Source: Vulcanimicrobiota bacterium | GTDB lineage: Bacteria; Vulcanimicrobiota; Vulcanimicrobiia; Vulcanimicrobiales; Vulcanimicrobiaceae | Reading direction: 5' to 3' | Assembly: GCA_027452165.1 (NCBI GenBank) | Contig: DAIDGX010000016.1 | Location: 1-64,000, forward strand | Length of the DNA: 64,000 nucleotides | In this document: positions 1-64,000 of the stretch, one piece after another | Position numbering within the stretch: the stretch's first letter is position 1 | How the letters are laid out: every line of letters begins with the position of its first letter | The notes under the pieces: model-generated | Told to the model about the DNA's origin: nothing | Databases searched by the model: none | The model's input: the letters and a program-made list of their open reading frames with translations, nothing else | Position numbers and translations under genes: made by a program

Positions 1-502
1 AGGTGAGCGGGCAGGAGCGAATGCCGAGCACTTTTTCGAGCTCCTCGAGCAAATCGAAAGGCTCGCGGCTCCGCCGGTCGAGCTTGTTCATGAACGTGAA
101 GATCGGAATCCCGCGCATGCGACAGACTTCAAAGAGCTTGCGCGTTTGCGGCTCGACGCCCTTGGCAGCGTCGATCAGCATCACGGCCGCATCCGCGGCG
201 AGGAGCGTGCGATAGGTATCCTCGCCGAAATCTTGGTGTCCGGGCGTATCGAGCAGGTTGATCGTGTGCCCGGCGTAGGGAAACTGCAACACGGTCGAGG
301 TAATCGAGATGCCGCGTTCGCGTTCGAGCTCCATCCAGTCGCTCGTCACCGCGCGCTGCCGCTTGCGCGCGGAGACTTGCCCCGCCACGTGGATCGCCCC
401 GCCGTAGAGCAGCAGCTTTTCGGTAAGCGTGGTCTTGCCCGCGTCGGGATGGGAGATGATCGCAAACGTGCGGCGTTTGCTGACTTCGTCGGTTAAGCTC
501 AT
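1..502 (-). CDS. prfC: Peptide chain release factor 3, N-terminal part (runs off the left edge)
   Basis: Release factor 3 is a translational GTPase that recycles RF1/RF2 from the ribosome after peptide release. The 167 residues present hold the start of its G domain: the P-loop SHPDAGKTT at about residues 17-25, a switch I region with ERERGISI, the DTPGH G3 motif and the NKLD G4 motif. The residues [13 protein letters not shown] are typical of RF3 and distinguish it from EF-G and TypA. The ATG at 502 overlaps the TGA of the upstream gene as ATGA (499-502), so it is the last visible member of a four-gene minus-strand operon. The C-terminal two thirds lie outside the window. Confidence 0.93.
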
Positions 503-999
503 CGTAACTCAGAGAAGGGGGGAGGTTCGTACACGCGCAGTTCCCCGGTCGCTCCGTTCACGCGCAGAAGCGCAAGACCGTGCGCCGTCCGATAGAGCCG
601 CACGTGCGCAGGGACAAGCAACCGGTCGGGACCGCGTCGCACCATCACTTCGTCACCGCGCACAAAAATCGTGCAAGGCCCGAAACGCAGCGTCGTCCCG
701 TTGGCGACGATTGTCGCATCGGCGGGCAGATGCGCACGCAGATAGGCAAGGTTACCGTGTGCGACCGAGCGCTGAAAGAGGCACTCGGGCAGCGCCGAGA
801 GCACCCATGGCGCCGTGCCGACGAAGGCCCCAGGCGATGCGCTCGTAAGTGGCCGTGCGGGACCCCGCTTCGGCGCCTCCGGCAGCGTGGTCGGCGCAAT
901 CCGGATGCGAATCAAGTCACCATGCATCCAAGCCGTCGCGGTGACGACGACGCCGAGTACGACGACGGTCGCGAGCGCAAACGCGCGCCATATCGGCAC
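499..999 (-). CDS. Hypothetical protein with one N-terminal membrane anchor
   Basis: This 166-residue protein is not recognised. Residues about 6-24 form one hydrophobic segment, either an uncleaved anchor or a signal peptide, followed by a Pro- and Arg-rich linker and a globular part of about 110 residues that should lie outside the membrane. Two cysteines in the mature part (about residues 74 and 108) could pair, but nothing shows that they do. The stop overlaps the prfC start by four bases and the upstream GH130-like gene ends six bases away, so it is probably co-translated with both. No function is assigned. Confidence 0.75.
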
Positions 1000-1005
1000 G
1001 GCGCG

Positions 1006-2064
1006 TTACGCGAGCGTAAGGCGCGCCGCGCCGATCGAGTAATCTGCCATGCCGTAATACACGTCGAAGACGCGCGCGCCAAGATCGCCGCGCGTATCGA
1101 TCCCGGTGGGGAAGACGACGTTATCGACGATCCCGTTACGTTCGTAGTGCATTTCCGGAACGAGTACCGGTTGCGGCGACCGGTAGAGCACGCGATGCGG
1201 CTGCTCGATGTCGTGGATCACGATGCCCGCACTGTAACGAAACTTCGGCTTGCGCCCACTGTTGTCGAGCAAATCGACCGCGTGAAAGAGCGACATCCAT
1301 CCCTCGGCGATCCGCACAGGGGGCGTGCCCGCACCGATTTTGATCGAACCCCAACGCTCGTCCGGCGAGAGTACGAGCGCGCTCTCGCGCACATCGAGCA
1401 GGTTCTTGCGATCCTGCAACACCGCGTCGAGCGGCACGTAGCCGATACGAATCGACTCGCGATCGGAGAACGCCAAGCGCTCGATCATCGGGATCGCCGC
1501 GCGCCCATCCACCGCGGAGAGATGCAGCATCGGGCGGTGGTAGAATGCGAGCGATCGCACGCCGCTTGGCGACATCACGGGCTCCGGAAAGAACGCGGCA
1601 TCCTTGTCGTCCCCCTGCGCCATACCCGGTTCGTTGAAGCGCATCAGGCCCAAGCGTTCCCAGGCATAGCCGTCGCTCGAGAGCGCGAGCGCGATGCGCG
1701 GGCCGAGCGGACCGAACGCCGTGTACGCCATGACGTACGCGTCGAGCATCGGCACGAACGTGACGCGCGGATCCTCGCAGCCGAAGCCTGGATACGGTCG
1801 TACTTCGTACTCGGCGCGCGGCTCGAGCGCATACCCCTCACGCAACGTCGTGAAATGCGTGCCGTCGAATGCGGTGCGCACGCGCCCGACGCGCGAGATA
1901 TTCCCCTTCGCGACCGCACGCGGATAGAGCAGCAGCGTGCCGTCGGGCGTGCGCGCGCACGCCGGGTTCAACACGCCCTCCACTTCGGCTGCGTCGCCGT
2001 CGGGTTCGAGCACGAGCCCGAGACGCTGGATCGATGCGTCGAGTACGATCGCCGGCGCGCTCAC
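1006..2064 (-). CDS. Glycoside hydrolase family 130-like protein (mannoside phosphorylase/hydrolase fold)
   Basis: The protein looks like a five-bladed beta-propeller enzyme related to GH130 glycoside phosphorylases and hydrolases. Visible family features are an N-terminal NPACARTPDG segment, the GCEDPRVTF signature (Glu-Asp-Pro-Arg motif), YTAFG, a DDKDAAFFPEP stretch, WGSIKIGAGTPP and a C-terminal YYGMADYSIG segment. These fit GH130, whose members cleave beta-mannosides with phosphate or water. Substrate cannot be read from the sequence. The frame stays open to 2154, but the GTG at 2064 is chosen because it overlaps the upstream stop as GTGA (2061-2064), the usual pattern here; this gives 352 residues. 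No signal peptide is seen, so it is probably cytoplasmic. Confidence 0.8.
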   Translation of the reverse strand: MSAPAIVLDASIQRLGLVLEPDGDAAEVEGVLNPACARTPDGTLLLYPRAVAKGNISRVGRVRTAFDGTHFTTLREGYALEPRAEYEVRPYPGFGCEDPRVTFVPMLDAYVMAYTAFGPLGPRIALALSSDGYAWERLGLMRFNEPGMAQGDDKDAAFFPEPVMSPSGVRSLAFYHRPMLHLSAVDGRAAIPMIERLAFSDRESIRIGYVPLDAVLQDRKNLLDVRESALVLSPDERWGSIKIGAGTPPVRIAEGWMSLFHAVDLLDNSGRKPKFRYSAGIVIHDIEQPHRVLYRSPQPVLVPEMHYERNGIVDNVVFPTGIDTRGDLGARVFDVYYGMADYSIGAARLTLA

Positions 2065-2492
2065 GGGAACACCGACTGCGCAATCGGGCGATCGCTCGGC
2101 GTCACGACGTCCACTTTGATACCGCTGCGATAGACCGTATTCGGGATAATCCACAACGTGTAGGTACGATATGCGGGAGAGGGTTCGCCCCCGTCGGCCG
2201 GCGGCTCTTCGAAGGCGACGACGCGCACGCGCTGGTCGCTCGCGCGTATCGACTCGATGATCTGGCGATAGCCGGTGCGATCGTGCGGTCCCATCAGCAG
2301 CACCACGCCGAACTCACCACGAAAGCGAACCGCGGCTTTGATTCCCAGGCGCTCGAGGGCTCCGGCGTTACGCACCACGACAATCTGATCCCCGCCCGGA
2401 GCGCTCGTCGTCCCCGTCGCATAGGTCTTCACGCGCACCTCGCGGCATCCCGCGAGAAGCACGAACGCCAGGAGGGCCCACCAACGCTTCAC
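2061..2492 (-). CDS. Hypothetical lipoprotein
   Basis: This 143-residue protein starts with a lipoprotein signal peptide: basic MKR, a hydrophobic stretch and the lipobox LLAGC, with the lipidated Cys at residue 16. The mature part is a small mixed alpha/beta domain without a motif I recognise. It is first in the operon with the GH130-like protein, the membrane-anchored protein and prfC. The 80-base gap to the divergent gene at 2573 is the only place for its promoter, and no convincing consensus is visible there. The role is unknown. Confidence 0.75.
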   Translation of the reverse strand: MKRWWALLAFVLLAGCREVRVKTYATGTTSAPGGDQIVVVRNAGALERLGIKAAVRFRGEFGVVLLMGPHDRTGYRQIIESIRASDQRVRVVAFEEPPADGGEPSPAYRTYTLWIIPNTVYRSGIKVDVVTPSDRPIAQSVFP

Positions 2493-2572
2493 CCGACCCG
2501 GTTTCGCTCGGGCGGCGCCGGGACATTCCTTTTGTCACCATTCACGCGGTAGAATCGTTGCAGGAGTACGCC

Positions 2573-3319
2573 ATGATCGACGTAGTGCTCGCCATCCTCG
2601 TCGCGGGGTCGCCCTCGCCGTCACCGCCGCCGTCTGCGGCGCCGGTGCCGCTCAAGACGATCGTCACGCTGAAGACCTCTCCGCTGTGCACGGCCTTCGC
2701 GCGCCACGTGAACGCCGCCATCGGCTCCGCGGTCCGCAACGACGCCACGCTCTCGGCGCTGATCGGCTCCCTGCACTCCGACGCCCTCGACCGCAACATC
2801 ATCCAGCGCGTGGACGAAGAGAATCGCCTGAACGAGCTTGCGACCAGCATCTATCGCGAGTACAAGAGCGGCATGCACGAGGTTCAGGAACTGCGAGCGC
2901 TTGCCAAGACGGCAACCAACCCGCAGGAGCAGCAAGCAGTCAAAGGTTCGGCCGACGCGCTCGGCGGCGCACTCCATCGCCAGCACTTGATCCAGCGCGA
3001 TCTCGACGGTTTCGTCGCCTTTTTGAACACCGCCGACATGCGCACGGTCGATCCCGACGAGGCGCACGACGAGCGGGTGCTCGGTCCCGAAGTCACCGGC
3101 TTTCAACCCGAGCAGCGCGGCCCGATCACCGTCTGGGTGCCCAACGGCTTCGACTACCAGTTCCAGGGGCGCGTCACGATGCCGGGCGACGAGTCGCATG
3201 CCCAGGATGTCCGCTACAGCCTGCTTGCTTCGCGCGACTTCCAACACCGGATACCCGGAATCATCCGCGACGAGCTGACCGCCGCCACACGAATCGACGT
3301 GGCGGGGAGTGGTTGTTAA
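2573..3319 (+). CDS. Hypothetical secreted protein
   Basis: Not recognised. The ATG at 2573 is preferred over an in-frame upstream codon at 2558 because the ribosome-binding site GCAGGAG (2560-2566) lies just before it. The 248 residues begin with a hydrophobic segment and a Pro/Ser-rich stretch (SPSPSPPP), consistent with export. A mostly helical region of about 110 residues follows, then a beta-rich end. Three Cys residues are seen in total, one of them C-terminal. The helical part carries many charged residues and NELATSIYREY-like heptads, so a short coiled coil is possible. It lies 54 bases upstream of ctaA on the same strand, but no link to respiration can be shown. Confidence 0.65.
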   Translation: MIDVVLAILVAGSPSPSPPPSAAPVPLKTIVTLKTSPLCTAFARHVNAAIGSAVRNDATLSALIGSLHSDALDRNIIQRVDEENRLNELATSIYREYKSGMHEVQELRALAKTATNPQEQQAVKGSADALGGALHRQHLIQRDLDGFVAFLNTADMRTVDPDEAHDERVLGPEVTGFQPEQRGPITVWVPNGFDYQFQGRVTMPGDESHAQDVRYSLLASRDFQHRIPGIIRDELTAATRIDVAGSGC

Positions 3320-3373
3320 GACCACTGTCGTTGCCCACGGCCCGCGCTACCTCGTACCCTAAAAGTCCCTCTT

Positions 3374-4279
3374 ATGAAGACTCTGCGACACCTGTCCGCA
3401 GCGGCGATCCTCATCGCACTCGGAACGGTACTGCTCGGCAGCTGGACGCGTATCAACGGCGCCGGCATGACGTGCCCCGACTGGCCCCTCTGTCACGGGA
3501 TGCTGATCCCCTCGTTCGCCGACGGAACAATTTGGGAATGGTCTCACCGGCTCTTTGCCTTCATGGTGGCGCCGCTGGTCGTCGCGGTCATGATCGTGGC
3601 GTGGCGCCTGCGCGACCAGGCTCCGCTCGTCCGCCCCGCACTCACCGCGATCGGCATCCTTTTTGCCGTACAAGTGGCACTCGGCGCCGCAACCGTGCAC
3701 CTTGGCAACAGCCCGATCTCGGTCGTGCTGCATTGGGGCACCGCGATGGCGTTCGTCGCCTCGCTATGCGCGATGTACATTTTTGCCCGCGAAGGCGAGC
3801 GCGCGCCGCGCGATGCCGCACCCACCGAGATCGCGCTCGTCGGCATGCTTACGGGGACCGCGGTCATCGCTTTTGCGACGATGTGTATCGGCGCGTATGT
3901 GAGCTCGAGCGGCGACGGTCTGGCGTGTCTCTCGATTCCGGGATGTGCGGGGAACGTCGTCGTATATAGCCCTGGTCAATTCGTGCAGATGCTGCATCGT
4001 GCGATCGCCGCCGCGACGCTGCTCCTCGCCGCGATGTCATTCGCGCTCGCGTGGGTGCGCCCGGCAGCCAGGCGCGTGCGCGTGGCGGTGAGCACGGGTC
4101 TCGTCCTCGTCTTCGTGCAGGTGGTTTTGGGTTTGCTCAACGTCGCGTTGCGATTGCCGATGGATCTTCGCGAGGCGCACGCGTTCAACGCGGCACTCCT
4201 CTTCCTCTCGTTCGTCGTCGCAGCGCTCTTCGCGGCAATCGACGCGTACGCCATTCGTACGCAGACGGCGGCCGAGTAG
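3374..4279 (+). CDS. ctaA: Heme A synthase (COX15/CtaA family)
   Basis: CtaA oxidises the C8 methyl of heme O to give heme A for aa3-type oxidases, inside the cytoplasmic membrane. The 301-residue protein has about eight membrane segments in two pseudo-repeats. Family marks are WTRINGAGMTCPDWPLC with the extracellular Cys pair (34 and 40), EWSHR with the heme ligand His58, HWGTA, a second Cys pair in the second half (LACLSIPGC), QMLHR and REAHAFNA, supplying the four conserved histidines. It overlaps ctaB by one base (TAG/GTG at 4279), so the two are co-translated. The structural oxidase genes lie about 9 kb away on the opposite strand. Confidence 0.95.
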   Translation: MKTLRHLSAAAILIALGTVLLGSWTRINGAGMTCPDWPLCHGMLIPSFADGTIWEWSHRLFAFMVAPLVVAVMIVAWRLRDQAPLVRPALTAIGILFAVQVALGAATVHLGNSPISVVLHWGTAMAFVASLCAMYIFAREGERAPRDAAPTEIALVGMLTGTAVIAFATMCIGAYVSSSGDGLACLSIPGCAGNVVVYSPGQFVQMLHRAIAAATLLLAAMSFALAWVRPAARRVRVAVSTGLVLVFVQVVLGLLNVALRLPMDLREAHAFNAALLFLSFVVAALFAAIDAYAIRTQTAAE

Positions 4280-5148
4280 TGCTTTCGGTCGCGCGCGATT
4301 ACTTCGAGCTCGCAAAACCTCGCATCATCGTTCTGCTACTCATCACTACCGCGGCGGCGATGATCATGGCCGCGCGAGGCGTTCCCAGCCTTGCGCTCGC
4401 GTTCTGGACGTTGCTCGGCGGAGCGCTCGCGGCGGGATCGGCCGGTGCGCTCAACTGCGTGTACGACTCCGATATCGATGGCCTGATGCGCCGCACGATG
4501 GCACGCCCGATTCCGCAGGGGCGCGTCAACATCCGCGACGCCACGATCTATGCCGTCGTCCTCGGCGTGACCGCGTTTGCGATCCTGTACTTGCTCGTGA
4601 ACCCGCTTGCGGCGTGGCTCTCCCTCGCCGGAAACATCTACTACGTCGTCATCTACACGATGTGGCTCAAGCGCATCACGCCGCTCAACATCGTCATCGG
4701 CGGCGCCGCGGGCTCGGTTCCGCCGCTCGTCGGCTGGGCCGCGGTGACGCATCAGATCGGCGGCCCGGCGCTCGGTCTCTTCGCGCTGATCTTCCTGTGG
4801 ACGCCACCGCATTTTTGGTCGCTCTCGCTGATGACCGAACTCGACTATTCCAAAGCCAAGATTCCCATGATGCCCAACGTCGTCGGTGACGAACGAACCA
4901 AACGCGAGATCATCTACTACACGATCCTGCTCGTTGCAGCGTCGCTCGCGCTCTACCCACTGCACGTAATGGGCGCCGTGTACACCGCGGCGGCCGCCGT
5001 GCTCGGCGGCATCTTTTTGTACGACACCGTGCGCACGTGGAAGGATACGGGCACCGAGTGGGCACGCCGCACGTTTAGATTTTCGTTACTCTACCTCGCG
5101 CTGATGTGCGCAATGATGGTGATCGACCGGATCGTCACGCACTCGTAA
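4279..5148 (+). CDS. ctaB: Protoheme IX farnesyltransferase (heme O synthase)
   Basis: CtaB transfers a farnesyl group to the C2 vinyl of protoheme IX, giving heme O, the substrate of CtaA. It is a UbiA-superfamily membrane protein. The first Asp-rich motif NCVYDSDIDGLMRRTMARP and the second, YSKAKIPMMPNVVGD, are both present, with about nine membrane helices. The frame is open from 4051 but that extension lies inside ctaA. The GTG at 4279 gives 289 residues, the usual family length, and starts ahead of the conserved DYFELAKPR segment. It overlaps ctaA by one base, forming a heme A biosynthesis pair. Confidence 0.95.
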   Translation: MLSVARDYFELAKPRIIVLLLITTAAAMIMAARGVPSLALAFWTLLGGALAAGSAGALNCVYDSDIDGLMRRTMARPIPQGRVNIRDATIYAVVLGVTAFAILYLLVNPLAAWLSLAGNIYYVVIYTMWLKRITPLNIVIGGAAGSVPPLVGWAAVTHQIGGPALGLFALIFLWTPPHFWSLSLMTELDYSKAKIPMMPNVVGDERTKREIIYYTILLVAASLALYPLHVMGAVYTAAAAVLGGIFLYDTVRTWKDTGTEWARRTFRFSLLYLALMCAMMVIDRIVTHS

Positions 5149-5161
5149 ATACAAGGAACCG

Positions 5162-6529
5162 ATGCCCGAAAACGTCGCAGGCCACACGATCGACCGCTCG
5201 ACGCTCCCGCTCCTCCTGACGCTCGGGCTTGGCGTGTTCGCCGGCGCGCTGGATTTGGGTGTTCTCTCGCCCGCGCTCCCGGCGCTCGCACGCGACTTCG
5301 GCGTGCTCACCGGCGATCTCGCGTGGATATTCACGCTCTATCTGCTCGTCAACGTGGCGTCGATCGCGATCGCTTCGACGCTCGCGGACCGTTACGGACG
5401 CCGGATCGTATACGTTACCTGCGTCAGCCTCTTTGCCGCCGGTAGTTTGATTGCGGTACTCGCCCCAAATTACGATGTCTTTCTCTTTGCTCGCGCACTG
5501 CAAGCGCTCGGTGCAGGCGGAATCTTTCCGGTAGCGACCGCGGCGATCGCCGACGTCGTACCGAAGGAACGTCGTGGCGCGGCGCTCGGACTCGTCGCCG
5601 CAACCTGGGGCCTCGCGGCGATCATCGGTCCCACCTTCGGTGGTATCGTTACGCACTTCATCTCGTGGCGCTGGATCTTTGCGTTCAACTTTCCGCTCGC
5701 CGCGATCGTGCTGTGGCTTGCGCACCGGAACGTTCCCAATTACGCGCCGCGCGTGCGCGGGCCGCTCGATATCGCCGGCCTCGCGCTGCTATGCAGCGGC
5801 TTGCTGCTCGTGATGGACGGCCTCACGACCGATCGGATCGTCGTCGTGTTCCTCGGCGGGCTGCTGCTCGCAGGTTTTGCGTATGCGGAGCGCTCGTCGT
5901 CCAATCCGATCGTTCCACTCCATCTCTTCACCGAACCACAACTCGCGAAGACCTATCTGCTCGAGATCGCTATCGGCATCTTAGAAGGCTCGCTCTTCTT
6001 CATCCCCACCGTGATCGTGGGAGCGCAGGGTCTGTCGTACATGTCCGCGGGGCTGATCGCGGCGCTCGGCGCGCTGATGTTCGTCGTCGTCATCCCGCTT
6101 TCGGGCCGCGCGCTCGACCGATTCGGCAGTCGCAACGTGCTGCTCGTCGGCACGATCTTCACCGAGATCGGCCTCGCCATCTTCGCGCTTGGTTTTGCTT
6201 CGCTACCGCTCACGCTGCTCGCGATGATCGTCGCCGGATCGGGCTTCGGCGCACTCCTGGGTGCGCCGACGCGCTATATCATCACCAACCAAACGAACGA
6301 GCGCACGCGCAGCACCGCGGTCGGACTTTTGAGCCAGGCGCTGATCGTCGGGCAGATTCTGGGCAGTTCGCTCGCCGGCGGCGTGATCGCGCTCGCCAAG
6401 AGCGAGACGTCGGGATATCGGGACGCATATCTCGCGTTCTGCGCGGTTGCGCTGATCGCGCTCGTGATCTCGACGACGCTCAAGAACCGCGCCGACGAAC
6501 GCCGCGCGCCGCTCGAAGAGGCCGCGTAA
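5162..6529 (+). CDS. MFS transporter, DHA2/EmrB-QacA type
   Basis: A 455-residue major facilitator protein. It has the N-terminal DHA motif (LDLGVLSPALPAL), motif A in loop 2-3 (LADRYGRR, residues about 76-83), an antiporter motif C-like GLAAIIGPTFGG in helix 5 and SWRWIFAFNFP before helix 6. All are typical of proton-driven drug exporters of the DHA2 family with 14 segments. The substrate is unknown. It follows ctaB by 13 bases with an AAGGA ribosome site and may be in the same transcript. Its length is slightly short for DHA2 but no motif is missing. Confidence 0.85.
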   Translation: MPENVAGHTIDRSTLPLLLTLGLGVFAGALDLGVLSPALPALARDFGVLTGDLAWIFTLYLLVNVASIAIASTLADRYGRRIVYVTCVSLFAAGSLIAVLAPNYDVFLFARALQALGAGGIFPVATAAIADVVPKERRGAALGLVAATWGLAAIIGPTFGGIVTHFISWRWIFAFNFPLAAIVLWLAHRNVPNYAPRVRGPLDIAGLALLCSGLLLVMDGLTTDRIVVVFLGGLLLAGFAYAERSSSNPIVPLHLFTEPQLAKTYLLEIAIGILEGSLFFIPTVIVGAQGLSYMSAGLIAALGALMFVVVIPLSGRALDRFGSRNVLLVGTIFTEIGLAIFALGFASLPLTLLAMIVAGSGFGALLGAPTRYIITNQTNERTRSTAVGLLSQALIVGQILGSSLAGGVIALAKSETSGYRDAYLAFCAVALIALVISTTLKNRADERRAPLEEAA

Positions 6530-6556
6530 GAGCGATTCCGCCGGTGTAGCGAGAAG

Positions 6557-8227
6557 ATGCGCTACATGCCCACGCACGTCGTCAACAATCAGCCCCCCGA
6601 ACTCGCGAACTACAACGTCTTCACGAGCGACCGGGCGCTCGTCGAGGGCGTCGCACGCGAAGCGGACAGCGAGACGGAGCAGCTCCGTGCAATCGGTGAA
6701 CTCGCCGGGCACCCCGACGTGATCCAGCTGGGTTTCGACGCAAACGAGCATCCCCCCGAGTTGCACACGCACGATCGTTTCGGCAACCGCATCGACGAGG
6801 TGCGCTTTCACCCGTCGTGGCACGTGCTGATGGCAACCGCCGCAGGGCGCGGTCTGCACGGCACGCCGTGGCTCGATCCGCACCCGAACGCGCACGTGCT
6901 TCGCGCCGCGAAATTCTTCATCTGGTCGCAGGTCGAGGCGGGGCACGGCTGCCCGATCTCGATGACCTACGCCGCCGTCCCCGCGCTGCGCTTGACGCCG
7001 GCGCTGGCCGATACGTGGGTACCGAAGCTCGGCACGCTCGCGTACGACCCGCGGCTCGCCCCGATCGCGACCAAGCAGAGCGCGATCTGCGGCATGGCGA
7101 TGACCGAGAAGCAAGGCGGATCGGACGTACGCGCCAATCAAACGCGCGCAACGCGCACGGGGAACGACGACTTCATCTTGAGCGGCCACAAATGGTTCTG
7201 CTCGGCACCGATGAGCGACGCGTTCCTGGCGCTCGCGCAGGGCGAGCGCGGCCTCTCATGCTTTTTCGTGCCGCGTGTCCTGCCCGACGGCACGCGCAAC
7301 CCGTTTGCGATCCAACGCCTGAAGCAGAAGCTCGGCAACCGCAGCAACGCCTCGGCCGAGATCGAGTTCGACGGCACGCATGCATGGCTCGTCGGCGAGG
7401 AAGGGCGCGGCGTGCAGACGATCGTCGAGATGGTGAACCAGACGCGTCTCGATTGCGTGATCGGATCGGCCGCCCTCGTGCGCCAAGCGCTCGCACAGGC
7501 GATTCACCATGCGACCTATCGCCGCACGTTCGGCAAGACCTTGATCGACCACGTGCTGATGCAGAACGTCCTCGCCGACTTGGCGCTCGAATCCGAAGCG
7601 GCGACCGCACTCTTCCTGCGTCTCGCCCGGACCGTTGACGACGCGCCAACGAATCCAACCGCCGCCGCGCTCAAACGCATCGGTACGGCGGTCGGCAAAT
7701 ACTACGTCTGCAAACGCGCGGCGACGGCAAGCGCCGAAGCGCTCGAATGTCTGGGCGGCAACGGCTACGTGGAGGAGTCGATCATGCCGCGCCTCTTCCG
7801 CGAAGCGCCCGTGAACTCGGTGTGGGAGGGCTCCGGAAATATCAACGCGCTCGACGTGTTGCGCGTGCTGCACAAAGAGCCGGCTGCGATCGAGGCACTG
7901 CGCCTCGAACTCGCGCCTGCGCTTGAAGATCGCCGCATGCGCGGCGCCCTGCACGAACTCGATCGCGATCTCACCAAGCTCGATGAGCTCGAGTGGCGTG
8001 CGCGCGCGCTCGTCGAGCGCATGGCGATCCTCTGGCAGGGGGCGTTGCTGCTTCAGCATGCACCGAACTACGTGAGCGACGGCTTCATCGAGAGCCGGAT
8101 CGCCGGCCAATGGGGGCACACGCTCGGCACCTTGTCGATCAAGACGGCGTTGCGCGGAATCGTCGAGCGCGCCGCGCCGCGCGAAACGCCGGCGGCCTCT
8201 GAGGCGTTACAACCCATAGAGTCATGA
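6557..8227 (+). CDS. aidB: AidB-type acyl-CoA dehydrogenase family flavoprotein
   Basis: AidB is a tetrameric FAD protein of the adaptive response to alkylation damage in E. coli, where it binds DNA and probably detoxifies alkylating agents. The 556 residues match that family along their length from recalled sequence: an N-terminal THVVNNQPPEL segment, DEVRFHPSWHVLM, GMAMTEKQGGSDV, SGHKWFCSAP, LSCFFVPR, KLGNRSNAS, LGGNGYVEESIMPRLFREAPVNSVWEGSGN and a C-terminal helical domain. The ATG at 6557 aligns with the E. coli start, but the ATG at 6566 has better spacing to GAGAAG (6551-6556). The stop overlaps the next gene as ATGA. No Ada box or other regulator is seen next to it. Confidence 0.88.
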   Translation: MRYMPTHVVNNQPPELANYNVFTSDRALVEGVAREADSETEQLRAIGELAGHPDVIQLGFDANEHPPELHTHDRFGNRIDEVRFHPSWHVLMATAAGRGLHGTPWLDPHPNAHVLRAAKFFIWSQVEAGHGCPISMTYAAVPALRLTPALADTWVPKLGTLAYDPRLAPIATKQSAICGMAMTEKQGGSDVRANQTRATRTGNDDFILSGHKWFCSAPMSDAFLALAQGERGLSCFFVPRVLPDGTRNPFAIQRLKQKLGNRSNASAEIEFDGTHAWLVGEEGRGVQTIVEMVNQTRLDCVIGSAALVRQALAQAIHHATYRRTFGKTLIDHVLMQNVLADLALESEAATALFLRLARTVDDAPTNPTAAALKRIGTAVGKYYVCKRAATASAEALECLGGNGYVEESIMPRLFREAPVNSVWEGSGNINALDVLRVLHKEPAAIEALRLELAPALEDRRMRGALHELDRDLTKLDELEWRARALVERMAILWQGALLLQHAPNYVSDGFIESRIAGQWGHTLGTLSIKTALRGIVERAAPRETPAASEALQPIES

Positions 8228-8817
8228 AGCATCGTATCTTCAACGATCGCACGCGCATGCTTGCGCAACGCGAGTGGACCGATCGCGAACGGCTTGTCGT
8301 ATGGCGCGGGCTCACCGGACGCTTCGCCATAGCGATCGAGCCGCTGCTCGGGCTCGTCTTCATGAGTTTCCTCACCTGGGGCATCGTCTATCGCTCGCAG
8401 CACGTTGCGTCGGATCGCGACCTGATCAAGATCGCATGGATCTTCGGCATCGGCGCGATCGCGTTCGCCGGCTATTTCGTTGCGGTGCTCGTTGCGCCGT
8501 TCGTCGCGTATCTCCAGACGTTCAAGCCCATCTACGTGATCGACGGCTACGTGCGCTACCGCGAACCCGACGAGCGTTCGGAAGACGACGGCACCGGATA
8601 CGTCGCAACGCTTTTTGAAGACCGCTCGATCGCGTGCGAGTGGGAGTACTTCGGAAAGAGCACGCTTCCGAACACCACGATTCCGGCGCTGGTCGAGTTT
8701 TCGGTCTTCGCGGGCATCCATTCGATCGACGGGCGCTCCACCGGCCTCGTGCCCGACGAGATCCCCGTGCTCGCGATCGGCATCGCACCGCGCCGCGGCA
8801 CCTATCCCGACCCCTAA
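8224..8817 (+). CDS. Hypothetical two-segment membrane protein coupled to aidB
   Basis: A 197-residue protein of unknown function. It has two membrane segments (about residues 37-56 and 72-98), a short charged N-terminus and a soluble C-terminal region of about 95 residues containing a DGYVRYRE segment and the VLAIGIAPRRGTYP end. Its ATG overlaps the aidB stop (ATGA, 8224-8227), which argues for co-translation with that flavoprotein. A 90-base spacer without an obvious hairpin follows. I cannot name the family. Confidence 0.7.
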   Translation: MKHRIFNDRTRMLAQREWTDRERLVVWRGLTGRFAIAIEPLLGLVFMSFLTWGIVYRSQHVASDRDLIKIAWIFGIGAIAFAGYFVAVLVAPFVAYLQTFKPIYVIDGYVRYREPDERSEDDGTGYVATLFEDRSIACEWEYFGKSTLPNTTIPALVEFSVFAGIHSIDGRSTGLVPDEIPVLAIGIAPRRGTYPDP

Positions 8818-8907
8818 GGAGCCGAACAAAGCACCCCGGCCACCAGGTTTTCAGGTTTTTATCAGGTTTCGCAGGGGGCATGCCCGGTCGAGGGACAATC
8901 AGGGCGC

Positions 8908-9432
8908 ATGAAGCACGCGATACGTTCATGTACGCTGGGCGTCCTTACGCTTTGCCTTCTTGCCGCATGCGGCGGGGGCGGAGGCGGCGGCGGCAGCAGC
9001 AGCAGCATTCCCTCAGGCGGCGGCGGTAGCACCCCGACACCCGTCAACACCACACCCCCTCCGCCTCCGGTCAGCCCATCACCGGGTACGCTCGGGCTGA
9101 ACTGGACCGCCTCATGGGGATCGGGCCTCACGCCCACGAGCGGCACCGCGGCGAACGCCGTCGAGTACCCCGCGTATGGCAGCAGCACGACCGTCACCGT
9201 GACGCCCTCGCAAAGCAGTTTTAGCGGCAGTTTTACCGCCGCCCTCGGCACCCCATCGACCGGATCCGGCTGCGCCTCGTTCACCCTGAACCAGACGAGC
9301 GGCTCGACCTTCACGGTCTATGCCACCGCCGCAGGCGCGACGTGCACGCTGCAGGTCACGGGAGCCAGCGGAACCGGCAGCGTCACGCTGACGCTTGATG
9401 CCCCTGCGACGATTTCGGGATCGGTGAACTAG
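8908..9432 (+). CDS. Small lipoprotein with Gly/Ser/Pro linker
   Basis: The 174-residue protein has a clear lipoprotein signal (LTLCLLAAC, lipid Cys at about 21). A run of eight glycines, serines, another Gly run and a Pro-rich stretch follow, a typical surface spacer. The folded part is about 120 residues, rich in Ser, Thr and Gly, beta-type, with two cysteines (CASFTLNQ and TCTLQV) that could pair. It lies four bases before the large Asp-box lipoprotein, and both share SGSG/TGTGSV-like repeats, so the two are probably made together and may interact on the cell surface. Function unknown. Confidence 0.75.
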   Translation: MKHAIRSCTLGVLTLCLLAACGGGGGGGGSSSSIPSGGGGSTPTPVNTTPPPPPVSPSPGTLGLNWTASWGSGLTPTSGTAANAVEYPAYGSSTTVTVTPSQSSFSGSFTAALGTPSTGSGCASFTLNQTSGSTFTVYATAAGATCTLQVTGASGTGSVTLTLDAPATISGSVN

Positions 9433-9436
9433 GACG

Positions 9437-12208
9437 ATGAAGAGCCAACTTTCCACCACGCTGCGCCTCGGCGCACTCGCGGGCGCCCTGATCGCTGCCG
9501 GCTGCCACGGCGGCGGAGCCGGAGGCCCGGTCACCCCGCACCTCGGCCAGAATGCCAACCTCAAGCTCACCGTCACGAAGAGTGCGGCGACCACGACGGC
9601 GCAGGCAAAACGCTCGCCCCAGTTGATCCCGGCGGGAGCGCAGTCGGTCTCGGCCGCCCTGTTCGTGGGCGGCTCGACGAGCAGCACCCCGGCATCGCAG
9701 ACCTGCGCAAACTTCACGGGCGGGTCGTCGGCCACGTTGACCCTCACCGCACCGTACGGCACCGACACCTTGGAGGTGCAGTCGTGGAGCGGCCCGTGCA
9801 ACACCGCGAACACCACCGGCACGGGCAGCGTGCTCACCTCGTTCATCGGGAGCGGCACGGTCAATGCGCCCACCGGCAACGCCGACCAGATCTTCGGCGG
9901 CGCGGGCGGCACGATCACGCTCACCTCGCCGCTGAGCAACGTGCAGTTTACGAACCTCGGACCGTACTGGCAGAACGTGCTCAACGGCACGACGATCTCG
10001 GGTGACTTGGCCGGGTCGGGCAAGATCCAAACGGTCGTTCCGATCGGTGCGACGACCTCGAACACGCCCGCCTCGGTGATCTACATCGCCGGCGGCGACG
10101 GCAACGGCTTTGAGGTCAACACCTCGAGCGGCATCTACAAGACGACCAACGGCGGCTCGACCTGGACGCCGATGGGCTACGACAACGGCCTCGTCGATAC
10201 GCGCGTGAACGACCTCTACGTCTATCCGGGCGCAACGACGAGCCAAGACATCGTGCTCGCGGCGACGCAGTTCGGTGGAATCTATCGCTCGACCGACGGC
10301 GCCAACTCGTTCACCAACGTCTCCTCGACCGCGGGTGCGACCCACTTTGCCTTAGTCGGTACGACCCTCTATGCAAGCGATGCGAACGGGGTCGAAATGT
10401 CCACGAACCAGGGGCAGACCTGGTCGCTCTTCAAGGCGATTCCGGGCGCCAACACGCTCGGCGCCTCGGCGACGGAACTGGTCGCGGGCGATAACCAGGG
10501 CAACGTGTACGTGTACAGTCTCGCTTCGGGCACCTGGAGCGGACCGGTCGCGGTCTCACCCTCGGCGATCGGCTGCTCCGGCGGCACCCCGACACCCGGC
10601 GGCATCCACACGATCGTGGTGGATCCCTCGAACGCGAACAACATCTGGGCAACGGCGTGGTCGTGCACCCTCGGCGGGAACGCGGTCTCGCAAGAGCTCT
10701 TCCTCTCGCAGAACGCGGGTACCACGTGGACGCACGTCACGAGCTCGGCAAGCTCGTCCAACCCGGCCTCGGGAACACCGTCGGGCTGGTACGGCGCGCA
10801 GATGCTCGCGCCGAGCGTCGCCTTCCCCGACAACGTCTATGTGGGCGCGGAGTTCGAGCAGTGGTCGGTGATCCCCGGATCTCCGCCCACCTTCACCCCC
10901 GTCGATGGCCAGAGCAGTTCGGCGCTGGGATCGACCTACGGCGACATGCGCGGGCTCACGGTCGTCTCGAATGGCAGCGGCGGCGACGCCTGCTACATCG
11001 CGGCCGACCAGGGCCTGTACTTCCAAGGCAACTGCGGCCGCACGGCGACCCGTACCTACCCGACCGTGCTCAGCGCCGGACTCTCGACCAACTACCTCTA
11101 CGGCTTCAGCGTGGGCGGTAGCGTCGGTAGCGAAGAGATCATGACCACCATCCAGGACTTCGGCCCCGCCCGCGGCAAGAACGGCGGCGGCTCGGTCGCA
11201 AACTGGGCGGGCACCTTCGGCGGAACGGCCGGCGGAAGCTTGGGCGAGGGCGGCGACGCCGAGATCGCACCGAACGATCCCTCGAAGTGCTTGATCGCCA
11301 ACAACCCCGGCAAGCTCGGTCTCGCGTACTCGACCGACGGTTGCCAGACGTTCACCGCCTCGACCGGCTCGACGGCACTCCTGAACGCGACGGCCATGAC
11401 CTTCGATCGCAAGACGGCCGGGAAGGTCTATATCATCGCCGGCACGTCCGGCCTGCTCGTCTCGACCGACTACGGCGCGACGGCCCAACTCGTCGCGGGG
11501 AACGCCACGCTCATCGCTGGCGGCAACTCCGTGACCACGGCACGCGTCGATCCGACGAACGACAGCCACCTCGTCGCGGTCGTCACGAACGCAACGACCG
11601 GCGCGTCGTCGGTCTTCTACTCCACCGACGCCGGCGCGACGTGGCATGCATCGACGGGAACCGGGACGACGGATTACTATCCGGCGATCGCGATCGACCC
11701 GTCGAACGGGCAACACGTGGTGTACGTAGCCGGGGCTCCGTCGCTCACCGTCTATCAGTCGAACGACGGGGGCGCGACCTTCACCTCGAGCACGCCGTCG
11801 CAGCTGCAGATCGTACGCCGCATGCTGGGATCGCATTTCGATCCGTTCGCGTCGCCGCTGCGATTCGGACCGCCGCACCCGCTCTATCTGCAGACGATGT
11901 TCGGAGGGGTTGCGACCTCGCCGATGCACGTGATGATCGATGCGAACGGTACGATCTCGCCGCAGTACACGACCTCGCTCGAGTTCAACCCGAGCGCACC
12001 GGCGGGTACGCAGCCGCTCCTCGCGCTTGCCACCGGCTTCGGGCTCTTCGCCTCGAACGACGGCGGCACGACGTGGACCGAGATCGACGGCGGCAGCAAT
12101 AGCACGACCATCTCACGCCGCTTCTCGAAGGTGGAGTGGATGAACGGCTACCTCTACACCTCGACGGTCGGCCAAGGCGTGCTACGGAGCACGCAAGCGC
12201 TGCAGTAA
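9437..12208 (+). CDS. Large Asp-box (BNR) beta-propeller lipoprotein
   Basis: A 923-residue exported protein with the lipobox LIAAGC (Cys at about 23). After a Thr/Ser/Gly-rich region of about 200 residues come nine Asp-box-like motifs of the form S-x-D-x-G-x-x-W/F, for example TTNGGSTW, STDGANSF, STNQGQTW, SQNAGTTW, STDGCQTF, STDAGATW, SNDGGATF and SNDGGTTW. Such repeats build the propellers of sialidases, sortilin/VPS10-like proteins and xyloglucanases. No sialidase RIP motif or catalytic Asp set is evident, so a binding or structural surface role is as likely as an enzyme. It is followed directly (TAATG, 12208) by a secreted protein gene. Confidence 0.82.
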   Translation: MKSQLSTTLRLGALAGALIAAGCHGGGAGGPVTPHLGQNANLKLTVTKSAATTTAQAKRSPQLIPAGAQSVSAALFVGGSTSSTPASQTCANFTGGSSATLTLTAPYGTDTLEVQSWSGPCNTANTTGTGSVLTSFIGSGTVNAPTGNADQIFGGAGGTITLTSPLSNVQFTNLGPYWQNVLNGTTISGDLAGSGKIQTVVPIGATTSNTPASVIYIAGGDGNGFEVNTSSGIYKTTNGGSTWTPMGYDNGLVDTRVNDLYVYPGATTSQDIVLAATQFGGIYRSTDGANSFTNVSSTAGATHFALVGTTLYASDANGVEMSTNQGQTWSLFKAIPGANTLGASATELVAGDNQGNVYVYSLASGTWSGPVAVSPSAIGCSGGTPTPGGIHTIVVDPSNANNIWATAWSCTLGGNAVSQELFLSQNAGTTWTHVTSSASSSNPASGTPSGWYGAQMLAPSVAFPDNVYVGAEFEQWSVIPGSPPTFTPVDGQSSSALGSTYGDMRGLTVVSNGSGGDACYIAADQGLYFQGNCGRTATRTYPTVLSAGLSTNYLYGFSVGGSVGSEEIMTTIQDFGPARGKNGGGSVANWAGTFGGTAGGSLGEGGDAEIAPNDPSKCLIANNPGKLGLAYSTDGCQTFTASTGSTALLNATAMTFDRKTAGKVYIIAGTSGLLVSTDYGATAQLVAGNATLIAGGNSVTTARVDPTNDSHLVAVVTNATTGASSVFYSTDAGATWHASTGTGTTDYYPAIAIDPSNGQHVVYVAGAPSLTVYQSNDGGATFTSSTPSQLQIVRRMLGSHFDPFASPLRFGPPHPLYLQTMFGGVATSPMHVMIDANGTISPQYTTSLEFNPSAPAGTQPLLALATGFGLFASNDGGTTWTEIDGGSNSTTISRRFSKVEWMNGYLYTSTVGQGVLRSTQALQ

Positions 12209-12912
12209 TGCGCGCGATCGTAACGGCGGCGCGGGCACTCGCCTGCGCCGCCGTTCTTTTTTCTCTCCACCCGGCGAGCACGAGCGCGAAGACGCTCCCG
12301 CTCGATCCCGGTTTCATTGCCGAGCGCACCTATAGCGCCCACCTTTCGGGACACCGAGCGCCCGATACCGTCATCGTCGAGCGCCGCTGCGCGGGGGGCA
12401 CGTGCACGCGCAAAGGGCTCGTGTACGTCCTTCAACCTGCGGCACACCACTTCACGCGGGCCGATGACGGCAACGCGCTCGGCGCCCTCGGCATGGCGAT
12501 CCCGGGCGGAACGCTCATCCACCTCGCGCCGCACGCCGACGCGATCCGCAGCGCGATCGCCTCGCCATTCACCTGCACCACCTGCACGCCAAACGTGCCC
12601 GTGCTCATCGTCGTCACGCACGGCGCGCTGACCGACTCCCTCTACGAGCATCCCGCGCTGCTGCGCGCCGACGCCGCGGCCGCATGGGCGCGCGTGGAGC
12701 GCTTGCGCCGGGCGGGCGCGCTTCAAGGGCTCTTCACCGTGGCGCGCGTCCATGCGTACGCGCAGATGTTCCGCTACCTCGCCGACATGTGCCGTTTGGG
12801 CCACTGTAGCGCCGGATGGCAAAAGATCTTCAGCGTCTATACGGGCAAAGGGACGCAGCCGACGCTCGAACGCATGCATCGCGGACTCGTATTCGACGGC
12901 TTCTACCGCTAA
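12208..12912 (+). CDS. Hypothetical secreted protein
   Basis: The ATG at 12208 overlaps the TAA of the propeller gene by one base and starts a signal peptide of about 27 residues ending STSAKA-like (STSA-K), giving 234 residues. The frame is open upstream to 12136, but that part lies inside the preceding gene. The mature protein has three Cys pairs (CAGGTC, CTTCTPN and MCRLGHC), unusual in the neighbourhood and suggesting disulfides. The LIVVTHGAL and AWARVERLRRAGAL segments look like an alpha/beta core. I cannot name it. The bidirectional terminator at 12941-12972 ends this unit. Confidence 0.7.
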   Translation: MRAIVTAARALACAAVLFSLHPASTSAKTLPLDPGFIAERTYSAHLSGHRAPDTVIVERRCAGGTCTRKGLVYVLQPAAHHFTRADDGNALGALGMAIPGGTLIHLAPHADAIRSAIASPFTCTTCTPNVPVLIVVTHGALTDSLYEHPALLRADAAAAWARVERLRRAGALQGLFTVARVHAYAQMFRYLADMCRLGHCSAGWQKIFSVYTGKGTQPTLERMHRGLVFDGFYR

Positions 12913-12940
12913 CGTACTCCTCACGAGTCCAGGCACAATG

Positions 12941-12972
12941 AAACGAGCTCGACGATTACGTCGAGCTCGTTT
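12941..12972. terminator. Bidirectional intrinsic terminator
   Basis: A perfect 13-base-pair stem (12941-12953 with 12960-12972, arms AAACGAGCTCGAC and its complement) closes a six-base loop, GATTAC. The arm itself ends in TTT, followed by TCGTTT, and the other side is A-rich, so it can act for both the plus-strand gene ending at 12912 and the minus-strand oxidase operon ending at 13005. Confidence 0.85.
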
Positions 12973-13004
12973 TCGTTTGCAAAACGCGGCGATGCCGGTC
13001 GCGC

Positions 13005-13214
13005 TTACTGGATCGTCGGCATCTTTCCGAGATCCATGCGCATCGAGTGCGTCGATGGCCACATGTGCCCGTATCCCGCCATGCCGACGACCATCCCGCC
13101 GATGATGAAAATCATGACGACGCCGATGAGCAAGAGCGTGGTTGTGCCTTTGCCGAGGCCCTTCGAGGCGGGGACCGACGAGAAATCGAGATACTCTTTG
13201 TCGCTGACGATCAT
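13005..13214 (-). CDS. Small membrane protein, last gene of the cytochrome oxidase operon
   Basis: A 69-residue protein with one strong membrane helix (TLLLIGVVMIFIIGGMVVGMAGY, about residues 26-48) and a Met/His-rich tail (HMWPSTHSMRM). The ATG at 13214 is chosen because AAGGGAG lies just before it, overlapping the end of the previous gene, and because the longer frame to 13283 lies inside that gene. It occupies the place of a subunit IV or assembly factor in the oxidase operon. The Met/His tail could bind copper, but that is inference and no homolog is named. Confidence 0.75.
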   Translation of the reverse strand: MIVSDKEYLDFSSVPASKGLGKGTTTLLLIGVVMIFIIGGMVVGMAGYGHMWPSTHSMRMDLGKMPTIQ

Positions 13215-13215
13215 G

Positions 13216-13431
13216 CTATGCTCCCTTGGCGGCCGGGAAATTGCCGAGCACGTGCGCGCCGGCCAATAGCGCGATGACCGCACCGATAAAGAGCAGCGCG
13301 AGCATCAGTTTGAAGATCTGATTGTCGAGGCCCGGGGTCTTCCAGTCGTTTTTGAGCGCGATCGCCGAAACGATGGCGACGATGATGCCGCCGGCGATGG
13401 CGATGATGCGTTCGATATTCGAAATGTCCAT
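13216..13431 (-). CDS. Small two-helix membrane protein of the cytochrome oxidase operon
   Basis: A 71-residue protein with two hydrophobic helices (about residues 8-26 and 39-60) joined by a short polar loop, KNDWKTPGLDNQ. It lies between subunit III and the 69-residue protein, one base apart from the latter, so it is surely in the operon. A role as a small oxidase subunit (subunit IV-like) is suggested by position only; the sequence does not identify it. Confidence 0.75.
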   Translation of the reverse strand: MDISNIERIIAIAGGIIVAIVSAIALKNDWKTPGLDNQIFKLMLALLFIGAVIALLAGAHVLGNFPAAKGA

Positions 13432-13449
13432 AGTTCGTACTCGCGTTCC

Positions 13450-14082
13450 TTAGATCAGGTAGAAGATCGAGAAGAGCGCGACCCAGATGACGTCAACGAA
13501 GTGCCAATACAACGTGCCTGCGGTGAGGCCGAAGTACTTGTCCTTCGTATAGACGCCGTGGACCGACTGGAGGAAGAGCACCGTCAGGTAGATCACGCCG
13601 ACCGTGACGTGAAATCCGTGCATGCCGGTGAGCGTGAAGAATCCGGCTCCGAAGATGCCGCTACCCGCCCACGAGACGTGCTCCTTGAAGTACAGGTTCG
13701 TGTACTCGTAGGCTTGCCCCGCGAGGAACATCGCGCCCAGAATGATCGTCGCGATCATGAAGAACGCGTACTTGCCGAAGTTGTTGTGCTTCCAGTTCTC
13801 GAGCGCGTAGTGCATCGTCGCTCCGGATCCGAAGAGCACCACCGAGTTCACCGCCGCAAACGCGACGTCGAGGTGGTTGATCCCGGCCGGCGGCCAGCCT
13901 TGGCCGCTATTGCGCATATAGAGATAGGCGAAGATGAACGACGAGAAGAGCACGCAGTCGGAAACGAGGAAGAGCAGGAAGCCCTGAAGGCGCAGTGCTC
14001 GCGTTTCGACGTAGAGCTGATCGACTTCGCCGTGATCGCCGTGCGCGGCAGCCGCGCCGTGGGGAAGAGTTGCTACTGCCAT
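13450..14082 (-). CDS. ctaE: Cytochrome c oxidase subunit III
   Basis: Subunit III supports proton uptake and stability of the heme-copper oxidase core. The 210-residue protein has five membrane helices, the short form common in bacteria. Family marks are FLVSDCVLFSSFIFAYLYMR, NSVVLFGSGATMHYAL, FLAGQAYEY, GSGIFGAGFFTLTGMHGFHV and YWHFVDVIWVALF. A strong ribosome site, AGAGGAGAAC, precedes the ATG at 14082. It follows subunit I by eight bases. Confidence 0.95.
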   Translation of the reverse strand: MAVATLPHGAAAAHGDHGEVDQLYVETRALRLQGFLLFLVSDCVLFSSFIFAYLYMRNSGQGWPPAGINHLDVAFAAVNSVVLFGSGATMHYALENWKHNNFGKYAFFMIATIILGAMFLAGQAYEYTNLYFKEHVSWAGSGIFGAGFFTLTGMHGFHVTVGVIYLTVLFLQSVHGVYTKDKYFGLTAGTLYWHFVDVIWVALFSIFYLI

Positions 14083-14090
14083 GTTCTCCT

Positions 14091-15761
14091 CTAGTGCGCC
14101 CCGGCGTGCACGGGCGAATCGGTGAGTTCTTCTTCAAGCCCCTTGTACGGCAACGGTTGCGAGAAGTCGTACGGCAAGCCGAAGACCGTCGGGATGTGCT
14201 TGAAGTTGTAGTAGTGCGGCGGCGAGGGAATTTGCCATTCCAGCGTGCGCGCGCCCCACGGATTCGGCGGAGCCTTCTTTCCGTTGCGCATGCTGACCAG
14301 CACGTTGACGAAAAAGACCAAGATGCCGAGCGTCATGATGTACGAGCCGATCGAACTGACGTCGTTCCAGGTTTGGAACTGCGGATCGTACTCGGGAACG
14401 CGGCGCGGCATGCCGAGCGATCCCAGCCAATGCTGCGGCAAGAACGTCATGTTGACGCCGATGAAGAACAGCCAGAAGTGAATCTTGCCGAGCGTCTCGT
14501 TGAGCATGCGTCCGGCGAACTTCGGGAACCAGAAGTACGTCGAGGCGAAGATGCCCGTGAGCGAACCGCCGACGAGGACGTAGTGGAAGTGTCCGACGAT
14601 CCAGTACGTGCCGTGTACGTGCAGATCGAAGGGCACCGCGGCGAGAAAGACGCCGGTTAAACCGCCGAAGGTGAAGAGCGCCACGAACGCGAGCGCAAAC
14701 ATCATCGACGAGGTGTAATGAATTTTACCGCCCCAGAGCGTGGCGACCCACGAGAAGAACTTCACGCCGGTCGGAATCGCGATCGTGAACGTGAGGATCA
14801 TGAAGGGAAGTTGGAGATACGGCGCGAGACCCGAGGTGAACATGTGATGCGCCCAGACCATGAAGCCCGCAAGGGCGATCGCCATCGACGAGAAGGCGAT
14901 CATCTTGTATCCGAAGATCGGTTTGCGCGCGAAGGTCGGGATGATCTCGGAGATCGCTCCGAACATCGGCAGCACCATGATGTACACGGCCGGATGCGAG
15001 TAGAACCAGAACATGTGCTGCCACATGATCGGGCTTCCGCCCTTGGTCGGATCGAAGAACGGCACGCCGAACTGACGCTCCATGAAGAGCGCCGCGAGCG
15101 CCGCGGCGAGCGCCGTGGTCGCGATCATCAACAGCGGCGCGGTAGCAAGCTGCGCCCAGCAGAAGAGCGGCATGCGCGTGAAGGTCATCCCCGGCGCGCG
15201 CATCTGGAACATCGTCACGACGAAGTTGATGCCCGTCAACGTTGAGCTGACGCCGACGAGGAAGATCGCGGCCGCCCACATCGAGGTGCCGGGGCCGCCC
15301 AGGAGCGACATCGGCGGATACTCGGTCCAGCCGGCGACCGGCGCACCCATCAGGAACGACGAGAACAGCATCAACCCGGCAACCGGGAAGATCCAGAAGC
15401 TCAACATGTTGAGCCACGGGAACGCGACGTCGCGCGCGCCGATCTGCAACGGCATGATGATGTTGCCGAACGCACCGGTGACGATCGGAATAACGACGAG
15501 CCACACCATCGCCGACCCGTGGATCGAATAGACTTCGTTGTAAACGTCGTTGCTGACGAAGCCGCCGTTCGCGTGCAGAAGCTGCGTGCGAATGATCTCG
15601 GCGAGCAGTCCGGCCAGCACCAGGAAGACAAAGCCGGTGATCAGGTACTGGATCCCGATGATCTTGTGATCGATCGAGAAGACGTACCGGCGGATGAAGC
15701 CTTGTGGCTCCGGATGGATATGGCCGGCGATGCCGCCCGCATGTTCCGCTGTGGTTGACAT
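14091..15761 (-). CDS. ctaD: Cytochrome c oxidase subunit I, heme-copper oxidase type A2
   Basis: The catalytic subunit reduces O2 to water and pumps protons; it carries heme a and the heme a3-CuB centre. The 556 residues show about 12 helices, the CuB ligands in SHPAVY (about residue 254) and AHHMFTSG, heme ligands in HFHYVL and SIHGSAMVW, and the K-channel lysine in TGVKFFSW. The D-channel glutamate found in HPEVY of type A1 enzymes is absent. Instead the sequence reads WFYSHPAVY, the Tyr-Ser motif of type A2 oxidases. A GGGAG ribosome site precedes the ATG. With the cytochrome c-fused subunit II this makes a caa3 enzyme. Confidence 0.96.
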   Translation of the reverse strand: MSTTAEHAGGIAGHIHPEPQGFIRRYVFSIDHKIIGIQYLITGFVFLVLAGLLAEIIRTQLLHANGGFVSNDVYNEVYSIHGSAMVWLVVIPIVTGAFGNIIMPLQIGARDVAFPWLNMLSFWIFPVAGLMLFSSFLMGAPVAGWTEYPPMSLLGGPGTSMWAAAIFLVGVSSTLTGINFVVTMFQMRAPGMTFTRMPLFCWAQLATAPLLMIATTALAAALAALFMERQFGVPFFDPTKGGSPIMWQHMFWFYSHPAVYIMVLPMFGAISEIIPTFARKPIFGYKMIAFSSMAIALAGFMVWAHHMFTSGLAPYLQLPFMILTFTIAIPTGVKFFSWVATLWGGKIHYTSSMMFALAFVALFTFGGLTGVFLAAVPFDLHVHGTYWIVGHFHYVLVGGSLTGIFASTYFWFPKFAGRMLNETLGKIHFWLFFIGVNMTFLPQHWLGSLGMPRRVPEYDPQFQTWNDVSSIGSYIMTLGILVFFVNVLVSMRNGKKAPPNPWGARTLEWQIPSPPHYYNFKHIPTVFGLPYDFSQPLPYKGLEEELTDSPVHAGAH

Positions 15762-15778
15762 AACTGCTTACTCCCGGG

Positions 15779-16918
15779 TCACTTCAACGAGCTCAAGTAC
15801 GCGACCAAATTCGCGATATCTTTATCGGAGAGATTATTGGCGGCTTGGTTGGGCATCTGGCCAATGTCGCCCTTATAGCCGTTCTGCAGAATCGTCGCGA
15901 TGTTCGCGGGCGTCGCCTTGTCGCCATCGACGAGATTCGGATGCTGCGGATCGTCGAGCAGGCCTTTCAAGCCCGGACCCACGACACGCTGCGAGAAGGG
16001 CGCGATCGCATGGCAGGCGCTGCACTTCTGCGCGAAGAGCGCTTGACCGGCCTTCGCATCGCCGCCGGCGAGGCTGATCGTGCCGGTCGAGACCGTCGCG
16101 ATCGCGTCGCTCGCGTGCGCGTTCTTGACCTGCCAGCCGTGATACCACTTCTCGAAATCGGCCGGCGTATCAACGACCAGGTACTGCGCGCCCGGATTGG
16201 GCTTGCCTTGCCACGTCGGCATGTTGCCCGACATCAAGCCGTGGTTGGTTCCACAGAACTCGGTGCAGACGATCGGGTACCGGCCCACTTTCGTCGGCGT
16301 GAAGCGGATCGTGTTGATGAGACCCGGCACCATGTCGGCCTTCAGGCGGAACTGCGGCACCCAGAACGAGTGGATCACATCGGCCGAGGTGACGTTCATG
16401 ACGACCGGCTGATTGACCGGAAGGTGCATCTCGCCCGTGATCTCACCGTGGATCTGCGGATAGCGGAAGGTGAAGTACCACTGATGACCGATCGATTCGA
16501 CGACGAGCCCGTTGGTCGGTTGCGCGATTTGAATCGCGTACCATACTTTCACGCTCCAAACCGACAGGATCACGACGAGCAGCGTGGGGATGATCGTCCA
16601 CCACAGTTCGAGCTTGTGATTGTCGTGAATCTGCACGCCGATCGCGTCGGGCGGATCCGTCTTGCGCGCACGGAACGCGATCATGAAGTAGATCAAGTAG
16701 CCCGCCACGACGATCATGATCGCCGACGCCGTCGCGGCCATGAACCGGAAGAGGACGTCGATCTCGCCACCCGGCTGCGCTGCAACCGGAGGCATCACGA
16801 TTCGAAGCGACGTGTACGACCAAAACACGATCGCTGCTAAAGCCAGCAGCGCGATGACCGTGGTAGCAATCCAAAAGCCACGACCTAGTGTCGTGGCCGG
16901 GGCGCGATTTTCGACCAA
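15779..16918 (-). CDS. ctaC: Cytochrome c oxidase subunit II fused to cytochrome c (caa3 type)
   Basis: Subunit II receives electrons through its CuA centre. It has two N-terminal membrane helices, a cupredoxin domain with the CuA motif CTEFCGTNHGLM (about residues 215-226), and then a cytochrome c domain with CSACH (about 297-301) and a Met ligand in GQMPN near 355. This fused form defines caa3 oxidases. The frame is open to 16960, but TTG at 16918 is preferred: AGGGAGAG lies about eight bases before it, giving 379 residues. It is the first oxidase gene and follows nanE by 83 bases. An unsupported TATAGT -10-like hexamer lies at 16962-16967. Confidence 0.94.
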   Translation of the reverse strand: MVENRAPATTLGRGFWIATTVIALLALAAIVFWSYTSLRIVMPPVAAQPGGEIDVLFRFMAATASAIMIVVAGYLIYFMIAFRARKTDPPDAIGVQIHDNHKLELWWTIIPTLLVVILSVWSVKVWYAIQIAQPTNGLVVESIGHQWYFTFRYPQIHGEITGEMHLPVNQPVVMNVTSADVIHSFWVPQFRLKADMVPGLINTIRFTPTKVGRYPIVCTEFCGTNHGLMSGNMPTWQGKPNPGAQYLVVDTPADFEKWYHGWQVKNAHASDAIATVSTGTISLAGGDAKAGQALFAQKCSACHAIAPFSQRVVGPGLKGLLDDPQHPNLVDGDKATPANIATILQNGYKGDIGQMPNQAANNLSDKDIANLVAYLSSLK

Positions 16919-17001
16919 GTGTTTTCTCTCCCTGACCCGCGAGTCTCTACTTCTTCTCAACTATAGTCAGCAGCACCCTGTTCGTGCATCGACTTTAGCG
17001 G

Positions 17002-17688
17002 TCACATTCGTGAGGGACGTTTTGGCGCTTGCCCGGCAAATTCCCGGACCAACCAATCGACGTTCGTGATCGCGGTCCCCACCACGACCGCACCCGCTCC
17101 GGCCCGGAACGCACGCGCAACGTCGTGCGGCGTCGTGACGCCGCCCTCGCAGATGACAAAGCAATTCAGTTCGCACAACTCACGGAGCAGCGCAAGCGCC
17201 GGCAAGGGTGTTCCTTGCGTCTGCGACGTGTAGCCACAGAGGGTCGTCGCGACGATCTCGGCACCCGCAGCTTGGGCGCAGAGCGCATCGGCCGCGGTCG
17301 CACAGTCGGCCATCGCGAGCCGGCCCGCCGCATGGATGGCATCGACCAGGTTCTCGACGCTCGTTCCGTCGGGCCGCGGCCGGCCGGTCGCGTCGAACGC
17401 GACGATCTCGGCGCCCGCTTCGACCACCTCGGCAACCTCACGCACCGTCGGCGTGATGTACGGTTCGAAGCCGGGGTACTCGCACTTGATCAGGCCGATG
17501 AGCGGGAGCGTCACACGGGCCCGGCCCGCGCGCAGGTTCGCGACGCCCTGCATCCGTACGGCCGCGGCACCGTTCGCCTGGGCCGCCGCGGCCATCGCCG
17601 CGAGCACGTAGGGATCGTCGATCGCCGAACCAGGCCAGGCCTGGGCCGAGACGATCAGTCCTCCCCGCATGCCCTCGAGCAGGCTCAC
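17002..17688 (-). CDS. nanE: N-acylglucosamine-6-phosphate 2-epimerase (ManNAc-6-P epimerase)
   Basis: NanE turns N-acetylmannosamine-6-phosphate into N-acetylglucosamine-6-phosphate, joining sialic acid or ManNAc salvage to amino-sugar use. The (beta/alpha)8 barrel shows GLIVSAQAWPGS near the N-terminus, AVRMQGVANL, LIGLIKCEYPG, a VAFDATGRPRP segment, MADCAT, ATTLCGYT and the phosphate-binding end CEGGVTTP with GAGAVVVGTAIT. The GTG at 17688 overlaps the kinase stop (GTGA), giving 228 residues, the normal length; the longer frame to 17811 lies within the kinase gene. It is last in a four-gene operon. Confidence 0.92.
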   Translation of the reverse strand: MSLLEGMRGGLIVSAQAWPGSAIDDPYVLAAMAAAAQANGAAAVRMQGVANLRAGRARVTLPLIGLIKCEYPGFEPYITPTVREVAEVVEAGAEIVAFDATGRPRPDGTSVENLVDAIHAAGRLAMADCATAADALCAQAAGAEIVATTLCGYTSQTQGTPLPALALLRELCELNCFVICEGGVTTPHDVARAFRAGAGAVVVGTAITNVDWLVREFAGQAPKRPSRM

Positions 17689-18575
17689 AATCGCCCCGCG
17701 AGGATCGCGGCGCCGGCCGCCGGTTCTGCCCGGGCCGCCACCACGCGAACCGCCGCCCCACGGGCCTCGAAGTACGCGGCGCACGCCCCTTCGAGCTGCG
17801 CCGCGAACCACGGATCGCGGGCAAGCCCGCCGGCGAAGGCCGCCTGGACCGGGCCCGTGCGTTCGAGCGCGGCGTCAAAGGCGAGGCGCGCGAGCTCGCC
17901 GGCAGCATCGCGCGCCGGCTGCGCGATGCAGTCGCACCGGTCGCCGTCACGTGCCGCGGCAAGCGCGTACGGAGCGAAGGCGGCGAGATCGGCACGGGGG
18001 ATCGCGCCCGCATAGAACGCATCGACGATCTCGCGCACCGTATGCCGGTCGAAAAAGCTGAGCAGGGTCGCGATGCCGCGGCAGTCGTCGTGACGCGCCG
18101 CGCCGCTCACCGCGCGGCGCGCGATCCAAAACGCGCTTCCTTCATCACCGAAGAGATATCCATAGCCGCCGGTGCGGCGGGCGCGCCCGCGTGCGGTTGC
18201 GTACGCCACGGATCCGGTGCCCGCGATCACGGTTACGCCGTCCTCACCACCGAGGGCGCCCGCATGAGCGATCGGCGCGTCGTGCATCAACGCAAAGCGG
18301 TCGGCCGGCATGCGCGGAGCCTCGCCCACGATGCGCCCTTCGTATCCGGAGACGCCCGCGACGATTGCAGCAAACCGGGTCTGCGGCGCGAGGCCGCAGG
18401 CACGCACGGCATCGGCAAGGGCGCCTTCGAGCGCGTCGCGCAGACGCGTTGAACCGGGGCGCTCGCCCAGTTCATCGGCGGCACCCGCATATCCGTACCC
18501 GAGGATCGTTCCGTGCTCGTCCGCCACGACCGCCGTCGTAGAGCTCTGTCCACCGTCGATGCCGGCGACGAGCAT
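17685..18575 (-). CDS. N-acetylglucosamine kinase-like protein (BadF/BadG/BcrA/BcrD ATPase family)
   Basis: This 296-residue ASKHA-fold protein has the phosphate-1 motif GIDGGQSST (residues about 5-13), an IAGTGSVAYA phosphate-2 motif, GYGYLFGDEGSAFWI and a C-terminal AFAGGLARDPWF adenosine motif. This set is typical of GlcNAc and related amino-sugar kinases of the BadF/BcrA family. Overlap with nanE (GTGA) and five-base spacing from the peptidase gene support a role in amino-sugar salvage, probably phosphorylating GlcNAc or ManNAc. Substrate choice is inferred from context. Confidence 0.85.
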   Translation of the reverse strand: MLVAGIDGGQSSTTAVVADEHGTILGYGYAGAADELGERPGSTRLRDALEGALADAVRACGLAPQTRFAAIVAGVSGYEGRIVGEAPRMPADRFALMHDAPIAHAGALGGEDGVTVIAGTGSVAYATARGRARRTGGYGYLFGDEGSAFWIARRAVSGAARHDDCRGIATLLSFFDRHTVREIVDAFYAGAIPRADLAAFAPYALAAARDGDRCDCIAQPARDAAGELARLAFDAALERTGPVQAAFAGGLARDPWFAAQLEGACAAYFEARGAAVRVVAARAEPAAGAAILAGRL

Positions 18576-18580
18576 GCGTG

Positions 18581-18889
18581 CTACTCCGCCGTACGCTCGA
18601 TCAGCTTGCGCGCAAACTCGTTCGCGGCGATCTCGCGGTCCTTGCGTTCGGGCAGGCGCGGAACCTCACCGATGTGCTCGCGGTGGTGATAGAGTTCGTG
18701 CCCGATCGAGAAGCAGATAAACTCGCCGAACTCGGCGGGCGTCATCTGCTCGGCGACGCGAATGTTCAGGCGAATCGTCGGTCCGCTCGGATCGTACTCC
18801 GAACGCAGTTCGTCGATTCCCCAGTCGCCGAGATCGGCGAATTGAATGTTGATGCCGTACTCACGGGCAAGGCGCAATGCCGAGTTCAA
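18581..18889 (-). CDS. ImmA/IrrE-like zinc peptidase domain, stand-alone
   Basis: A 102-residue protein with the zinc-peptidase motif HELYHH (His64, Glu65, His68) followed by RKDREIAANEFAR, in which Glu or Asp could be the third ligand. This arrangement (HExxH, about 25 residues, then E-x-x-A-N-x-F-A) is that of ImmA/IrrE (M78) peptidases, which cleave repressors. Here there is no helix-turn-helix partner. It sits between an FAD oxidoreductase (ATGA overlap) and a sugar kinase. The target is unknown, and whether it regulates this operon cannot be told from the sequence. Confidence 0.8.
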   Translation of the reverse strand: MNSALRLAREYGINIQFADLGDWGIDELRSEYDPSGPTIRLNIRVAEQMTPAEFGEFICFSIGHELYHHREHIGEVPRLPERKDREIAANEFARKLIERTAE

Positions 18890-20235
18890 TGGGTTCTCCG
18901 TAGGTCAACTCCGTCCGCGACCAGCCGCGCACGCAGTTCGTTCGTATCTACGTCGCCCACACACACGCGCCGTTCATTCGCGAACGCCGCCGCAGTTCCG
19001 GCTGCCTGGCCAAGCGTCATCACCGTCGGCGTAAGGCGCGTGGAGGCGAGCGCCTCGTGCGTGGTCGAGATGCAGCGCCCCGCCACGAGCAGTTGCTCGC
19101 GCGCGGCCGGCACGAGGCAGCGGAACGGAATTTCATACGTGGCTCCCGGCGGCAAACGGTACGTCGTGGTTCCGCTCCCCGACGGATTGTGCAGATCGAT
19201 CGGATAGGCGCTGCGCGCGACCGCGTCGTCGAAGGTGCGCCCCTCCAGGATATCCTGCGCGTCGAGCGTGTAGCGACCCACGATACGGCGTGACTCACGA
19301 ATGCCCACCTGCGCGCCGGTTGCTGCGATACGCGCATGCTCGAAGCCGGGGACGCGTTCGCGAAAGAAGCGCAGCAACTGCATCACTTGCAGGCGTGCCT
19401 CGATCTCGGCACGCGTGAGGTCGTCGGGATCGAGCGGATCGACGTCGGTCACGCGCGTCATGTTCACGGTCACTTCATCGGGGTAGGGCGAGATGAAGAA
19501 CGAGACGAGTTCGCGCGGGATATCCACGAGTCCGTCGCGCTGCGCGTCGTGCCACAGGTCGTAGAGGCCCGCTACGGCGGTGAGTGCGGACGCCGTGCGT
19601 GCGTGGGCTTTGAGCGAGGTCCGCATCTGATCGGGATGCATGCGCACGTAGGTAGCGGTCTTGCTCAGGTCGACGTGACTCAGGCGAAACATCAAGCTCG
19701 CGGGCTGAACGCGTCCGCGTTCGTCGCCTTGGTGCGTCACCACGCCCGCCGACGCGGCGACCAGCGCGTCGGCCGTCGCGTCGATTACGACGCGAGCGCG
19801 ATACGAACGCGTGCCGTTCACGGTTGCAACGCTCACGCCGGTGACGCGATCGCCCTCGACGTGTGCTTCGAGAAACCATGCATGCAACAATAACTCGACG
19901 CCCGCTTCGCGCATCATCTCGAAGAGCAGCGCCTTGTGCATCTCGGGATCGAACGGTGTGATCGTCGGCACGTACTCCGAGGCATCGTGCAGATGTCCGG
20001 GCGATCCACCGCGGCGTACCAGACGCTCCACGATCTCTTGCGCGATTCCGCCGACCACGCGCTCGGAGCCCGCGTGGAACGTCATCCACGGACCTACCAT
20101 CGCCGCCGTCGCCGTGCCGCCGAGAAAGCCGTATCGCTCGATCACGAGCGTGCGCGCGCCGTGCCGTGCGGCCGCGAGCGCCGCGGCACACCCGGCATTC
20201 CCTCCGCCCACGACCAGGAGATCGAACTCGCGCAT
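18886..20235 (-). CDS. FAD-dependent oxidoreductase (FAD_oxidored family)
   Basis: A 449-residue flavoprotein with the dinucleotide-binding motif VVGGGNAGCAAALAAARHGARTLVIER split over residues about 7-34, then GFLGGTATAAMVGPW, a typical PF12831 segment, VVIDATADALVA, and a C-terminal VAGRCISTTHEALASTR plus MTLGQAAGTAAA FAD contact. Relatives include proteins near sugar catabolism genes with poorly known substrates. The frame is open to 20934, but the 233-residue extension is antisense to the DUF4870 gene and low in complexity, so the ATG at 20235 before MREFDLLVVGGG is chosen. It is the first gene of the amino-sugar operon; only 33 bases separate it from the divergent gene. Confidence 0.85.
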   Translation of the reverse strand: MREFDLLVVGGGNAGCAAALAAARHGARTLVIERYGFLGGTATAAMVGPWMTFHAGSERVVGGIAQEIVERLVRRGGSPGHLHDASEYVPTITPFDPEMHKALLFEMMREAGVELLLHAWFLEAHVEGDRVTGVSVATVNGTRSYRARVVIDATADALVAASAGVVTHQGDERGRVQPASLMFRLSHVDLSKTATYVRMHPDQMRTSLKAHARTASALTAVAGLYDLWHDAQRDGLVDIPRELVSFFISPYPDEVTVNMTRVTDVDPLDPDDLTRAEIEARLQVMQLLRFFRERVPGFEHARIAATGAQVGIRESRRIVGRYTLDAQDILEGRTFDDAVARSAYPIDLHNPSGSGTTTYRLPPGATYEIPFRCLVPAAREQLLVAGRCISTTHEALASTRLTPTVMTLGQAAGTAAAFANERRVCVGDVDTNELRARLVADGVDLRRTH

Positions 20236-20268
20236 GGGGAGCGCCCTTCGCTGCCGAAGGCGGCGATC

Positions 20269-20682
20269 ATGCAGATGCAGATCGACAGCGAGGATCGCAA
20301 CTGGGCGATCTATGCAAACGCGGCGGGGCTCCTCGCCTTCACGAACATTCCCTTTGCCAACCTGATCGGACCGCTGTTGATCTGGCTCAAGGTGCGCAAC
20401 GATCCCGCCATGCCATTCGCACGCGCACACGCGCGTAGCGCGCTCAACTTTCAAATCACGTGGACGCTCGCGCTCGCGATCTTCATTGCCACCACCATCG
20501 CCACGATCGTTGGGTCCGGCGGCATGCCGGGACTCTTTCTGCCTGGGCACTCGCTGATCGTCCCGTTCGTAACGGTCATCGCGCTCGTCGTGGCAAACGC
20601 GGTCATCTGCATCCTCGGCTGCGTGCGCGCGTCGAACGCCGACATGCCGGCCAACCCGTTCGTCATCCCCTTCGTGCGCTAG
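20269..20682 (+). CDS. DUF4870-like membrane protein
   Basis: A 137-residue protein. It has the DUF4870 pattern NWAIYANAAGLLAFTNIPFANLIGPLLIWL near the N-terminus, a conserved HARSALNFQITW segment and two or three further helices. The ATG at 20269 is used because GAAGG lies eight bases before it and the family begins there; the frame open from 19936 is antisense to the oxidoreductase. These are small polytopic proteins of unknown role. Confidence 0.82.
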   Translation: MQMQIDSEDRNWAIYANAAGLLAFTNIPFANLIGPLLIWLKVRNDPAMPFARAHARSALNFQITWTLALAIFIATTIATIVGSGGMPGLFLPGHSLIVPFVTVIALVVANAVICILGCVRASNADMPANPFVIPFVR

Positions 20683-20731
20683 GCGGGCCATACAGGGGCA
20701 GAGCGACCGGCCCGAGTAAACGGCTTCGGTC

Positions 20732-22195
20732 ATGCTGTTACAACGAGTTAAGCCGCTCGAACGCATCTTAGCGGAAGGCGGCGATGAGTCCAAAGGGGAG
20801 GGTCTCAAGAAGACGCTCGGCGCGGGTTCGCTGATGGCCATGGGCATCGGCGCGATCATCGGCACCGGCATCTTCGTGCTGACAGGCGTCGCGGCGGCAA
20901 CCCGCGCCGGCCCCGCACTGACGATATCGTTCATCGTCGCAGGTATCGTGAGCGCGTTCGCGGCGCTCTGCTACTCCGAGGTCGCAAGCCGCATTCCGAT
21001 TGCCGGAAGCGCATACACGTTTGCATACGCGTCGCTCGGTGAGTTCATCGCCTGGATCATCGGATGGGATCTCGTCCTCGAGTACGCGCTCGGGGCAGCA
21101 ACCGTGAGCATCGGGTGGTCCGGCTATTTCGTCACGTTCCTCAAGAACGTGTTCGGCATCGTCATTCCGCCGAGCTTACAGCAGAGCTATTGGGAGCAGG
21201 CGACGAGCGGGGCCATCGTCCACGGGACGGGCTTTATCAACCTTCCTGCGTTTCTCATCATCTGCTTGATCGGCGTTCTGCTCTATCGCGGCACGCGCGA
21301 ATCGGCGCTCGTGAACAACATCATCGTGGTCGTGAAGCTTGCGATCGTGCTGTTCTTCATCGCGCTCGGGCTCGGCCACGTGAACACCGGAAACTGGACA
21401 CCATACTTCCCGTTTGGTTGGACCGGCATGCTCGGCGGCGCAGCCTTTATCTTCTTTGCCTACATCGGTTTCGACGCGGTTTCCACCGCGGCCGAAGAGA
21501 CGAAGAATCCCTCGCGCGATCTTCCGATCGGCATCATCGGCAGTCTCGCGGTCTGCACCGTGCTCTACATCATCGTGGTCGCGATCTTGACCGGCATGGT
21601 TCCGTACAAATTGCTTAACGTCGCCTCACCGGTCGCCTTTGCGATGGATCACGTTGGCATGGGATGGGCGAGCGCGATCATCTCGCTTGGCGCTCTCGCG
21701 GGCCTTACAACGGTCTTGCTCGTGATGATGTTCGGTCAGACGCGCGTCTTCTTCGCGATGTCGCGCGATGGTCTCTTGCCGGCGGTCTTCTCGAAGCTTC
21801 ATCCGAAGTTTCGGACTCCCGGCCTTTCAACGATCATCTTCACGATCTTCATCGCGTCGATCGCCGCCTTTACGCCGATCGGCATCGTCGGATCGCTTAC
21901 GAACATGGGAACGCTGATCGCGTTCATCTTGGTCTCGATCGCGTTGCCGATCATTCGCAAACGCTATCCGAACACACGCGGTTTCTCGGTGCCGTTCGGA
22001 CCGTATCTCATCCCGGTGCTCTCCGCGCTCACCGCCGCGGGCTTGATCTTCTCACTGAAGTTCGGAAGCCCCGTGTGGTTCGGCTTGCCTGCGCCGTGGC
22101 TGGGATTTCTCGTCTGGCTCGTCGTTGGGCTCTTCCTGTACTTCCTCTACGGCCGCAACAATAGTACGGTCGGCAAGGAAGAGGCGGCCGGATAG
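20732..22195 (+). CDS. Amino acid permease, APC family (cationic amino acid transporter-like)
   Basis: This 487-residue carrier has 12 or more membrane segments. Family marks are LGAGSLMAMGIGAIIGTGIFVLTG in helix 1 (the unwound substrate-binding turn), the AALCYSEVASRIPIAGSAYTFAYASLGE stretch of helices 2-3, and FFAYIGFDAVSTAAEETKNPSRDLPIGI in helix 6. These are typical of bacterial relatives of the CAT/YfnA group importing basic or other amino acids by proton symport. Substrate is not determinable. It ends in a strong intrinsic terminator at 22219-22260. Confidence 0.9.
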   Translation: MLLQRVKPLERILAEGGDESKGEGLKKTLGAGSLMAMGIGAIIGTGIFVLTGVAAATRAGPALTISFIVAGIVSAFAALCYSEVASRIPIAGSAYTFAYASLGEFIAWIIGWDLVLEYALGAATVSIGWSGYFVTFLKNVFGIVIPPSLQQSYWEQATSGAIVHGTGFINLPAFLIICLIGVLLYRGTRESALVNNIIVVVKLAIVLFFIALGLGHVNTGNWTPYFPFGWTGMLGGAAFIFFAYIGFDAVSTAAEETKNPSRDLPIGIIGSLAVCTVLYIIVVAILTGMVPYKLLNVASPVAFAMDHVGMGWASAIISLGALAGLTTVLLVMMFGQTRVFFAMSRDGLLPAVFSKLHPKFRTPGLSTIIFTIFIASIAAFTPIGIVGSLTNMGTLIAFILVSIALPIIRKRYPNTRGFSVPFGPYLIPVLSALTAAGLIFSLKFGSPVWFGLPAPWLGFLVWLVVGLFLYFLYGRNNSTVGKEEAAG

Positions 22196-22218
22196 CACCG
22201 TCCGTTCTCTCATAAACG

Positions 22219-22260
22219 AAAGGTGCGAGAGCCGCCGGTTTGGCTCTCGCACCTTTTTTT
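22219..22260. terminator. Strong intrinsic terminator (probably both directions)
   Basis: The arms 22219-22233 (AAAGGTGCGAGAGCC) and 22242-22256 are perfectly complementary over 15 pairs with an eight-base loop, followed by further T to 22260. It ends the permease transcript and, with TTTCGTTT on the other strand, can also end the five-gene minus-strand operon whose last stop is at 22290. Confidence 0.92.
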
Positions 22261-22289
22261 GTACCTCGCGCGGGCCGCTGAGCGCTGCC

Positions 22290-24380
22290 CTACGCGAGAC
22301 GCCGAACGGTGAGCAAAACGATCGTCTCGTCGGCGTCGCGACCGGCTATCTCCTCCGATACAAGGGCGATGGCCTGATCGACGCTCGCCAATCCGCTGAA
22401 ATCGGCGATGCGCGCCCCGTGTAACACGAAAAGCGCGGGAAGCGCGCGCCCAACGTCGCCAAAACTGCTGCGCTCTTCGAGCGTCGTGCGCAGTGCGGAC
22501 TGAAGATCTGCCACCGTTACCGAGCGCACCTCGGCATCGCGTAGCGCGAGACGAACGACCCCACGATCGTCCACCACGCGTAGATCGCGCTCGAACCAAT
22601 ACATTGTAAGCGTTGCGGTTGCCGATCGCCGCATCACACGCTCGACCGGCACGCGCAGAGCTTGCGCGGCAACGATCATGCGCTGCGCATCGTCCACCGT
22701 ATCCCGCCCCGCTGCTTCGGCGAGCGCGGTCGCGCCGCTCGCGGTTGCGCGCACACGGTTGCGTTGCGCATCGATCTCGATCACCACATCCACGCGTTGC
22801 GCGGAGGCCCCGGCCGCTATCACACGATCCGTCGCCTCGCGGCGCAAACGCGCGATATCATCTGGAGTCGGATCGACGATCGTACGCTCGACGACGTCGC
22901 GAACGAGCGCAAGGGCGACGCCGATCGGCGAGATCACCTCGGCGTCGCGTGCGATGCGATGCTCCACCCCCATCGACGCGGCGACGAACGGCACGAGCGC
23001 GGCCGCTCCGCCACCGCCGCCCACCAGCACGAGCGTATCGAGCGCGAGGCCGTAGTCGGCGATCAGTTCGTCGATACACGCGCGCACCTTGCGCGCGCCG
23101 ATCTCGAGCATCGCACGCGCCAGGACCTCAGGCTCGCTCCGAAGCTCGTTCGCGAGCAGTTCGAACGCGGCGCGTGCCGCGTCGGCATCGCCTCGGGCAA
23201 AGGCTTCCTGCGGAATATATCCGAGCAGATTGCTCGCACACGTCGGCGTCACCGTCGCCGTGCGTCCGTCGCGCAGGCGCAGACGCACGTAGTCTCCCGG
23301 ATCGCGCGGTGCCGACGCAAAGCGTTCCACGGTTGCGCCCGCGAACTCGGCGCGCGTAAGAAACGAGGCGTATGCACAGCCGGCGATGTGCGCCGAACGC
23401 GGACCAACGTCAACGATGCCATGGGCATCGACGCGTGCCATGCTGCCGCCCGCGATGCCGAGGGTACGCGAATCGATCGTGTGCAACATCGTGCGATGCC
23501 CGCCGACGCGCGCGGGTCGCATCTGCGGAACGCCGCCGCGGATCGCCGAGCAATCGACGCTGGTGCCGCCGACCTCGAGGAAGATGCCGTCGGTGACGTT
23601 GTCGTAGAGCAAAGCACCCGCAACGCCGGCCGCCGGTCCCGAAAGCATGGTGAGAATGGGCCGCCGTTCCACCTCGCGCACGTCCATCACGCCGCCGTCG
23701 CTGCGCATGATCATCAGCGGCGCGACGATCCCCGCTCGCGCCACCGCATCGGCGGTCATACGCGCGGTGCGTACCATCTTTGGAAGAATTGCGGCGTTGA
23801 GCGCGGCCGTTCGCGTGCGCGCACGAAGACCGTACATCGTGGTGACGTCGTGGCCGCTTGTCGCGAAAAGCCCACGCGCCCGCGCCGCGTCCATCGCCGC
23901 GCGTTCACCACGCGCGTCATCCACGCCGAAGGGCGCGCTCGCTGCGATCGCTTCCACGCCATGTTCCGCGAGCGCATCGAGTGCGGCGCCCACCGCAGCT
24001 TCGTCGCCTCCGCGAGCAAACGCAAACGGCGCGCGTAACGCGATCCCCGGTGCGAGCATCACCGGCGCGAAGCGCATTTGCCGGCGCGCAAACCAGCCTC
24101 TGCCAATGCCGAGCACGCCGACGCGCGCGACGTCGCCCTCGAGCAACGCATTGGTCGCCTGGGTCGTGGAGTGCGCGATGAATGCGACGTCGCTCGGCGC
24201 GACGCCGCGCTCGCGAAGCAGCCGTTCGATCCCCGTGACGATGCCGTCGGCAACACCGTTGCGCCCATCGTGCGTGGTCGGCACCTTGACGCGGGCGACC
24301 AATTCATGCGAGCGCGCATCGATCGCGACGACGTCGGTAAAGGTACCGCCCACGTCCACCCCGAGGCGCAGCTTCGTCAT
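22290..24380 (-). CDS. Hydantoinase/oxoprolinase family protein (HyuA-like), without HyuB partner
   Basis: The N-terminal half is HyuA/acetone carboxylase-type ASKHA ATPase: LGVDVGGTFTDVVAID (residues about 6-21), AHSTTQATNALLEG, VMIMRSDGG-like MIMRSDGGVM, LSGPAAGVAGA, FLEVGGTSVD and LVLVGGGGGAAALVPFVA. Such proteins activate a lactam or carboxylate by phosphorylation and normally work with a HyuB subunit, which is not in the window. The last roughly 200 residues, from about 500 on, do not resemble the usual HyuA C-terminus. It follows the beta-lactamase-like gene by five bases and is last in the operon. Substrate is unknown; a 5-oxoproline-type lactam is only one option. Confidence 0.82.
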   Translation of the reverse strand: MTKLRLGVDVGGTFTDVVAIDARSHELVARVKVPTTHDGRNGVADGIVTGIERLLRERGVAPSDVAFIAHSTTQATNALLEGDVARVGVLGIGRGWFARRQMRFAPVMLAPGIALRAPFAFARGGDEAAVGAALDALAEHGVEAIAASAPFGVDDARGERAAMDAARARGLFATSGHDVTTMYGLRARTRTAALNAAILPKMVRTARMTADAVARAGIVAPLMIMRSDGGVMDVREVERRPILTMLSGPAAGVAGALLYDNVTDGIFLEVGGTSVDCSAIRGGVPQMRPARVGGHRTMLHTIDSRTLGIAGGSMARVDAHGIVDVGPRSAHIAGCAYASFLTRAEFAGATVERFASAPRDPGDYVRLRLRDGRTATVTPTCASNLLGYIPQEAFARGDADAARAAFELLANELRSEPEVLARAMLEIGARKVRACIDELIADYGLALDTLVLVGGGGGAAALVPFVAASMGVEHRIARDAEVISPIGVALALVRDVVERTIVDPTPDDIARLRREATDRVIAAGASAQRVDVVIEIDAQRNRVRATASGATALAEAAGRDTVDDAQRMIVAAQALRVPVERVMRRSATATLTMYWFERDLRVVDDRGVVRLALRDAEVRSVTVADLQSALRTTLEERSSFGDVGRALPALFVLHGARIADFSGLASVDQAIALVSEEIAGRDADETIVLLTVRRLA

Positions 24381-24385
24381 CGTGG

Positions 24386-25078
24386 CTATTGCAGCGGAAA
24401 GAGCTTGGTGACGTCGGCGATCGCTTGCCGAACCTCGGCGCGAAGCGCGGCACGTTCGGATGCACCGGCATGAGAACCGCGCAGCATAACGATCGCAGTA
24501 AACGTGTGCCCGTCGATGGTCATTCGCGTTTCGTCGCGCTGCGCGAGCAGGCCGAGCATAGCGTCACGCGAGGCGCTAGAGAGCAGGTTGCCGTGTATCA
24601 CCCGCGCGATCAAGGTGGCAAGTCCGCGCGGCGTCGCTGTTCCGCCGTCATTGGCGGCAACCTCGATCTCATTCAATCCATCCGCGCGCAACGCCGTGTT
24701 TACCGAGGCGGCACCGCCGAGCATCTGCAGCAGTGTCGCGCTTGCGGCGTCATCGCCACGGCCGAGCGCGCGCTGGAGTAACACCCGCACCTCCGCGAGC
24801 GTGAACTGATGGCGATCCACGCGTTCGTACGTTGCGAGCGCGACCGCCAGTGTTTGCAAGCTTCCCATAGGCATCATCACGCCGTCATTGCGTGTCGCAA
24901 GCGCGCCTGTGCCGGTGTCGTACACCACGACGCCGAGCGTCGCACCGAGGCGGTGCGCATGCGCTGCCACCGGCACGAGCCGTGCTTCGAGCGCGGCGCG
25001 CTCGGAGAGCGGCGCCGGGGTCGCGGTGAAGATCGGCGCAGGGGTGGTGAAGAGTTGCGCGACGACGATGGGAATCAC
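24386..25078 (-). CDS. Degenerate class A beta-lactamase-like protein
   Basis: From GTG 25078 (GTGA overlap with the dipeptidase stop) the protein has 230 residues. The fold pattern matches class A beta-lactamases: GATLGVVVYDTGTGALATRNDGVMMPMGSLQTLAVAL, then DDAASATLLQMLGGAASVNTAL and ATPRGLATLI. Catalytic residues are lost: the S-x-x-K motif reads S73-L-Q-T76, SDN reads GDD, and the KTG motif is missing. It may therefore bind rather than hydrolyse peptides or cell-wall fragments. The N-terminus is hydrophobic enough to be a signal peptide. The frame extends to 25570 but that part overlaps the upstream gene. Confidence 0.78.
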   Translation of the reverse strand: MIPIVVAQLFTTPAPIFTATPAPLSERAALEARLVPVAAHAHRLGATLGVVVYDTGTGALATRNDGVMMPMGSLQTLAVALATYERVDRHQFTLAEVRVLLQRALGRGDDAASATLLQMLGGAASVNTALRADGLNEIEVAANDGGTATPRGLATLIARVIHGNLLSSASRDAMLGLLAQRDETRMTIDGHTFTAIVMLRGSHAGASERAALRAEVRQAIADVTKLFPLQ

Positions 25079-26457
25079 ATCTTCAACGCGGCGAGTTCGT
25101 CGTAGAGCATCGCCATCGTCTCGATGCCGCCGAAGAACTGCGACAGGCTGAACTTTTCGTTCGGCGCATGGATGTGATCGTCGGGAAGGCCGACGCCGAT
25201 CATCACTTGCGGCAAGCGCAAAATGCGATCGAAGCTCGCAACCGGAGCGATCGAACCGCCGGTACCGATATAGACCGGTGCTTTTCCGAACCCCGCGTGC
25301 ATGGCACGCCCGGCAGCGGCGAGCGCCGGATGCGATCGCGCGATCACGACCGCAGGGCCACCGCCCGACGACTCGACGTGAACGCGCACGCCCGGCGGCG
25401 CCACGCGCTCGATATATTCGCCGACGATGCGCCGCACGACGTCGGGGTCTTGCGTGCCGACCAAGCGCGCGGAGATCTTGGCTTTGGCGAAGCTCGGGAT
25501 GATCGTCTTCTGACCGGGTCCTTGATAGCCGCCCCAGATGCCGTTGCACTCGAGCGTCGGGCGGAACCACATGCGCTCGAGCGGCAGGCGTCCGCGCTCA
25601 CCGGCCAACTCGGGTACGCCCAGTTGCGCGGCTTCGTGTGCTTCGTCGAACGGAAGACCGCGTAGTTCCGCCATCGCATCCGCGTCCAGGTCGGGAACGC
25701 CGTCGTAAAAGCCGGGTACCGTGACGCGCCCGTCGGCATCCTTGAGCGCTGCCACGATCTGCGTGAGCGCCTCGATCGGATTGCGCACGATCCCGCCGTA
25801 GTAGCCCGAGTGCAGATCGTCGGCCGGTCCGTTCACCTCGATCTCCCAGTGCACGAGTCCGCGCACGCTCGTCGTGAGTGACGGTACGTCCTCGGAATAG
25901 ACCGCCGTGTCGCTGATCACGGCAACGTCGGCGGTGAACTGCTCGCCATACCGGGCAAGCGCACTGTCGAAACTCGGCGACCCGATCTCTTCTTCGCCTT
26001 CGACGATCACCTTCACGTTGATCGGGAGCCGTCCGCGCGTGCGCATGTGCGCTTCGATCGCGGCGAGGTGCATGAGCACTTGGCCCTTGTCATCGACCGC
26101 GCCGCGCCCGTAGATGTTGCCGTTACGCACCGTGCCTTCGAACGGCGGGGAGACCCAGGCCTCGACCGGATCGGCGGGTTGCACGTCGTAGTGACCGTAG
26201 ATCAACACCGTCGGGCGGCCCGGCGCGCCGAGCCACTCGCCGTAGGCGAGCGGGTTCCCATCGGTCTCCAAGACCCGCGCATCCATTCCGATCTCCGTCA
26301 TGCGCGCGACCAACCGCTCGCAACAGCGCCGCACGTCGCCCGCGTGGGCGGGGTCGGCGGAGATCGACGGGATGGCGATCCAAGCTTTGAGTTCGTCGAG
26401 GTACACCTCGCGATGCTCGATGCAGTACGCGTGCAGATCGGTCGGTATGGTCGCCAT
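25075..26457 (-). CDS. M20 family metallopeptidase (dipeptidase)
   Basis: A 460-residue co-catalytic zinc peptidase. Metal and catalytic sites are visible: GHYDVQP (His89, Asp91), GRGAVDDKGQ (Asp122 or 123 region), EGEEEIGS (Glu155-157), a DTAV metal Asp and, near the C-terminus, DDHIHAPNEKF. The dimerisation domain shows GPADDLHSGYYGG. This is the M20A/carnosinase-like dipeptidase group, usually cytoplasmic and acting on di- or tripeptides. The ATG at 26457 has AAAGG upstream; the frame runs on to 26607 with low-quality sequence. It sits between the PDZ-permease and the beta-lactamase-like gene, suggesting peptide use. Confidence 0.92.
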   Translation of the reverse strand: MATIPTDLHAYCIEHREVYLDELKAWIAIPSISADPAHAGDVRRCCERLVARMTEIGMDARVLETDGNPLAYGEWLGAPGRPTVLIYGHYDVQPADPVEAWVSPPFEGTVRNGNIYGRGAVDDKGQVLMHLAAIEAHMRTRGRLPINVKVIVEGEEEIGSPSFDSALARYGEQFTADVAVISDTAVYSEDVPSLTTSVRGLVHWEIEVNGPADDLHSGYYGGIVRNPIEALTQIVAALKDADGRVTVPGFYDGVPDLDADAMAELRGLPFDEAHEAAQLGVPELAGERGRLPLERMWFRPTLECNGIWGGYQGPGQKTIIPSFAKAKISARLVGTQDPDVVRRIVGEYIERVAPPGVRVHVESSGGGPAVVIARSHPALAAAGRAMHAGFGKAPVYIGTGGSIAPVASFDRILRLPQVMIGVGLPDDHIHAPNEKFSLSQFFGGIETMAMLYDELAALKM

Positions 26458-26471
26458 GGTGCCTTTCGTCG

Positions 26472-28493
26472 TTACCCTGGTTGTGCGGGCGGCGCGTAGG
26501 GCGCGCCGAGTTGGATATCGTACGTCCGACCGTCCCGTTCCACCTCGAAGCCGTGCGGTTTTCCGTCGTACGCGCGTGCTTGCGTCTGAAACGTGCCATA
26601 CTCCCACCAGAACTTGCCATCGAGCTTGTTCACGATATCGTTCGTGCGCAAGCCTGCATCATATGCGGGGCCGCCTGCCCGCACGTAGGCACGCATGTAG
26701 CCGTCCACCGTTTTAAAGAGCGCATAAAAATAGGTCGGCGCATCGCCCGGCGCGCTTGCGATGCCGTGCGTGAAGAGCTCCGTCGCGTGACGCGGCCGGC
26801 GCAGCGCCCAGGCCCGCAACCGCGCGACGCCCGCAAGCGCAAGTGCGCGCGCGTTCGACGGCGTCGTCTCACCGTGCGCGGTCGCGTGATCGTGCCACTC
26901 CTGCACGATCCATCCGCCACAGTCTTCGAGTCGCAACCCGACATCGAGATCGGTTCCCTCGAGCAGTTTGAAGGTGGTGGCGGAGACGAACAGATAGGCC
27001 GCGTACGCTTTCGACGCGCAGCCGCTCGCATCGGGATCAGCGTGGAGCGCGAACGCGTGATAGCCTGCAGCGTCGAGCTGGCCGATGACCGCACGCGCGG
27101 CAACCTGGCCGAGCGCCGTGCGATCGTCGTCCACCGCGATGTGCTGCGCAGCCTCCGGCGGCGCCGTGAAGCCGGGTTGCGGCGCGAGCGCATCGGCATA
27201 CGCCGGCGGCGCGATCGACGCAAATACGCGCACGCCGAAGAGCCGGCCGCCGAAGAGTACCACCGCCAACGATGCGAGCGTTGCAACGCCCACCTGCCAC
27301 AGAAGCGTTCGCCGCGCGATCGTCTCGATCGAGACGCCCGTAAAATTTGCCACCCAGACGTTTGCGGTATTCGTGGGATCGCACACGTTCTGCACCTGCA
27401 CCACCGCCATCACCGCCGCGACGATGATCACCGGCGGCAACGCGTGCGAAGCGAGCAGCACCGTGAAGATCGCGATGCCCACGCCGAAGGGGTTGAGCGG
27501 CCCGCGGTAGAGCGCAAGCGGGCTCAAAAGACCGAAGATCGCGACGTATGCGACCGGATTGCGAATCCACGGACCCGCAAACGGCGCGAGCGCCGCGGCG
27601 AATTGCGGCGTACGCGTCGCGGTGAGCAGCATCCCTATACCGATGAAGAGCAAGATCGCCGGCGCAACGTCCTCGACGCCGCGAATCGCTGCCGCAACGA
27701 GCGTTGGGATCGCGCGCCGTGGACGCGTAACGAGCACGCCGAAGAGCGCGGCCAGGATGAAGGCGATCGTCGGATCGAGGTGCAGCGCGTAGTAGAGGAC
27801 GAGTGGGAGCACGGGCGTCGCAAGTGCGATCGCCGGGACACGCGGAGCAGCCTCATCGTCGCGTGCGCGTACCGCCCAGGTCGCGTATCCGCGCTCGCGA
27901 CGGAACGCGACGATCGCGTAGGCAACCAGCGCGAGCGCGTCGATCGCGGCAAGCACCAGCGCGTAATGCGTCATCTGCTCCGGCGCCACCGCGAAAAACT
28001 GCGTGTAGAACTTCCAGTTGACGATGTTGAAGATGAAGCCGAGCGCAAACGCGAGTAGAAAGAGCGTCGCCGCGATCGTGCGCGGCACGCCCGTCGTCAT
28101 CAAGATCGGGAGCACGATCGATCCGACCATGATGATCGCCCCAAGCCCCGAAAGCGAGGTAAAGAGCAACGCGACGATCGCGCACATGCCGAGCGCGAGC
28201 AGCATCGGGCGCTCGCCGCCATACTCGGCGGCAAGGTTTACGAGGGCGCGCGCGATGCCCGTGTCCATCGTAACCCGGCCGAGCAGCGCGCCGAAGATGA
28301 CCGCCACATACACGCTCGCAAGCGACGATGCTCCGTTCACGACGATCGACCCGATCTGCGCGGGATCGAGCCGCGCGACGATCGCCATCGCTACGGTCAT
28401 CGCCGGAATCGCGATGAGCGCGGGGACCCAGCGCATATACATCATCACCGCGAAGGCGAGAAAGACCGCGAGCAGCAGCACGCCTACGATCAT
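26472..28493 (-). CDS. Ion-transporter-superfamily permease fused to an extracytoplasmic domain with PDZ
   Basis: A 673-residue protein. Residues 1 to about 440 are a polytopic permease of the ion transporter superfamily (GntP/CitM/DcuC-like): two halves, each with a conserved turn (SLSGLGAIIMVGSIVLP and NVCDPTNTANVWVAN). Residues about 450-570 are a soluble region with Cys and mixed secondary structure, and about 590-670 form a PDZ domain (GGPAYDAGLRTNDIVNKLDGK, then HGFEVERDGRTYDIQLG). Start ATG 28493 overlaps the GH20 stop (ATGA). The family normally imports organic acids; a permease carrying a PDZ is unusual. Exact family and substrate are uncertain. Confidence 0.78.
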   Translation of the reverse strand: MIVGVLLLAVFLAFAVMMYMRWVPALIAIPAMTVAMAIVARLDPAQIGSIVVNGASSLASVYVAVIFGALLGRVTMDTGIARALVNLAAEYGGERPMLLALGMCAIVALLFTSLSGLGAIIMVGSIVLPILMTTGVPRTIAATLFLLAFALGFIFNIVNWKFYTQFFAVAPEQMTHYALVLAAIDALALVAYAIVAFRRERGYATWAVRARDDEAAPRVPAIALATPVLPLVLYYALHLDPTIAFILAALFGVLVTRPRRAIPTLVAAAIRGVEDVAPAILLFIGIGMLLTATRTPQFAAALAPFAGPWIRNPVAYVAIFGLLSPLALYRGPLNPFGVGIAIFTVLLASHALPPVIIVAAVMAVVQVQNVCDPTNTANVWVANFTGVSIETIARRTLLWQVGVATLASLAVVLFGGRLFGVRVFASIAPPAYADALAPQPGFTAPPEAAQHIAVDDDRTALGQVAARAVIGQLDAAGYHAFALHADPDASGCASKAYAAYLFVSATTFKLLEGTDLDVGLRLEDCGGWIVQEWHDHATAHGETTPSNARALALAGVARLRAWALRRPRHATELFTHGIASAPGDAPTYFYALFKTVDGYMRAYVRAGGPAYDAGLRTNDIVNKLDGKFWWEYGTFQTQARAYDGKPHGFEVERDGRTYDIQLGAPYAPPAQPG

Positions 28494-30421
28494 CGAAACG
28501 CCTTCGGGGCGCCGATCACCGAATCGAGCGGCGGCAAGCTTTTCGTCACGAGATAGTCTTCGTAGGTGACGCGATCGATCGCGTCGGCCCGCTCGATTGC
28601 TCGCTGTGCGTCGAGGTGATAGCGCTCGAGATTGCTTGCGAGATGACCCGGACGGCTCTCGTAGCGCCACGCTTGCGCGTAGAGCGGCGCGAGTTCTTCG
28701 TCGTTATCGCGCTGCTCCCAAAACCAATATTTACACCAAAACAGGTCGCGTACGGCATCTTTGGGATGGAGTAATGCATCCGCATAGTACTGGCGCACCT
28801 CACGCGCGATCTGGTAGCGCCGCCCGAGCGCATCGTAGCGACGCGCGGCGAGCAGCATCACCCTCGCCGCGTTCGCGTGCAAAGGTGGATGCACGCTGTA
28901 GAGGTCTTGTTCCACGCGCTCGGCTTCCAGTCGCGTGCGCGAGAGCGCCGCATCCGAGAGCTTTTCCGCAACCGCATCGTCGAAGGGATCGTCCCAAAAC
29001 AACTTGTCGCTCGCATCCGTCCCGAGTTGCGCATCGATACCCCCGAGCGTCAACGCATCGCGGGAATACCGTGCATCGTTCACGCCGAAAAACGCGTGCG
29101 GGAAATCGGCGGCAAAGTCCGCGAGCGAATCGTCGGTGCTCCAGGCGGCCGCGGCCGCGTAGAGGACCGGATACCACGTCGCCTCATAGAGCGTCTCGCC
29201 GTCGTCGTTCCAGACCGTCTGAAACAGGCCAAGGACGTGCGCGGCTTTCCCCTCGCGAATAAACAGCCGCTCGTTCGGCAAAGCGGTGTGCAGGTCGGGA
29301 AAGATGCGGTTCCAATTATTCGCACCGGGCGCGACCATCTGCGCAAACCCGCCGCGCGCGATCGTGCGAATGTACGGTTCGAACGTCTTCTGCGCTCCGT
29401 AGTGCCAATTGACGATTACCGCCGTCTTCGGCAGGTGCGCCATGATCGAGGGGTCGGCTTCGATCCCGTCGTCCCACAGCATCACGCGCGCACCCGAGGG
29501 CGCGATGATGCGGGCCATCTCGTTGACGTGCGCGGCGTACACCGCTCCGCGTCCCCCGTGTGCGGCGACGTATGCGGTCGTCTGTCCTTCGCCGAGCGTC
29601 GCCGTTTCGTCGGAGCCGATGTGAAAGAACGGGGGATGGGGAACTGCTTGCAACTCCTGCGTGATGATGCGCGTGAGATAACGCAGCGAGAGCGGCTGAT
29701 TCGGCGAGAGTAAGAAGCCGTGCGGGAATTCGGCTGCCTTGGCGTAGCGTTCGACGCGCAACGTGTTGTGCATGTGCGCGAACGTCTGTTGCTCGGGGAT
29801 GAACGCCACGTGATAGCGCGCCGCGTAGCGATCCAACTCGCGAAGTTGCGCGGGCGTGATGCCGTCGAGCGGTGCGGGCAGCGGATCGGTCGGGCTCACG
29901 AAAACGTTCTCCATGTACGGCGAGTAGCCGTTCATCTTGAACGCCGCGATCGTGCGGATACGCTCTTTGAAATAGCGCATCGTCGGCAGCGGCCCGCGCG
30001 AGACGTCGTCGGAGAGAATCCGCCAGCGCAATTGCGGCGCGTCGGCGATGGCGACGCACGGAAGGCGGGCGGCTGAGCCGCGTCCGCTCGCAAGTTGCGC
30101 GAGGGTCGTGAGCGCGTAGAAGGCACCGTCGGCACCGGCGCTTGCAATCGACACGCCGCGGTCATCGACGCGCAGGCGATAGCCTTGCGGCGCGATCGAC
30201 CCATCGCGCACGAAGCGCACCTCGGCGTGCGGCGATGGCCGCGGCACGGCGATGCCGAGCGCCTTCCAGCGGCGGCGCAGCAGATCGTAACCGCCGGGGT
30301 CCACGGTGCGGGCGATCGTGCGGGGGATCGCAATCGAGCCGGCCCGGCACGACGCGGGGCGCACCTCGGTTGGACGCGGCACCACGTGCAGGGCCACAAG
30401 CGCCACGATCGCTGCAAACAT
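28490..30421 (-). CDS. Beta-N-acetylhexosaminidase (GH20)
   Basis: GH20 enzymes release terminal GlcNAc or GalNAc from glycans by substrate-assisted catalysis. From ATG 30421 the protein has 643 residues, with a signal-like segment MFAAIVALVALHVVP, an N-terminal GH20b-like domain (YRLRVDDRGVSI, GADGAFYALTTL) and a catalytic barrel with HIGSDET, Asp271-Glu272 being the catalytic pair, and a tryptophan-rich C-terminal part (NWHYG, NNWNRIFPD, FQTVWNDDGE). The helical C-terminal region is large. The frame extends to 30775 but that region overlaps the divergent FecR gene; ATG at 30451 is another candidate. It is first in the five-gene operon. Confidence 0.9.
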   Translation of the reverse strand: MFAAIVALVALHVVPRPTEVRPASCRAGSIAIPRTIARTVDPGGYDLLRRRWKALGIAVPRPSPHAEVRFVRDGSIAPQGYRLRVDDRGVSIASAGADGAFYALTTLAQLASGRGSAARLPCVAIADAPQLRWRILSDDVSRGPLPTMRYFKERIRTIAAFKMNGYSPYMENVFVSPTDPLPAPLDGITPAQLRELDRYAARYHVAFIPEQQTFAHMHNTLRVERYAKAAEFPHGFLLSPNQPLSLRYLTRIITQELQAVPHPPFFHIGSDETATLGEGQTTAYVAAHGGRGAVYAAHVNEMARIIAPSGARVMLWDDGIEADPSIMAHLPKTAVIVNWHYGAQKTFEPYIRTIARGGFAQMVAPGANNWNRIFPDLHTALPNERLFIREGKAAHVLGLFQTVWNDDGETLYEATWYPVLYAAAAAWSTDDSLADFAADFPHAFFGVNDARYSRDALTLGGIDAQLGTDASDKLFWDDPFDDAVAEKLSDAALSRTRLEAERVEQDLYSVHPPLHANAARVMLLAARRYDALGRRYQIAREVRQYYADALLHPKDAVRDLFWCKYWFWEQRDNDEELAPLYAQAWRYESRPGHLASNLERYHLDAQRAIERADAIDRVTYEDYLVTKSLPPLDSVIGAPKAFR

Positions 30422-30458
30422 GCGAGGGAGTTTGGCGGCGCCTGTGAACATTTCCGGC

Positions 30459-31283
30459 ATGAAGATGCATGCGTTCGTTCTTCCTGCGGCGCTGCTTGCG
30501 GTATTCGCCGTCACCTTGCCCGTCCGCGCCTCCGACGACAAGGAGCTGCTCAACATGAAGGGCTCGGTGCGATACCAATTGCCGAGCCGTCCGGCAAAGC
30601 CGCTTCCACCGAATGCCACGGTGGCGCTGAACGACCGTGATCTCGCGATCACGGGGGCCGCCTCGCTTGCAGGGCTGACGCTTCCCGATAGCTCCCAAGT
30701 GCTGGTGGGCGCGGACAGCAAGGTTGAACTCGGTTTCTTCAACCAAACCACGATCGCAAACGCAAAGTTCGTCATCTACAACGGCAAGGTGCGCTTTACC
30801 GTGCGCCATCCGCAGGGCGCCAAGGCGAACTACGTCTTCTCCACCCCCACCGCGCAAGTCGCGGTGCGGGGCACGCAAGGCGACATCGATAGCTCCGCGG
30901 GGCAACTGCGCGTGAACGTGTACGAAGTCTGCGATCCGCACGAACCGGTAACGGTCACCACGAAGAACGGACAGACCTTTCAACTTCTGGCCGGGCAATC
31001 GCTCGTCGCGCAACTCGTCAACGGTATCGTGCGCGCCAAGGTGGAGCAGCTTACGCAACAGATGATCGATCAATTCGCGCCGGATTTCGGGGCGCCCAAG
31101 AGCTGGGACGCTGCAACGCAACAGGTGATCGGCATGGCGCAGAGCCAAGCGTCGAGCGCGATCGACAACGCGGCCGGCGGCTACGGTCACGAGATCACGG
31201 GCGCGCTCGGCGGCCTCTTCGGTCACCACAAAGCGACGCCCGCGCCATCACCGTCGCCGGTGTCGGCGTCGTGCACCCACTAG
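30459..31283 (+). CDS. FecR-domain exported protein
   Basis: This 274-residue protein starts with a signal peptide of about 24 residues (ending VRAS-D). Residues about 70-170 match the FecR beta-domain: LPDSSQVLVGADSKVELG, KVRFTVRHPQGAKANYVFSTPTAQVAVRGTQGDI, where the TPTAxVAVRGT segment is the FecR hallmark, and ITVTTKNGQTFQLLAGQS-like end (VTVTTKNG). The rest is helical with Ala/Gln-rich sequence and a Pro/Ser tail. No membrane helix or TonB partner is near, so this is probably a periplasmic or surface FecR-type protein rather than an iron-sensing regulator. The ATG at 30459 is divergent from the GH20 gene. Confidence 0.82.
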   Translation: MKMHAFVLPAALLAVFAVTLPVRASDDKELLNMKGSVRYQLPSRPAKPLPPNATVALNDRDLAITGAASLAGLTLPDSSQVLVGADSKVELGFFNQTTIANAKFVIYNGKVRFTVRHPQGAKANYVFSTPTAQVAVRGTQGDIDSSAGQLRVNVYEVCDPHEPVTVTTKNGQTFQLLAGQSLVAQLVNGIVRAKVEQLTQQMIDQFAPDFGAPKSWDAATQQVIGMAQSQASSAIDNAAGGYGHEITGALGGLFGHHKATPAPSPSPVSASCTH

Positions 31284-31287
31284 ATCG

Positions 31288-31746
31288 CTAGGCGGCGGCT
31301 TCGGGCGTTTGCATCTCGTGATCGCGCACGTCGAACGCCTGCACGACCTCGTCGAGGAACGCCGTGAGTCCCACGGCATCGACGTTCGCGGCCCGGTCGG
31401 CTAGGCCGATCATGCGCAGGTCGTTTCGCGTTACGCGATCGACCTTGGCGCCGTCCAGCGTTGCGTACTCGAAGACTTTGAACGCGAGTTGGTTGCGAAA
31501 CCCGGCTCGCAGGATCAGGTCGCCCAGGCGGGCGGCGCCGGGCTCGGGCAGGTCTGCCAAACGCGCGCGCAGGAGCGCGAGCGCCTCGCCCAAGTAGGAA
31601 CGAACGAGCTCGTCCCCGCGGCGCCGGTCATCCTCGGTCGCGTACCCCGGGAACGCCGGAATCTTTGCGCGGAGCTCCGCAAGCGGATCCATCCCTGCCC
31701 GATACGACGGGTGTGACGCGGGGGCCTCGGGAATCCCTTGCAACAC
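31288..31746 (-). CDS. Hypothetical small cytoplasmic protein
   Basis: Unrecognised protein, no signal or membrane segment, rich in Ala, Leu, Arg and Asp and probably all helical. Two starts are possible: GTG 31746, with AGGAG about ten bases before it, and ATG 31692 at MDPLAELRAKIPAF, giving 134 residues. I report the longer one (152 residues) for the better ribosome site, though its leader would overlap the divergent gene. It ends five bases from the FecR gene, tail to tail. Confidence 0.6.
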   Translation of the reverse strand: MLQGIPEAPASHPSYRAGMDPLAELRAKIPAFPGYATEDDRRRGDELVRSYLGEALALLRARLADLPEPGAARLGDLILRAGFRNQLAFKVFEYATLDGAKVDRVTRNDLRMIGLADRAANVDAVGLTAFLDEVVQAFDVRDHEMQTPEAAA

Positions 31747-31747
31747 G

Positions 31748-32827
31748 ATGGCGCTTCTCCTGGTCGTCGCGCTCGTCGCCCTGGCGGGCGCGGCCTTTTA
31801 CGCCCGGAGCCTGATGCGGCGTTTTACGCATGCGCGTGACGAACACCGCCGCGTTCTCGCGCTCTTTTCACGTTACGTGCCCGCGCCCGTCGTCGAGGAT
31901 TTGCTCGCGCGTAAGGACCCACGCCTGTTCGAAGCGCGTCAGTACTACGCGACGATCCTTTCCGTACGCATCCGCGAGTTCGCGCTCTTTGCCGAATCGC
32001 TCTCACCCGAAGAGACGCTGCGCTACCTCAACGAGTTTTACACGATCGTCGGCCAAGCGGTTCAACGTCACAAAGGTATGATCGAGAGCCTGCGCGGCGA
32101 CACGGTGACCGCGCTATTCGGCGTGCTCGTCGAAGAGCGTTTTCAAGAGGAGCGCGCGCTGCGGGCCGCTCTCGACATCATGCGCATGATGAGCGCGATG
32201 AACTCGCGCTGGGCCGCCCAAGGACGCAAGGCGTTCGAAGTGGGCATGGGGGTGAACTCGGGAAAGATCGTGGCCGGCGACACCGGTTTCAAAGAACGCC
32301 GCGAGTTTGCGATCGTTGGAAATCCCGCGCATGTGGCGGCACGTCTGGAGGCTGCATCCGAAGAGCTGGGGGCGGCGATCGTGGCGAGCGAGACGACGTA
32401 CGATGTGGTGCGCGATCTCTTCGTCGGCATTCCGGCGTCCTCGCTTCCGTTGCGCGGGCTGCGCCGGCTGCAGAGCGCATACATCATCCGCGGGCTCACG
32501 CGACGGGCAAGCGAGGACGATCTCTTGACGCTCCCGTCGCAGCGATCGTTCCGCGAGACGCGCGTGCGCTCGTATGACGTGGCGGAGGAGCCGGCGACGC
32601 AGCCGGCCGAGTACGTGACGCCCGAGGAGGTGCGCGAGGCTCCGGTTGCGCAAGCTGCGCCCGTACCACCTCCGGCATACCGGTTCGACGTCGTCAGCCC
32701 GGCGCCGCCACCGGAGTTTACCCGCTTCTCACGGCTCGACGACGGCGCACCGGCGCTGCCCGAAGCGCCACCGATCCAAGGAATCTATGAAGACGACCAG
32801 GGACCGCCGATCCAACTTCCGCCGTAA
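31748..32827 (+). CDS. Membrane-anchored class III cyclase-like protein with missing catalytic residues
   Basis: One N-terminal membrane helix (residues 1-18) is followed by a cyclase homology domain (about 62-250) and a Pro/Ala-rich tail of about 100 residues. Class III cyclases make cAMP or cGMP. Key residues are altered: the first metal Asp of FADI is Arg74 (SVRI), the base-reading Lys of DKFIGD is Ser114, and the transition-state Asn of VNxAAR is His195. Asp118 (RGD) and Arg199 remain. The domain is therefore probably catalytically dead and acts as a sensor or scaffold. The cupredoxin gene starts inside its 3' end (41-base overlap). Confidence 0.85.
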   Translation: MALLLVVALVALAGAAFYARSLMRRFTHARDEHRRVLALFSRYVPAPVVEDLLARKDPRLFEARQYYATILSVRIREFALFAESLSPEETLRYLNEFYTIVGQAVQRHKGMIESLRGDTVTALFGVLVEERFQEERALRAALDIMRMMSAMNSRWAAQGRKAFEVGMGVNSGKIVAGDTGFKERREFAIVGNPAHVAARLEAASEELGAAIVASETTYDVVRDLFVGIPASSLPLRGLRRLQSAYIIRGLTRRASEDDLLTLPSQRSFRETRVRSYDVAEEPATQPAEYVTPEEVREAPVAQAAPVPPPAYRFDVVSPAPPPEFTRFSRLDDGAPALPEAPPIQGIYEDDQGPPIQLPP

Positions 32828-33368
32828 CATGCTTGCCGCGCTCGCGCTCGCCGGTGCCATCGCATGCGGCACCCGCGCTGACGCCGCGACCGTACGCGGC
32901 ACAACCGATGCGGCCGTCGTCTGGGTGAGCGCACCGGCCGCGATGCCCGCTCCGACCGAAGTGGAGATGCGCAACTCGCATCGCACGTTTATCCCACCCT
33001 TCGTCGCGATCGCTGCCGGCAGTTCGGTTCGCTTTCCGAACGACGACCCGTTCTATCACAGCATCTACTCCGCATCGAAGGCCGATCCGTTCGACATCGG
33101 GTACTACGGCCCGGGACCGGGTAAGGCCGTCGCGTTTCCAAACCCGGGCATCATTCAAGTACACTGCCACATTCACGCGAGCATGCATGCCGTCATCGTC
33201 GTTACCGATGGCCCCTTTGCCATGAACAGCGGCGGCACGTACGCGATCGAGGGCGTCCCCGCGGGACGTTACCGGCTCCACTCCTGGGACCCAACCCACG
33301 GCGAGCGCACGACCCACGTCACCATCCCCTCTGCCAGCGCCACCGTGACCGTCAACCTGCCGGCCTAG
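32787..33368 (+). CDS. Plastocyanin-like cupredoxin, exported
   Basis: A 193-residue protein with a signal peptide (basic RRSNFRRN, then MLAALALAGAIACGTRADA). The cupredoxin domain holds the type 1 copper ligands: His in DPFYHSIYS and the Cys, His and Met of VHCHIHASMHA. A beta-sandwich tail, YAIEGVPAGRYRLHSWDPTHGE, resembles a carboxypeptidase-regulatory domain. It probably carries electrons outside the membrane or binds copper. ATG 32787 has CAAGGA just upstream and lies in another frame inside the cyclase gene; the frame is open from 32646. Confidence 0.85.
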   Translation: MKTTRDRRSNFRRNMLAALALAGAIACGTRADAATVRGTTDAAVVWVSAPAAMPAPTEVEMRNSHRTFIPPFVAIAAGSSVRFPNDDPFYHSIYSASKADPFDIGYYGPGPGKAVAFPNPGIIQVHCHIHASMHAVIVVTDGPFAMNSGGTYAIEGVPAGRYRLHSWDPTHGERTTHVTIPSASATVTVNLPA

Positions 33369-33377
33369 AACCGCGCG

Positions 33378-34625
33378 TTACGGTGAGGCCGGACGTTGGG
33401 CGAGACGTTGGCCAAAAACGATGTCGCGCTGCTCCGGGAGCACCACACGTCCAGCGTCGATGAGACGCACCATCGCTTCGACGCAACGACGATCCCACTG
33501 CACGTCGATTCCGGCGAGCAAACGCCCGCGCGCTTCATCGAGCGCGAGGCGCGCACGATAGGGACGATCGGTCGTCATCGCATCGAACGTATCGGCAACC
33601 GCGATCACGCGCGAAAGCAGCGGAATTCTCTCGCCCTCGAGGCCGTCGGGGTAGCCCTTACCATCCCAACGCTCGTGATGATGCAGCACGCAGGGCGTGA
33701 CCGCCGCCATCGCTTCGACCGGGCCGAGAATCTCGCGCGCGATCGTCGGATGCAGGTTGATGATCTCGCGCTCGTGCGCATCGAGGGGGCCGGGCTTGAG
33801 CAGCACGGCGTCGGGAATGCCGATCTTGCCCAGATCGTGCAGCAGCGCCGACCAACGCACGGTCGAGACGTCGCTCTCTTTCAAGGCGAGTTCGCGTGCG
33901 ATCGCAACGGAGTACTCGGAGACGCGGAACGAATGGCCCGCCGTGTAGGGATCGCGCTGATCGACAATCGATGCGATCCCTTCCATCGTCTGCAAGAACG
34001 TCGTCTCGGCCGCGTCGCGGCGGCGATTCAATTCGCGTTGAGCAGCGATTGCTAACGTCAGCAGCGAGAGAAAGATCGCGCTGCACGCGACCAGCGTCGC
34101 GATCACGACGAATTGCGTTTCGCGCGACGTCTGCGCGTTCAACTGGCCGACCGACACGTCGATCGCCGCGACCGCAAGATACCCCGGTCCGTTCGGTTGC
34201 GCAAGGGGAACGAAGACCGTAACGACGCGCTCGCCGCCCTGCATCGTCTCGCGTGACTGCACGAAATTCTGCTCTTCGACTGCCTTCTTCACCGACGCTG
34301 TGGCATCGGGCGCGAGAATCGGATCGAGCGCCGCGCCGTCGGGACGATAGAGACGTACGCCGGCCACCAGCGCTTGAAAGTTCTCCACGTTGCGCACCGC
34401 GGCATCGATTCGCTCGCGATCGGCTTCGGTGAAGGTGCCCGACTGCGCGTACTCATCGAGCGCCGGCTGCAACGTCGCCGAGGCCTGCCCGACGGCGGTC
34501 GCGATCAGATCGCTCTTGAGAGCGTCGAGATGCGCGCGCGCGAACGCGTATGAAAGTCCAATCGAAATCGCCACGACCACGACGAGGAGTACCGCGGTAA
34601 ATCGCGCGAGGAAATCGACGCGCAC
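33378..34625 (-). CDS. HD-GYP domain signalling protein with periplasmic sensor
   Basis: The 415 residues comprise a membrane helix (about 8-27), an extracytoplasmic sensor of about 145 residues of the single-CACHE type, a second helix (about 172-194) and an HD-GYP domain. The HD pair is His263-Asp264 in HDLGKIG, and the GYP motif is in HHHERWDGKGYPDGL (315-329), with the following GERIPLLSRVIAVADTFDAMTTDRPYR. All catalytic residues seen are intact, so it probably degrades cyclic di-GMP. It is four bases from the ferritin-like gene, in the same direction. Confidence 0.92.
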   Translation of the reverse strand: MRVDFLARFTAVLLVVVVAISIGLSYAFARAHLDALKSDLIATAVGQASATLQPALDEYAQSGTFTEADRERIDAAVRNVENFQALVAGVRLYRPDGAALDPILAPDATASVKKAVEEQNFVQSRETMQGGERVVTVFVPLAQPNGPGYLAVAAIDVSVGQLNAQTSRETQFVVIATLVACSAIFLSLLTLAIAAQRELNRRRDAAETTFLQTMEGIASIVDQRDPYTAGHSFRVSEYSVAIARELALKESDVSTVRWSALLHDLGKIGIPDAVLLKPGPLDAHEREIINLHPTIAREILGPVEAMAAVTPCVLHHHERWDGKGYPDGLEGERIPLLSRVIAVADTFDAMTTDRPYRARLALDEARGRLLAGIDVQWDRRCVEAMVRLIDAGRVVLPEQRDIVFGQRLAQRPASP

Positions 34626-34629
34626 GCGC

Positions 34630-35157
34630 TTACTTCACGAATCCCGACGGGTACGGCGGAAAGTCGCCAAGCGCTTGAGCCAGGACGCCGACATGGATCG
34701 TCTCCACGCCCAAGATCGACCCCGCAACGCTCGCCAAATCCCGATCTTTGAACTCGGGAATCACCGAAAGATACGTGCTCGCAGCCTTCTCCTCGACGCC
34801 CTGCGCGAAGATTAGGATATCGCGCTCGGTCGTCAGTTGCGGATATGGCAGCTTCGCGGTGTTGAGCGAGGGCGTACCGCCGCCGGCCTGCACCGCGGCG
34901 ACGAGCGCGGCGAGATGCATCTGGTGATCGCGTTTGAACATCGCGGCGTATGCGGCGACCTTCGGAGAGAGTAGCTTGGTCGCGGCGGCCGCGTCGTAGG
35001 CTTTGATCCCGGCCCGCTCGAGTTCGATTGCGGAATTGAGCGAGGAGAGGTCGCCCGCATCGGCCTGCGCGGCACGCGCCACGAAGCGATCGAGCATGAC
35101 GACGCCGCTCGCACCGACGCTTGTGGCAAAGAGAAAGCGTGCGCGTGAGAGACTCAT
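34630..35157 (-). CDS. Ferritin-like domain protein with signal peptide
   Basis: The 175 residues start with MSLSRARFLFATSVGASGVVM, a signal-like helix resembling a twin-arginine or Sec signal but with only one Arg pair. Then follow four helices typical of the ferritin-like Ferritin_2/DUF4439 group (IELERAGIKAYDAAA, MFKRDHQMHLAALVAAV, FAQGVEEKAASTYLSVIPEF, SILGVETIHVGVLAQAL). Conserved Glu, Asp and His residues could bind two metals. Such proteins are exported in related bacteria and may store iron or protect against peroxide. It is the first gene of the HD-GYP pair. Confidence 0.82.
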   Translation of the reverse strand: MSLSRARFLFATSVGASGVVMLDRFVARAAQADAGDLSSLNSAIELERAGIKAYDAAAATKLLSPKVAAYAAMFKRDHQMHLAALVAAVQAGGGTPSLNTAKLPYPQLTTERDILIFAQGVEEKAASTYLSVIPEFKDRDLASVAGSILGVETIHVGVLAQALGDFPPYPSGFVK

Positions 35158-35236
35158 ACCTTTGAAGTATCGGCGTTGCCCGGCCGAAATCCGTCCGGCG
35201 CCGCGAGATTCCCCGGCAACGGCGGGCGGGGGCCCT

Positions 35237-35265
35237 GGAATCCGCCGGAGCGCTCCGTGCGTTAG
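35237..35265 (+). promoter_or_regulatory. Possible ECF-type promoter before the sigma factor gene, with palindrome
   Basis: GGAATC (35237-35242) and CGTTAG (35260-35265), separated by 17 bases, resemble the GGAAC/CGTC-type promoters of ECF sigma factors, which often drive their own gene. Between them sits a perfect 12-base palindrome, CGGAGCGCTCCG (35246-35257). The start codon of the sigma gene follows 41 bases later. The match is partial and untested. Confidence 0.3.
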
Positions 35266-35306
35266 ACCTTCGAGGGCACGGCGAGGGCAACGCGAAGGGT
35301 AGCCTC

Positions 35307-35843
35307 GTGGAGTTGGATGCCGAGGACCTCATCGCGCGCATACGCGCCCGTGACGCGGATGCGTTCGAGGCGCTCTATGACGCGCACCATCGGCTCGTGT
35401 ACGGTGTCGCGATGCGCATGCTCGGGGATGCTGCGGCCGCGGAAGACGTAACACAATCGGTTTTTTTAAAAGTGTGGAGTTCACCAGATCTTTTTCGCAG
35501 CGGCAACTTCAGCGCGTGGATCGTCCGCGTGACGCGTAATCGCGCGCTCGACGTCCTGCGTTCGCGCAACTCCCATCCCGAGGTGGAGCTTCCCGAAGCG
35601 CTGCCCGAGAGCGACGCACTCGAAGATGTCGCCTTCGCCAACCTCGATGCCACGGCCGTGCGCGCGGCGCTCGAAACCCTGCCGCCCGAACAGCGCGCAC
35701 CGATTGAACTGGGGTTCTTCGGCGGGATCACGCACGACGAGATCGCGCGACGAACCGGCATTCCGCTCGGCACGATCAAAACGCGCATCCGGATGGGACT
35801 TCGCAAACTGCGCGCGACGTTGGAAGGCGCGGTGACGGTATGA
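35307..35843 (+). CDS. RNA polymerase sigma factor, ECF family
   Basis: A 178-residue ECF sigma factor. Region 2 (about residues 20-85) shows FEALYDAHHRLVYGVAMRMLGDAAAAEDVTQSVFLKVW and FSAWIVRVTRNRALDVLRSR. Region 4 (about 120-172) shows LPPEQRAPIELGFFGGITHDEIARRTGIPLGTIKTRIRMGLRKLR, the -35-binding helix-turn-helix. GTG 35307 is the start, with GAAGGG about eight bases upstream. The stop overlaps the RskA-like anti-sigma gene as ATGA. This sigma/anti-sigma pair probably responds to an external stress; the signal is unknown. Confidence 0.95.
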   Translation: MELDAEDLIARIRARDADAFEALYDAHHRLVYGVAMRMLGDAAAAEDVTQSVFLKVWSSPDLFRSGNFSAWIVRVTRNRALDVLRSRNSHPEVELPEALPESDALEDVAFANLDATAVRAALETLPPEQRAPIELGFFGGITHDEIARRTGIPLGTIKTRIRMGLRKLRATLEGAVTV

Positions 35844-36571
35844 ACGCCTCGCACGACGCGATGCTCGACGACGTCGCGGTGTACGCGCTCGGCACGATGA
35901 ACGCAGCCGACGCCGCTCGCGTGCAAGAGCACCTGCGCACCTGCGCGGAATGCCGCGCCGAGTACGAAGCGCTCGCGCCGTCCGCGTCGGCGGTCGGCCT
36001 ATCGGCCGAAGCCTGCGCGAATGCGGAGACGGGCGCGGTGACGGTGAGCCCGCTGCTCAAGGCTCGTCTCATGCGCGAGGTGCGGCGCGATGCCGCATCG
36101 TCGCCGGTCGTCGCGCGCGGCGGATCGTGGGGTACCTATCTGGTCGCGGCCGCATGCCTGGCCGTAGCGGTATGGACCTCGTTCGTCAACATTTCTCTGA
36201 ATCATCAGCTCCACGGCGCGCAGGCTACGCTCGCTGCAACGCAGACGACGATCGCCGACCTCACGAGCGCGCACGCGCAGCGCTTTGCGGTCAACGGGGG
36301 CGAAATCGTCCGCGTTCACGGGCGCATCTATCTTGCGATGCACGACATGCCGCAGCCGCCGCGCGGCAAGGTGTATCAAGCCTGGACGCTCCCGAAGGGC
36401 GCAAAAACAATGCGCCCGTCGCTCACGTTCGTCCCCGACGCGCACGGGACGGCGCTCGTCGCCTTGCCCGTCAACGCAGCGCTCACGAGCGCGGTGGCCG
36501 TGAGCGTCGAGCCCGCAGGCGGCAGCAAACAGCCAACCAGCAAGCCGGTTCTCGTCGAACAGCTCGGGTGA
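35840..36571 (+). CDS. Anti-sigma factor with zinc-finger motif, RskA type
   Basis: The 243 residues have an N-terminal anti-sigma domain with the ZAS motif His31-x3-Cys35-x2-Cys38 (HLRTCAEC), one membrane helix (about 95-117, YLVAAACLAVAVW), a short coiled-coil linker and an extracytoplasmic RskA C-terminal domain (GGEIVRVHGRIYLAM, PPRGKVYQAWTLPKGAK, MRPSLTFVPDAHG). It holds the preceding sigma factor inactive at the membrane. The start (ATGA, 35840-35843) overlaps the sigma stop, and its own stop overlaps the acetyltransferase start (GTGA). Confidence 0.93.
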   Translation: MNASHDAMLDDVAVYALGTMNAADAARVQEHLRTCAECRAEYEALAPSASAVGLSAEACANAETGAVTVSPLLKARLMREVRRDAASSPVVARGGSWGTYLVAAACLAVAVWTSFVNISLNHQLHGAQATLAATQTTIADLTSAHAQRFAVNGGEIVRVHGRIYLAMHDMPQPPRGKVYQAWTLPKGAKTMRPSLTFVPDAHGTALVALPVNAALTSAVAVSVEPAGGSKQPTSKPVLVEQLG

Positions 36572-37398
36572 TCTCCATACGAACCGAGCGCATGACCCCC
36601 GCCCGCGAGGCGGCGGTCCTCGACTATCTGGCGGGCTCCCCGTACGAGCACGTCTTTCTCACCTACCTCACGCTCTTCGATTTGAGCACCGCGACGCGCG
36701 ACGCGATCTACGTTGCGCTCGGGGAGGACGACCGGATCACCGGCGTCGGCTATTTTGGACGACAGACGGTGCTTGCGGCAAGCGACGATGCAACGATCGA
36801 GGCGTTTGCCGCGATTGGGCGGCACCATCGCGGCGAGCGCATGATCGTGGGCCCACGAGAGACGATTAGGCACTATTGGGCGCTTATCGGCCCGGCGCAC
36901 CCGGCGCCACGTCTCGTGCGCGACCGGCAGCTCGTGATGATGCTCGATCGCTCGATGCTCAATCCCTACGAACACACCGTCGTCGCGCGCAAGGCGCGCA
37001 TCGACGAATGGACGACGGTCGCGGATAACTCCGCGCAGATGATCGGCGGCGAGCTCGCCTACGATCCGCGTCGTTCGTGGCCCGAGTTCACCTCGAACGT
37101 GCGCACGATGATCGACCGTGGCGTCTGGTGGGTTGGCGAGTCACTCGGCCGGCTCTGTTTTTTCTGCAACATCGGCCCGTGGAGTCCACAAACAGCGCAG
37201 TTACAGGGCATCTGGACGCCACCCGAGATGCGCGGAAAGGGGCTTGCGACGGCGGCGCTCGGCGCAATCTGCGACCGCCTTCTGCGCCTCACGCCGACGC
37301 TCTCGCTCTACGTAAACGATTTCAACGCGCCAGCCATCGCGCTCTACGAGCGTGTCGGTTTTACAACGGTCGCCGAGTTTCAGACGCTGTTATTTTAG
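36568..37398 (+). CDS. GNAT family N-acetyltransferase
   Basis: A 276-residue protein with a C-terminal GNAT fold: acetyl-CoA motif A as QLQGIWTPPEMRGKGLATAALGAICDRLL (residues about 210-238) and motif B as LYVNDFNAPAIALYERVGFTTVAEF. The N-terminal 150 residues (YEHVFLTYLTLFDL, VGPRETIRHYWALIG) resemble the DUF4081 region found in some GNAT proteins. GTG 36568 overlaps the anti-sigma stop; ATG 36592 is an alternative. Being the third gene of the sigma operon, it may be a stress-response effector, but the acceptor is unknown. Confidence 0.85.
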   Translation: MISIRTERMTPAREAAVLDYLAGSPYEHVFLTYLTLFDLSTATRDAIYVALGEDDRITGVGYFGRQTVLAASDDATIEAFAAIGRHHRGERMIVGPRETIRHYWALIGPAHPAPRLVRDRQLVMMLDRSMLNPYEHTVVARKARIDEWTTVADNSAQMIGGELAYDPRRSWPEFTSNVRTMIDRGVWWVGESLGRLCFFCNIGPWSPQTAQLQGIWTPPEMRGKGLATAALGAICDRLLRLTPTLSLYVNDFNAPAIALYERVGFTTVAEFQTLLF

Positions 37399-37560
37399 GC
37401 GCTCTTCGATCGAGTGTACTTCGTTGACCACGGCTTGCTCGCCGCGGGTCAAAAGACCGACGATCCACCGGATCGTCGCATAGACGCCGATAAACGCGAA
37501 GGCGATGATGATGACGAAGACCCAGGCGGCGTCGGTTGCGAGGTGAGCCAGTTGTTCCAT
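37390..37560 (-). CDS. Small single-helix membrane protein, 56 residues
   Basis: ATG 37560 to TAA 37390-37392 encodes a 56-residue protein. One hydrophobic helix (WVFVIIIAFAFIGVYATI, about residues 13-30) is flanked by polar ends; after it come IRWIVGLLTRGEQAVVNEVHS and a charged EERLK end. Codon use is coherent and the reading ends tail to tail with the acetyltransferase, overlapping by nine bases. Without it the 200 bases between the two neighbours would be empty. No strong ribosome site is visible and the function is unknown. Confidence 0.6.
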   Translation of the reverse strand: MEQLAHLATDAAWVFVIIIAFAFIGVYATIRWIVGLLTRGEQAVVNEVHSIEERLK

Positions 37561-37601
37561 AGTGCGGAACCGCTTGGCCGCGAAGGCGGTTCTGACCTGT
37601 G

Positions 37602-39044
37602 ATGCCCAGCGACGTCCACGTGATCGGCGGCGGCGTCGCCGGGTTAACCGCAGCGGCGCTCCTGGCTCGTGCCGGTGCGCAGGTCACGGTGTACGAGCAT
37701 CACAACGTGCCCGGAGGCTGCGCCTCGTTCTACCAACGTGACGGCTACCGCTTCGACGTAGGGGCGACCGTCGCCAACGGTTTCGGCGCGCGCGGCATCC
37801 ATCGTCGCGTCTTCGACGCGCTCGGCGTTGCCCTCGACGCACATCCGGTCGATCCGGCGATGTGCGTGCACCTTGCGGACCTCACCGTCACCCGCTTCGG
37901 CGACGAACGCTGGCTCGACGAGCGGCGAGCCGCGTTCGGCGACGCCGCCGAGCCCTTCTGGCGCGCGCAAGAGCGCATCGCCGATCGCGTGTGGAGCTTC
38001 GCCGCGGGGCTTCCGGCCCTTCCGGTTGATTTTGCCAGCGCCACGCACCTTGCGCGCATCCTGAGGGCGGAGCATCTGCCGCTGCTTGCGCTGCAAGGCC
38101 GCAACCTTGCCTCGCTGCTCCCACGCGACGCGTCGCGCCGGCTGCGCGCATTCGTGGACGTCCAGTTGCTGATCACCGCACAGGCGCGCGCCCACGACGT
38201 CGATCTTGCCTTCGGTGCGACCGCGCTCGATATCGCGCGCGAAGGCACGTATCACCTTCCGGGCGGCATCGCCGAGATCGCGATCGCACTTGCCCGTGCG
38301 ACCCGACGACACGGCGGCCGCATCCGCTACGGTGCCGAGGTGACACGCATCCACGCCGGACGACGCGGCGTCGAGGCGATCGAACTGCGCGGAGGCGAAC
38401 GGATCGCGGCGCGCGATGTGATAGCCGCGGTGCCGTACGAGAACGTGCTCGCGTTGCTCGGGCGCACCGTTCCCGTAAACCTGCGCACGCGCCAGCGCTG
38501 GGGCGCGGTGACGGCATATGTAGGTGTCGCTGCGGGTGCCGTGCGCGACGATGCGGTGTTGCACCATCAGGTGCTCTTCGACGACACGCACGCGTTCGGT
38601 GAGGGCAACTCCGCGTTCGTGTCGATCTCAGGGGCAACCGATCGCGGACGCGCGCGCAACGGCGGGCGAGCGATCACGATCTCTACGCATACCGACGTCG
38701 CCGCGTGGGAGGCCGCGCGCGCCCACGGTACCTTGGACGCGCGCAAACGCGACTACGCCGCCCGCCTGCATCGCGCGCTCAAACGCGCGCTCGGTGCGCA
38801 CATCGAACCGGCGTTCTTCGAACTCGGAACGCCGGCAACGTTCGAACGTTACACGCTGCGTCATCGCGGCATGGTCGGCGGCACCCCGCAACGTCGCGAC
38901 GCCGCAAACCTGTTGGCGCGCTCGCACCGCACGGGGGTGCGCGGCCTGCTCCTCTGCGGCGACACGGCGTTTCCCGGGCAGAGCACGGTCGGCGTCACGC
39001 TCTCGGCGATCAACGCCGCGCGTGCGCTCGGTGTTACGGTGTGA
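37602..39044 (+). CDS. NAD(P)/FAD-dependent oxidoreductase, CrtI/CrtISO-like
   Basis: A 480-residue flavoprotein of the phytoene desaturase/carotene isomerase group. It has HVIGGGVAGLTAAALLARAGAQVTVYE at the N-terminus, then GGCASFYQRDGYRFDVGATV, an internal LPGGIAEIAIALARATRRHGGRIRYGAEVTRI and the C-terminal LLLCGDTAFPGQSTVGVTLSAINAARAL FAD-contact motif. Carotenoid genes are not found nearby, so the substrate could be a carotenoid or another isoprenoid. ATG 37602 is used; GTG 37599 directly before it is the other choice. It overlaps the convergent DUF302 gene by 11 bases. Confidence 0.85.
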   Translation: MPSDVHVIGGGVAGLTAAALLARAGAQVTVYEHHNVPGGCASFYQRDGYRFDVGATVANGFGARGIHRRVFDALGVALDAHPVDPAMCVHLADLTVTRFGDERWLDERRAAFGDAAEPFWRAQERIADRVWSFAAGLPALPVDFASATHLARILRAEHLPLLALQGRNLASLLPRDASRRLRAFVDVQLLITAQARAHDVDLAFGATALDIAREGTYHLPGGIAEIAIALARATRRHGGRIRYGAEVTRIHAGRRGVEAIELRGGERIAARDVIAAVPYENVLALLGRTVPVNLRTRQRWGAVTAYVGVAAGAVRDDAVLHHQVLFDDTHAFGEGNSAFVSISGATDRGRARNGGRAITISTHTDVAAWEAARAHGTLDARKRDYAARLHRALKRALGAHIEPAFFELGTPATFERYTLRHRGMVGGTPQRRDAANLLARSHRTGVRGLLLCGDTAFPGQSTVGVTLSAINAARALGVTV

Positions 39045-39432
39045 CGATGTTGTCGATCAGCTTCGACACCGCGGCATCGACGCGTTCGACGCCATCGATA
39101 CCACCGGCTACGTAACTATCGCGGAGTGAGGCGAGCGAACGGTACGCCACCTTCGTGGAACCGTCGTCGTCGCGCCACACGAGAATTTTCAGCGGAAGCT
39201 CCAGGCCGAAGAGCGGCTCGGTCTGCATGATCGGCGTGCCAACTTGCGGGTTCCCAAAAATGAAGAGCGTGGTCGGGCGCAGCGGCAAGCCGGCACCGCG
39301 CGCAGCCGCCGCTTGATCGATCTCGGCAAAAATCGTCTGGCCGACTTGGCGCAGCACGTTGCGCGTCGCATCGACCGTATCGGAGTAACTGTGCACGCTC
39401 GTCCGCACGAGCAACCCGTCGTCGTTTTTCAT
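39034..39432 (-). CDS. DUF302 domain protein
   Basis: The 132 residues match DUF302: VHSYSDTVDATRNVLRQVGQTIFAEIDQAA at the start, LPLRPTTLFIFGNPQVGTPIMQTEPLFGLELPLKILVWRDDDGSTKVAYRSL in the middle. The family is widespread, soluble and of unknown function, possibly binding small molecules or metals. ATG 39432 has AGGAG eight bases upstream and overlaps the GMC oxidoreductase stop (ATGA), so it is the last gene of that operon. The longer frame to 39825 is antisense to nothing known but lies within the upstream gene. Confidence 0.88.
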   Translation of the reverse strand: MKNDDGLLVRTSVHSYSDTVDATRNVLRQVGQTIFAEIDQAAAARGAGLPLRPTTLFIFGNPQVGTPIMQTEPLFGLELPLKILVWRDDDGSTKVAYRSLASLRDSYVAGGIDGVERVDAAVSKLIDNIVTP

Positions 39433-41039
39433 GCAATCGGCTCCTGATGGCGTCCTGTGAGCGTGGTGGCAAGCTTCGTCGCGTTGCGCGCAACGATGCC
39501 GTAGATCGAAAGTTGCGGGTTCGCGCCGATGCTGGTCGGAAAGGCGGACCCGTCGAACACGTAGAGGTTCTCGAGTTGGTGATGGCGTCCGTCGCCGTCG
39601 ATCACCGCGTTCGCAGGGTCGGCTCCCATCCGGCACCCGCCCATCACGTGCGCGCTCGTGAGGAACGCGCGCAGGATCTCCATCGGCAGCGCATCGATCA
39701 TCGCGTGCGCCTGCGCTACCGTCGATACCAGATGCGCGGCGTCGTGGATCGGCAACACGTGCGATGCACCGGCGGCGAATTGAATCTCGGCCATCGTGCG
39801 AAGCGAACGGCGCGCACCCTCCCACACGTATGGCGTGATCGGGTAGTCGAGCAGAGGCGTGCCGTCGCCACGCAAGCCGACCGTTCCGCCGGCGCTCTGC
39901 GAGTGGAATCCGTCACGCATGAGCGCGATGATCACCTGCACGTGCGGAAACTGCGACATGAGCCGCGCGTGTTCGGCCCCAAATCCGCTCAGCGTAGTGG
40001 CGGTGAGCACGGGATGCGCCGGCGGCACCTCGAGTTTGAAGCCGATCGGTCCGTTCAGCGGCTGCGTGTGCAGAAAGTGATCGCTGTAGATCGATTGCGG
40101 CGCCCCAGCATATGCCGCCACGACTTCAGGCATGACGGCCGCCGAGACGGTGACTGGATGTAGGAACGTACGCGTGCCGAGCGTTCCGTGCGGATCGGGC
40201 ACGCCGCTGCGCAGCAACAATGCAGGGTTGTTGATCGCACCGCCCGCCGCAACAAACGTCTTCGCGCGCACGGTAATCGTATGCGGACCCGGCGCGAGAC
40301 CGCTTGGGTCGAGCGCGGCACAGATGAGTTCGCGCACGCCTTCGCCTTCGATGATAAAGCGCTGCGCGCGGGTACGGCTCAGCAGCGTCGCGCCGCGTTC
40401 GAGCGCTGCCGGAATGGTGGTCACGAGCATGCTTTGCTTGGCGTTCGTTGGGCAGCCCATGCCGCAGTAGCCGAGGTTGTAACAACCGCGCACGTTACGC
40501 GGAATCACCGCGGTTGGAATCCCGAGCGTCGCCGCGCCGCGGCGCAAGACGGCGTTGTTCTCGTTGGGCTCCTCGTTCCACGGATGCACGTTCAGCCGCC
40601 GTTCCATCATGGCGTACCATGGATCGAGCGCGGTTCGCGTGTAGTCGTGCAAACCGAAATGTGCGCGCCAGTAGTCGAGCGTCTCGGGCGGCGTGCGAAA
40701 GCTGCTCGTCCAGTTTACCGTGGTCGAGCCTCCAACCGCGCGACCTTGCAAGATCACGATACCCTTATCTTTGGTGCGGCGGCCCGCCGACTCCTGATAG
40801 AGTTGCGGATAGGCCTCGCGTTCGAGCATGTGAAAGTCGCTCGACGTGCGTAGCGGTCCCTCCTCGATGACGAGCACCGAGAGACCCGCGCGACTCAAAA
40901 TTTCGGCGGCCGTACCGCCGCCCGCACCGCTTCCAACGATTGCAACATCGCATTCGAAGGTACGATCGGCGCTAAAGGTGGAGGCATCGAGGGCCTTCCA
41001 CCCCCGCGCGAGCCCATCGCTCCACGGATCGTGAATCAA
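39429..41039 (-). CDS. GMC family FAD oxidoreductase (membrane dehydrogenase large subunit-like)
   Basis: This protein of about 536 residues has the N-terminal FAD motif CDVAIVGSGAGGGTAAEILSRAGLSVLVIEEG, the GMC signature GRAVGGSTTVNW, GCYNLGYCGMGC with clustered Cys, AKTFVAAGGAINNPALLLRSG and the C-terminal SIGANPQLSIYGIVARNA segment with the catalytic His-Asn region. The genes order as in gluconate 2-dehydrogenase-type enzymes: small subunit first, GMC subunit next. TTG 41039 is preferred because it overlaps the stop of the small-subunit gene (TTGA) with CGAGGA upstream; ATG 41078 would overlap by 43 bases. The sugar or alcohol substrate is unknown. Confidence 0.87.
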   Translation of the reverse strand: MIHDPWSDGLARGWKALDASTFSADRTFECDVAIVGSGAGGGTAAEILSRAGLSVLVIEEGPLRTSSDFHMLEREAYPQLYQESAGRRTKDKGIVILQGRAVGGSTTVNWTSSFRTPPETLDYWRAHFGLHDYTRTALDPWYAMMERRLNVHPWNEEPNENNAVLRRGAATLGIPTAVIPRNVRGCYNLGYCGMGCPTNAKQSMLVTTIPAALERGATLLSRTRAQRFIIEGEGVRELICAALDPSGLAPGPHTITVRAKTFVAAGGAINNPALLLRSGVPDPHGTLGTRTFLHPVTVSAAVMPEVVAAYAGAPQSIYSDHFLHTQPLNGPIGFKLEVPPAHPVLTATTLSGFGAEHARLMSQFPHVQVIIALMRDGFHSQSAGGTVGLRGDGTPLLDYPITPYVWEGARRSLRTMAEIQFAAGASHVLPIHDAAHLVSTVAQAHAMIDALPMEILRAFLTSAHVMGGCRMGADPANAVIDGDGRHHQLENLYVFDGSAFPTSIGANPQLSIYGIVARNATKLATTLTGRHQEPIA

Positions 41040-41512
41040 GCGATCCTCGGTGGGCCGGGGTAGCCGATCGCCGTCCATGTGTCGGAGGCGCCGTACCACC
41101 CGGCATAGACGAGTTGGTGCAACGCTTGATAGCCGCTGCGAAGCAGGGGCGCGTTGCTCGTGCGCCAGCGTTGCAGGAAGCCCGCAACGTCGCTGGTCGA
41201 TGTCTGATTCCAGGGTCCGACACCGGCGACGAAGCGCCGCGTCAACGGGAATTCCAGCAACCCGAAGAGCTGACCGATCTCCCCTTGTACGGCCGGCGGC
41301 AAACCGGCGATCGCGACCTGCACCCCCTGCACCGCCTGCGCGAGCGCCGCCTCGCGCGCGGCGCCTGCCGGCGGCAGGGCACCGTCGAGGATCGCGTTTG
41401 CTACCGCGTGCAGCATCGTCCCGCGATCGGCCGGCGCGGCACAGCCACCGAGCGCGAGCAGCAGCGCGCCGCCCGCCCCGGTCTTCAGAAGCTTACCGCG
41501 CGTTATCATCAC
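41036..41512 (-). CDS. Lipoprotein resembling gluconate 2-dehydrogenase subunit 3
   Basis: A 158-residue exported protein with a basic N-terminus, hydrophobic stretch and lipobox LALGGC (Cys at about 24). The mature helical part (MLHAVANAILDGALPPAG, IAGLPPAVQGEIGQLFGLLEFPLTRRF, WRTSNAPLLRSGYQALHQLVYAGWYG) resembles gluconate 2-dehydrogenase subunit 3, which pairs with GMC flavoproteins. It precedes the GMC gene and shares the TTGA overlap. The frame starts at GTG 41512, with ATG 41509 as the next codon. A soluble electron acceptor or c-type cytochrome partner is not seen here. Confidence 0.78.
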   Translation of the reverse strand: MMITRGKLLKTGAGGALLLALGGCAAPADRGTMLHAVANAILDGALPPAGAAREAALAQAVQGVQVAIAGLPPAVQGEIGQLFGLLEFPLTRRFVAGVGPWNQTSTSDVAGFLQRWRTSNAPLLRSGYQALHQLVYAGWYGASDTWTAIGYPGPPRIA

Positions 41513-41518
41513 GTTCGA

Positions 41519-41980
41519 TTATACATCGGTCAAAAGCGCGGAAATCGCTGCCTTCAGGTCGCCTACGTCGGCCTGCGTGCGCTCCGCAAGACGCAGCAAC
41601 AACTGCTCCTGAACCTGCTGATGGTAGAGCAGGCGCGAGATGTGGTCGTGGTCGGTCTCGGCGCGGAGCTCCGCATATTCGCTCGACTGCCGCTGCGCGA
41701 CGGCGATCACAAAGATCATCACCAGTTGGATCACGTTCGAGCACGTCAGCAAGAAGGCGAACGGGTAGGGGTCCCAGTGCGTCACTTGCCCGACGACGAT
41801 CCAAATTGCCTGAACCACGATCACGAGAAAGAGCGCGAGCGGCGCACCGGTCGCATTGGATATCTGCTTGCAGAGGCGCTCGACGTTCGAAAGCCGCGCC
41901 GTGTGTGCCGCGGTCACGTCCGTCACAAAAGGATGATCTTCGACCGTTTCCACGGTCGGAAGCGTGGTCGTCATATCCAT
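41519..41980 (-). CDS. DUF1003 membrane protein
   Basis: The 153 residues show the DUF1003 pattern: two membrane helices (ALFLVIVVQAIWIVVGQV and PYPFAFLLTCSNVIQLVMIFVIAVAQ) joined by a short WDPYPF turn, with a charged C-terminal helix (RLLYHQQVQEQLLLRLAERTQADVGDLKA). The family is common in bacteria and its function is unknown. The ATG 41980 has GAAAG before it; the frame goes on to 41986. It is six bases upstream of the dehydrogenase genes and probably heads that operon. Confidence 0.85.
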   Translation of the reverse strand: MDMTTTLPTVETVEDHPFVTDVTAAHTARLSNVERLCKQISNATGAPLALFLVIVVQAIWIVVGQVTHWDPYPFAFLLTCSNVIQLVMIFVIAVAQRQSSEYAELRAETDHDHISRLLYHQQVQEQLLLRLAERTQADVGDLKAAISALLTDV

Positions 41981-42039
41981 AGGCAAAGCTTTCGCGCCCT
42001 TGCCCGGAATGCCGCTCGCCCGGGCCGAAAGGACTCCTC

Positions 42040-42747
42040 ATGATCGGACTCTCGCATATCGCCATGAACCTTGCGCTCTGCGGCGCGATCACACGTCAGG
42101 GCCCCGACACGCCCGTCGATGTGCGCGTACGCCTGATCAATCGGATCGACAAACCGAATTTCGATAAGACGTATCACTTCGCGCGCGGCTATGCGAATGC
42201 AAAGATGATCAACTTCAACGCGCCGTTCGGGGTGTATGCGCTCGTCATCGACGCGCCGAAGTATCACTGCAGCGGCTTCGATTGGGTGCTCTTTATCCCC
42301 AACCACGATCGCACGATGAACGAGAGCTTGGTTGACGGCACCGCACCCGTGCCCCACCCGATGCTGATGGTCGGCACGCTCTCGAGCGCGTTCTCATATA
42401 CGAACCCAACGGTCGCGATCTTCGATAAGAGCCAAAAGTGCAATGCGCCCGTGGGCGATCCACTGCCGCTCAAAACCGCGGTCGAGTACGATCAAAACTC
42501 GTTCTACGTGTGGATGTACCCCGACGCGAGTTTGATACCGCATGCGCCGGTTGTCGTTAGCGTGCAGATCGGCGCCGCCGACGGCGACAGCCACTTCGTG
42601 CGCTTGAAGGTGCCGTTCCCCGAACCATGGCATGGCTTCCCCGACACCTGGCAATTCAACATCACCGACAACGTGATCGATGGCCTCGCAACGCAGAAAA
42701 CCGAGACACTGCTTTGCCCACGCCTCTACGAGACACGCGTCGGCTAA
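42040..42747 (+). CDS. Hypothetical protein, 235 residues
   Basis: Not recognised. The ATG at 42040 follows GAAAGGA at good distance. There is a weakly hydrophobic start (SHIAMNLALCGAI) without a clear signal peptide. The rest is beta-rich with Trp, Tyr and Pro: FNAPFGVYALVIDAPKYH, FDWVLFIPNHDRTMNE, FYVWMYPDASLIPHAP and FPEPWHGFPDTWQFNITDN. Cys residues (4) are spaced singly. It may be a beta-sandwich protein. It ends 13 bases before the minus-strand tRNA-Sec gene. Confidence 0.7.
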   Translation: MIGLSHIAMNLALCGAITRQGPDTPVDVRVRLINRIDKPNFDKTYHFARGYANAKMINFNAPFGVYALVIDAPKYHCSGFDWVLFIPNHDRTMNESLVDGTAPVPHPMLMVGTLSSAFSYTNPTVAIFDKSQKCNAPVGDPLPLKTAVEYDQNSFYVWMYPDASLIPHAPVVVSVQIGAADGDSHFVRLKVPFPEPWHGFPDTWQFNITDNVIDGLATQKTETLLCPRLYETRVG

Positions 42748-42760
42748 CGAAAGGCTAAAG

Positions 42761-42854
42761 TGGCGGGAGCGTGTAGGAATCGAACCTACCAGCCGCCTTG
42801 CGGCGGCCTCAGCGATTTTGAAGACCGTGCGAGCCACCAGACTCGTACGCTCCC
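42761..42854 (-). tRNA. selC: tRNA-Sec (anticodon TCA)
   Basis: The minus-strand sequence starts GGGAGCGT and ends in ACGCTCCC followed by G and an encoded CCA, giving the eight-pair acceptor stem of tRNA-Sec. A six-pair D stem with a TGGT loop, a five-pair T stem with TTCGATT, and a long variable arm (GCCGCC, GCAA loop, GGCGGC) follow the bacterial pattern. The anticodon TCA lies at 42819-42821 in a CTTCAAA loop. The first anticodon-stem pair appears to be an A-C mismatch. It pairs with selA and selB 15-18 kb away. Confidence 0.97.
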
Positions 42855-42860
42855 ACGCGG

Positions 42861-42866
42861 ACTATA
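42861..42866 (-). promoter_or_regulatory. Probable -10 box of the tRNA-Sec promoter
   Basis: TATAGT on the minus strand lies six bases before the mature 5' G of tRNA-Sec, the distance expected from a -10 box to a start site. Transcription may thus start at or next to the mature end. No -35 resembling TTGACA is found at 16-18 bases further upstream. Confidence 0.5.
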
Positions 42867-42949
42867 GCTCGGAGGCGCGGGCAGCACCTTGTCCGCTATG
42901 TGGGATTCGCCTGTACGAGCTTGGGGTCCGAAGTGGGTACACTAGCGCT

Positions 42950-43417
42950 ATGAAGATTTTCGCTTCCATCGCCACCGTCGTATTGCTGCTCGTTGCAGCC
43001 GCGTGCGCGCATGCATCGGCCGCTCATGCGTCGGCACAAACCGTCTCCGCATCGCCGGCGGCAGTGCGCCCATGCGTGCCGTCGCACCCCGCACCGACGA
43101 TGCTCTATCCGCGTAACGGCGCAGCCAACGTGCCGCATGGTCCGTTCACGCTCGTGCTCGCCTACAGTTTCGGCACGACGCTGCAGCTTACCGCGGCCAA
43201 GAGTACGGTGCCCGTCGCGGGCGTACGGAACAACGCACCCGTCCCGAATCCGCTACCTGCTCCCGCGGCAACACCAGAGGCTGGATACTCACCGTACGGC
43301 TATGCGATTCCCGCGCTTGCACCGCACACCACCTACACGGTTGCCGCGCACTTTATGCCGGTCGATCCCGGATGTACGGCGGCAACCGTGACGATCGGTA
43401 CGTTTACGACGAAATAA
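42950..43417 (+). CDS. Exported Ig-like protein, 155 residues
   Basis: ATG 42950 begins a signal peptide (MKIFASIATVVLLLVAAACAHASA), possibly a lipoprotein with the lipobox AAAC. The mature part has a disulfide-type Cys pair (RPCVPS and PGCTAA), PAPTMLYPRNGAANVPHGPFTLVLAY and YTVAAHFMP, a fibronectin/Ig-like beta pattern with a Pro-rich linker. Frames open upstream to 42680 run through the tRNA gene and are rejected. The protein is probably periplasmic; the role is unknown. Confidence 0.7.
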   Translation: MKIFASIATVVLLLVAAACAHASAAHASAQTVSASPAAVRPCVPSHPAPTMLYPRNGAANVPHGPFTLVLAYSFGTTLQLTAAKSTVPVAGVRNNAPVPNPLPAPAATPEAGYSPYGYAIPALAPHTTYTVAAHFMPVDPGCTAATVTIGTFTTK

Positions 43418-43784
43418 AGCGCTCGCTCCAGCGTATTTTTGCCGTGGTTTGCATCGCGACGAACAGCGCCCACGAAAAGAGCACCGGGTACATCAGTTGT
43501 GCGATCCCGCTCTCGATTGCCGCAAAGCGCAATCCGACGACGAGCCGAAGATACGAGATAGACGCCAGCCCGCGCCGCGGCGGATCTCTTGCGACGACGG
43601 CCTGCACGCCCGGCTCGATCTGGGCCTGCGGACCGCCCCACTGCGACGATAAGCGCGACTGCCGCCTCCCATCCGACGCATCGGTGCGCGCCGCGAGCGT
43701 TGCGCCAAAGATGATCCAGGCGAGTGAGGCCTCAAAAAGATGATTCCGATCGCGACCAGGCGTGATCCCATGCATTCCCTCCAT
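43404..43784 (-). CDS. Hypothetical small membrane protein
   Basis: Starting at ATG 43784 it has 126 residues, with two hydrophobic segments (FEASLAWIIFGATLA, and AQLMYPVLFSWALFVAMQTTA near the end) and an Arg/Gln-rich middle. The frame is open to 43901 but the upstream part crosses the AT-rich region and the dyad at 43807-43825. ATG 43775 directly after GGAGGGA is another start. It overlaps the Ig-like gene by 14 bases, tail to tail. I do not recognise the family. Confidence 0.55.
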   Translation of the reverse strand: MEGMHGITPGRDRNHLFEASLAWIIFGATLAARTDASDGRRQSRLSSQWGGPQAQIEPGVQAVVARDPPRRGLASISYLRLVVGLRFAAIESGIAQLMYPVLFSWALFVAMQTTAKIRWSERFISS

Positions 43785-43806
43785 AGTTTTGTTCAACACA
43801 ATTATT

Positions 43807-43825
43807 AACTTTGCACCGCAAAGTT
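43807..43825. promoter_or_regulatory. Inverted repeat, possible operator upstream of the small membrane protein
   Basis: AACTTTGC-ACC-GCAAAGTT is a perfect eight-base inverted repeat in an AT-rich stretch (43790-43826) of this G+C-rich genome. It lies 23 bases before the minus-strand gene start at 43784, where an operator would bind. The divergent histidine kinase starts at 43932, so it could serve either direction. Confidence 0.5.
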
Positions 43826-43931
43826 TCCAGTCGGACAAGCGTTGTGCGACTAGCTGCCGGCAACGAGACAACGCGCGCGTCGCCTGCGCAGGATGCGCCA
43901 ACGCCTCGCATAAGCACCCTCAGCACAAAGC

Positions 43932-45218
43932 ATGACGCTTCACGACACGGAGGCCGGCGGCGACGGCGGGCTGCTTGCGCGCCTGCTCGGGATCACCTAC
44001 GAGATTCTCCACGCCGATGCCACAGCGCCCGCGCTCGAGTCGATCGCGCGCGCCGTCTCCGAACATTTCGGCTTTAAATACGTTGCGATCGTCGCCGCCG
44101 ACGCACCCGGCGGCGAACTCTATCGCCGCGTGCTTTTAGGTTTCTCCGACGACACCGTGCGCAACCGGCTCGGCGAACACATCGACCGCGATGCGGTGAT
44201 GAAGATTTTGCCGCCCTCGTCGGAGATTTTGCCGTACTGCTTTTACAACCCGGCCGAGCGCGAGATCGACTGGAATCGCAGTATTTACACGGGTTTCCGC
44301 CCGCGCGACGAGCCGCGCAGCGCGCCCGATGCCTGGCACGAACGCGATTCCCTCACCCTCGTGCTGCCCGATCGCGACGGCAACATGCTCGGGTATCTTT
44401 CGGTCGATGCGCCATTCGACGGAAAGGTGCCGACGCTCGAGACACTGCGCCGCATGCAGCTCTTCGTGAACTTGGTAGGGCTTGCGCTCGCCGACGCACG
44501 CGCTCATCACGCGGAGGTATCTCGACGCCAACTCCTCGAGGAGAACGTGCGTCTCCAAGACGAGTTCTTCAGCATGGTCTCGCACGAGGTGCGCTCGCCG
44601 CTCGCCGCAATTCGCGGCGCGAGCGCCCTCTTTCAAACGCACTTCGAATCACTCGGAACGGAGCGACGCGCCGAGCTCTTGGGCGTGCTTTCGAACGCGA
44701 CGGCGCGCTTGAGCTCGATCTTCGAGGACGTGCTGCTGCTCTCGCGTATGGACGCGGGGCGCATCTCATTACGCATCGATCCGGTCGAAACGATCGCGAT
44801 CGTCGAGGAGTCGATCGCCCGCACGCGCAGCGAACACCCCGAACGCACCTTCAACGCCGCCTATCTCGAACCGGTGCCGCAGATCCTCGCCGACGAAGGG
44901 CGCACGGTGCAAGTTCTCACGAACCTGCTCTCCAACGCGGTCAAGTACAGCTTCGCGGACACGCCGATCCATATCGACGTCAAGGCGAGCGATCGGCGCG
45001 TCACGATCGCGGTGGTCAATGAGGGGCCCGGCATCAGCGAGGCCGACCGCGAGAAGATCTTCACCCGCTTCGGGCACCTCTCGTCGGGCGAGGGCTCGAC
45101 CGGGCTCGGCCTCTACATCTGCCGGGAGCTCGTCACCAAGATGAACGGCGGGATCGGCTTCGAGAGCGAGCCGGGAAAGCGTACCAGCTTCTGGTTCAGC
45201 CTCCCCCGCGTGGGGTAA
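43932..45218 (+). CDS. Sensor histidine kinase with N-terminal GAF-like domain
   Basis: The 428 residues hold a GAF-like N-terminal domain (about 15-180, FKYVAIVAADAPGGELYRRVLLG), a short helix, HisKA with the H-box EFFSMVSHEVRSPLAAIRG (phospho-His about 214), and HATPase_c with the N-box (VLTNLLSNAVKY), G1 (NEGPGISEADREKIF), F and G2 (STGLGLYICRELV). No membrane helix is seen, so it is cytosolic. No response regulator is adjacent; it is an orphan kinase. The frame at 43932 is preferred because it starts at MTLHDTEAGGDGG. Confidence 0.92.
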   Translation: MTLHDTEAGGDGGLLARLLGITYEILHADATAPALESIARAVSEHFGFKYVAIVAADAPGGELYRRVLLGFSDDTVRNRLGEHIDRDAVMKILPPSSEILPYCFYNPAEREIDWNRSIYTGFRPRDEPRSAPDAWHERDSLTLVLPDRDGNMLGYLSVDAPFDGKVPTLETLRRMQLFVNLVGLALADARAHHAEVSRRQLLEENVRLQDEFFSMVSHEVRSPLAAIRGASALFQTHFESLGTERRAELLGVLSNATARLSSIFEDVLLLSRMDAGRISLRIDPVETIAIVEESIARTRSEHPERTFNAAYLEPVPQILADEGRTVQVLTNLLSNAVKYSFADTPIHIDVKASDRRVTIAVVNEGPGISEADREKIFTRFGHLSSGEGSTGLGLYICRELVTKMNGGIGFESEPGKRTSFWFSLPRVG

Positions 45219-45279
45219 GGGCGCCGCCTTAATCTTAAGACGTAGCGGCGAAGGGGCTTTTCGTGGTACAACCTGGGCC

Positions 45280-47106
45280 GTGAAGACCCGTCCCGATATC
45301 CGCAACCTCGCCATCATCGCCCACGTTGACCACGGCAAGACCACGCTCGTGGACGCCATGCTCCAGCAGAGCGGCGTCTTCCGCGAAGGCCAGCATGTGG
45401 AGACGCGCGTGATGGACTCAAACCCGCTCGAACGCGAGCGCGGCATCACCATTCTGGCGAAGAACACCGCGGTCCGCCACGGCGACGTGAAGTTCAACAT
45501 CGTCGATACGCCCGGACACGCCGACTTCGGCGGCGAGGTCGAACGCGTGCTGCAGATGGTGCAGGGCGTGTTGCTGCTGGTCGATGCGGCCGAGGGCGTC
45601 ATGCCCCAGACGCGCTTCGTGCTGCGCAAGGCCCTCGAACTCGATCTCAAAGCGATCGTGGCGGTCAACAAGATCGACCGCAAGGACGCGCGCGCGCAAG
45701 AAGTCGTCAACGAAGTCTTCGACCTCTTCATCGAGCTCGGCGCGAACGACGAGCAGGCCGACTTCCCCGTGGTCTTCACCAACGGCCGCGCCGGCATCGC
45801 GAAGTTGAAGCTCGAAGATGACGCAACCGATCTCGAGCCGCTCTTCGAACTGATCCGCAAACACGTGCCCGAGGCGCCCGCTGAAGAGGGCCCGTTCCAA
45901 CTGTTGATCTCGGCGATCGATCACAACAAGTACGTCGGCCGCATCGGCATCGGACGCATCTTCCGCGGTTCGTCGCGCGTCAACGCGCCGATCGCCAAGG
46001 TCGCGCGCGACGGCAAGGTTGCTGTCGGTCTGCGACTCACCAAGCTGCTCACGTTCCAGGGCCTCGAGCGCACCGAGGTCGAGGAAGCCTCCGCGGGCGA
46101 TATCGTCTGCGTCTCGGGAATCGACGATCTGAACATCGGCGACACCATCGCCGACGCAAATACGCCCGAAGGCATTCATGCGGTCGCCGTGGACGAACCC
46201 ACCGTCTCGATGTTTTTCGCGGTGAACAACTCGCCGTTCGCAGGCAAAGAAGGCAAGTTTCTCACCTCGCGTCAGATTCGCGAACGCCTGATGCGCGAAC
46301 TCGAATCGAACGTGGCGCTGCGCGTTTCGGATACCGAATCGGCCGACACGTTCGAAGTACGGGGCCGTGGCGAGTTGCATCTTTCGATCCTGATCGAAAC
46401 CATGCGTCGCGAAGGCTACGAACTCGCGGTCTCCAAACCGCAGGTCATCATCACCGAACGCGACGGCAAGAAGTGGGAACCGGTGGAGTACGTCGTCGTC
46501 GACGTCCCCTCAGAATACGAAGGACCGGTAATCGAGGCGCTCGGCAAGCGCAAAGCCGTCATGTCGAACATGATCAACGTCGGAGAATCGCGTCGCCTCG
46601 AGTACACGATGCCAACGCGTGCCATCTTCGGATTGCGCGGCGAGTTGCTCACCCTCACGCGCGGAACCGCCGTCATGTCGCACACCTACTACGATCACCA
46701 GGAATGGCAAGGCGAGCTCCCCAGCCGTAGCGTCGGTGCGCTCGTCGCCACGGACACCGGCCGCGCCACCGCCTATGCGATCGCCGGCGTCGAGCAACGT
46801 GGCCGGTTCTTCGTCGATCCCGGCACCGACGTGTACGAAGGCATGATCGTTGGGCGAGCCAACGATGACAAGGACGTCGGCCTCAACGTCGTGCGCGAGA
46901 AGAAACTCACCAACATGCGCGCCTCCGGTTCCGACGACAACGTCAAGTTACCGCCCGCCGAAGAGCTTTCACTCGAACGTGCGATCGAGTTCATCGAAGA
47001 CGACGAACTCGTCGAAGTGACGCCGAAATCGATTCGTCTGCGCAAACGCATCCTGAATGAAGGCGAACGCCTCAAAGCGAAGAGACGCGACCGCGCGGGC
47101 GTCTAG
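45280..47106 (+). CDS. typA: Ribosome-associated GTPase TypA (BipA)
   Basis: TypA/BipA is a translational GTPase binding the ribosome like EF-G, used in stress and cold adaptation and 50S assembly. The 608 residues show the G motifs [15 protein letters not shown] (15-29 or so), the ERERGITI switch [15 protein letters not shown], and NKIDRKDAR, followed by beta-barrel II, EF-G-like domains III and V and the TypA C-terminal domain ([46 protein letters not shown]). A GTG start at 45280 gives the family [14 protein letters not shown] beginning. The upstream gap contains no clear promoter. Confidence 0.96.
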
Positions 47107-47132
47107 CGCGCGCTCCACATCAGGAGGATGAT

Positions 47133-47888
47133 TTGCGGGTTCTGGCATCCGTAATTGCGGCAATCGCGCTGCTCGGCGTCATGCCGAAAGCAACATTCGA
47201 TCCGGGCGCGCTGGCGATCGGGAAACCGGCGACGGGCGTGCCGCACACCGACGGGCGGCCGCTTGCAATCGTCGTCTTCGCCTCGTGGTGCGTGGGTTGC
47301 ATCGACGAACTCCCGCGCGAGCTCGCCGACTATGCGAAACTCAAGGACCGTGTCGATTTTCTCGGCGTCGATTATCTGGATGCACCGCAGGCCGGTGCCG
47401 CGCTGGTGCAGCGTTACCATATCCCGTTCCCGGTCGTGTACGCGCGCCCGCAAGCATCGGTGCCGCAACCGGAGCGGCCGGGCGCATCGAACGCAGATGG
47501 CGCGGACACGGTGTCGATCGTTCTCAACGGCGTAACCCCGGCGATGCTTCCGGTCGTCGTTCCGAAGATATTACCTCATCTTCTGCCGGATGGCGCCGCC
47601 ACGCTTCGCGACGTCGCCGCCTACTGCGCGCAGCACGATGCAACGACGTGCGTGCACTATGCAGCCTCCAAACACGTCGTGCTCGCGAGCGCCGTCTTAT
47701 CCGCAACGCCGATGCCGGTCGCAACGCAGGAGCCAGCATCTTCGCACGAACCGATCGCCCTTCCGCATCTGTTCATCGTTGACGCCGCCGGCATCGTGCG
47801 CTTTGCCGAAACCGGCTACAACTCCGGCGACGACACGCTCATCGACGATCTCGCCAAGCTCGGTATCACTGCACAACAACAGCGCTAG
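47133..47888 (+). CDS. TlpA/ResA-like thioredoxin-fold protein, exported
   Basis: TTG 47133 follows a strong AGGAGG site (47122-47127) by five bases and gives 251 residues. The signal peptide (MRVLASVIAAIALLGVMPKA) is followed by a thioredoxin fold with WCVGC (Cys53 and Cys56) in VFASWCVGCIDELPREL and FLGVDYLDAP. A long insertion follows, and a C-terminal strand region (HLFIVDAAGIVRFAETGYNSGDDTLIDDLAKLG) closes the fold. It is probably a periplasmic disulfide reductase or redox partner. Being 26 bases behind typA suggests co-transcription. Confidence 0.85.
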   Translation: MRVLASVIAAIALLGVMPKATFDPGALAIGKPATGVPHTDGRPLAIVVFASWCVGCIDELPRELADYAKLKDRVDFLGVDYLDAPQAGAALVQRYHIPFPVVYARPQASVPQPERPGASNADGADTVSIVLNGVTPAMLPVVVPKILPHLLPDGAATLRDVAAYCAQHDATTCVHYAASKHVVLASAVLSATPMPVATQEPASSHEPIALPHLFIVDAAGIVRFAETGYNSGDDTLIDDLAKLGITAQQQR

Positions 47889-48042
47889 TCGCCGCCGCCA
47901 CCAAAAAACGAGCCCCACATTCGTTTCGTGATCCATATGGCCCACACGGAAGCATATCCTGTGTAAAGCCTCGACCTATTCCTTGAATTTTCCCAATTTC
48001 GCGCGCGCCACGTGATAATCCATTAGCGGAAGAGGGTGTCCC

Positions 48043-48795
48043 ATGATCACGAAACAACCATCTAACTCGATTGCCGAAGAACTCGCCGACATAACTGCTA
48101 TTGCCGCCGCACGAGCGCGCTGGATTCCGCAGTTGCACCGGCAAGTTGAGACGCTCGAACAAGCGATCCTACAACATCGCGCCGCCGACGTGGAGCGACT
48201 CTGCAACGAGCTTCTCACAAGCGGGCGCACACTCGGTTCGTCGTCATTCGGAGAAGCCGCAAGCGACGTCTCGCAGCATTTTGCAGCCGGTGACGAGCGT
48301 GGTGCGTACGACATCGCGCACACGATCGAGGAGCGTCTCGACCTTCTAGCCGGGTCGGTGGATCGCCAGATCGCCGTCTTCGCGCGAGCGGCAACGGCAT
48401 ACCAGCGCGCGAGGGATACGCGTTTCGAAGGCGTCAGTCCAAGCGACCACCATCGCCTCTTCGCAATCGACGTTCACCGCGTCGCGCATCGCTTTGGCGA
48501 CGACCTCGCCGCCTTTTACTCATTCGCGCTCGGAGATGCTCTTCCGCAGCTACGCGTCGCTCTCGATGATTTGCGACCGCGGATTCTCCATCACGACGAC
48601 GCATCGGTCGAGAGTTTGTGCGAACGCGCGCGCGAGATCGCGGTAACGATCGGCGCTCGCACGGTCCATGCTGGAATAAATCTCGTGGAGCGCTCGTATC
48701 GCCAAAACGGCCATTTGACCCTTGAGCTTCTACGCGATACACAGCATGAGCTCGCTGCCGTCACGCGTTGGGTGAGCGATCGCGCACGGCGATAG
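48043..48795 (+). CDS. Tandem Hpt-like helical protein lacking the phosphorylatable histidines
   Basis: A 250-residue, all-helical, signal-less protein. Two segments align by eye with histidine phosphotransfer (Hpt) domains: LCNELLTSGRTLGS (residues 53-66) and LCERAREIAVTIGA (192-205), against the usual L-A-H-x-L-K-G-S-A-x-x-L-G-A. The phospho-His is Asn55 in the first and Glu194 in the second, and the following Lys-Gly are lost. It may bind response regulators or kinases without phosphorylation. The match is seen by eye only. A gap of 154 bases before it holds no gene. Confidence 0.7.
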   Translation: MITKQPSNSIAEELADITAIAAARARWIPQLHRQVETLEQAILQHRAADVERLCNELLTSGRTLGSSSFGEAASDVSQHFAAGDERGAYDIAHTIEERLDLLAGSVDRQIAVFARAATAYQRARDTRFEGVSPSDHHRLFAIDVHRVAHRFGDDLAAFYSFALGDALPQLRVALDDLRPRILHHDDASVESLCERAREIAVTIGARTVHAGINLVERSYRQNGHLTLELLRDTQHELAAVTRWVSDRARR

Positions 48796-48796
48796 G

Positions 48797-50299
48797 CTAG
48801 CGCGGTGTGGTGGTTCGCGGAAGGATCATCGGCAGGAACGCGACGATCATGGTGGCGATCGCGAAGAATCGCGTCGCATCGACCGCGGCCAGATTCGCCG
48901 CTTGTTGTTGCACGAGCATAGCGATGACCCCGATTGCCTGCTCACCGTGGGCGGCGATCGCGGATGCGACCGCGACGCTATGATGCGTAACGCTGCCGGC
49001 CAGATCGTTGAGCGACGTGTCGAAACCGCGATCCAGAAGCGTCGCCGCATAGGCAGACCCGACCGACGCGCCGATCTGCTGGACCAAGCGCGTCAGCGCA
49101 AGTGCCGCCGGAATATCTTTGTGTGGCACGGTCTTGAAGAGTGCGACCGAAAGCGGAACCCAGATGAACGCATATCCTACGCCGCTCAATGCCTGCGTGG
49201 CGACGAGCGCCATGAACGGGGTGTGCGTCGTCATCACGAACGTTTGCAACCAGGTCGCGAGCCCGGCGACAAACGTGCCCGCAACCGCGACCCAGCGCAT
49301 ATCCCAATGCGCCTGCGATGTGACCCACGTGGTGACGGGATACAGCACGACGAGCGCTCCCGCGCGCACCATCAGGAGCAAGCCCGCGAGGGTGGTAGTA
49401 AACCCAAGCGATTCCTGCGTCCATTGCGGCTGAATGAAGACGAGCGCGAAGATGCCACCGGCGATCGCGAAGTAGATGATCGAAAGACCCCAAACCGTCC
49501 GGTTTTTGAAGACACGTAGGGCGACGCCCGGTGATTTTGCGCCGTAGAGCTCCCACATGGCGAATACCGCGAGCGCAATCACCGCGACGATGGTAACGAG
49601 CACGATTCGAGTATCGCCGAACCATCCCAAGCGCTCGCCCTCGTCGAGCATGTATTGCAGACAGCCGAGCCCGAGCGCGAGCAGCGCCACGCCGAGCACG
49701 TCGAACGGCACGCGGCGCGGTTTTTCCGGATCGCGTACGAAGAGCATCACGAGCGTTGCAGCGGCGATGCCGGGCAGCACGTTCACGAAGAACACCCAAC
49801 GCCACGACATGTTGTCCGTAAGGAATCCGCCGAGCGTTGGGCCAATGACGGGCCCGATCACCACCGCGAGCGCGAAGAGCGACTGGCTCTTTGCCAGTTC
49901 CTTTGCGGGGAAGGTGTCACGGATGATCTGCTGCGCCGGCACCATGAGCCCGCCGCCGAACGCACCCTGCACGAAGCGCAGTGCGATCTCCGTCGTGGTG
50001 TCGTTGGCGAGGCCGCACAGCACGGAGCTTAGCGTGAATCCGGCGATGGAGAGCGCAAAGTAGTTCTTGCGCCCGAGCATCGTCTGAAACCACGGCGAGA
50101 GCGGAATCACGATAACGTTGGCGATGATGTAGGCGGTAACAAACCACGCGCCTTCGTCGGTCGAGGCGCCGAGCGATCCGTCGATCGTCGGAAGGGCGAC
50201 GTTCACGATCGTCGTGTCGGCAAGTTGCATGAGCGCGGCGAGCATGACCGCGGTAACAACGGCGGTGCGCCGCAGTCCGTATTCGATGACGTTGGACAC
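48797..50299 (-). CDS. DHA2-family multidrug efflux MFS transporter
   Basis: A 500-residue, 14-helix exporter of the EmrB/QacA type. Marks are the DHA2 helix-1 motif QLADTTIVNVALPTID, motif A LSPWFQTMLGRKNYF, the antiporter motif C in ALAVVIGPVIGPTLGGFLTDNMSWRWVFF, and QQIGASVGSAYAATLLDRG towards the end. It probably pumps an organic toxin out with protons. It follows the 114-residue gene by six bases and both are divergent from the ArsR-like regulator, so regulated drug efflux is the likely role. Confidence 0.92.
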   Translation of the reverse strand: MSNVIEYGLRRTAVVTAVMLAALMQLADTTIVNVALPTIDGSLGASTDEGAWFVTAYIIANVIVIPLSPWFQTMLGRKNYFALSIAGFTLSSVLCGLANDTTTEIALRFVQGAFGGGLMVPAQQIIRDTFPAKELAKSQSLFALAVVIGPVIGPTLGGFLTDNMSWRWVFFVNVLPGIAAATLVMLFVRDPEKPRRVPFDVLGVALLALGLGCLQYMLDEGERLGWFGDTRIVLVTIVAVIALAVFAMWELYGAKSPGVALRVFKNRTVWGLSIIYFAIAGGIFALVFIQPQWTQESLGFTTTLAGLLLMVRAGALVVLYPVTTWVTSQAHWDMRWVAVAGTFVAGLATWLQTFVMTTHTPFMALVATQALSGVGYAFIWVPLSVALFKTVPHKDIPAALALTRLVQQIGASVGSAYAATLLDRGFDTSLNDLAGSVTHHSVAVASAIAAHGEQAIGVIAMLVQQQAANLAAVDATRFFAIATMIVAFLPMILPRTTTPR

Positions 50300-50305
50300 G
50301 TTGCG

Positions 50306-50650
50306 CTACGCGATCACAGCTTCGGGCAGCAGGTCGGCGTTCTCGCGCGCGATGCGCGCGAAATAGGACGCAGCTACCCGTTCGCTTTCGCCGAGGCCGA
50401 GCAGCATCACCGCCGAGCTCCCGTCCTGTGCAAGCGCATCGGCGGCTCGCACGAAGGCGCTCCAGGCCTGTTCGCCACCGCCGCTGAGGGCGGCGCGATA
50501 GGCCGACGCCACCTCGGCCGCCTCGCGGCGCAGGCTCGCGGCCACGCCGCCGAGCGCACGGGCATGGCGGCGTAGCTCCGCATACGAGCGGCGGGCATCG
50601 GACGAAAGCTCCCCTCTAGACGGAGCGGGCTCCGGAATAGTACAATACAT
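50306..50650 (-). CDS. Hypothetical protein in the efflux operon
   Basis: A 114-residue, mostly helical protein of unknown family, rich in Ala, Arg and Ser, without signal or membrane helix (SYAELRRHARALGGVAASLRREAAEVASAYRAAL, RVAASYFARIARENADLL). It lies six bases before the efflux gene. Its ATG 50650 lies inside the palindromic operator, and the predicted promoter at 50661-50690 would start about four bases before it, so the mRNA would be nearly leaderless. If this start is wrong, the GTG at 50545 is the next in-frame choice. Confidence in the frame is fair because it stays open without disruptions. Confidence 0.6.
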   Translation of the reverse strand: MYCTIPEPAPSRGELSSDARRSYAELRRHARALGGVAASLRREAAEVASAYRAALSGGGEQAWSAFVRAADALAQDGSSAVMLLGLGESERVAASYFARIARENADLLPEAVIA

Positions 50651-50672
50651 CTTGTACTAAACAATAGTACAA
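50638..50672. promoter_or_regulatory. Palindromic operator between efflux operon and ArsR-type regulator
   Basis: TAGTACAA-TACATC-TTGTACTA (50638-50659) is a perfect inverted repeat. The half-site TAGTACAA recurs at 50665-50672, and TACTA-AACAA-TAGTA (55-69 of this block, 50655-50669) forms an overlapping palindrome. The block is AT-rich and lies between two divergent genes, covering the efflux operon's start region. This is where an ArsR-family repressor would bind. Confidence 0.75.
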
Positions 50673-50690
50673 CACTTGTTTTACTGTCAA
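50661..50690 (-). promoter_or_regulatory. Promoter of the efflux operon
   Basis: On the minus strand, TTGACA (50685-50690) and TATTGT (50661-50666) are separated by 18 bases. The -10 overlaps the TAGTACAA half-site, so a bound repressor would block it. The expected start near 50654 is only a few bases from ATG 50650. Confidence 0.65.
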
Positions 50691-50693
50691 GGC

Positions 50694-51038
50694 ATGACGC
50701 ACGACACCTCTACCGCCGAAGCCGCTCCGCGCGAGCTCTGGTACCCCGAGCGCGAGGACATCACGATCTACGGCGTGCTCGCCGCGCTCAGCGACCCGAC
50801 CCGCCTCGAGATCGTGCGTGCGCTCGCGCAGCACGACGAGCGCTGCCCATTCGATTTTCTCGACATCACGAGCAAACAGAACCTCACGCACCACTTCAAG
50901 GTGCTGCGTGAGGCCGGCCTGATCAAAGCGCGCTACGAAGGGCGCAAGAAGTTCGTCTGGCTACGGCGCGATCTGCTCGACGAGATGTTCCCCGGTCTGC
51001 TCGACGGCGTCTTGGGCGCCATCAACGACAACCGCTAG
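50694..51038 (+). CDS. ArsR-family transcriptional regulator
   Basis: A 114-residue winged helix-turn-helix protein starting at ATG 50694 (TTG 50676 is possible). It shows VLAALSDPTRLEIVRALAQHDE, FDFLDITSKQNLTHHFKVLREAGLIKARYEGRKKFVWLRRDLLDEMFPGLL, the ArsR recognition helix and wing. No classical metal-binding CxC motif is present, so it may respond to an organic compound. It is divergent from the 114-residue and efflux genes and probably represses both and itself through the palindromes at 50638-50672. Confidence 0.9.
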   Translation: MTHDTSTAEAAPRELWYPEREDITIYGVLAALSDPTRLEIVRALAQHDERCPFDFLDITSKQNLTHHFKVLREAGLIKARYEGRKKFVWLRRDLLDEMFPGLLDGVLGAINDNR

Positions 51039-51048
51039 AGCCCGCCCG

Positions 51049-52437
51049 CTACAACACCGGGCGCCTCGTATGGAAATGCGTGCGCGCTTGATAGGCGCGC
51101 GCGATACCGGTGAGTTTTGCTTCGCTCCATGCGCTGCCGATGAAGCCGAGCCCCGTCGGCAGACCGTGTTCGCCGAATCCGTTCGGCACGCTCATGCTCG
51201 GGATGCCGGCAAGATTGCCCGGCGTCACCGGATCGATCTCACCCGGCGCGTCGGGATAGACTTTGTCGAAGGGAACGTCGATCGGATAGGCCACGGTCGG
51301 CAGCGTCGGAAAGACGACGGCGTCGTATGGCGCGACTGCTGCCTGCACGGCCGGATCGAGTTGCGCGCGCACGCGCATCGCATCGACGTAATCGACGCCG
51401 AGCGTCGCGTACTGCGCGTAGCCGCCGATGCGATCGTCGGGATCTTGCAGTTCGCGCGCGCGTCCGCTCTCGATCAGATCGCGAAATGCCGAGGCACATT
51501 CGGCGTTGAGAAGCGCGGTCATCACGGGCCCGTACGGATGATCGGGTAACACCACGTGCTCGTGCACGTCGGCAAACTGCTGCAACACCGCAAGCGACGC
51601 CTCGAAGTTCGTACGCACCGCGGCCTGCACTTTCGCCGTCGCCTTCGCGAAGACACCGATCTTGGGCCGGCCGCGAAGCTTTGCGAAGGGCTTCGTGCGG
51701 GCCGTCGTATCGCGCGGATCGGCACCGGCGATCGTCCGCACGATGAGATCCGTGTCGCGCGCAGAGCGCGCGAGCGGGCCAAGTTTGTCGGAGCTCCACA
51801 TCAGCGCCATCGCGCCGTAGCGGCTCACCCGGCCAAACGTCGGGCGCAAGCCCGAGACACCGCACATCGCCGACGGCGTGAGAATCGACCCGTTCGTCTC
51901 CGAACCGATCGCGAATCCGACGAGGCCCGCCGCGACCGTAGCGCCCGGACCGCTCGAACTGCCACCGCTCCAATACGCACGATTCCACGGCGTACGACCG
52001 GGCCCGGTGAAGGACGCGTCGGCACTGTTATAACCGAATCCGCCCGCAAGTTCCACCATCGCGAGCTTCGCGAGCAGCACGGCGCCCGCACGATGCAGCT
52101 TTTCGACGACCGTGGCATCGTAATCGAAGACTTGATGGCGATACGGCGCAGCGCCCCACGTCGTTGGCGCACCGGCCGCCGCGAGCAGATCCTTCACGCC
52201 GTAGGGGACGCCGTGCAACGCGCTCTTGCGCTCGCCGCGCGCGAGCATCGCATCGGCGGCCTTCGCTTCGCGCAGCGCGCGTTCGCGCATGATCGTCACC
52301 ACGGCGCCTAGGGACGCGCCGTAGCGCTCTAAGCGATCCAGGTAGAGCGTCGTTAGCTCGACCGAGCTAACCCGCTTCTTCGCGATCAGCGCGCCGAGCG
52401 TGGTTGCATCGGAGAACGCAACATCCTCGTTCGTCAT
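51049..52437 (-). CDS. Amidase-signature family hydrolase
   Basis: The 462 residues carry the amidase signature: YGVKDLLAAAGAPTTWGAAPYRH with the catalytic Lys (about 81), then GGSSSGPGATVAAGLVGFAIGSETNGSILTPSAMCGVSGLRPTFGRVSRYG, with the cis-Ser and nucleophile Ser in GGSSSG...GSETNGSI, and LGPLARSARD. It hydrolyses amide bonds of unknown substrate, as do GatA-like, aryl and fatty acid amidases; GatB and GatC partners are not nearby, so GatA is unlikely. The ATG overlaps the stop of the upstream gene (ATGA). Confidence 0.9.
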   Translation of the reverse strand: MTNEDVAFSDATTLGALIAKKRVSSVELTTLYLDRLERYGASLGAVVTIMRERALREAKAADAMLARGERKSALHGVPYGVKDLLAAAGAPTTWGAAPYRHQVFDYDATVVEKLHRAGAVLLAKLAMVELAGGFGYNSADASFTGPGRTPWNRAYWSGGSSSGPGATVAAGLVGFAIGSETNGSILTPSAMCGVSGLRPTFGRVSRYGAMALMWSSDKLGPLARSARDTDLIVRTIAGADPRDTTARTKPFAKLRGRPKIGVFAKATAKVQAAVRTNFEASLAVLQQFADVHEHVVLPDHPYGPVMTALLNAECASAFRDLIESGRARELQDPDDRIGGYAQYATLGVDYVDAMRVRAQLDPAVQAAVAPYDAVVFPTLPTVAYPIDVPFDKVYPDAPGEIDPVTPGNLAGIPSMSVPNGFGEHGLPTGLGFIGSAWSEAKLTGIARAYQARTHFHTRRPVL

Positions 52438-52745
52438 GCGCCCACCTCGAATTGCGGCGCCGGCGGATCGGCGTTCACGAGGCCGTGGCCTTTGGGGCGC
52501 AACTGCCCGCCAAGCTCATAGAGCTGTTCGACATCACCCGCGATGTTCTCGAGTTGCGCGTCGGTGAGGGTTGCATCGAACGCTTTCATCCGTTGCGCGA
52601 ATGCTCGTGCGGCCGGGGAGGGCGCGGGCGTTGCGCTCGGCGAGGGCGCAGGCGTCGGCGTATCGGCGTGTGCGGCCGTGGGCGCAAGCAGGCTTGCGCC
52701 CACCAAACCTGCCGCGGCCAAAAACTCTTTGCGCGTGCTTTCCAT
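52434..52745 (-). CDS. Small exported protein in front of the amidase
   Basis: A 103-residue protein with a signal peptide (MESTRKEFLAAAGLVGASLLAPTAAHA), followed by a Thr/Pro/Ser-rich linker and a helical segment (AFAQRMKAFDATLTDAQLENIAGDVEQLYELGGQLRPKG) resembling a short helical domain. The N-terminal R-K-E-F-L pattern is like a truncated twin-arginine signal, which is uncertain. It overlaps the amidase start by four bases. Function unknown. Confidence 0.65.
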   Translation of the reverse strand: MESTRKEFLAAAGLVGASLLAPTAAHADTPTPAPSPSATPAPSPAARAFAQRMKAFDATLTDAQLENIAGDVEQLYELGGQLRPKGHGLVNADPPAPQFEVGA

Positions 52746-52762
52746 CTGCAGTACGTTGGATC

Positions 52763-52783
52763 AAAAGCGGCGCGCACCCGCCG
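52763..52783 (-). terminator. Weak intrinsic terminator after clpB
   Basis: On the minus strand, CGGCG and CGCCG (52779-52783 with 52768-52772) form a five-pair stem with a six-base loop, followed by C and TTTT (52763-52766). It is short but the T-run is right behind it, 12 bases after the clpB stop. Read-through into the downstream genes is possible. Confidence 0.35.
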
Positions 52784-52794
52784 GCCGGAAGACC

Positions 52795-55422
52795 CTATGC
52801 GAGGGCCGGTTCCGGCGCAGCGGTTGCGAACGTCAACTCACCCGCGATGTCATTGAAGCCGACGCGTACGCGCTCGCCGTCGCGAACGTCGCCCGCAAGG
52901 ATGCGACGGCCGAGCGCAGTTTCGAGCTCTTTTTGAATCGCGCGCTTGAGCGGGCGAGCGCCATAGCTTGGATCGTATCCGGCCTTCACCAGGTGCCGCT
53001 TTGCCGCATCGTCGAGTTCGAGCGTGATGCGACGCTCGGCCAGACGTGCGCGCACGCGTTCGAGCTGGATATCGACGATCTGCATCAGTTGCGATTCCTC
53101 GAGCGCATGGAAGACGATGATCTCGTCCACGCGATTGAGAAACTCCGGCCGGAAGTGCGCACGCAACTCCTCGAGCACGGTCGCGCGCATCACCGCCTCA
53201 TCGGCGCCGCCGCGTTCGCCGCCGTATGCAAGGATCCGATGGCTGCCGATGTTCGAGGTCATGATCACGATCGTATTTCGAAAATCGACCGTGTGCCCTT
53301 GACCGTCGGTCAGCCGCCCGTCGTCGAGAATCTGCAAGAAGACATTGAAAACGTCGGCGTGGGCCTTCTCGATCTCGTCGAAGAGAATCACCGAGTATGG
53401 CCGGCGGCGCACCGCTTCTGTTAGTTGGCCGCCCTCTTCGTAGCCGACGTATCCCGGAGGCGCGCCGAGCAGGCGCGCGACGGTATGACGCTCCTGATAC
53501 TCCGACATATCGATGCGAATCAGCGCCCGTTCGTCGTCGAAGAGATACTCGGCAAGCGCGCGCGCAAGTTCCGTCTTGCCCACGCCAGTCGGCCCGAGGA
53601 AAATAAACGAACCGATCGGACGATTCGGGTCCGCAAGGCCGGAGCGCGAGCGCAGCACCGATTCCGCCACCGCATCGACCGCTTCGTTCTGTCCCACCAC
53701 GCGGGCATGAAGTTCTTGCGCGAGGTTGAGGAGCTTTTGCTTCTCACCTTCGAGCAGCTTCGCGACGGGGATGCCGGTCCAGCGCGCGATCACCGCGGCG
53801 ATGTCGCTCTCGCTCACCTCTTCTTTCGCGAGGCGGCCGCCCGGTGCGTTCTGGAGCCGCTCTTCTTCAGAAGCAAGCTCCTTCTGCAACGAAGCAAGGC
53901 GGCCGTACTTCAGCTCGGCGACCTTGTTCAGATCGTACTGGCGTTCGGCCTGTTCGATCTGCGTCTTCGTCTGCTCGATCGATTCGCGTAATTCGCGTAG
54001 ACGCGTCGAAGCAGAGCGCTCCGACTCCCACTGCATGCGCAGCGTCCGCTGCTCGTCGCGAAGTTCGGCGAGTTCTTTCTCGAGCGCATCGAGGCGTTCG
54101 CGGCTGGCGCGATCCTCTTCTTTTTTAAGCGCTTCCCGTTCGATTTCGAGTTGCATGACACGCCGCGACACATCGTCGAGTTCGGTCGGCATCGAATCGA
54201 TCTCGGTGCGCAGCTTCGCGGCGGCTTCGTCCATCAGATCGATTGCCTTATCGGGCAAGAAGCGGTCGGCGATGTAGCGGTTGCTCATCGTTGCAGCCGC
54301 GACGAGGGCGCTATCCTTGATGCGAACGCCGTGGTGCGCTTCGTATTTGTCGCGGAGCCCACGCAAAATGGAGATCGTATCTTCGACCGAGGGTTGATCA
54401 ACGATCACCGGCTGGAAACGGCGCTCGAGGGCGGCATCCTTTTCGATGTATTTGCGGTACTCATCGAGCGTGGTCGCGCCGATCATGTGCAGTTCGCCGC
54501 GCGCGAGCATCGGTTTGAGCAGGTTGCCCGCGTCCATCGATCCCTCGGTCTTGCCGGCACCGACGACCGTGTGGAGTTCATCGACGAAGAGCACGATCTG
54601 GCCTTCGGATTTGGTGACGTCGTTCAAAACCGCTTTTAAGCGCTCTTCAAACTCGCCGCGATATTTGGCTCCCGCGATCAAAGCGCCCATATCGAGCGAG
54701 ACGATGCGCTTGTTCTTCAAACCTTCGGGTACGTCGCCGCGTACGACGCGTTGCGCGAGACCTTCGACGATCGCAGTCTTGCCGACGCCGGGATCACCGA
54801 TGAGCACCGGGTTGTTTTTGGTGCGACGCGAGAGCACTTGCACGATGCGGCGAATCTCTTCATCGCGCCCGATGACGGGGTCGAGTTTTCCCCGCTCGGC
54901 TTCGAGCGTGAGGTCGCGTCCGTAGCGTTCGAGCGATTTGTAGGTGCCTTCGGGATCGCGCGTGGTGACGCGCTGATTGCCACGCACGTCGCGCAGTGCG
55001 GCGAGCAGCGCATCCTTCGTGAGGCCGGCCTCGCGCAACAGCTTGCCGACGCCACCGCCGGCTTGGCTCATCGCGAGCAGCACGTGCTCGACCGAGGTGT
55101 AGTCGTCTTGCAGCGCCTTCGCCTCATTCTCCGCGGCCGTCATGATGCGGGCGAGATCGGGCGAAAGCGTTACCTGGGCGTTCTCGGCGTTCGGCCCCGA
55201 AAGGCGCGGCAAGCGTGCGATTGCGTCGTCGAGCGCTCGTGTGAGGTTCTTAGGATCGACACCCGCCTTTTGAACGATGTCGGGCGCAACGCCGCGCTCT
55301 TGCGTGAGCAGCGCAGCGAGCATGTGCTCGGGCATCGTTTGGGTATGGTGTTCGTGGAGGGCGCGGGTATAGGCGGCGTTCAGGCCGTCGGCGACGCGCT
55401 CGGTCATCTTTTCTACGTTCAT
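52795..55422 (-). CDS. clpB: ATP-dependent chaperone ClpB
   Basis: ClpB, with DnaK, reactivates aggregated proteins. The 875 residues have the N-domain, AAA1 with Walker A GDPGVGKT (209-216) and [12 protein letters not shown], the coiled-coil M domain (about 400-540, many Glu/Arg/Leu), and AAA2 with Walker A GPTGVGKT, followed by FDEIEKAH and the sensor region. It has no ClpP-binding IGF loop, consistent with a disaggregase. The ATG at 55422 has GGAG six bases before it. Neither a CIRCE nor a HAIR element is seen upstream. A TTGAAA box about 80 bases upstream of the ATG is present without a clear -10. Confidence 0.96.
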
Positions 55423-55517
55423 GTCCGCTCCGTACTACCCAGGTACCCATCCAAAGGTTGCAGGGGTGACCTGCCAATTCATTTTCAACGACACCCTTGT
55501 GCTCTAAACCAATTTAT

Positions 55518-55546
55518 AGTAAGCTACTTATATATCGTAACTTACT
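55518..55546. promoter_or_regulatory. Imperfect inverted repeat upstream of the YceI gene
   Basis: AGTAAGCTAC and GTAACTTACT (one mismatch in ten pairs) flank a nine-base AT-rich spacer TTATATATC. It lies 21 bases before the YceI start, where a -10 box would be, in a strongly AT-rich patch. It looks like an operator of a dimeric regulator; the regulator is not identified. Confidence 0.5.
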
Positions 55547-55567
55547 CCGAAAGGACCCGACGCTGCC

Positions 55568-56107
55568 ATGTCAACTTTTGCTCTCGATTCTGCCCATTCG
55601 TCCGTGGAGTTTTCCGTCCGGCACATGATGTTCTCCAAGGTCCGCGGCGTCTTCGGCTCGTTCTCGCTCGAGCTCACCGTCGATGACGCAACGAGCCTGC
55701 CGACCTTGGTAAAGGCCCAGATCGACGCCACCTCGATCGACACCAAGGTCGCCGACCGCGACGCCCACCTGAAGTCGCCGGATTTCCTCGATGCCGCCAC
55801 CTATCCCGTGATCTCGTTTGCGAGCACGGCGATCAGCGGCAAGCCACAGGCATTCACGATCGCCGGCAACCTCACGATCCACGGTGTCACGAAGCCCGTT
55901 GTTCTCGACGCACAACTGGGAGGTCGCGCGACCGACCCGTGGGGCAAAGACCGTATCGCGTACGAAGCCACGACGAAGATCAATCGTAAGGACTTCGGCC
56001 TCACCTGGAATCAGGCGCTAGAAGCCGGAGGCGTGCTCGTCGGCGAAGATATCGAGATCATGCTCACGATTCAAGCCGTAAATGCGAATGCACCGGTTGC
56101 CGTCTAG
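55568..56107 (+). CDS. YceI family protein
   Basis: The 179 residues match YceI lipid-binding lipocalin-like proteins: FALDSAHSSVEFSVRHMMFSKVRGVFGSFSLELTV at the start, then DRDAHLKSPDFLDAATYPVISFAST, and a C-terminal GEDIEIMLTIQAV. Unlike E. coli YceI there is no signal peptide, so it is cytoplasmic. The family binds isoprenoid or fatty-acid-like ligands in a beta-barrel. The ATG at 55568 is 21 bases downstream of an inverted repeat, so it may be inducible. It is followed by another gene three bases later. Confidence 0.92.
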   Translation: MSTFALDSAHSSVEFSVRHMMFSKVRGVFGSFSLELTVDDATSLPTLVKAQIDATSIDTKVADRDAHLKSPDFLDAATYPVISFASTAISGKPQAFTIAGNLTIHGVTKPVVLDAQLGGRATDPWGKDRIAYEATTKINRKDFGLTWNQALEAGGVLVGEDIEIMLTIQAVNANAPVAV

Positions 56108-56110
56108 CCG

Positions 56111-57196
56111 ATGAAGATCGCGGCGGGCGCGGTGCGCCTCTACGTCCTCTTCGATGTCGCCGATACGATCGATCTGCGATCGTTGCGGCTGACCGAGGGC
56201 GAGGGGCTCGCGCCCGCCGAGATTCCCTTGCGCCAGCACGCGTCGCCCGCGTATCTGCAATTCCCAGTTCCGCCACTCGTCGCGCGCCTTCCCGACGCGC
56301 CCTTCGGCGATCTGCACGCAAGCGTGCGCGTCAAGTTTTTCGACTACGGCGTCATCTCATTGCGACTCTCGTTCGACGCGCGTGGCGCGTGGGACGATCT
56401 TCCGGCGCTGGCCGCGCGCATACGAAGAAGCGGTGATTTCGTGCGCTATGCGACATCGGTCGTCCAGCGCATCTGCGACGAACTCGGACCGGCACTCGAC
56501 GATCGCCACGAGCCGCTCGTCGAAGACTACCTCATCCTCGACATCGAACGCCTCGAACCCGCGATCTCCGGCGCCGAGCTCCTCGGAACGCACGGCGCGG
56601 CGCTCTCCGCGCTCCTGCTCGGCGAAGAGGGCGAACTTGCGCGAACTGAGATCGACGAGTCGTTGCGCGTACGCTTTTCGTACCTTGCGGACGATCTCAC
56701 GATCTTGCAGTGGGATACAGCGCTCATCTACGATCGCCGTGAATCGAACGACGCGATTCAGGATATCCTCGAATTCGCCAATTCCCAGCTCCTCGAGCTA
56801 CGCACCTACGACGCGCGCCTCGACCGAGAACTCGACGTCATCTATGCCGACACGCCCGCGCGCACACGATCGTTGCTCGGTCGCCGCGCCGCAGGCCGCG
56901 CCGCCGAGGTACGCTACCTGATCGTGGACGTTCTCGAACTGCTAGACCGCTCGACGAACGCGCTCAAAGTGGTTGGCGACGCCTACTACGCTCGCATCTA
57001 CCGCGCAGCCGCGCAACGCCTCGGCTTGGCAGACTGGCAACACCAACTCGACCGCAAGCTCGCAAGCGTTGGCGACATGTACCGGTTCTTCAACGACGAG
57101 TCGCGTAGTCGCCGCGACGAGTTCATGGAACTGATCGTGATCGTGCTCATCGCACTCGAAGTCGTGATCGGCGTAGTCACCCTGTTGCGGCATTAG
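56111..57196 (+). CDS. DUF155/RMD1-like protein with C-terminal membrane anchor
   Basis: A 361-residue protein with a soluble alpha/beta part and a C-terminal hydrophobic helix (about 338-358, [24 protein letters not shown]), so it is tail-anchored. The pattern resembles RMD1/DUF155 proteins, which have Leu-rich C-terminal helices after a conserved Asp/Arg-rich region ([13 protein letters not shown]). Function in bacteria is unknown. It starts at ATG 56111, three bases behind the YceI stop, so both are in one operon. The last 20 bases overlap the convergent adenine deaminase gene. Confidence 0.68.
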
Positions 57197-58187
57197 CCGC
57201 GGCTTCCTCGATCTCATCAAGGTAGGCGCGTTTGGTGGCGTCGTCGATGAACGACGCCTCGATCGAGTTCCTTGCGAGCGTCACGATCTCGGCGTCGCTC
57301 AACCCCAGCGCCGCGGCCGTCTGAACGAAATTTTCGCCGACGTATCCACCGAAATAAGCGGGGTCGTCCGAGTTGACCGTCGCAACGAGCCCCGCATCGA
57401 GCATCTTTTTGAGCGGATGCTCGCGCAGGTCTGCAACGACGCGCAGCTTGACGTTCGAGAGCGGACACACCGTGAGCGGGATGCGTTGGCGAAGCAGACG
57501 ATCGACGAGCTTGGGATCCTCGAGACTACGCACGCCGTGATCGACGCGCGAGACACGAAGCAGATCGAGCGCCTCCCAGATGTACTCAGGGCCACCCTCT
57601 TCGCCGGCATGCGCCACGGTAAGAAATCCCTCCGCGCGCGCCCGGTCGAAGACCGCCTGGAACTTCGACGGTGGATTTCCAATTTCGGCTGAGTCGAGAC
57701 CGACCGCCACGATGCGATCGCGATAGGGAAGCGCGCGCTCGAGCGTCTCCATCGCGGATTGCGCGGAGAGATCGCGCAAAAAACACATGATGAGATGCGA
57801 GGAGACGCCGAGCGCATCGCGAGCGTCGGTGAGAGCTTGCGTCAACCCCTCGATCACCGTCTCAAACGCGACACCGCGATCGGTATGCGCCTGCGGATCG
57901 AAGAATATCTCCGCGTGACGCACGCCCTGCGCGCCTGCGCGCCGCAAATACGCCGTCGCCAACTCATAGTAGTCGCGCTCGGATCGCAGGACGTTCATGC
58001 CCTCGTAATAGATATCGAGAAACGACTGCAGGTCGGTGAATTCGTATGCCGCGCGAAGCGCCTCAACCGACGGATACTTGAGCTTTACGCCATTACGTTG
58101 CGCGATCGCGAAGATCAGTTCGGGTTCGAACGTGCCCTCGATGTGCAGGTGCAGTTCGGCTTTGGGGAGACGGGCCAGGTCGATCAT
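57177..58187 (-). CDS. Adenine deaminase, adenosine deaminase-fold (ADE type)
   Basis: This 336-residue (beta/alpha)8 metal enzyme is closest to the bacterial adenine deaminases related to yeast Aah1 rather than to adenosine deaminase. It shows [18 protein letters not shown] (metal His pair), [52 protein letters not shown], the HGV and CPLSNVKL segments and [18 protein letters not shown]. It converts adenine to hypoxanthine in purine salvage. ATG 58187 is used; a longer frame to 58286 lies within selB. It is eleven bases behind selB and the last gene of a long minus-strand series, with a 20-base tail-to-tail overlap. Confidence 0.92.
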
Positions 58188-58198
58188 TTCGCCGCCAT

Positions 58199-60073
58199 TT
58201 ACACGGGCTGCCCCGGCGCGCCTCTTCGCGCGCGCAACATCCGCACGTCGCCGCTGCGCACCGTGATTCCACGGCCGTCGAACCACTCGAGCAACGGCAC
58301 CGCGAACTTTCGCGAGGTGCCGATCAGATCGCGAAACTCGGCCATCGTCATGCGGCCGTTCTTCGAGATGAACTCCTCGAGCTTGCGATGCACGCCATCG
58401 ATCTGTTGCCCGCGATAGAGCGCGTCGCCAACCTTCACGAAGACGCCGCGAACGAGCAGCGTATCAAACGCGCGTTGCAATCCCGGGATGCTCGAACCTT
58501 TGACCGCGGCCGCGACCGGATCGAATTCCGCCGGAAGAAACGGCGCGGAAGGATCGACCGGCACAGCTCGCTCGAAAAACGCGCGCTGCTCGGCGCTCAA
58601 CACCGGCTGATGAGTTGGCATTGCAAGGTAACCGCTACGCGAGGCGATGCGACCATCCTCGGCAAACGCGTTCACGACGCGCACGAGAAGCGGTTCGGGA
58701 AGCGCGAGTGCACGCGCTAGTTGCATCGAGGTGAGCCCCATCGCCCACGGTTCGCGCGCGTGCTGCGCCTCGAGTTCGGCGACGATACGCTCGTGCAGCG
58801 ACCCTGCAGCGGCCCGGCCAAGATACGCACTTGGACGAAGCAGACGCAGCGCTTCACCTCGCGCGACGAGCGCGTCGAGCGCGCGCTGAGCGAGCTCTTC
58901 GCGGAGATTCGCGGCAAACGCAATGGCGGCGGGATCTTGCGGCATCTCGTTCGCCTCGTGTAATACCGCAGCCACAGCGCCTTCGCTCGCATCGTGTTCG
59001 TCCGGCACCTGAGCGTGTTCGAGCGAGGCGATTTCTCCGCCGCCGAGCAGCGTCTTCGGCGATAGCCGCCGCACCACGAAGCGAACGCCGGGAAACGCGA
59101 GCACCGGCTCGCGCAGAAATAGCTCCGCCGGACGGCTCGACGTATCAACCGGAACCTCGGTGAAGACGAGCGTGCCGATGATCTCGGCCGAGCCTATGTG
59201 CGCACGTACCGGCACGCGACGACGCATGAGCGGCAACGCGTCGGCAAGCGCCGCGAAGGTGACGCGCAGGTGCGCGCGTGCCGTGAAGCGCGGGTCGCTC
59301 ACCACCTCGCCGCGCGCGATCTCGTGTCGCTCCACACCGGGCACGTTGATCGCGACACGGCTCCCGCCGAGCGCTCGTTCGCGGGCCGAGCCGAACACCT
59401 GCAGGCCGCGCACGCGCACGTTCTTCCCACTCGGCGCAAGCGCGAGCGTGTCACCTACCGTGATTTGTCCTTGCATGAGGGTTCCCGTAACGATCGTCCC
59501 GCGACCGGCTAACGTGAAGACGCGATCGATCGGCAGATAGACGGGAGCGTCGGGATCCCGCGGCGGAAGCGCGACGAGTTCATCGTGGAGCGCGCGCGCG
59601 AGCGCCTCGATGTTCTCGCCAGTGACGGTGGAGATGCCGAGCACCGGTGCATCCTGAGCAATCGTGTCCTTCAGCCGCACGCGCAGGGCATCGAACACGG
59701 ATGCGCGACGATCGCTCGGAACGAGATCGATTTTCGTGAGCGCGACGATCACGCGCCTCACGTTCAAATAGCGCAGCACGTGCAAATGCTCAATCGTCTG
59801 CTCGCGCACGCCCTCGTTGGCGGCCACTACCAGGAGCAAGAGCTCCATGCCGGCAGCTCCCGCGAGCATATTGTGCAGAAATCGTTCGTGCCCGGGCACA
59901 TCGACGATGCCCGCCTCGACTCCGTCCTCGTAGCGCAGGTGCGCAAAACCCAGGTCGAGCGTCATCCCGCGCAGTTGCTCTTCGAGCCAACGGTCGGGAT
60001 TGGTACCGGTCAACGCTGCGACCAGCGACGACTTCCCGTGATCCACATGTCCCGCGGTTCCGACGATATGCAT
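58199..60073 (-). CDS. selB: Selenocysteine-specific translation elongation factor SelB
   Basis: SelB brings Sec-tRNA-Sec to the ribosome at UGA codons with a SECIS hairpin. The 624 residues show an EF-Tu-like G domain ([43 protein letters not shown]), barrel domains, and a C-terminal series of winged helices (about residues 370-610), which bind the SECIS RNA. It starts at ATG 60073, three bases behind the selA stop. With selA and tRNA-Sec the window encodes most of the Sec machinery; selD is not seen. Confidence 0.96.
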
Positions 60074-60076
60074 GTC

Positions 60077-61414
60077 TTAGGCGTCGATCCGTTCGAGCGC
60101 GGCGATTACCAGATGATCTTCGTGTGGAGCGACCGTGCGAAGGTCGAGCAGAACACCCGCCTCGAGCGTACGTCCCACGATCGGCACGCGCGCACGGCGT
60201 AGTTCGGCAGCGAGCACGTCCGCATGCTGAGTGGATAGCAAGACACCGATCGACGCAATGCGGGCGTGGGGTAGCGTTCCGCCACCCACGTAACTCTCGG
60301 TGTCGATCGTACGCGCCGCCGGAATCGCGCGTTCGTAGGCATGCGCGCGCTCGCGCAACTCATCGCACGACGCGCCAAGCATGCGGTAGAACGGAATCTC
60401 CGCGCGCGATGCATCCGTACGGTGCAACGCCAGCGTGCGCGCGAGCAGTCCAAGCGTCACCTTATCGACGCGAAGCGCACGCACCAGCGGATTTCCGCGC
60501 AGCCGCGCGATGAGCGCGCGCTCGCCGACGATGATCCCGGCTTGCGGTCCGCCGAGCAGTTTATCGCCCGAGAAGGCCACGAGCCCCACGCCGTCGGCTA
60601 CCGCATCCTGCACCGTGCGCTCGTAGGGTAAGCCGTATGCACGCAAATCGACGAGCGCACCGCTGCCGAGATCTTCAACGACCGTCACGCAGGCGCGTTT
60701 GCCGAGCCCCGCGAGCTCTGCGCCGGCAACGTCGCACACAAAGCCGTCCAGCGAGAAGTTCGAGCGGTGCGAGCGCAGCAGCAGCGCGGTGCGCGGCGAG
60801 AGCGCGGCTTCGAAATCGCGAAGATAGACTTTGTTGGTCGTTCCCACCTCGACCAAACGCGCGCCGCTGCGCGCGAGCACGTCGGGCAAACGAAAGCCAC
60901 CACCGATCTCGACAAGCTGGTTGCGCGAAACAATCACCTCGGCATCGCGCGCGAAGGTATCGACGATCAACAACACGGCGGCGGCGCAGTTGTTCACCAC
61001 GAGCGCGTCCTGGGCGCCCGTGAGCTCGGTCAAGAGCGCATTTGTGCGCTCGTAGCGCGAACCGCGTTCGCCCGCACGCAGATCGTATTCGAGGTTGGAG
61101 TATCCCTCGCTCACCTCACGCGCGGCCTCAAAAGAGGCCGGCGCGAGCGGCGCCCGCCCAAGGTTAGTATGCAGCAGCGTGCCGGTCGCGTTGATCGCAC
61201 GCACGAGCGCGTGCGACGCAAGGCTCTCGCACCGTTCGGCGACGCGTTGCGCCACCATCTCGAGCGGCTCTTCCACGCGCCGTGCTCGCACGCGATCGAG
61301 CTCCGCTGCAATCGTCGCACGCAATGCATCGCGCCCCACGAGAGACTCGTAGGGCGCAACCGACGGGTGTTCGAGCAGCGTATGCACCGCGGGCACGCCG
61401 CGGAACACGGTCAT
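60077..61414 (-). CDS. selA: L-seryl-tRNA(Sec) selenium transferase SelA
   Basis: SelA turns Ser-tRNA-Sec into Sec-tRNA-Sec using selenophosphate. The 445-residue fold-type I PLP enzyme shows LVRAINATGTLLHTNLGRAPL, SNLEYDLRAGERGSRY, LVVNNCAAAVLL, VVEDLGSGALVDL, and the PLP lysine in FSGDKLLGGPQAGI. ATG 61414 is preferred over a frame open to 61519, because the latter enters trxA. It is six bases behind trxA and three before selB. Confidence 0.96.
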   Translation of the reverse strand: MTVFRGVPAVHTLLEHPSVAPYESLVGRDALRATIAAELDRVRARRVEEPLEMVAQRVAERCESLASHALVRAINATGTLLHTNLGRAPLAPASFEAAREVSEGYSNLEYDLRAGERGSRYERTNALLTELTGAQDALVVNNCAAAVLLIVDTFARDAEVIVSRNQLVEIGGGFRLPDVLARSGARLVEVGTTNKVYLRDFEAALSPRTALLLRSHRSNFSLDGFVCDVAGAELAGLGKRACVTVVEDLGSGALVDLRAYGLPYERTVQDAVADGVGLVAFSGDKLLGGPQAGIIVGERALIARLRGNPLVRALRVDKVTLGLLARTLALHRTDASRAEIPFYRMLGASCDELRERAHAYERAIPAARTIDTESYVGGGTLPHARIASIGVLLSTQHADVLAAELRRARVPIVGRTLEAGVLLDLRTVAPHEDHLVIAALERIDA

Positions 61415-61419
61415 AGAGA

Positions 61420-61746
61420 CTACGCCACGTGTTTCGAGAGGGCCGTTTCGATCACGTTCTGCGGAACGTAGCCGACGATACGATCGACCGGTTGTCCACC
61501 CTTGAAGAGGATCAGGCAAGGGATCCCCGAGACCTGGTACTCTCCGGCAAGACTCGGATTTTCGTCGGTGTTCAACTTCACGAACTTCGCCCGGCCGCTA
61601 TACTGTCCGGCAACCTTCTCGACGACGGGCGCGAGCATGCGGCACGGACCGCACCACGGTGCCCAAAAGTCCACCAGCACGGGCTGGCTGCTCTGCAGCA
61701 CCTCGGATACGAAATTCGCTTGATTGACGTCTGGTAATGCGCTCAT
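61420..61746 (-). CDS. trxA: Thioredoxin
   Basis: A 108-residue thioredoxin with WCGPC (Cys32 and Cys35) in VDFWAPWCGPCRML, the cis-Pro region GIPCLILFKGG, and the usual length. There is an additional Cys in IPCLI. It reduces disulfides in the cytoplasm. Placed directly before selA and selB, it could supply reductant for selenium metabolism, which is inference from position only. Upstream, 59 bases separate it from gyrA. Confidence 0.95.
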   Translation of the reverse strand: MSALPDVNQANFVSEVLQSSQPVLVDFWAPWCGPCRMLAPVVEKVAGQYSGRAKFVKLNTDENPSLAGEYQVSGIPCLILFKGGQPVDRIVGYVPQNVIETALSKHVA

Positions 61747-61805
61747 GTTCTCGGTTCTCCTGACCTCCGCACTGATAAACCCGTTCGTTGCGTATGAAAG
61801 TTGCG

Positions 61806-64000
61806 CTAGCCCTCGAAGTCGGCCGGCTCCCCCGTGATCCCCGTCACTTGCTCGGCCTGCTTGCCGAGATTCGTGATCGCGATGACCTCGTCGCCTTCGC
61901 CGAGACGCTGCAGGCGCACGCCCTTGGTCGAACGCCCCGCCTTTCGGATATCGCTCACCTTCAAGCGAATCACCTGGTTGCCGCTCGTAATCATCAGCAC
62001 CTCGTCGTCCGGCGCCACCATGATCTGATCGAGCACCTTGCCGATATCCTCGCGTTCGCGCGCAAACGCCTTGACGCCCTTGCCGCCGCGCGACGTGTGG
62101 CGGTAGTCTTCGATCGGCGTACGCTTCCCGAAGGCTTGCGAGGTTACGAGCAGCACCTCTTTACGATCCGGCTCGATCACGTCCATCGCGATAATCGTAT
62201 CGTCGTCGTCCAGCGTCATCGCCTTTACGCCGCGGGCGTTACGACCCATCGGGCGCACGTCGGTTTCGTTGAAGTGGACGGCCATGCCGCTGGTTGACGC
62301 GAGGATGATATCGCGCGTGCCATCGGAGAGATCGACCGCGAGCAACTCGTCGCCTTCGTCCAGGTTGATCGCGTTCAAACCATTACGGCGAACGTTCGCA
62401 AACTCGGAGATCGGCGTCTTCTTGATCACGCCTTGCTGCGTGACCATCACCATGTAGCGCCCCTCCTCGAACTTATCGATCGGGAAGACGGCGGTAACGT
62501 GCTCGCCTGGGGGCAGCGTAAGCAGGTTGACGAGGGCGGTACCGCGCGCGGTGCGCGTGGTATCGGGGATCTCGTATCCGCGCAGACGATATGCACGCCC
62601 CTTGTTCGTAAAGAAGAGCACGTGATCGTGCGTCTTCGTGACGAAGAAATTACGAACCACGTCCTCGCGTTTGAGGTTCGAGATGCCCGTGACGCCGCGT
62701 CCGCCGCGATTCTGGGTGCGGAACGTATCCACCGAGACTCGTTTGATGTAGCCGCCGACCGTATAGGTGACGACCACGTCAATGTTCGGAACGAGCTGCT
62801 CCATCGAGATCTCGTCCTCGGCAGGCAACACCGGCGTTCGGCGCGCATCGCCGAAGCGCTTGGCGACATCGAGCGTCTCGGTGCGCACGATGGCGGCGAT
62901 ACGTAGCGGGCTTGCGAGGATGTCTTGCAACTCTACAATCAGTTTCACGAGCTCGGCGTACTCATCTTCGATTTTTTGCCGTTCCAAGCCCACGAGCGTA
63001 CGCAGACGCATATCGACGATAGCTTGCGCTTGGATATCCGACAGCCCGAATCGAACAGAGAGCCTGCTCTTCGCTTCGTCGGTCGTATCGCTGCCGCGTA
63101 TGATCGCGATCACTTCATCGATGTTATCGAGCGCGATACGATAGCCTTCGAGCAGATGCGCACGCTCTTCGGCTTTGCGCAAATCGTACCGCGTGCGACG
63201 CGTGACGACGTCCTTACGATGCGCGATAAAATATTCGAGCAACTGGCGAAGGTTGAGCACGCGCGGTTCGAGCACGACCGATCCATTGGCACGCGGCTCG
63301 CCAACGGGCACGAGCGCGAGCATGTTGAAACCGAAGCTCGACTGCAGCGGCGTATGCTTGAAGAGCTGGTTCAGCACGACCTTCGGCGTGGCCGTCTTCT
63401 GCAATTCGACGACGACACGCATGCCCTTACGATTCGAAAGGTCGTCGAGGCGCGCGATGCCTTGAATGCGCTTCTCTTGGTGCGCTTCGGCAATGGCTTC
63501 GACGATGCGGCTCTTATAGACCTGATACGGAATCTCCGAGATCACGATCTTATGACGGCCTTTTTCTTCGATGATCTCGGCTTTGCCACGCATCGTGATC
63601 GAACCGCGCCCGGTGCGATAGGCTTCTTTGATCGCGTCGATGCCGAGAATCTCGCCGCCGGTCGGAAAATCCGGCCCCTTGACCTTCTCGAAAAGCTCGT
63701 CGTCATCGGCGTTCGGATTGTCGATCAGCAACGCGATCGCGTCCGCGATCTCGCTCAGGTTATGCGGCGGAATGTTGGTGGCCATGCCGACCGCGATGCC
63801 GCTCGAGCCGTTTACGAGCAACTGCGGAATCTTGCCGGGCAGAACGCTTGGCTCGGTTCCTTGGTTATCGAAGTTGGCGACGAACGGTACCGTCTCTTTA
63901 TCGATGTCGGCAAGCACCTCCATCGCGAGACGCGCGAGCCGCGCTTCCGTATAACGGTATGCTGCGGGCGAGTCGGGGTCGATCGAGCCGAAGTTACCGT
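61806..64000 (-). CDS. gyrA: DNA gyrase subunit A, C-terminal three quarters (runs off the right edge)
   Basis: GyrA is the DNA-cleaving subunit of gyrase. The visible part begins at the catalytic tyrosine region RYTEARLA near 63960 and continues through the breakage-rejoining core ([35 protein letters not shown]), the coiled coil ([34 protein letters not shown]) and the C-terminal beta-pinwheel. The GyrA box reads QNRGGRG rather than the usual QRRGGKG, still supporting gyrase rather than topoisomerase IV. The start codon lies beyond the right edge. Confidence 0.96.

Follow-up and report, generated by a model that had tools for sequence, protein, structure and literature searches.

Analysing a stretch of 64,000 nucleotides (the window), we found that a row of five minus-strand genes belongs to a larger gene set, conserved in many bacterial phyla, whose probable role is the uptake and breakdown of amino sugars derived from cell walls or glycans. 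The centre of the locus is an unnamed, widespread module made of a permease, a lone HyuA and, often, a small HExxH protein and a PF12831 FAD-dependent oxidoreductase (FADox). On balance, and with modest confidence, we read the locus as a cluster with which Candidatus Eremiobacterota salvage amino sugars, centred on this permease-HyuA module. The features of the locus are:

28490-30421, minus strand: GH20 exo-beta-N-acetylhexosaminidase; ATG start, in-frame alternative start at 30451
26472-28493, minus strand: permease-PDZ protein; 4-nt overlap with the GH20 gene
25075-26457, minus strand: M20 dipeptidase; 14-nt gap to the permease-PDZ gene
24386-25078, minus strand: beta-lactamase-like protein; GTG start, 4-nt overlap with the M20 gene
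22290-24380, minus strand: HyuA; 5-nt gap to the beta-lactamase-like gene
22219-22260, unstranded: bidirectional intrinsic terminator between HyuA (minus) and the APC permease (plus)
20732-22195, plus strand: APC permease, convergent to HyuA
18886-20235, minus strand: FADox; PF12831, 424 bits
18581-18889, minus strand: small HExxH zincin-like protein, 102 aa; TTG start, 4-nt overlap with the FADox gene; previously overlooked
17685-18575, minus strand: BadF/NagK-type kinase; PF01869
17002-17688, minus strand: NanE, N-acetylmannosamine-6-phosphate 2-epimerase; GTG start, placed from sequence, overlapping the kinase stop

The original prediction described five tightly packed minus-strand genes followed by a single terminator. 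All five open reading frames were present with the overlaps and short gaps claimed, and Pfam or NCBIfam matches back the names of the GH20, M20, beta-lactamase-like and HyuA proteins. The hairpin is also present (folding energy -30.6 kcal/mol, z -3.9), but it is bidirectional: the HyuA side reads TTTCGTTT, and the plus strand carries the unbroken T-run, which would act as terminator of the convergent APC gene. Likewise, the row is real but is not the whole unit, as the conserved unit runs on past the terminator (17002-20235). This second half, comprising FADox, the HExxH protein, the kinase and NanE, had been missed and is the best evidence on function.

The same five genes in the same order were found in four other genomes (G001, G002, G008 and G032; in G032, two additional genes are inserted ahead of HyuA). 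In families f1 and f2 together, the permease was present in 99, HyuA in 95 and FADox in 99 of 103 genomes (92-96%), while all three were missing from the sister family f3 (14 genomes). Given the common order in four genomes and the frequencies of permease and HyuA, the five-gene arrangement is more than chance, and the row withstands the objection that its genes might not co-occur in related genomes. The row kept in the Candidatus Eremiobacterota lineage consists of GH20, permease-PDZ, optionally M20, HyuA, the convergent APC gene, FADox, HExxH, a GlcNAc-type kinase and NanE, and the order GH20-permease-PDZ-(M20)-HyuA-(APC)-FADox-kinase-NanE is kept across the family. The sister family f2 carries a single same-direction run, with the HyuA and FADox matches 18 nt apart. 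The phyletic profile of FADox follows that of permease and HyuA (permease-FADox co-distribution, Fisher p 1e-15, a value confounded by ancestry). Beyond these families, the pairing of permease and HyuA is seen in about nine phyla, culturable carriers including Thermoanaerobacter wiegelii and Lentibacillus. HyuA shared the locus with 73 of the best 80 permease relatives in the genome collection; FADox was in 32 of these 80 loci, and 26 of those 32 also encoded the HExxH protein. The permease-HyuA-HExxH-FADox set occurs in Bacillota, Spirochaetota, Chloroflexota and Walliibacteriota; Melainabacteria have the permease-HyuA pair with hardly any companion genes. Open-licence papers yielded nothing relevant on the gene set, on DUF4127 or on HyuA with amino sugars, in agreement with the earlier remark that no described system with these genes was known.

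The first gene of the row encodes a genuine GH20 enzyme by family: the protein has a GH20b and a catalytic domain (PF02838 and PF00728, both over the Pfam cut-off), its PDB matches are GH20 hexosaminidases, the catalytic Asp-Glu pair is intact (HIGSDE) and an N-terminal hydrophobic leader is present. The HxGxDE motif was found in 32 of 32 homologous loci. The M20 protein scored 521 bits against the NCBIfam dipeptidase PRK08201 (equivalog cut-off 441) and its PDB match is the cytosolic non-specific dipeptidase (E 2e-66). Family f1 has 33 GH20/permease loci, of which 21 contain the M20 gene, and about a third of homologous loci lack it. The beta-lactamase-like protein belongs to the class A sequence family (PF13354), but it does not keep the motifs of a functional class A enzyme (S70-x-x-K73, SDN, E166, KTG): K73, SDN and the C-terminal motifs are absent, S70 is lost in relatives, and the catalytic residues are gone from all five copies examined. 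Its gene was found only in the four relatives named above, the slot being filled by unrelated genes in other loci, and is a local, lineage-specific addition. Since M20 is optional and the beta-lactamase-like protein is noncatalytic, rare and in a variable slot, neither is a core step, contrary to what had been proposed for both, and we rejected the latter as a pathway enzyme.

The permease-PDZ protein consists of a permease (residues 1 to ~420), a CsgG/PelC-like part (~449-571) and a PDZ part (~581-668). The permease part matched no Pfam or NCBIfam family and the PDZ part gave PDZ_2 and PDZ_6 matches below threshold. In the AlphaFold model (pLDDT 91.9), the permease aligned with ion-transporter-superfamily folds at Z 14.7-25.9 and rmsd 3.9-6.3, mostly over 370-410 residues; VIA-align values were Z 25.9, rmsd 3.9 and 409 aligned residues for NaS1, and Z 18.1, rmsd 5.4 and 391 residues for the M subunit of SiaQM. 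The fold shared with TRAP-M and DASS carriers, as modelled, would place the permease in the ion-transporter superfamily, with a predicted elevator-type membrane fold. Unlike these carriers, it has the fused C-terminal domains, which matched CsgG (Z 10.8, rmsd 3.6, 115 aligned) and the PDZ domain of CtpA (Z 10.6, rmsd 2.7, 85 aligned; both VIA-align), and no TRAP P or Q subunits were noticed in the loci inspected. Both C-terminal domains are probably periplasmic. The permease with a PDZ domain that had been described thus holds for one family, in which the two are fused, whereas in family f2 the PDZ part is a separate gene and protein. We rejected reading a substrate from the permease fold, because ArsB and DASS rank as high as TRAP in the fold search.

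HyuA carries the Hydantoinase_A domain (PF01968, 214 bits), with PF01968 and PF05378 both over cut-off, and its best solved relatives in PDB are N-methylhydantoinase (7hk5), 5-oxoprolinase (6yra) and the gamma subunit of acetophenone carboxylase (5l9w). It shares its domains with these HyuAB-type enzymes but differs in its company. HyuB (PF02538) was not found in the genome of the window (G000, 95% complete), in 11 other family genomes bearing the permease locus or, by tblastn, in any of 120 loci; the permease-linked HyuA proteins form their own clade, apart from HyuB-linked HyuA, and are partnered with the permease, the HExxH protein and the FAD enzyme. In the HExxH protein the H, E and H residues are invariant in 35 sequences. 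Its AlphaFold model (pLDDT 92.8) resembles IrrE/PprI (M78) and minigluzincin zincins in the HExxH helix and in overall fold (Z 8.9, rmsd 2.7 and 89 aligned residues for the IrrE/PprI-like fold), and its Pfam M78 score falls just under the gathering cut-off (21.2 vs 22 bits); a profile search of PDB sequences gave no credible match. It differs from those zincins in that it and its relatives are stand-alone proteins of 100-240 aa encoded with HyuA and FADox. As many FADox relatives were flagged with one in-frame TGA and the window contains a tRNA-Sec gene, selenocysteine was considered and rejected: in the loci checked, this codon either is the ordinary gene end, at alignment position 441-456, or falls outside the aligned region; in one copy (L174) a stop comes early.

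NanE exceeded its NCBIfam cut-off (PRK01130, 263 bits vs 189), while the kinase stayed far from that of NagK_SO3507 (NF046058; 85.7 bits vs an equivalog cut-off of 370), so that its sequence would assign it to the BadF/BcrA family only. In Clostridia, Treponema and Wallbacteria the module sits with NanE, ROK kinase, NagA, NagB and RpiR regulators, with examples of the four enzymes over curated cut-offs, which points to amino-sugar catabolism; any counted amino-sugar gene was found in only 18 of the best-80 loci. The c0 family of Bacillota loci was rejected as NanE, showing no relation in profile comparison. In the genome of the window a NagA homologue is encoded elsewhere and NagB proper was not found.

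A different reading, possible but rather unlikely in our judgement, is peptidoglycan recycling proper, in which the permease would take MurNAc or stem-peptide fragments, M20 split the dipeptide and HyuA/HExxH open a muropeptide amide or lactam, the products passing to the MurQ/AnmK operon. The link of the module to murein runs only through DUF4127, which was present in 16 of the best-80 loci, lay within 6 kb of MurQ in 91 of the 96 Eremiobacteria genomes that carry the two, and closes the GH3-hydrolase-AnmK-kinase-MurQ operon of the window's genome; it is common to that operon and to permease-HyuA loci of Bacillota and Acidobacteriota. These DUF4127 observations also count for the salvage reading. 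GH3 adjoining the module in Acidobacteria, M20 in many Eremiobacteria loci and an M55 D-aminopeptidase near one permease-HyuA-FADox locus also favour peptidoglycan recycling. However, MurQ does not follow the permease at class level: an association that looked perfect in 37 genomes broke down there, MurQ being present in 14 of the 18 genomes that lack the permease and, among permease-free families, in f3. Moreover, known murein recycling lacks NanE and ManNAc chemistry, and M20 is optional.

Less probable still is a sialic-acid-like route, in which the permease would import a sialic-acid or ManNAc derivative and HyuA/HExxH/FADox make ManNAc instead of NanA. As in nan/nag operons, NanE, a ROK or NagK-type kinase, NagA, NagB and an RpiR regulator accompany the module; unlike there, NanA was not seen in the loci, and HyuA, HExxH and FADox occupy the position expected of the lyase. 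None of 37 genomes passed the TIGR00683 (NanA) cut-off, and the ~135-bit match in each is probably DapA. SiaQM/IseQM were among the top Foldseek matches of the permease, yet its fold is at least as similar to DASS and ArsB transporters, and GH20 is not a sialidase. That the five genes are merely neighbours kept in order by slow rearrangement is highly improbable. In its favour, conserved gene order across the family extends to adjoining cytochrome oxidase genes, and unrelated genes are freely inserted between M20 and HyuA. It may yet apply to M20 and the beta-lactamase-like gene, but for the core it is largely refuted, since a pair found in about nine phyla and a four-gene set in four cannot be local synteny.

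Under the amino-sugar salvage reading, our best guess at the substrate is an anionic amino-sugar fragment ending as ManNAc or GlcNAc phosphate. The exported GH20 enzyme, judging by family and leader, would act outside the inner membrane, trimming terminal N-acetylhexosamine off muropeptide or glycan fragments, the CsgG/PelC-like and PDZ part may collect or present cargo, and the permease would bring in the anionic product. HyuA might then use ATP to phosphorylate a carbonyl or amide of this product, and, HyuB being absent, its opening or oxidation could be finished by the HExxH protein, by the FAD enzyme or by the two together. The freed N-acetylhexosamine would be phosphorylated by the kinase, NanE would convert ManNAc-6-P to GlcNAc-6-P and the NagA homologue would deacetylate it; M20 and the beta-lactamase-like protein would be optional additions. 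The combination of outside N-acetylhexosamine release, import and an ATP-dependent HyuA step, as first proposed, is supported, the three belonging to one gene set, and the cell-wall or glycan connection proposed with it is plausible. Counting against this explanation are the low number of best-80 loci with an amino-sugar gene, the near isolation of the pair in Melainabacteria, the lack of NagB proper in this genome, the dependence of the murein link on DUF4127 and the occurrence of MurQ in f3 genomes that lack the permease; in addition, the HExxH fold is as near the peptidase domains of regulators (IrrE) as any metabolic hydrolase. It is conceivable, if somewhat doubtful, that permease, HyuA, HExxH and FADox form a new catabolic entry module of about nine phyla, whose chemistry, independent of HyuB, driven by ATP and dependent on flavin, would turn an acidic or lactam-bearing amino sugar, once imported, into ManNAc/GlcNAc, replacing NanA or known murein-recycling enzymes.

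It seems that nobody has studied this transporter, the ATP-using HyuA and the other enzymes as a set. If our reading is right, it would provide a function for several unnamed families together, namely the permease, the HExxH protein, the HyuB-less HyuA clade and DUF4127, and would predict that Eremiobacterota, gut Clostridia, spirochaetes and other groups have such an amino-sugar route. The role of HyuA-type ATPases without HyuB would then become directly testable in culturable carriers.

All five minus-strand genes predicted at 22290-30421 were found with the claimed spacing, that is, 4-nt overlaps at GH20/permease and at M20/beta-lactamase-like, with 14 nt and 5 nt separating the genes at the other two junctions. 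Pfam and NCBIfam backed the names given to them, except that of the permease, which matched no family. The hairpin at 22219-22260, read as the single terminator of the run, is strong (-30.6 kcal/mol, z -3.9). It is bidirectional, however, and its long T-run faces the convergent APC gene. A FecR-domain protein gene (30459-31283, plus strand) diverges from GH20 and keeps this position in many relatives.

The interpretation of the run as a scavenging cluster was partly supported, with its membership corrected. The conserved unit is larger than five genes. Comparing the window proteins with the loci of 40 relatives by tblastn, we found the order GH20-permease-PDZ-(M20)-HyuA-(APC, opposite strand)-FAD oxidoreductase-BadF kinase-NanE throughout the window's own family (f1). 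The additional genes are:

18886-20235, minus strand, FAD oxidoreductase (PF12831)
18581-18889, minus strand, small HExxH protein (102 aa, HELYHHRE), TTG start, flanked by the FAD and kinase genes
17685-18575, minus strand, BadF/NagK-type kinase
17002-17688, minus strand, NanE

In the sister family f2 the locus forms one run, with 18 nt between the HyuA and FAD oxidoreductase matches, and the permease and PDZ part are two genes; the start of the separate PDZ-part gene resembles a signal peptide, so that a periplasmic location is most likely for this part. Cytochrome oxidase genes COX1-3 (13450-16960, minus strand) adjoin NanE and are syntenic in both families, and an ORF predicted to encode a small membrane protein (19936-20682, plus strand) diverges from the FAD oxidoreductase.

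A class-level search of 117 genomes (103 of f1/f2 and 14 of another sister family, f3) detected the permease in 99, HyuA in 95 and the FAD oxidoreductase in 99; every carrier belongs to f1/f2, and none of the three occurs in the 14 f3 genomes. M20 is optional, being present in 21 of 33 f1 GH20/permease loci, some of which lie on contigs that end early. Besides the window, the beta-lactamase-like gene is found only in G001, G002, G008 and G032 (32-42% identity), its catalytic residues are kept in no copy examined, and unrelated genes occupy the M20-HyuA slot in other genera. This interval varies in loci L034, L037, L039, L040 and L048, where methyltransferase-like and other unrelated genes lie between conserved neighbours.

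The window's genome lacks HyuB (PF02538), as do 11 other family genomes carrying the permease locus and all 120 loci, and the permease-linked HyuA therefore most likely works without HyuB. In a quick tree a fully supported branch split these HyuA proteins from nine HyuB-linked Eremiobacterota HyuA. Homologues of the HExxH protein, with H, E and H invariant, adjoin HyuA/FAD oxidoreductase in Bacillota, Spirochaetota, Chloroflexota and others, and the predicted structure of the protein (pLDDT 92.8) resembles IrrE/PprI zincins (Z 8.9, rmsd 2.7, 89 residues).

Searching the species-level genome collection with a permease profile gave 414 relatives, and among the best 80 loci HyuA is present in 73 and the FAD oxidoreductase in 32. 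The HyuA tree spans Bacillota, Spirochaetota, Acidobacteriota, Chloroflexota, Melainabacteria, Armatimonadota, Walliibacteriota, Actinomycetota and Vulcanimicrobiota/Eremiobacterota, labelled as in the records, many of them MAGs. In one relative (G007; L067, L068) the usual permease is missing at the GH20-PDZ locus and a HyuA-HExxH-permease set lies elsewhere; its HyuA groups with Chloroflexota, and replacement by transfer is possible. A family of ~230 aa without a Pfam family (c0; L148:7264-7956 and 21 further loci) adjoins permease-HyuA in Bacillota, Spirochaetota and Chloroflexota; profile comparison found no relation to NanE.

In the predicted model of the fused permease (pLDDT 91.9), residues 1-420 resemble ion-transporter-superfamily carriers (NaS1, Z 25.9, rmsd 3.9, 409 aligned; SiaQM M subunit, Z 18.1, rmsd 5.4, 391 aligned), residues 449-571 CsgG (Z 10.8, rmsd 3.6, 115 aligned) and PelC (Z 9.7, rmsd 3.5, 110 aligned), and residues 581-668 CtpA-type PDZ domains (Z 10.6, rmsd 2.7, 85 aligned). 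Since small anions are the usual cargo of this superfamily, we expect an acidic substrate, the exact compound not being readable from a modelled fold.

Clues to the pathway come from gene neighbourhoods. The module lies beside NanE and a ROK kinase in Oribacterium, [Clostridium] fimetarium, other Clostridia, Treponema and Wallbacteria, several of these taxa adding NagB, NagA and an RpiR regulator; the NanE, NagA and NagB examples tested scored above curated cut-offs. Acidobacteria have GH20, GH3, an outer-membrane beta-barrel protein, DUF4127, BadF kinase and NanE beside it. The window's genome also carries:

L157 (G000:C3:259000-278900), 7716-14756, minus strand, MurNAc/murein-recycling operon

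It comprises GH3 (NagZ-like), beta-lactamase-type hydrolase, AnmK, BadF kinase, MurQ and, last, DUF4127. Of the 96 class genomes having both DUF4127 and MurQ, 91 have the two no more than 6 kb apart. Among the 80 permease loci DUF4127 occurs in 16 and NanE in 8, with 0.3 expected by a rough chance estimate based on a single copy in each 3.5-Mb genome and uncorrected for relatedness. A genome search detected a NagA homologue but neither NagB proper nor NanA. A tRNA-Sec gene (42761-42854, minus strand) lies in the window, and the genome may use selenocysteine.

No description of this gene set was found in a search that covered mainly open-access papers, and the claim of novelty is limited accordingly. 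Going beyond gene content, GH20 would trim outside the cell, the CsgG/PelC-PDZ part and permease would import an anionic amino-sugar fragment, HyuA would use ATP to activate a carbonyl or amide, the HExxH protein and FAD oxidoreductase would do the work of HyuB in the step or steps that follow, and the kinase, NanE and NagA would supply the hexosamine-phosphate pool. Each single enzymatic step is much less probable than the general reading, to which we give slightly better than even chances, that the locus serves amino-sugar salvage.
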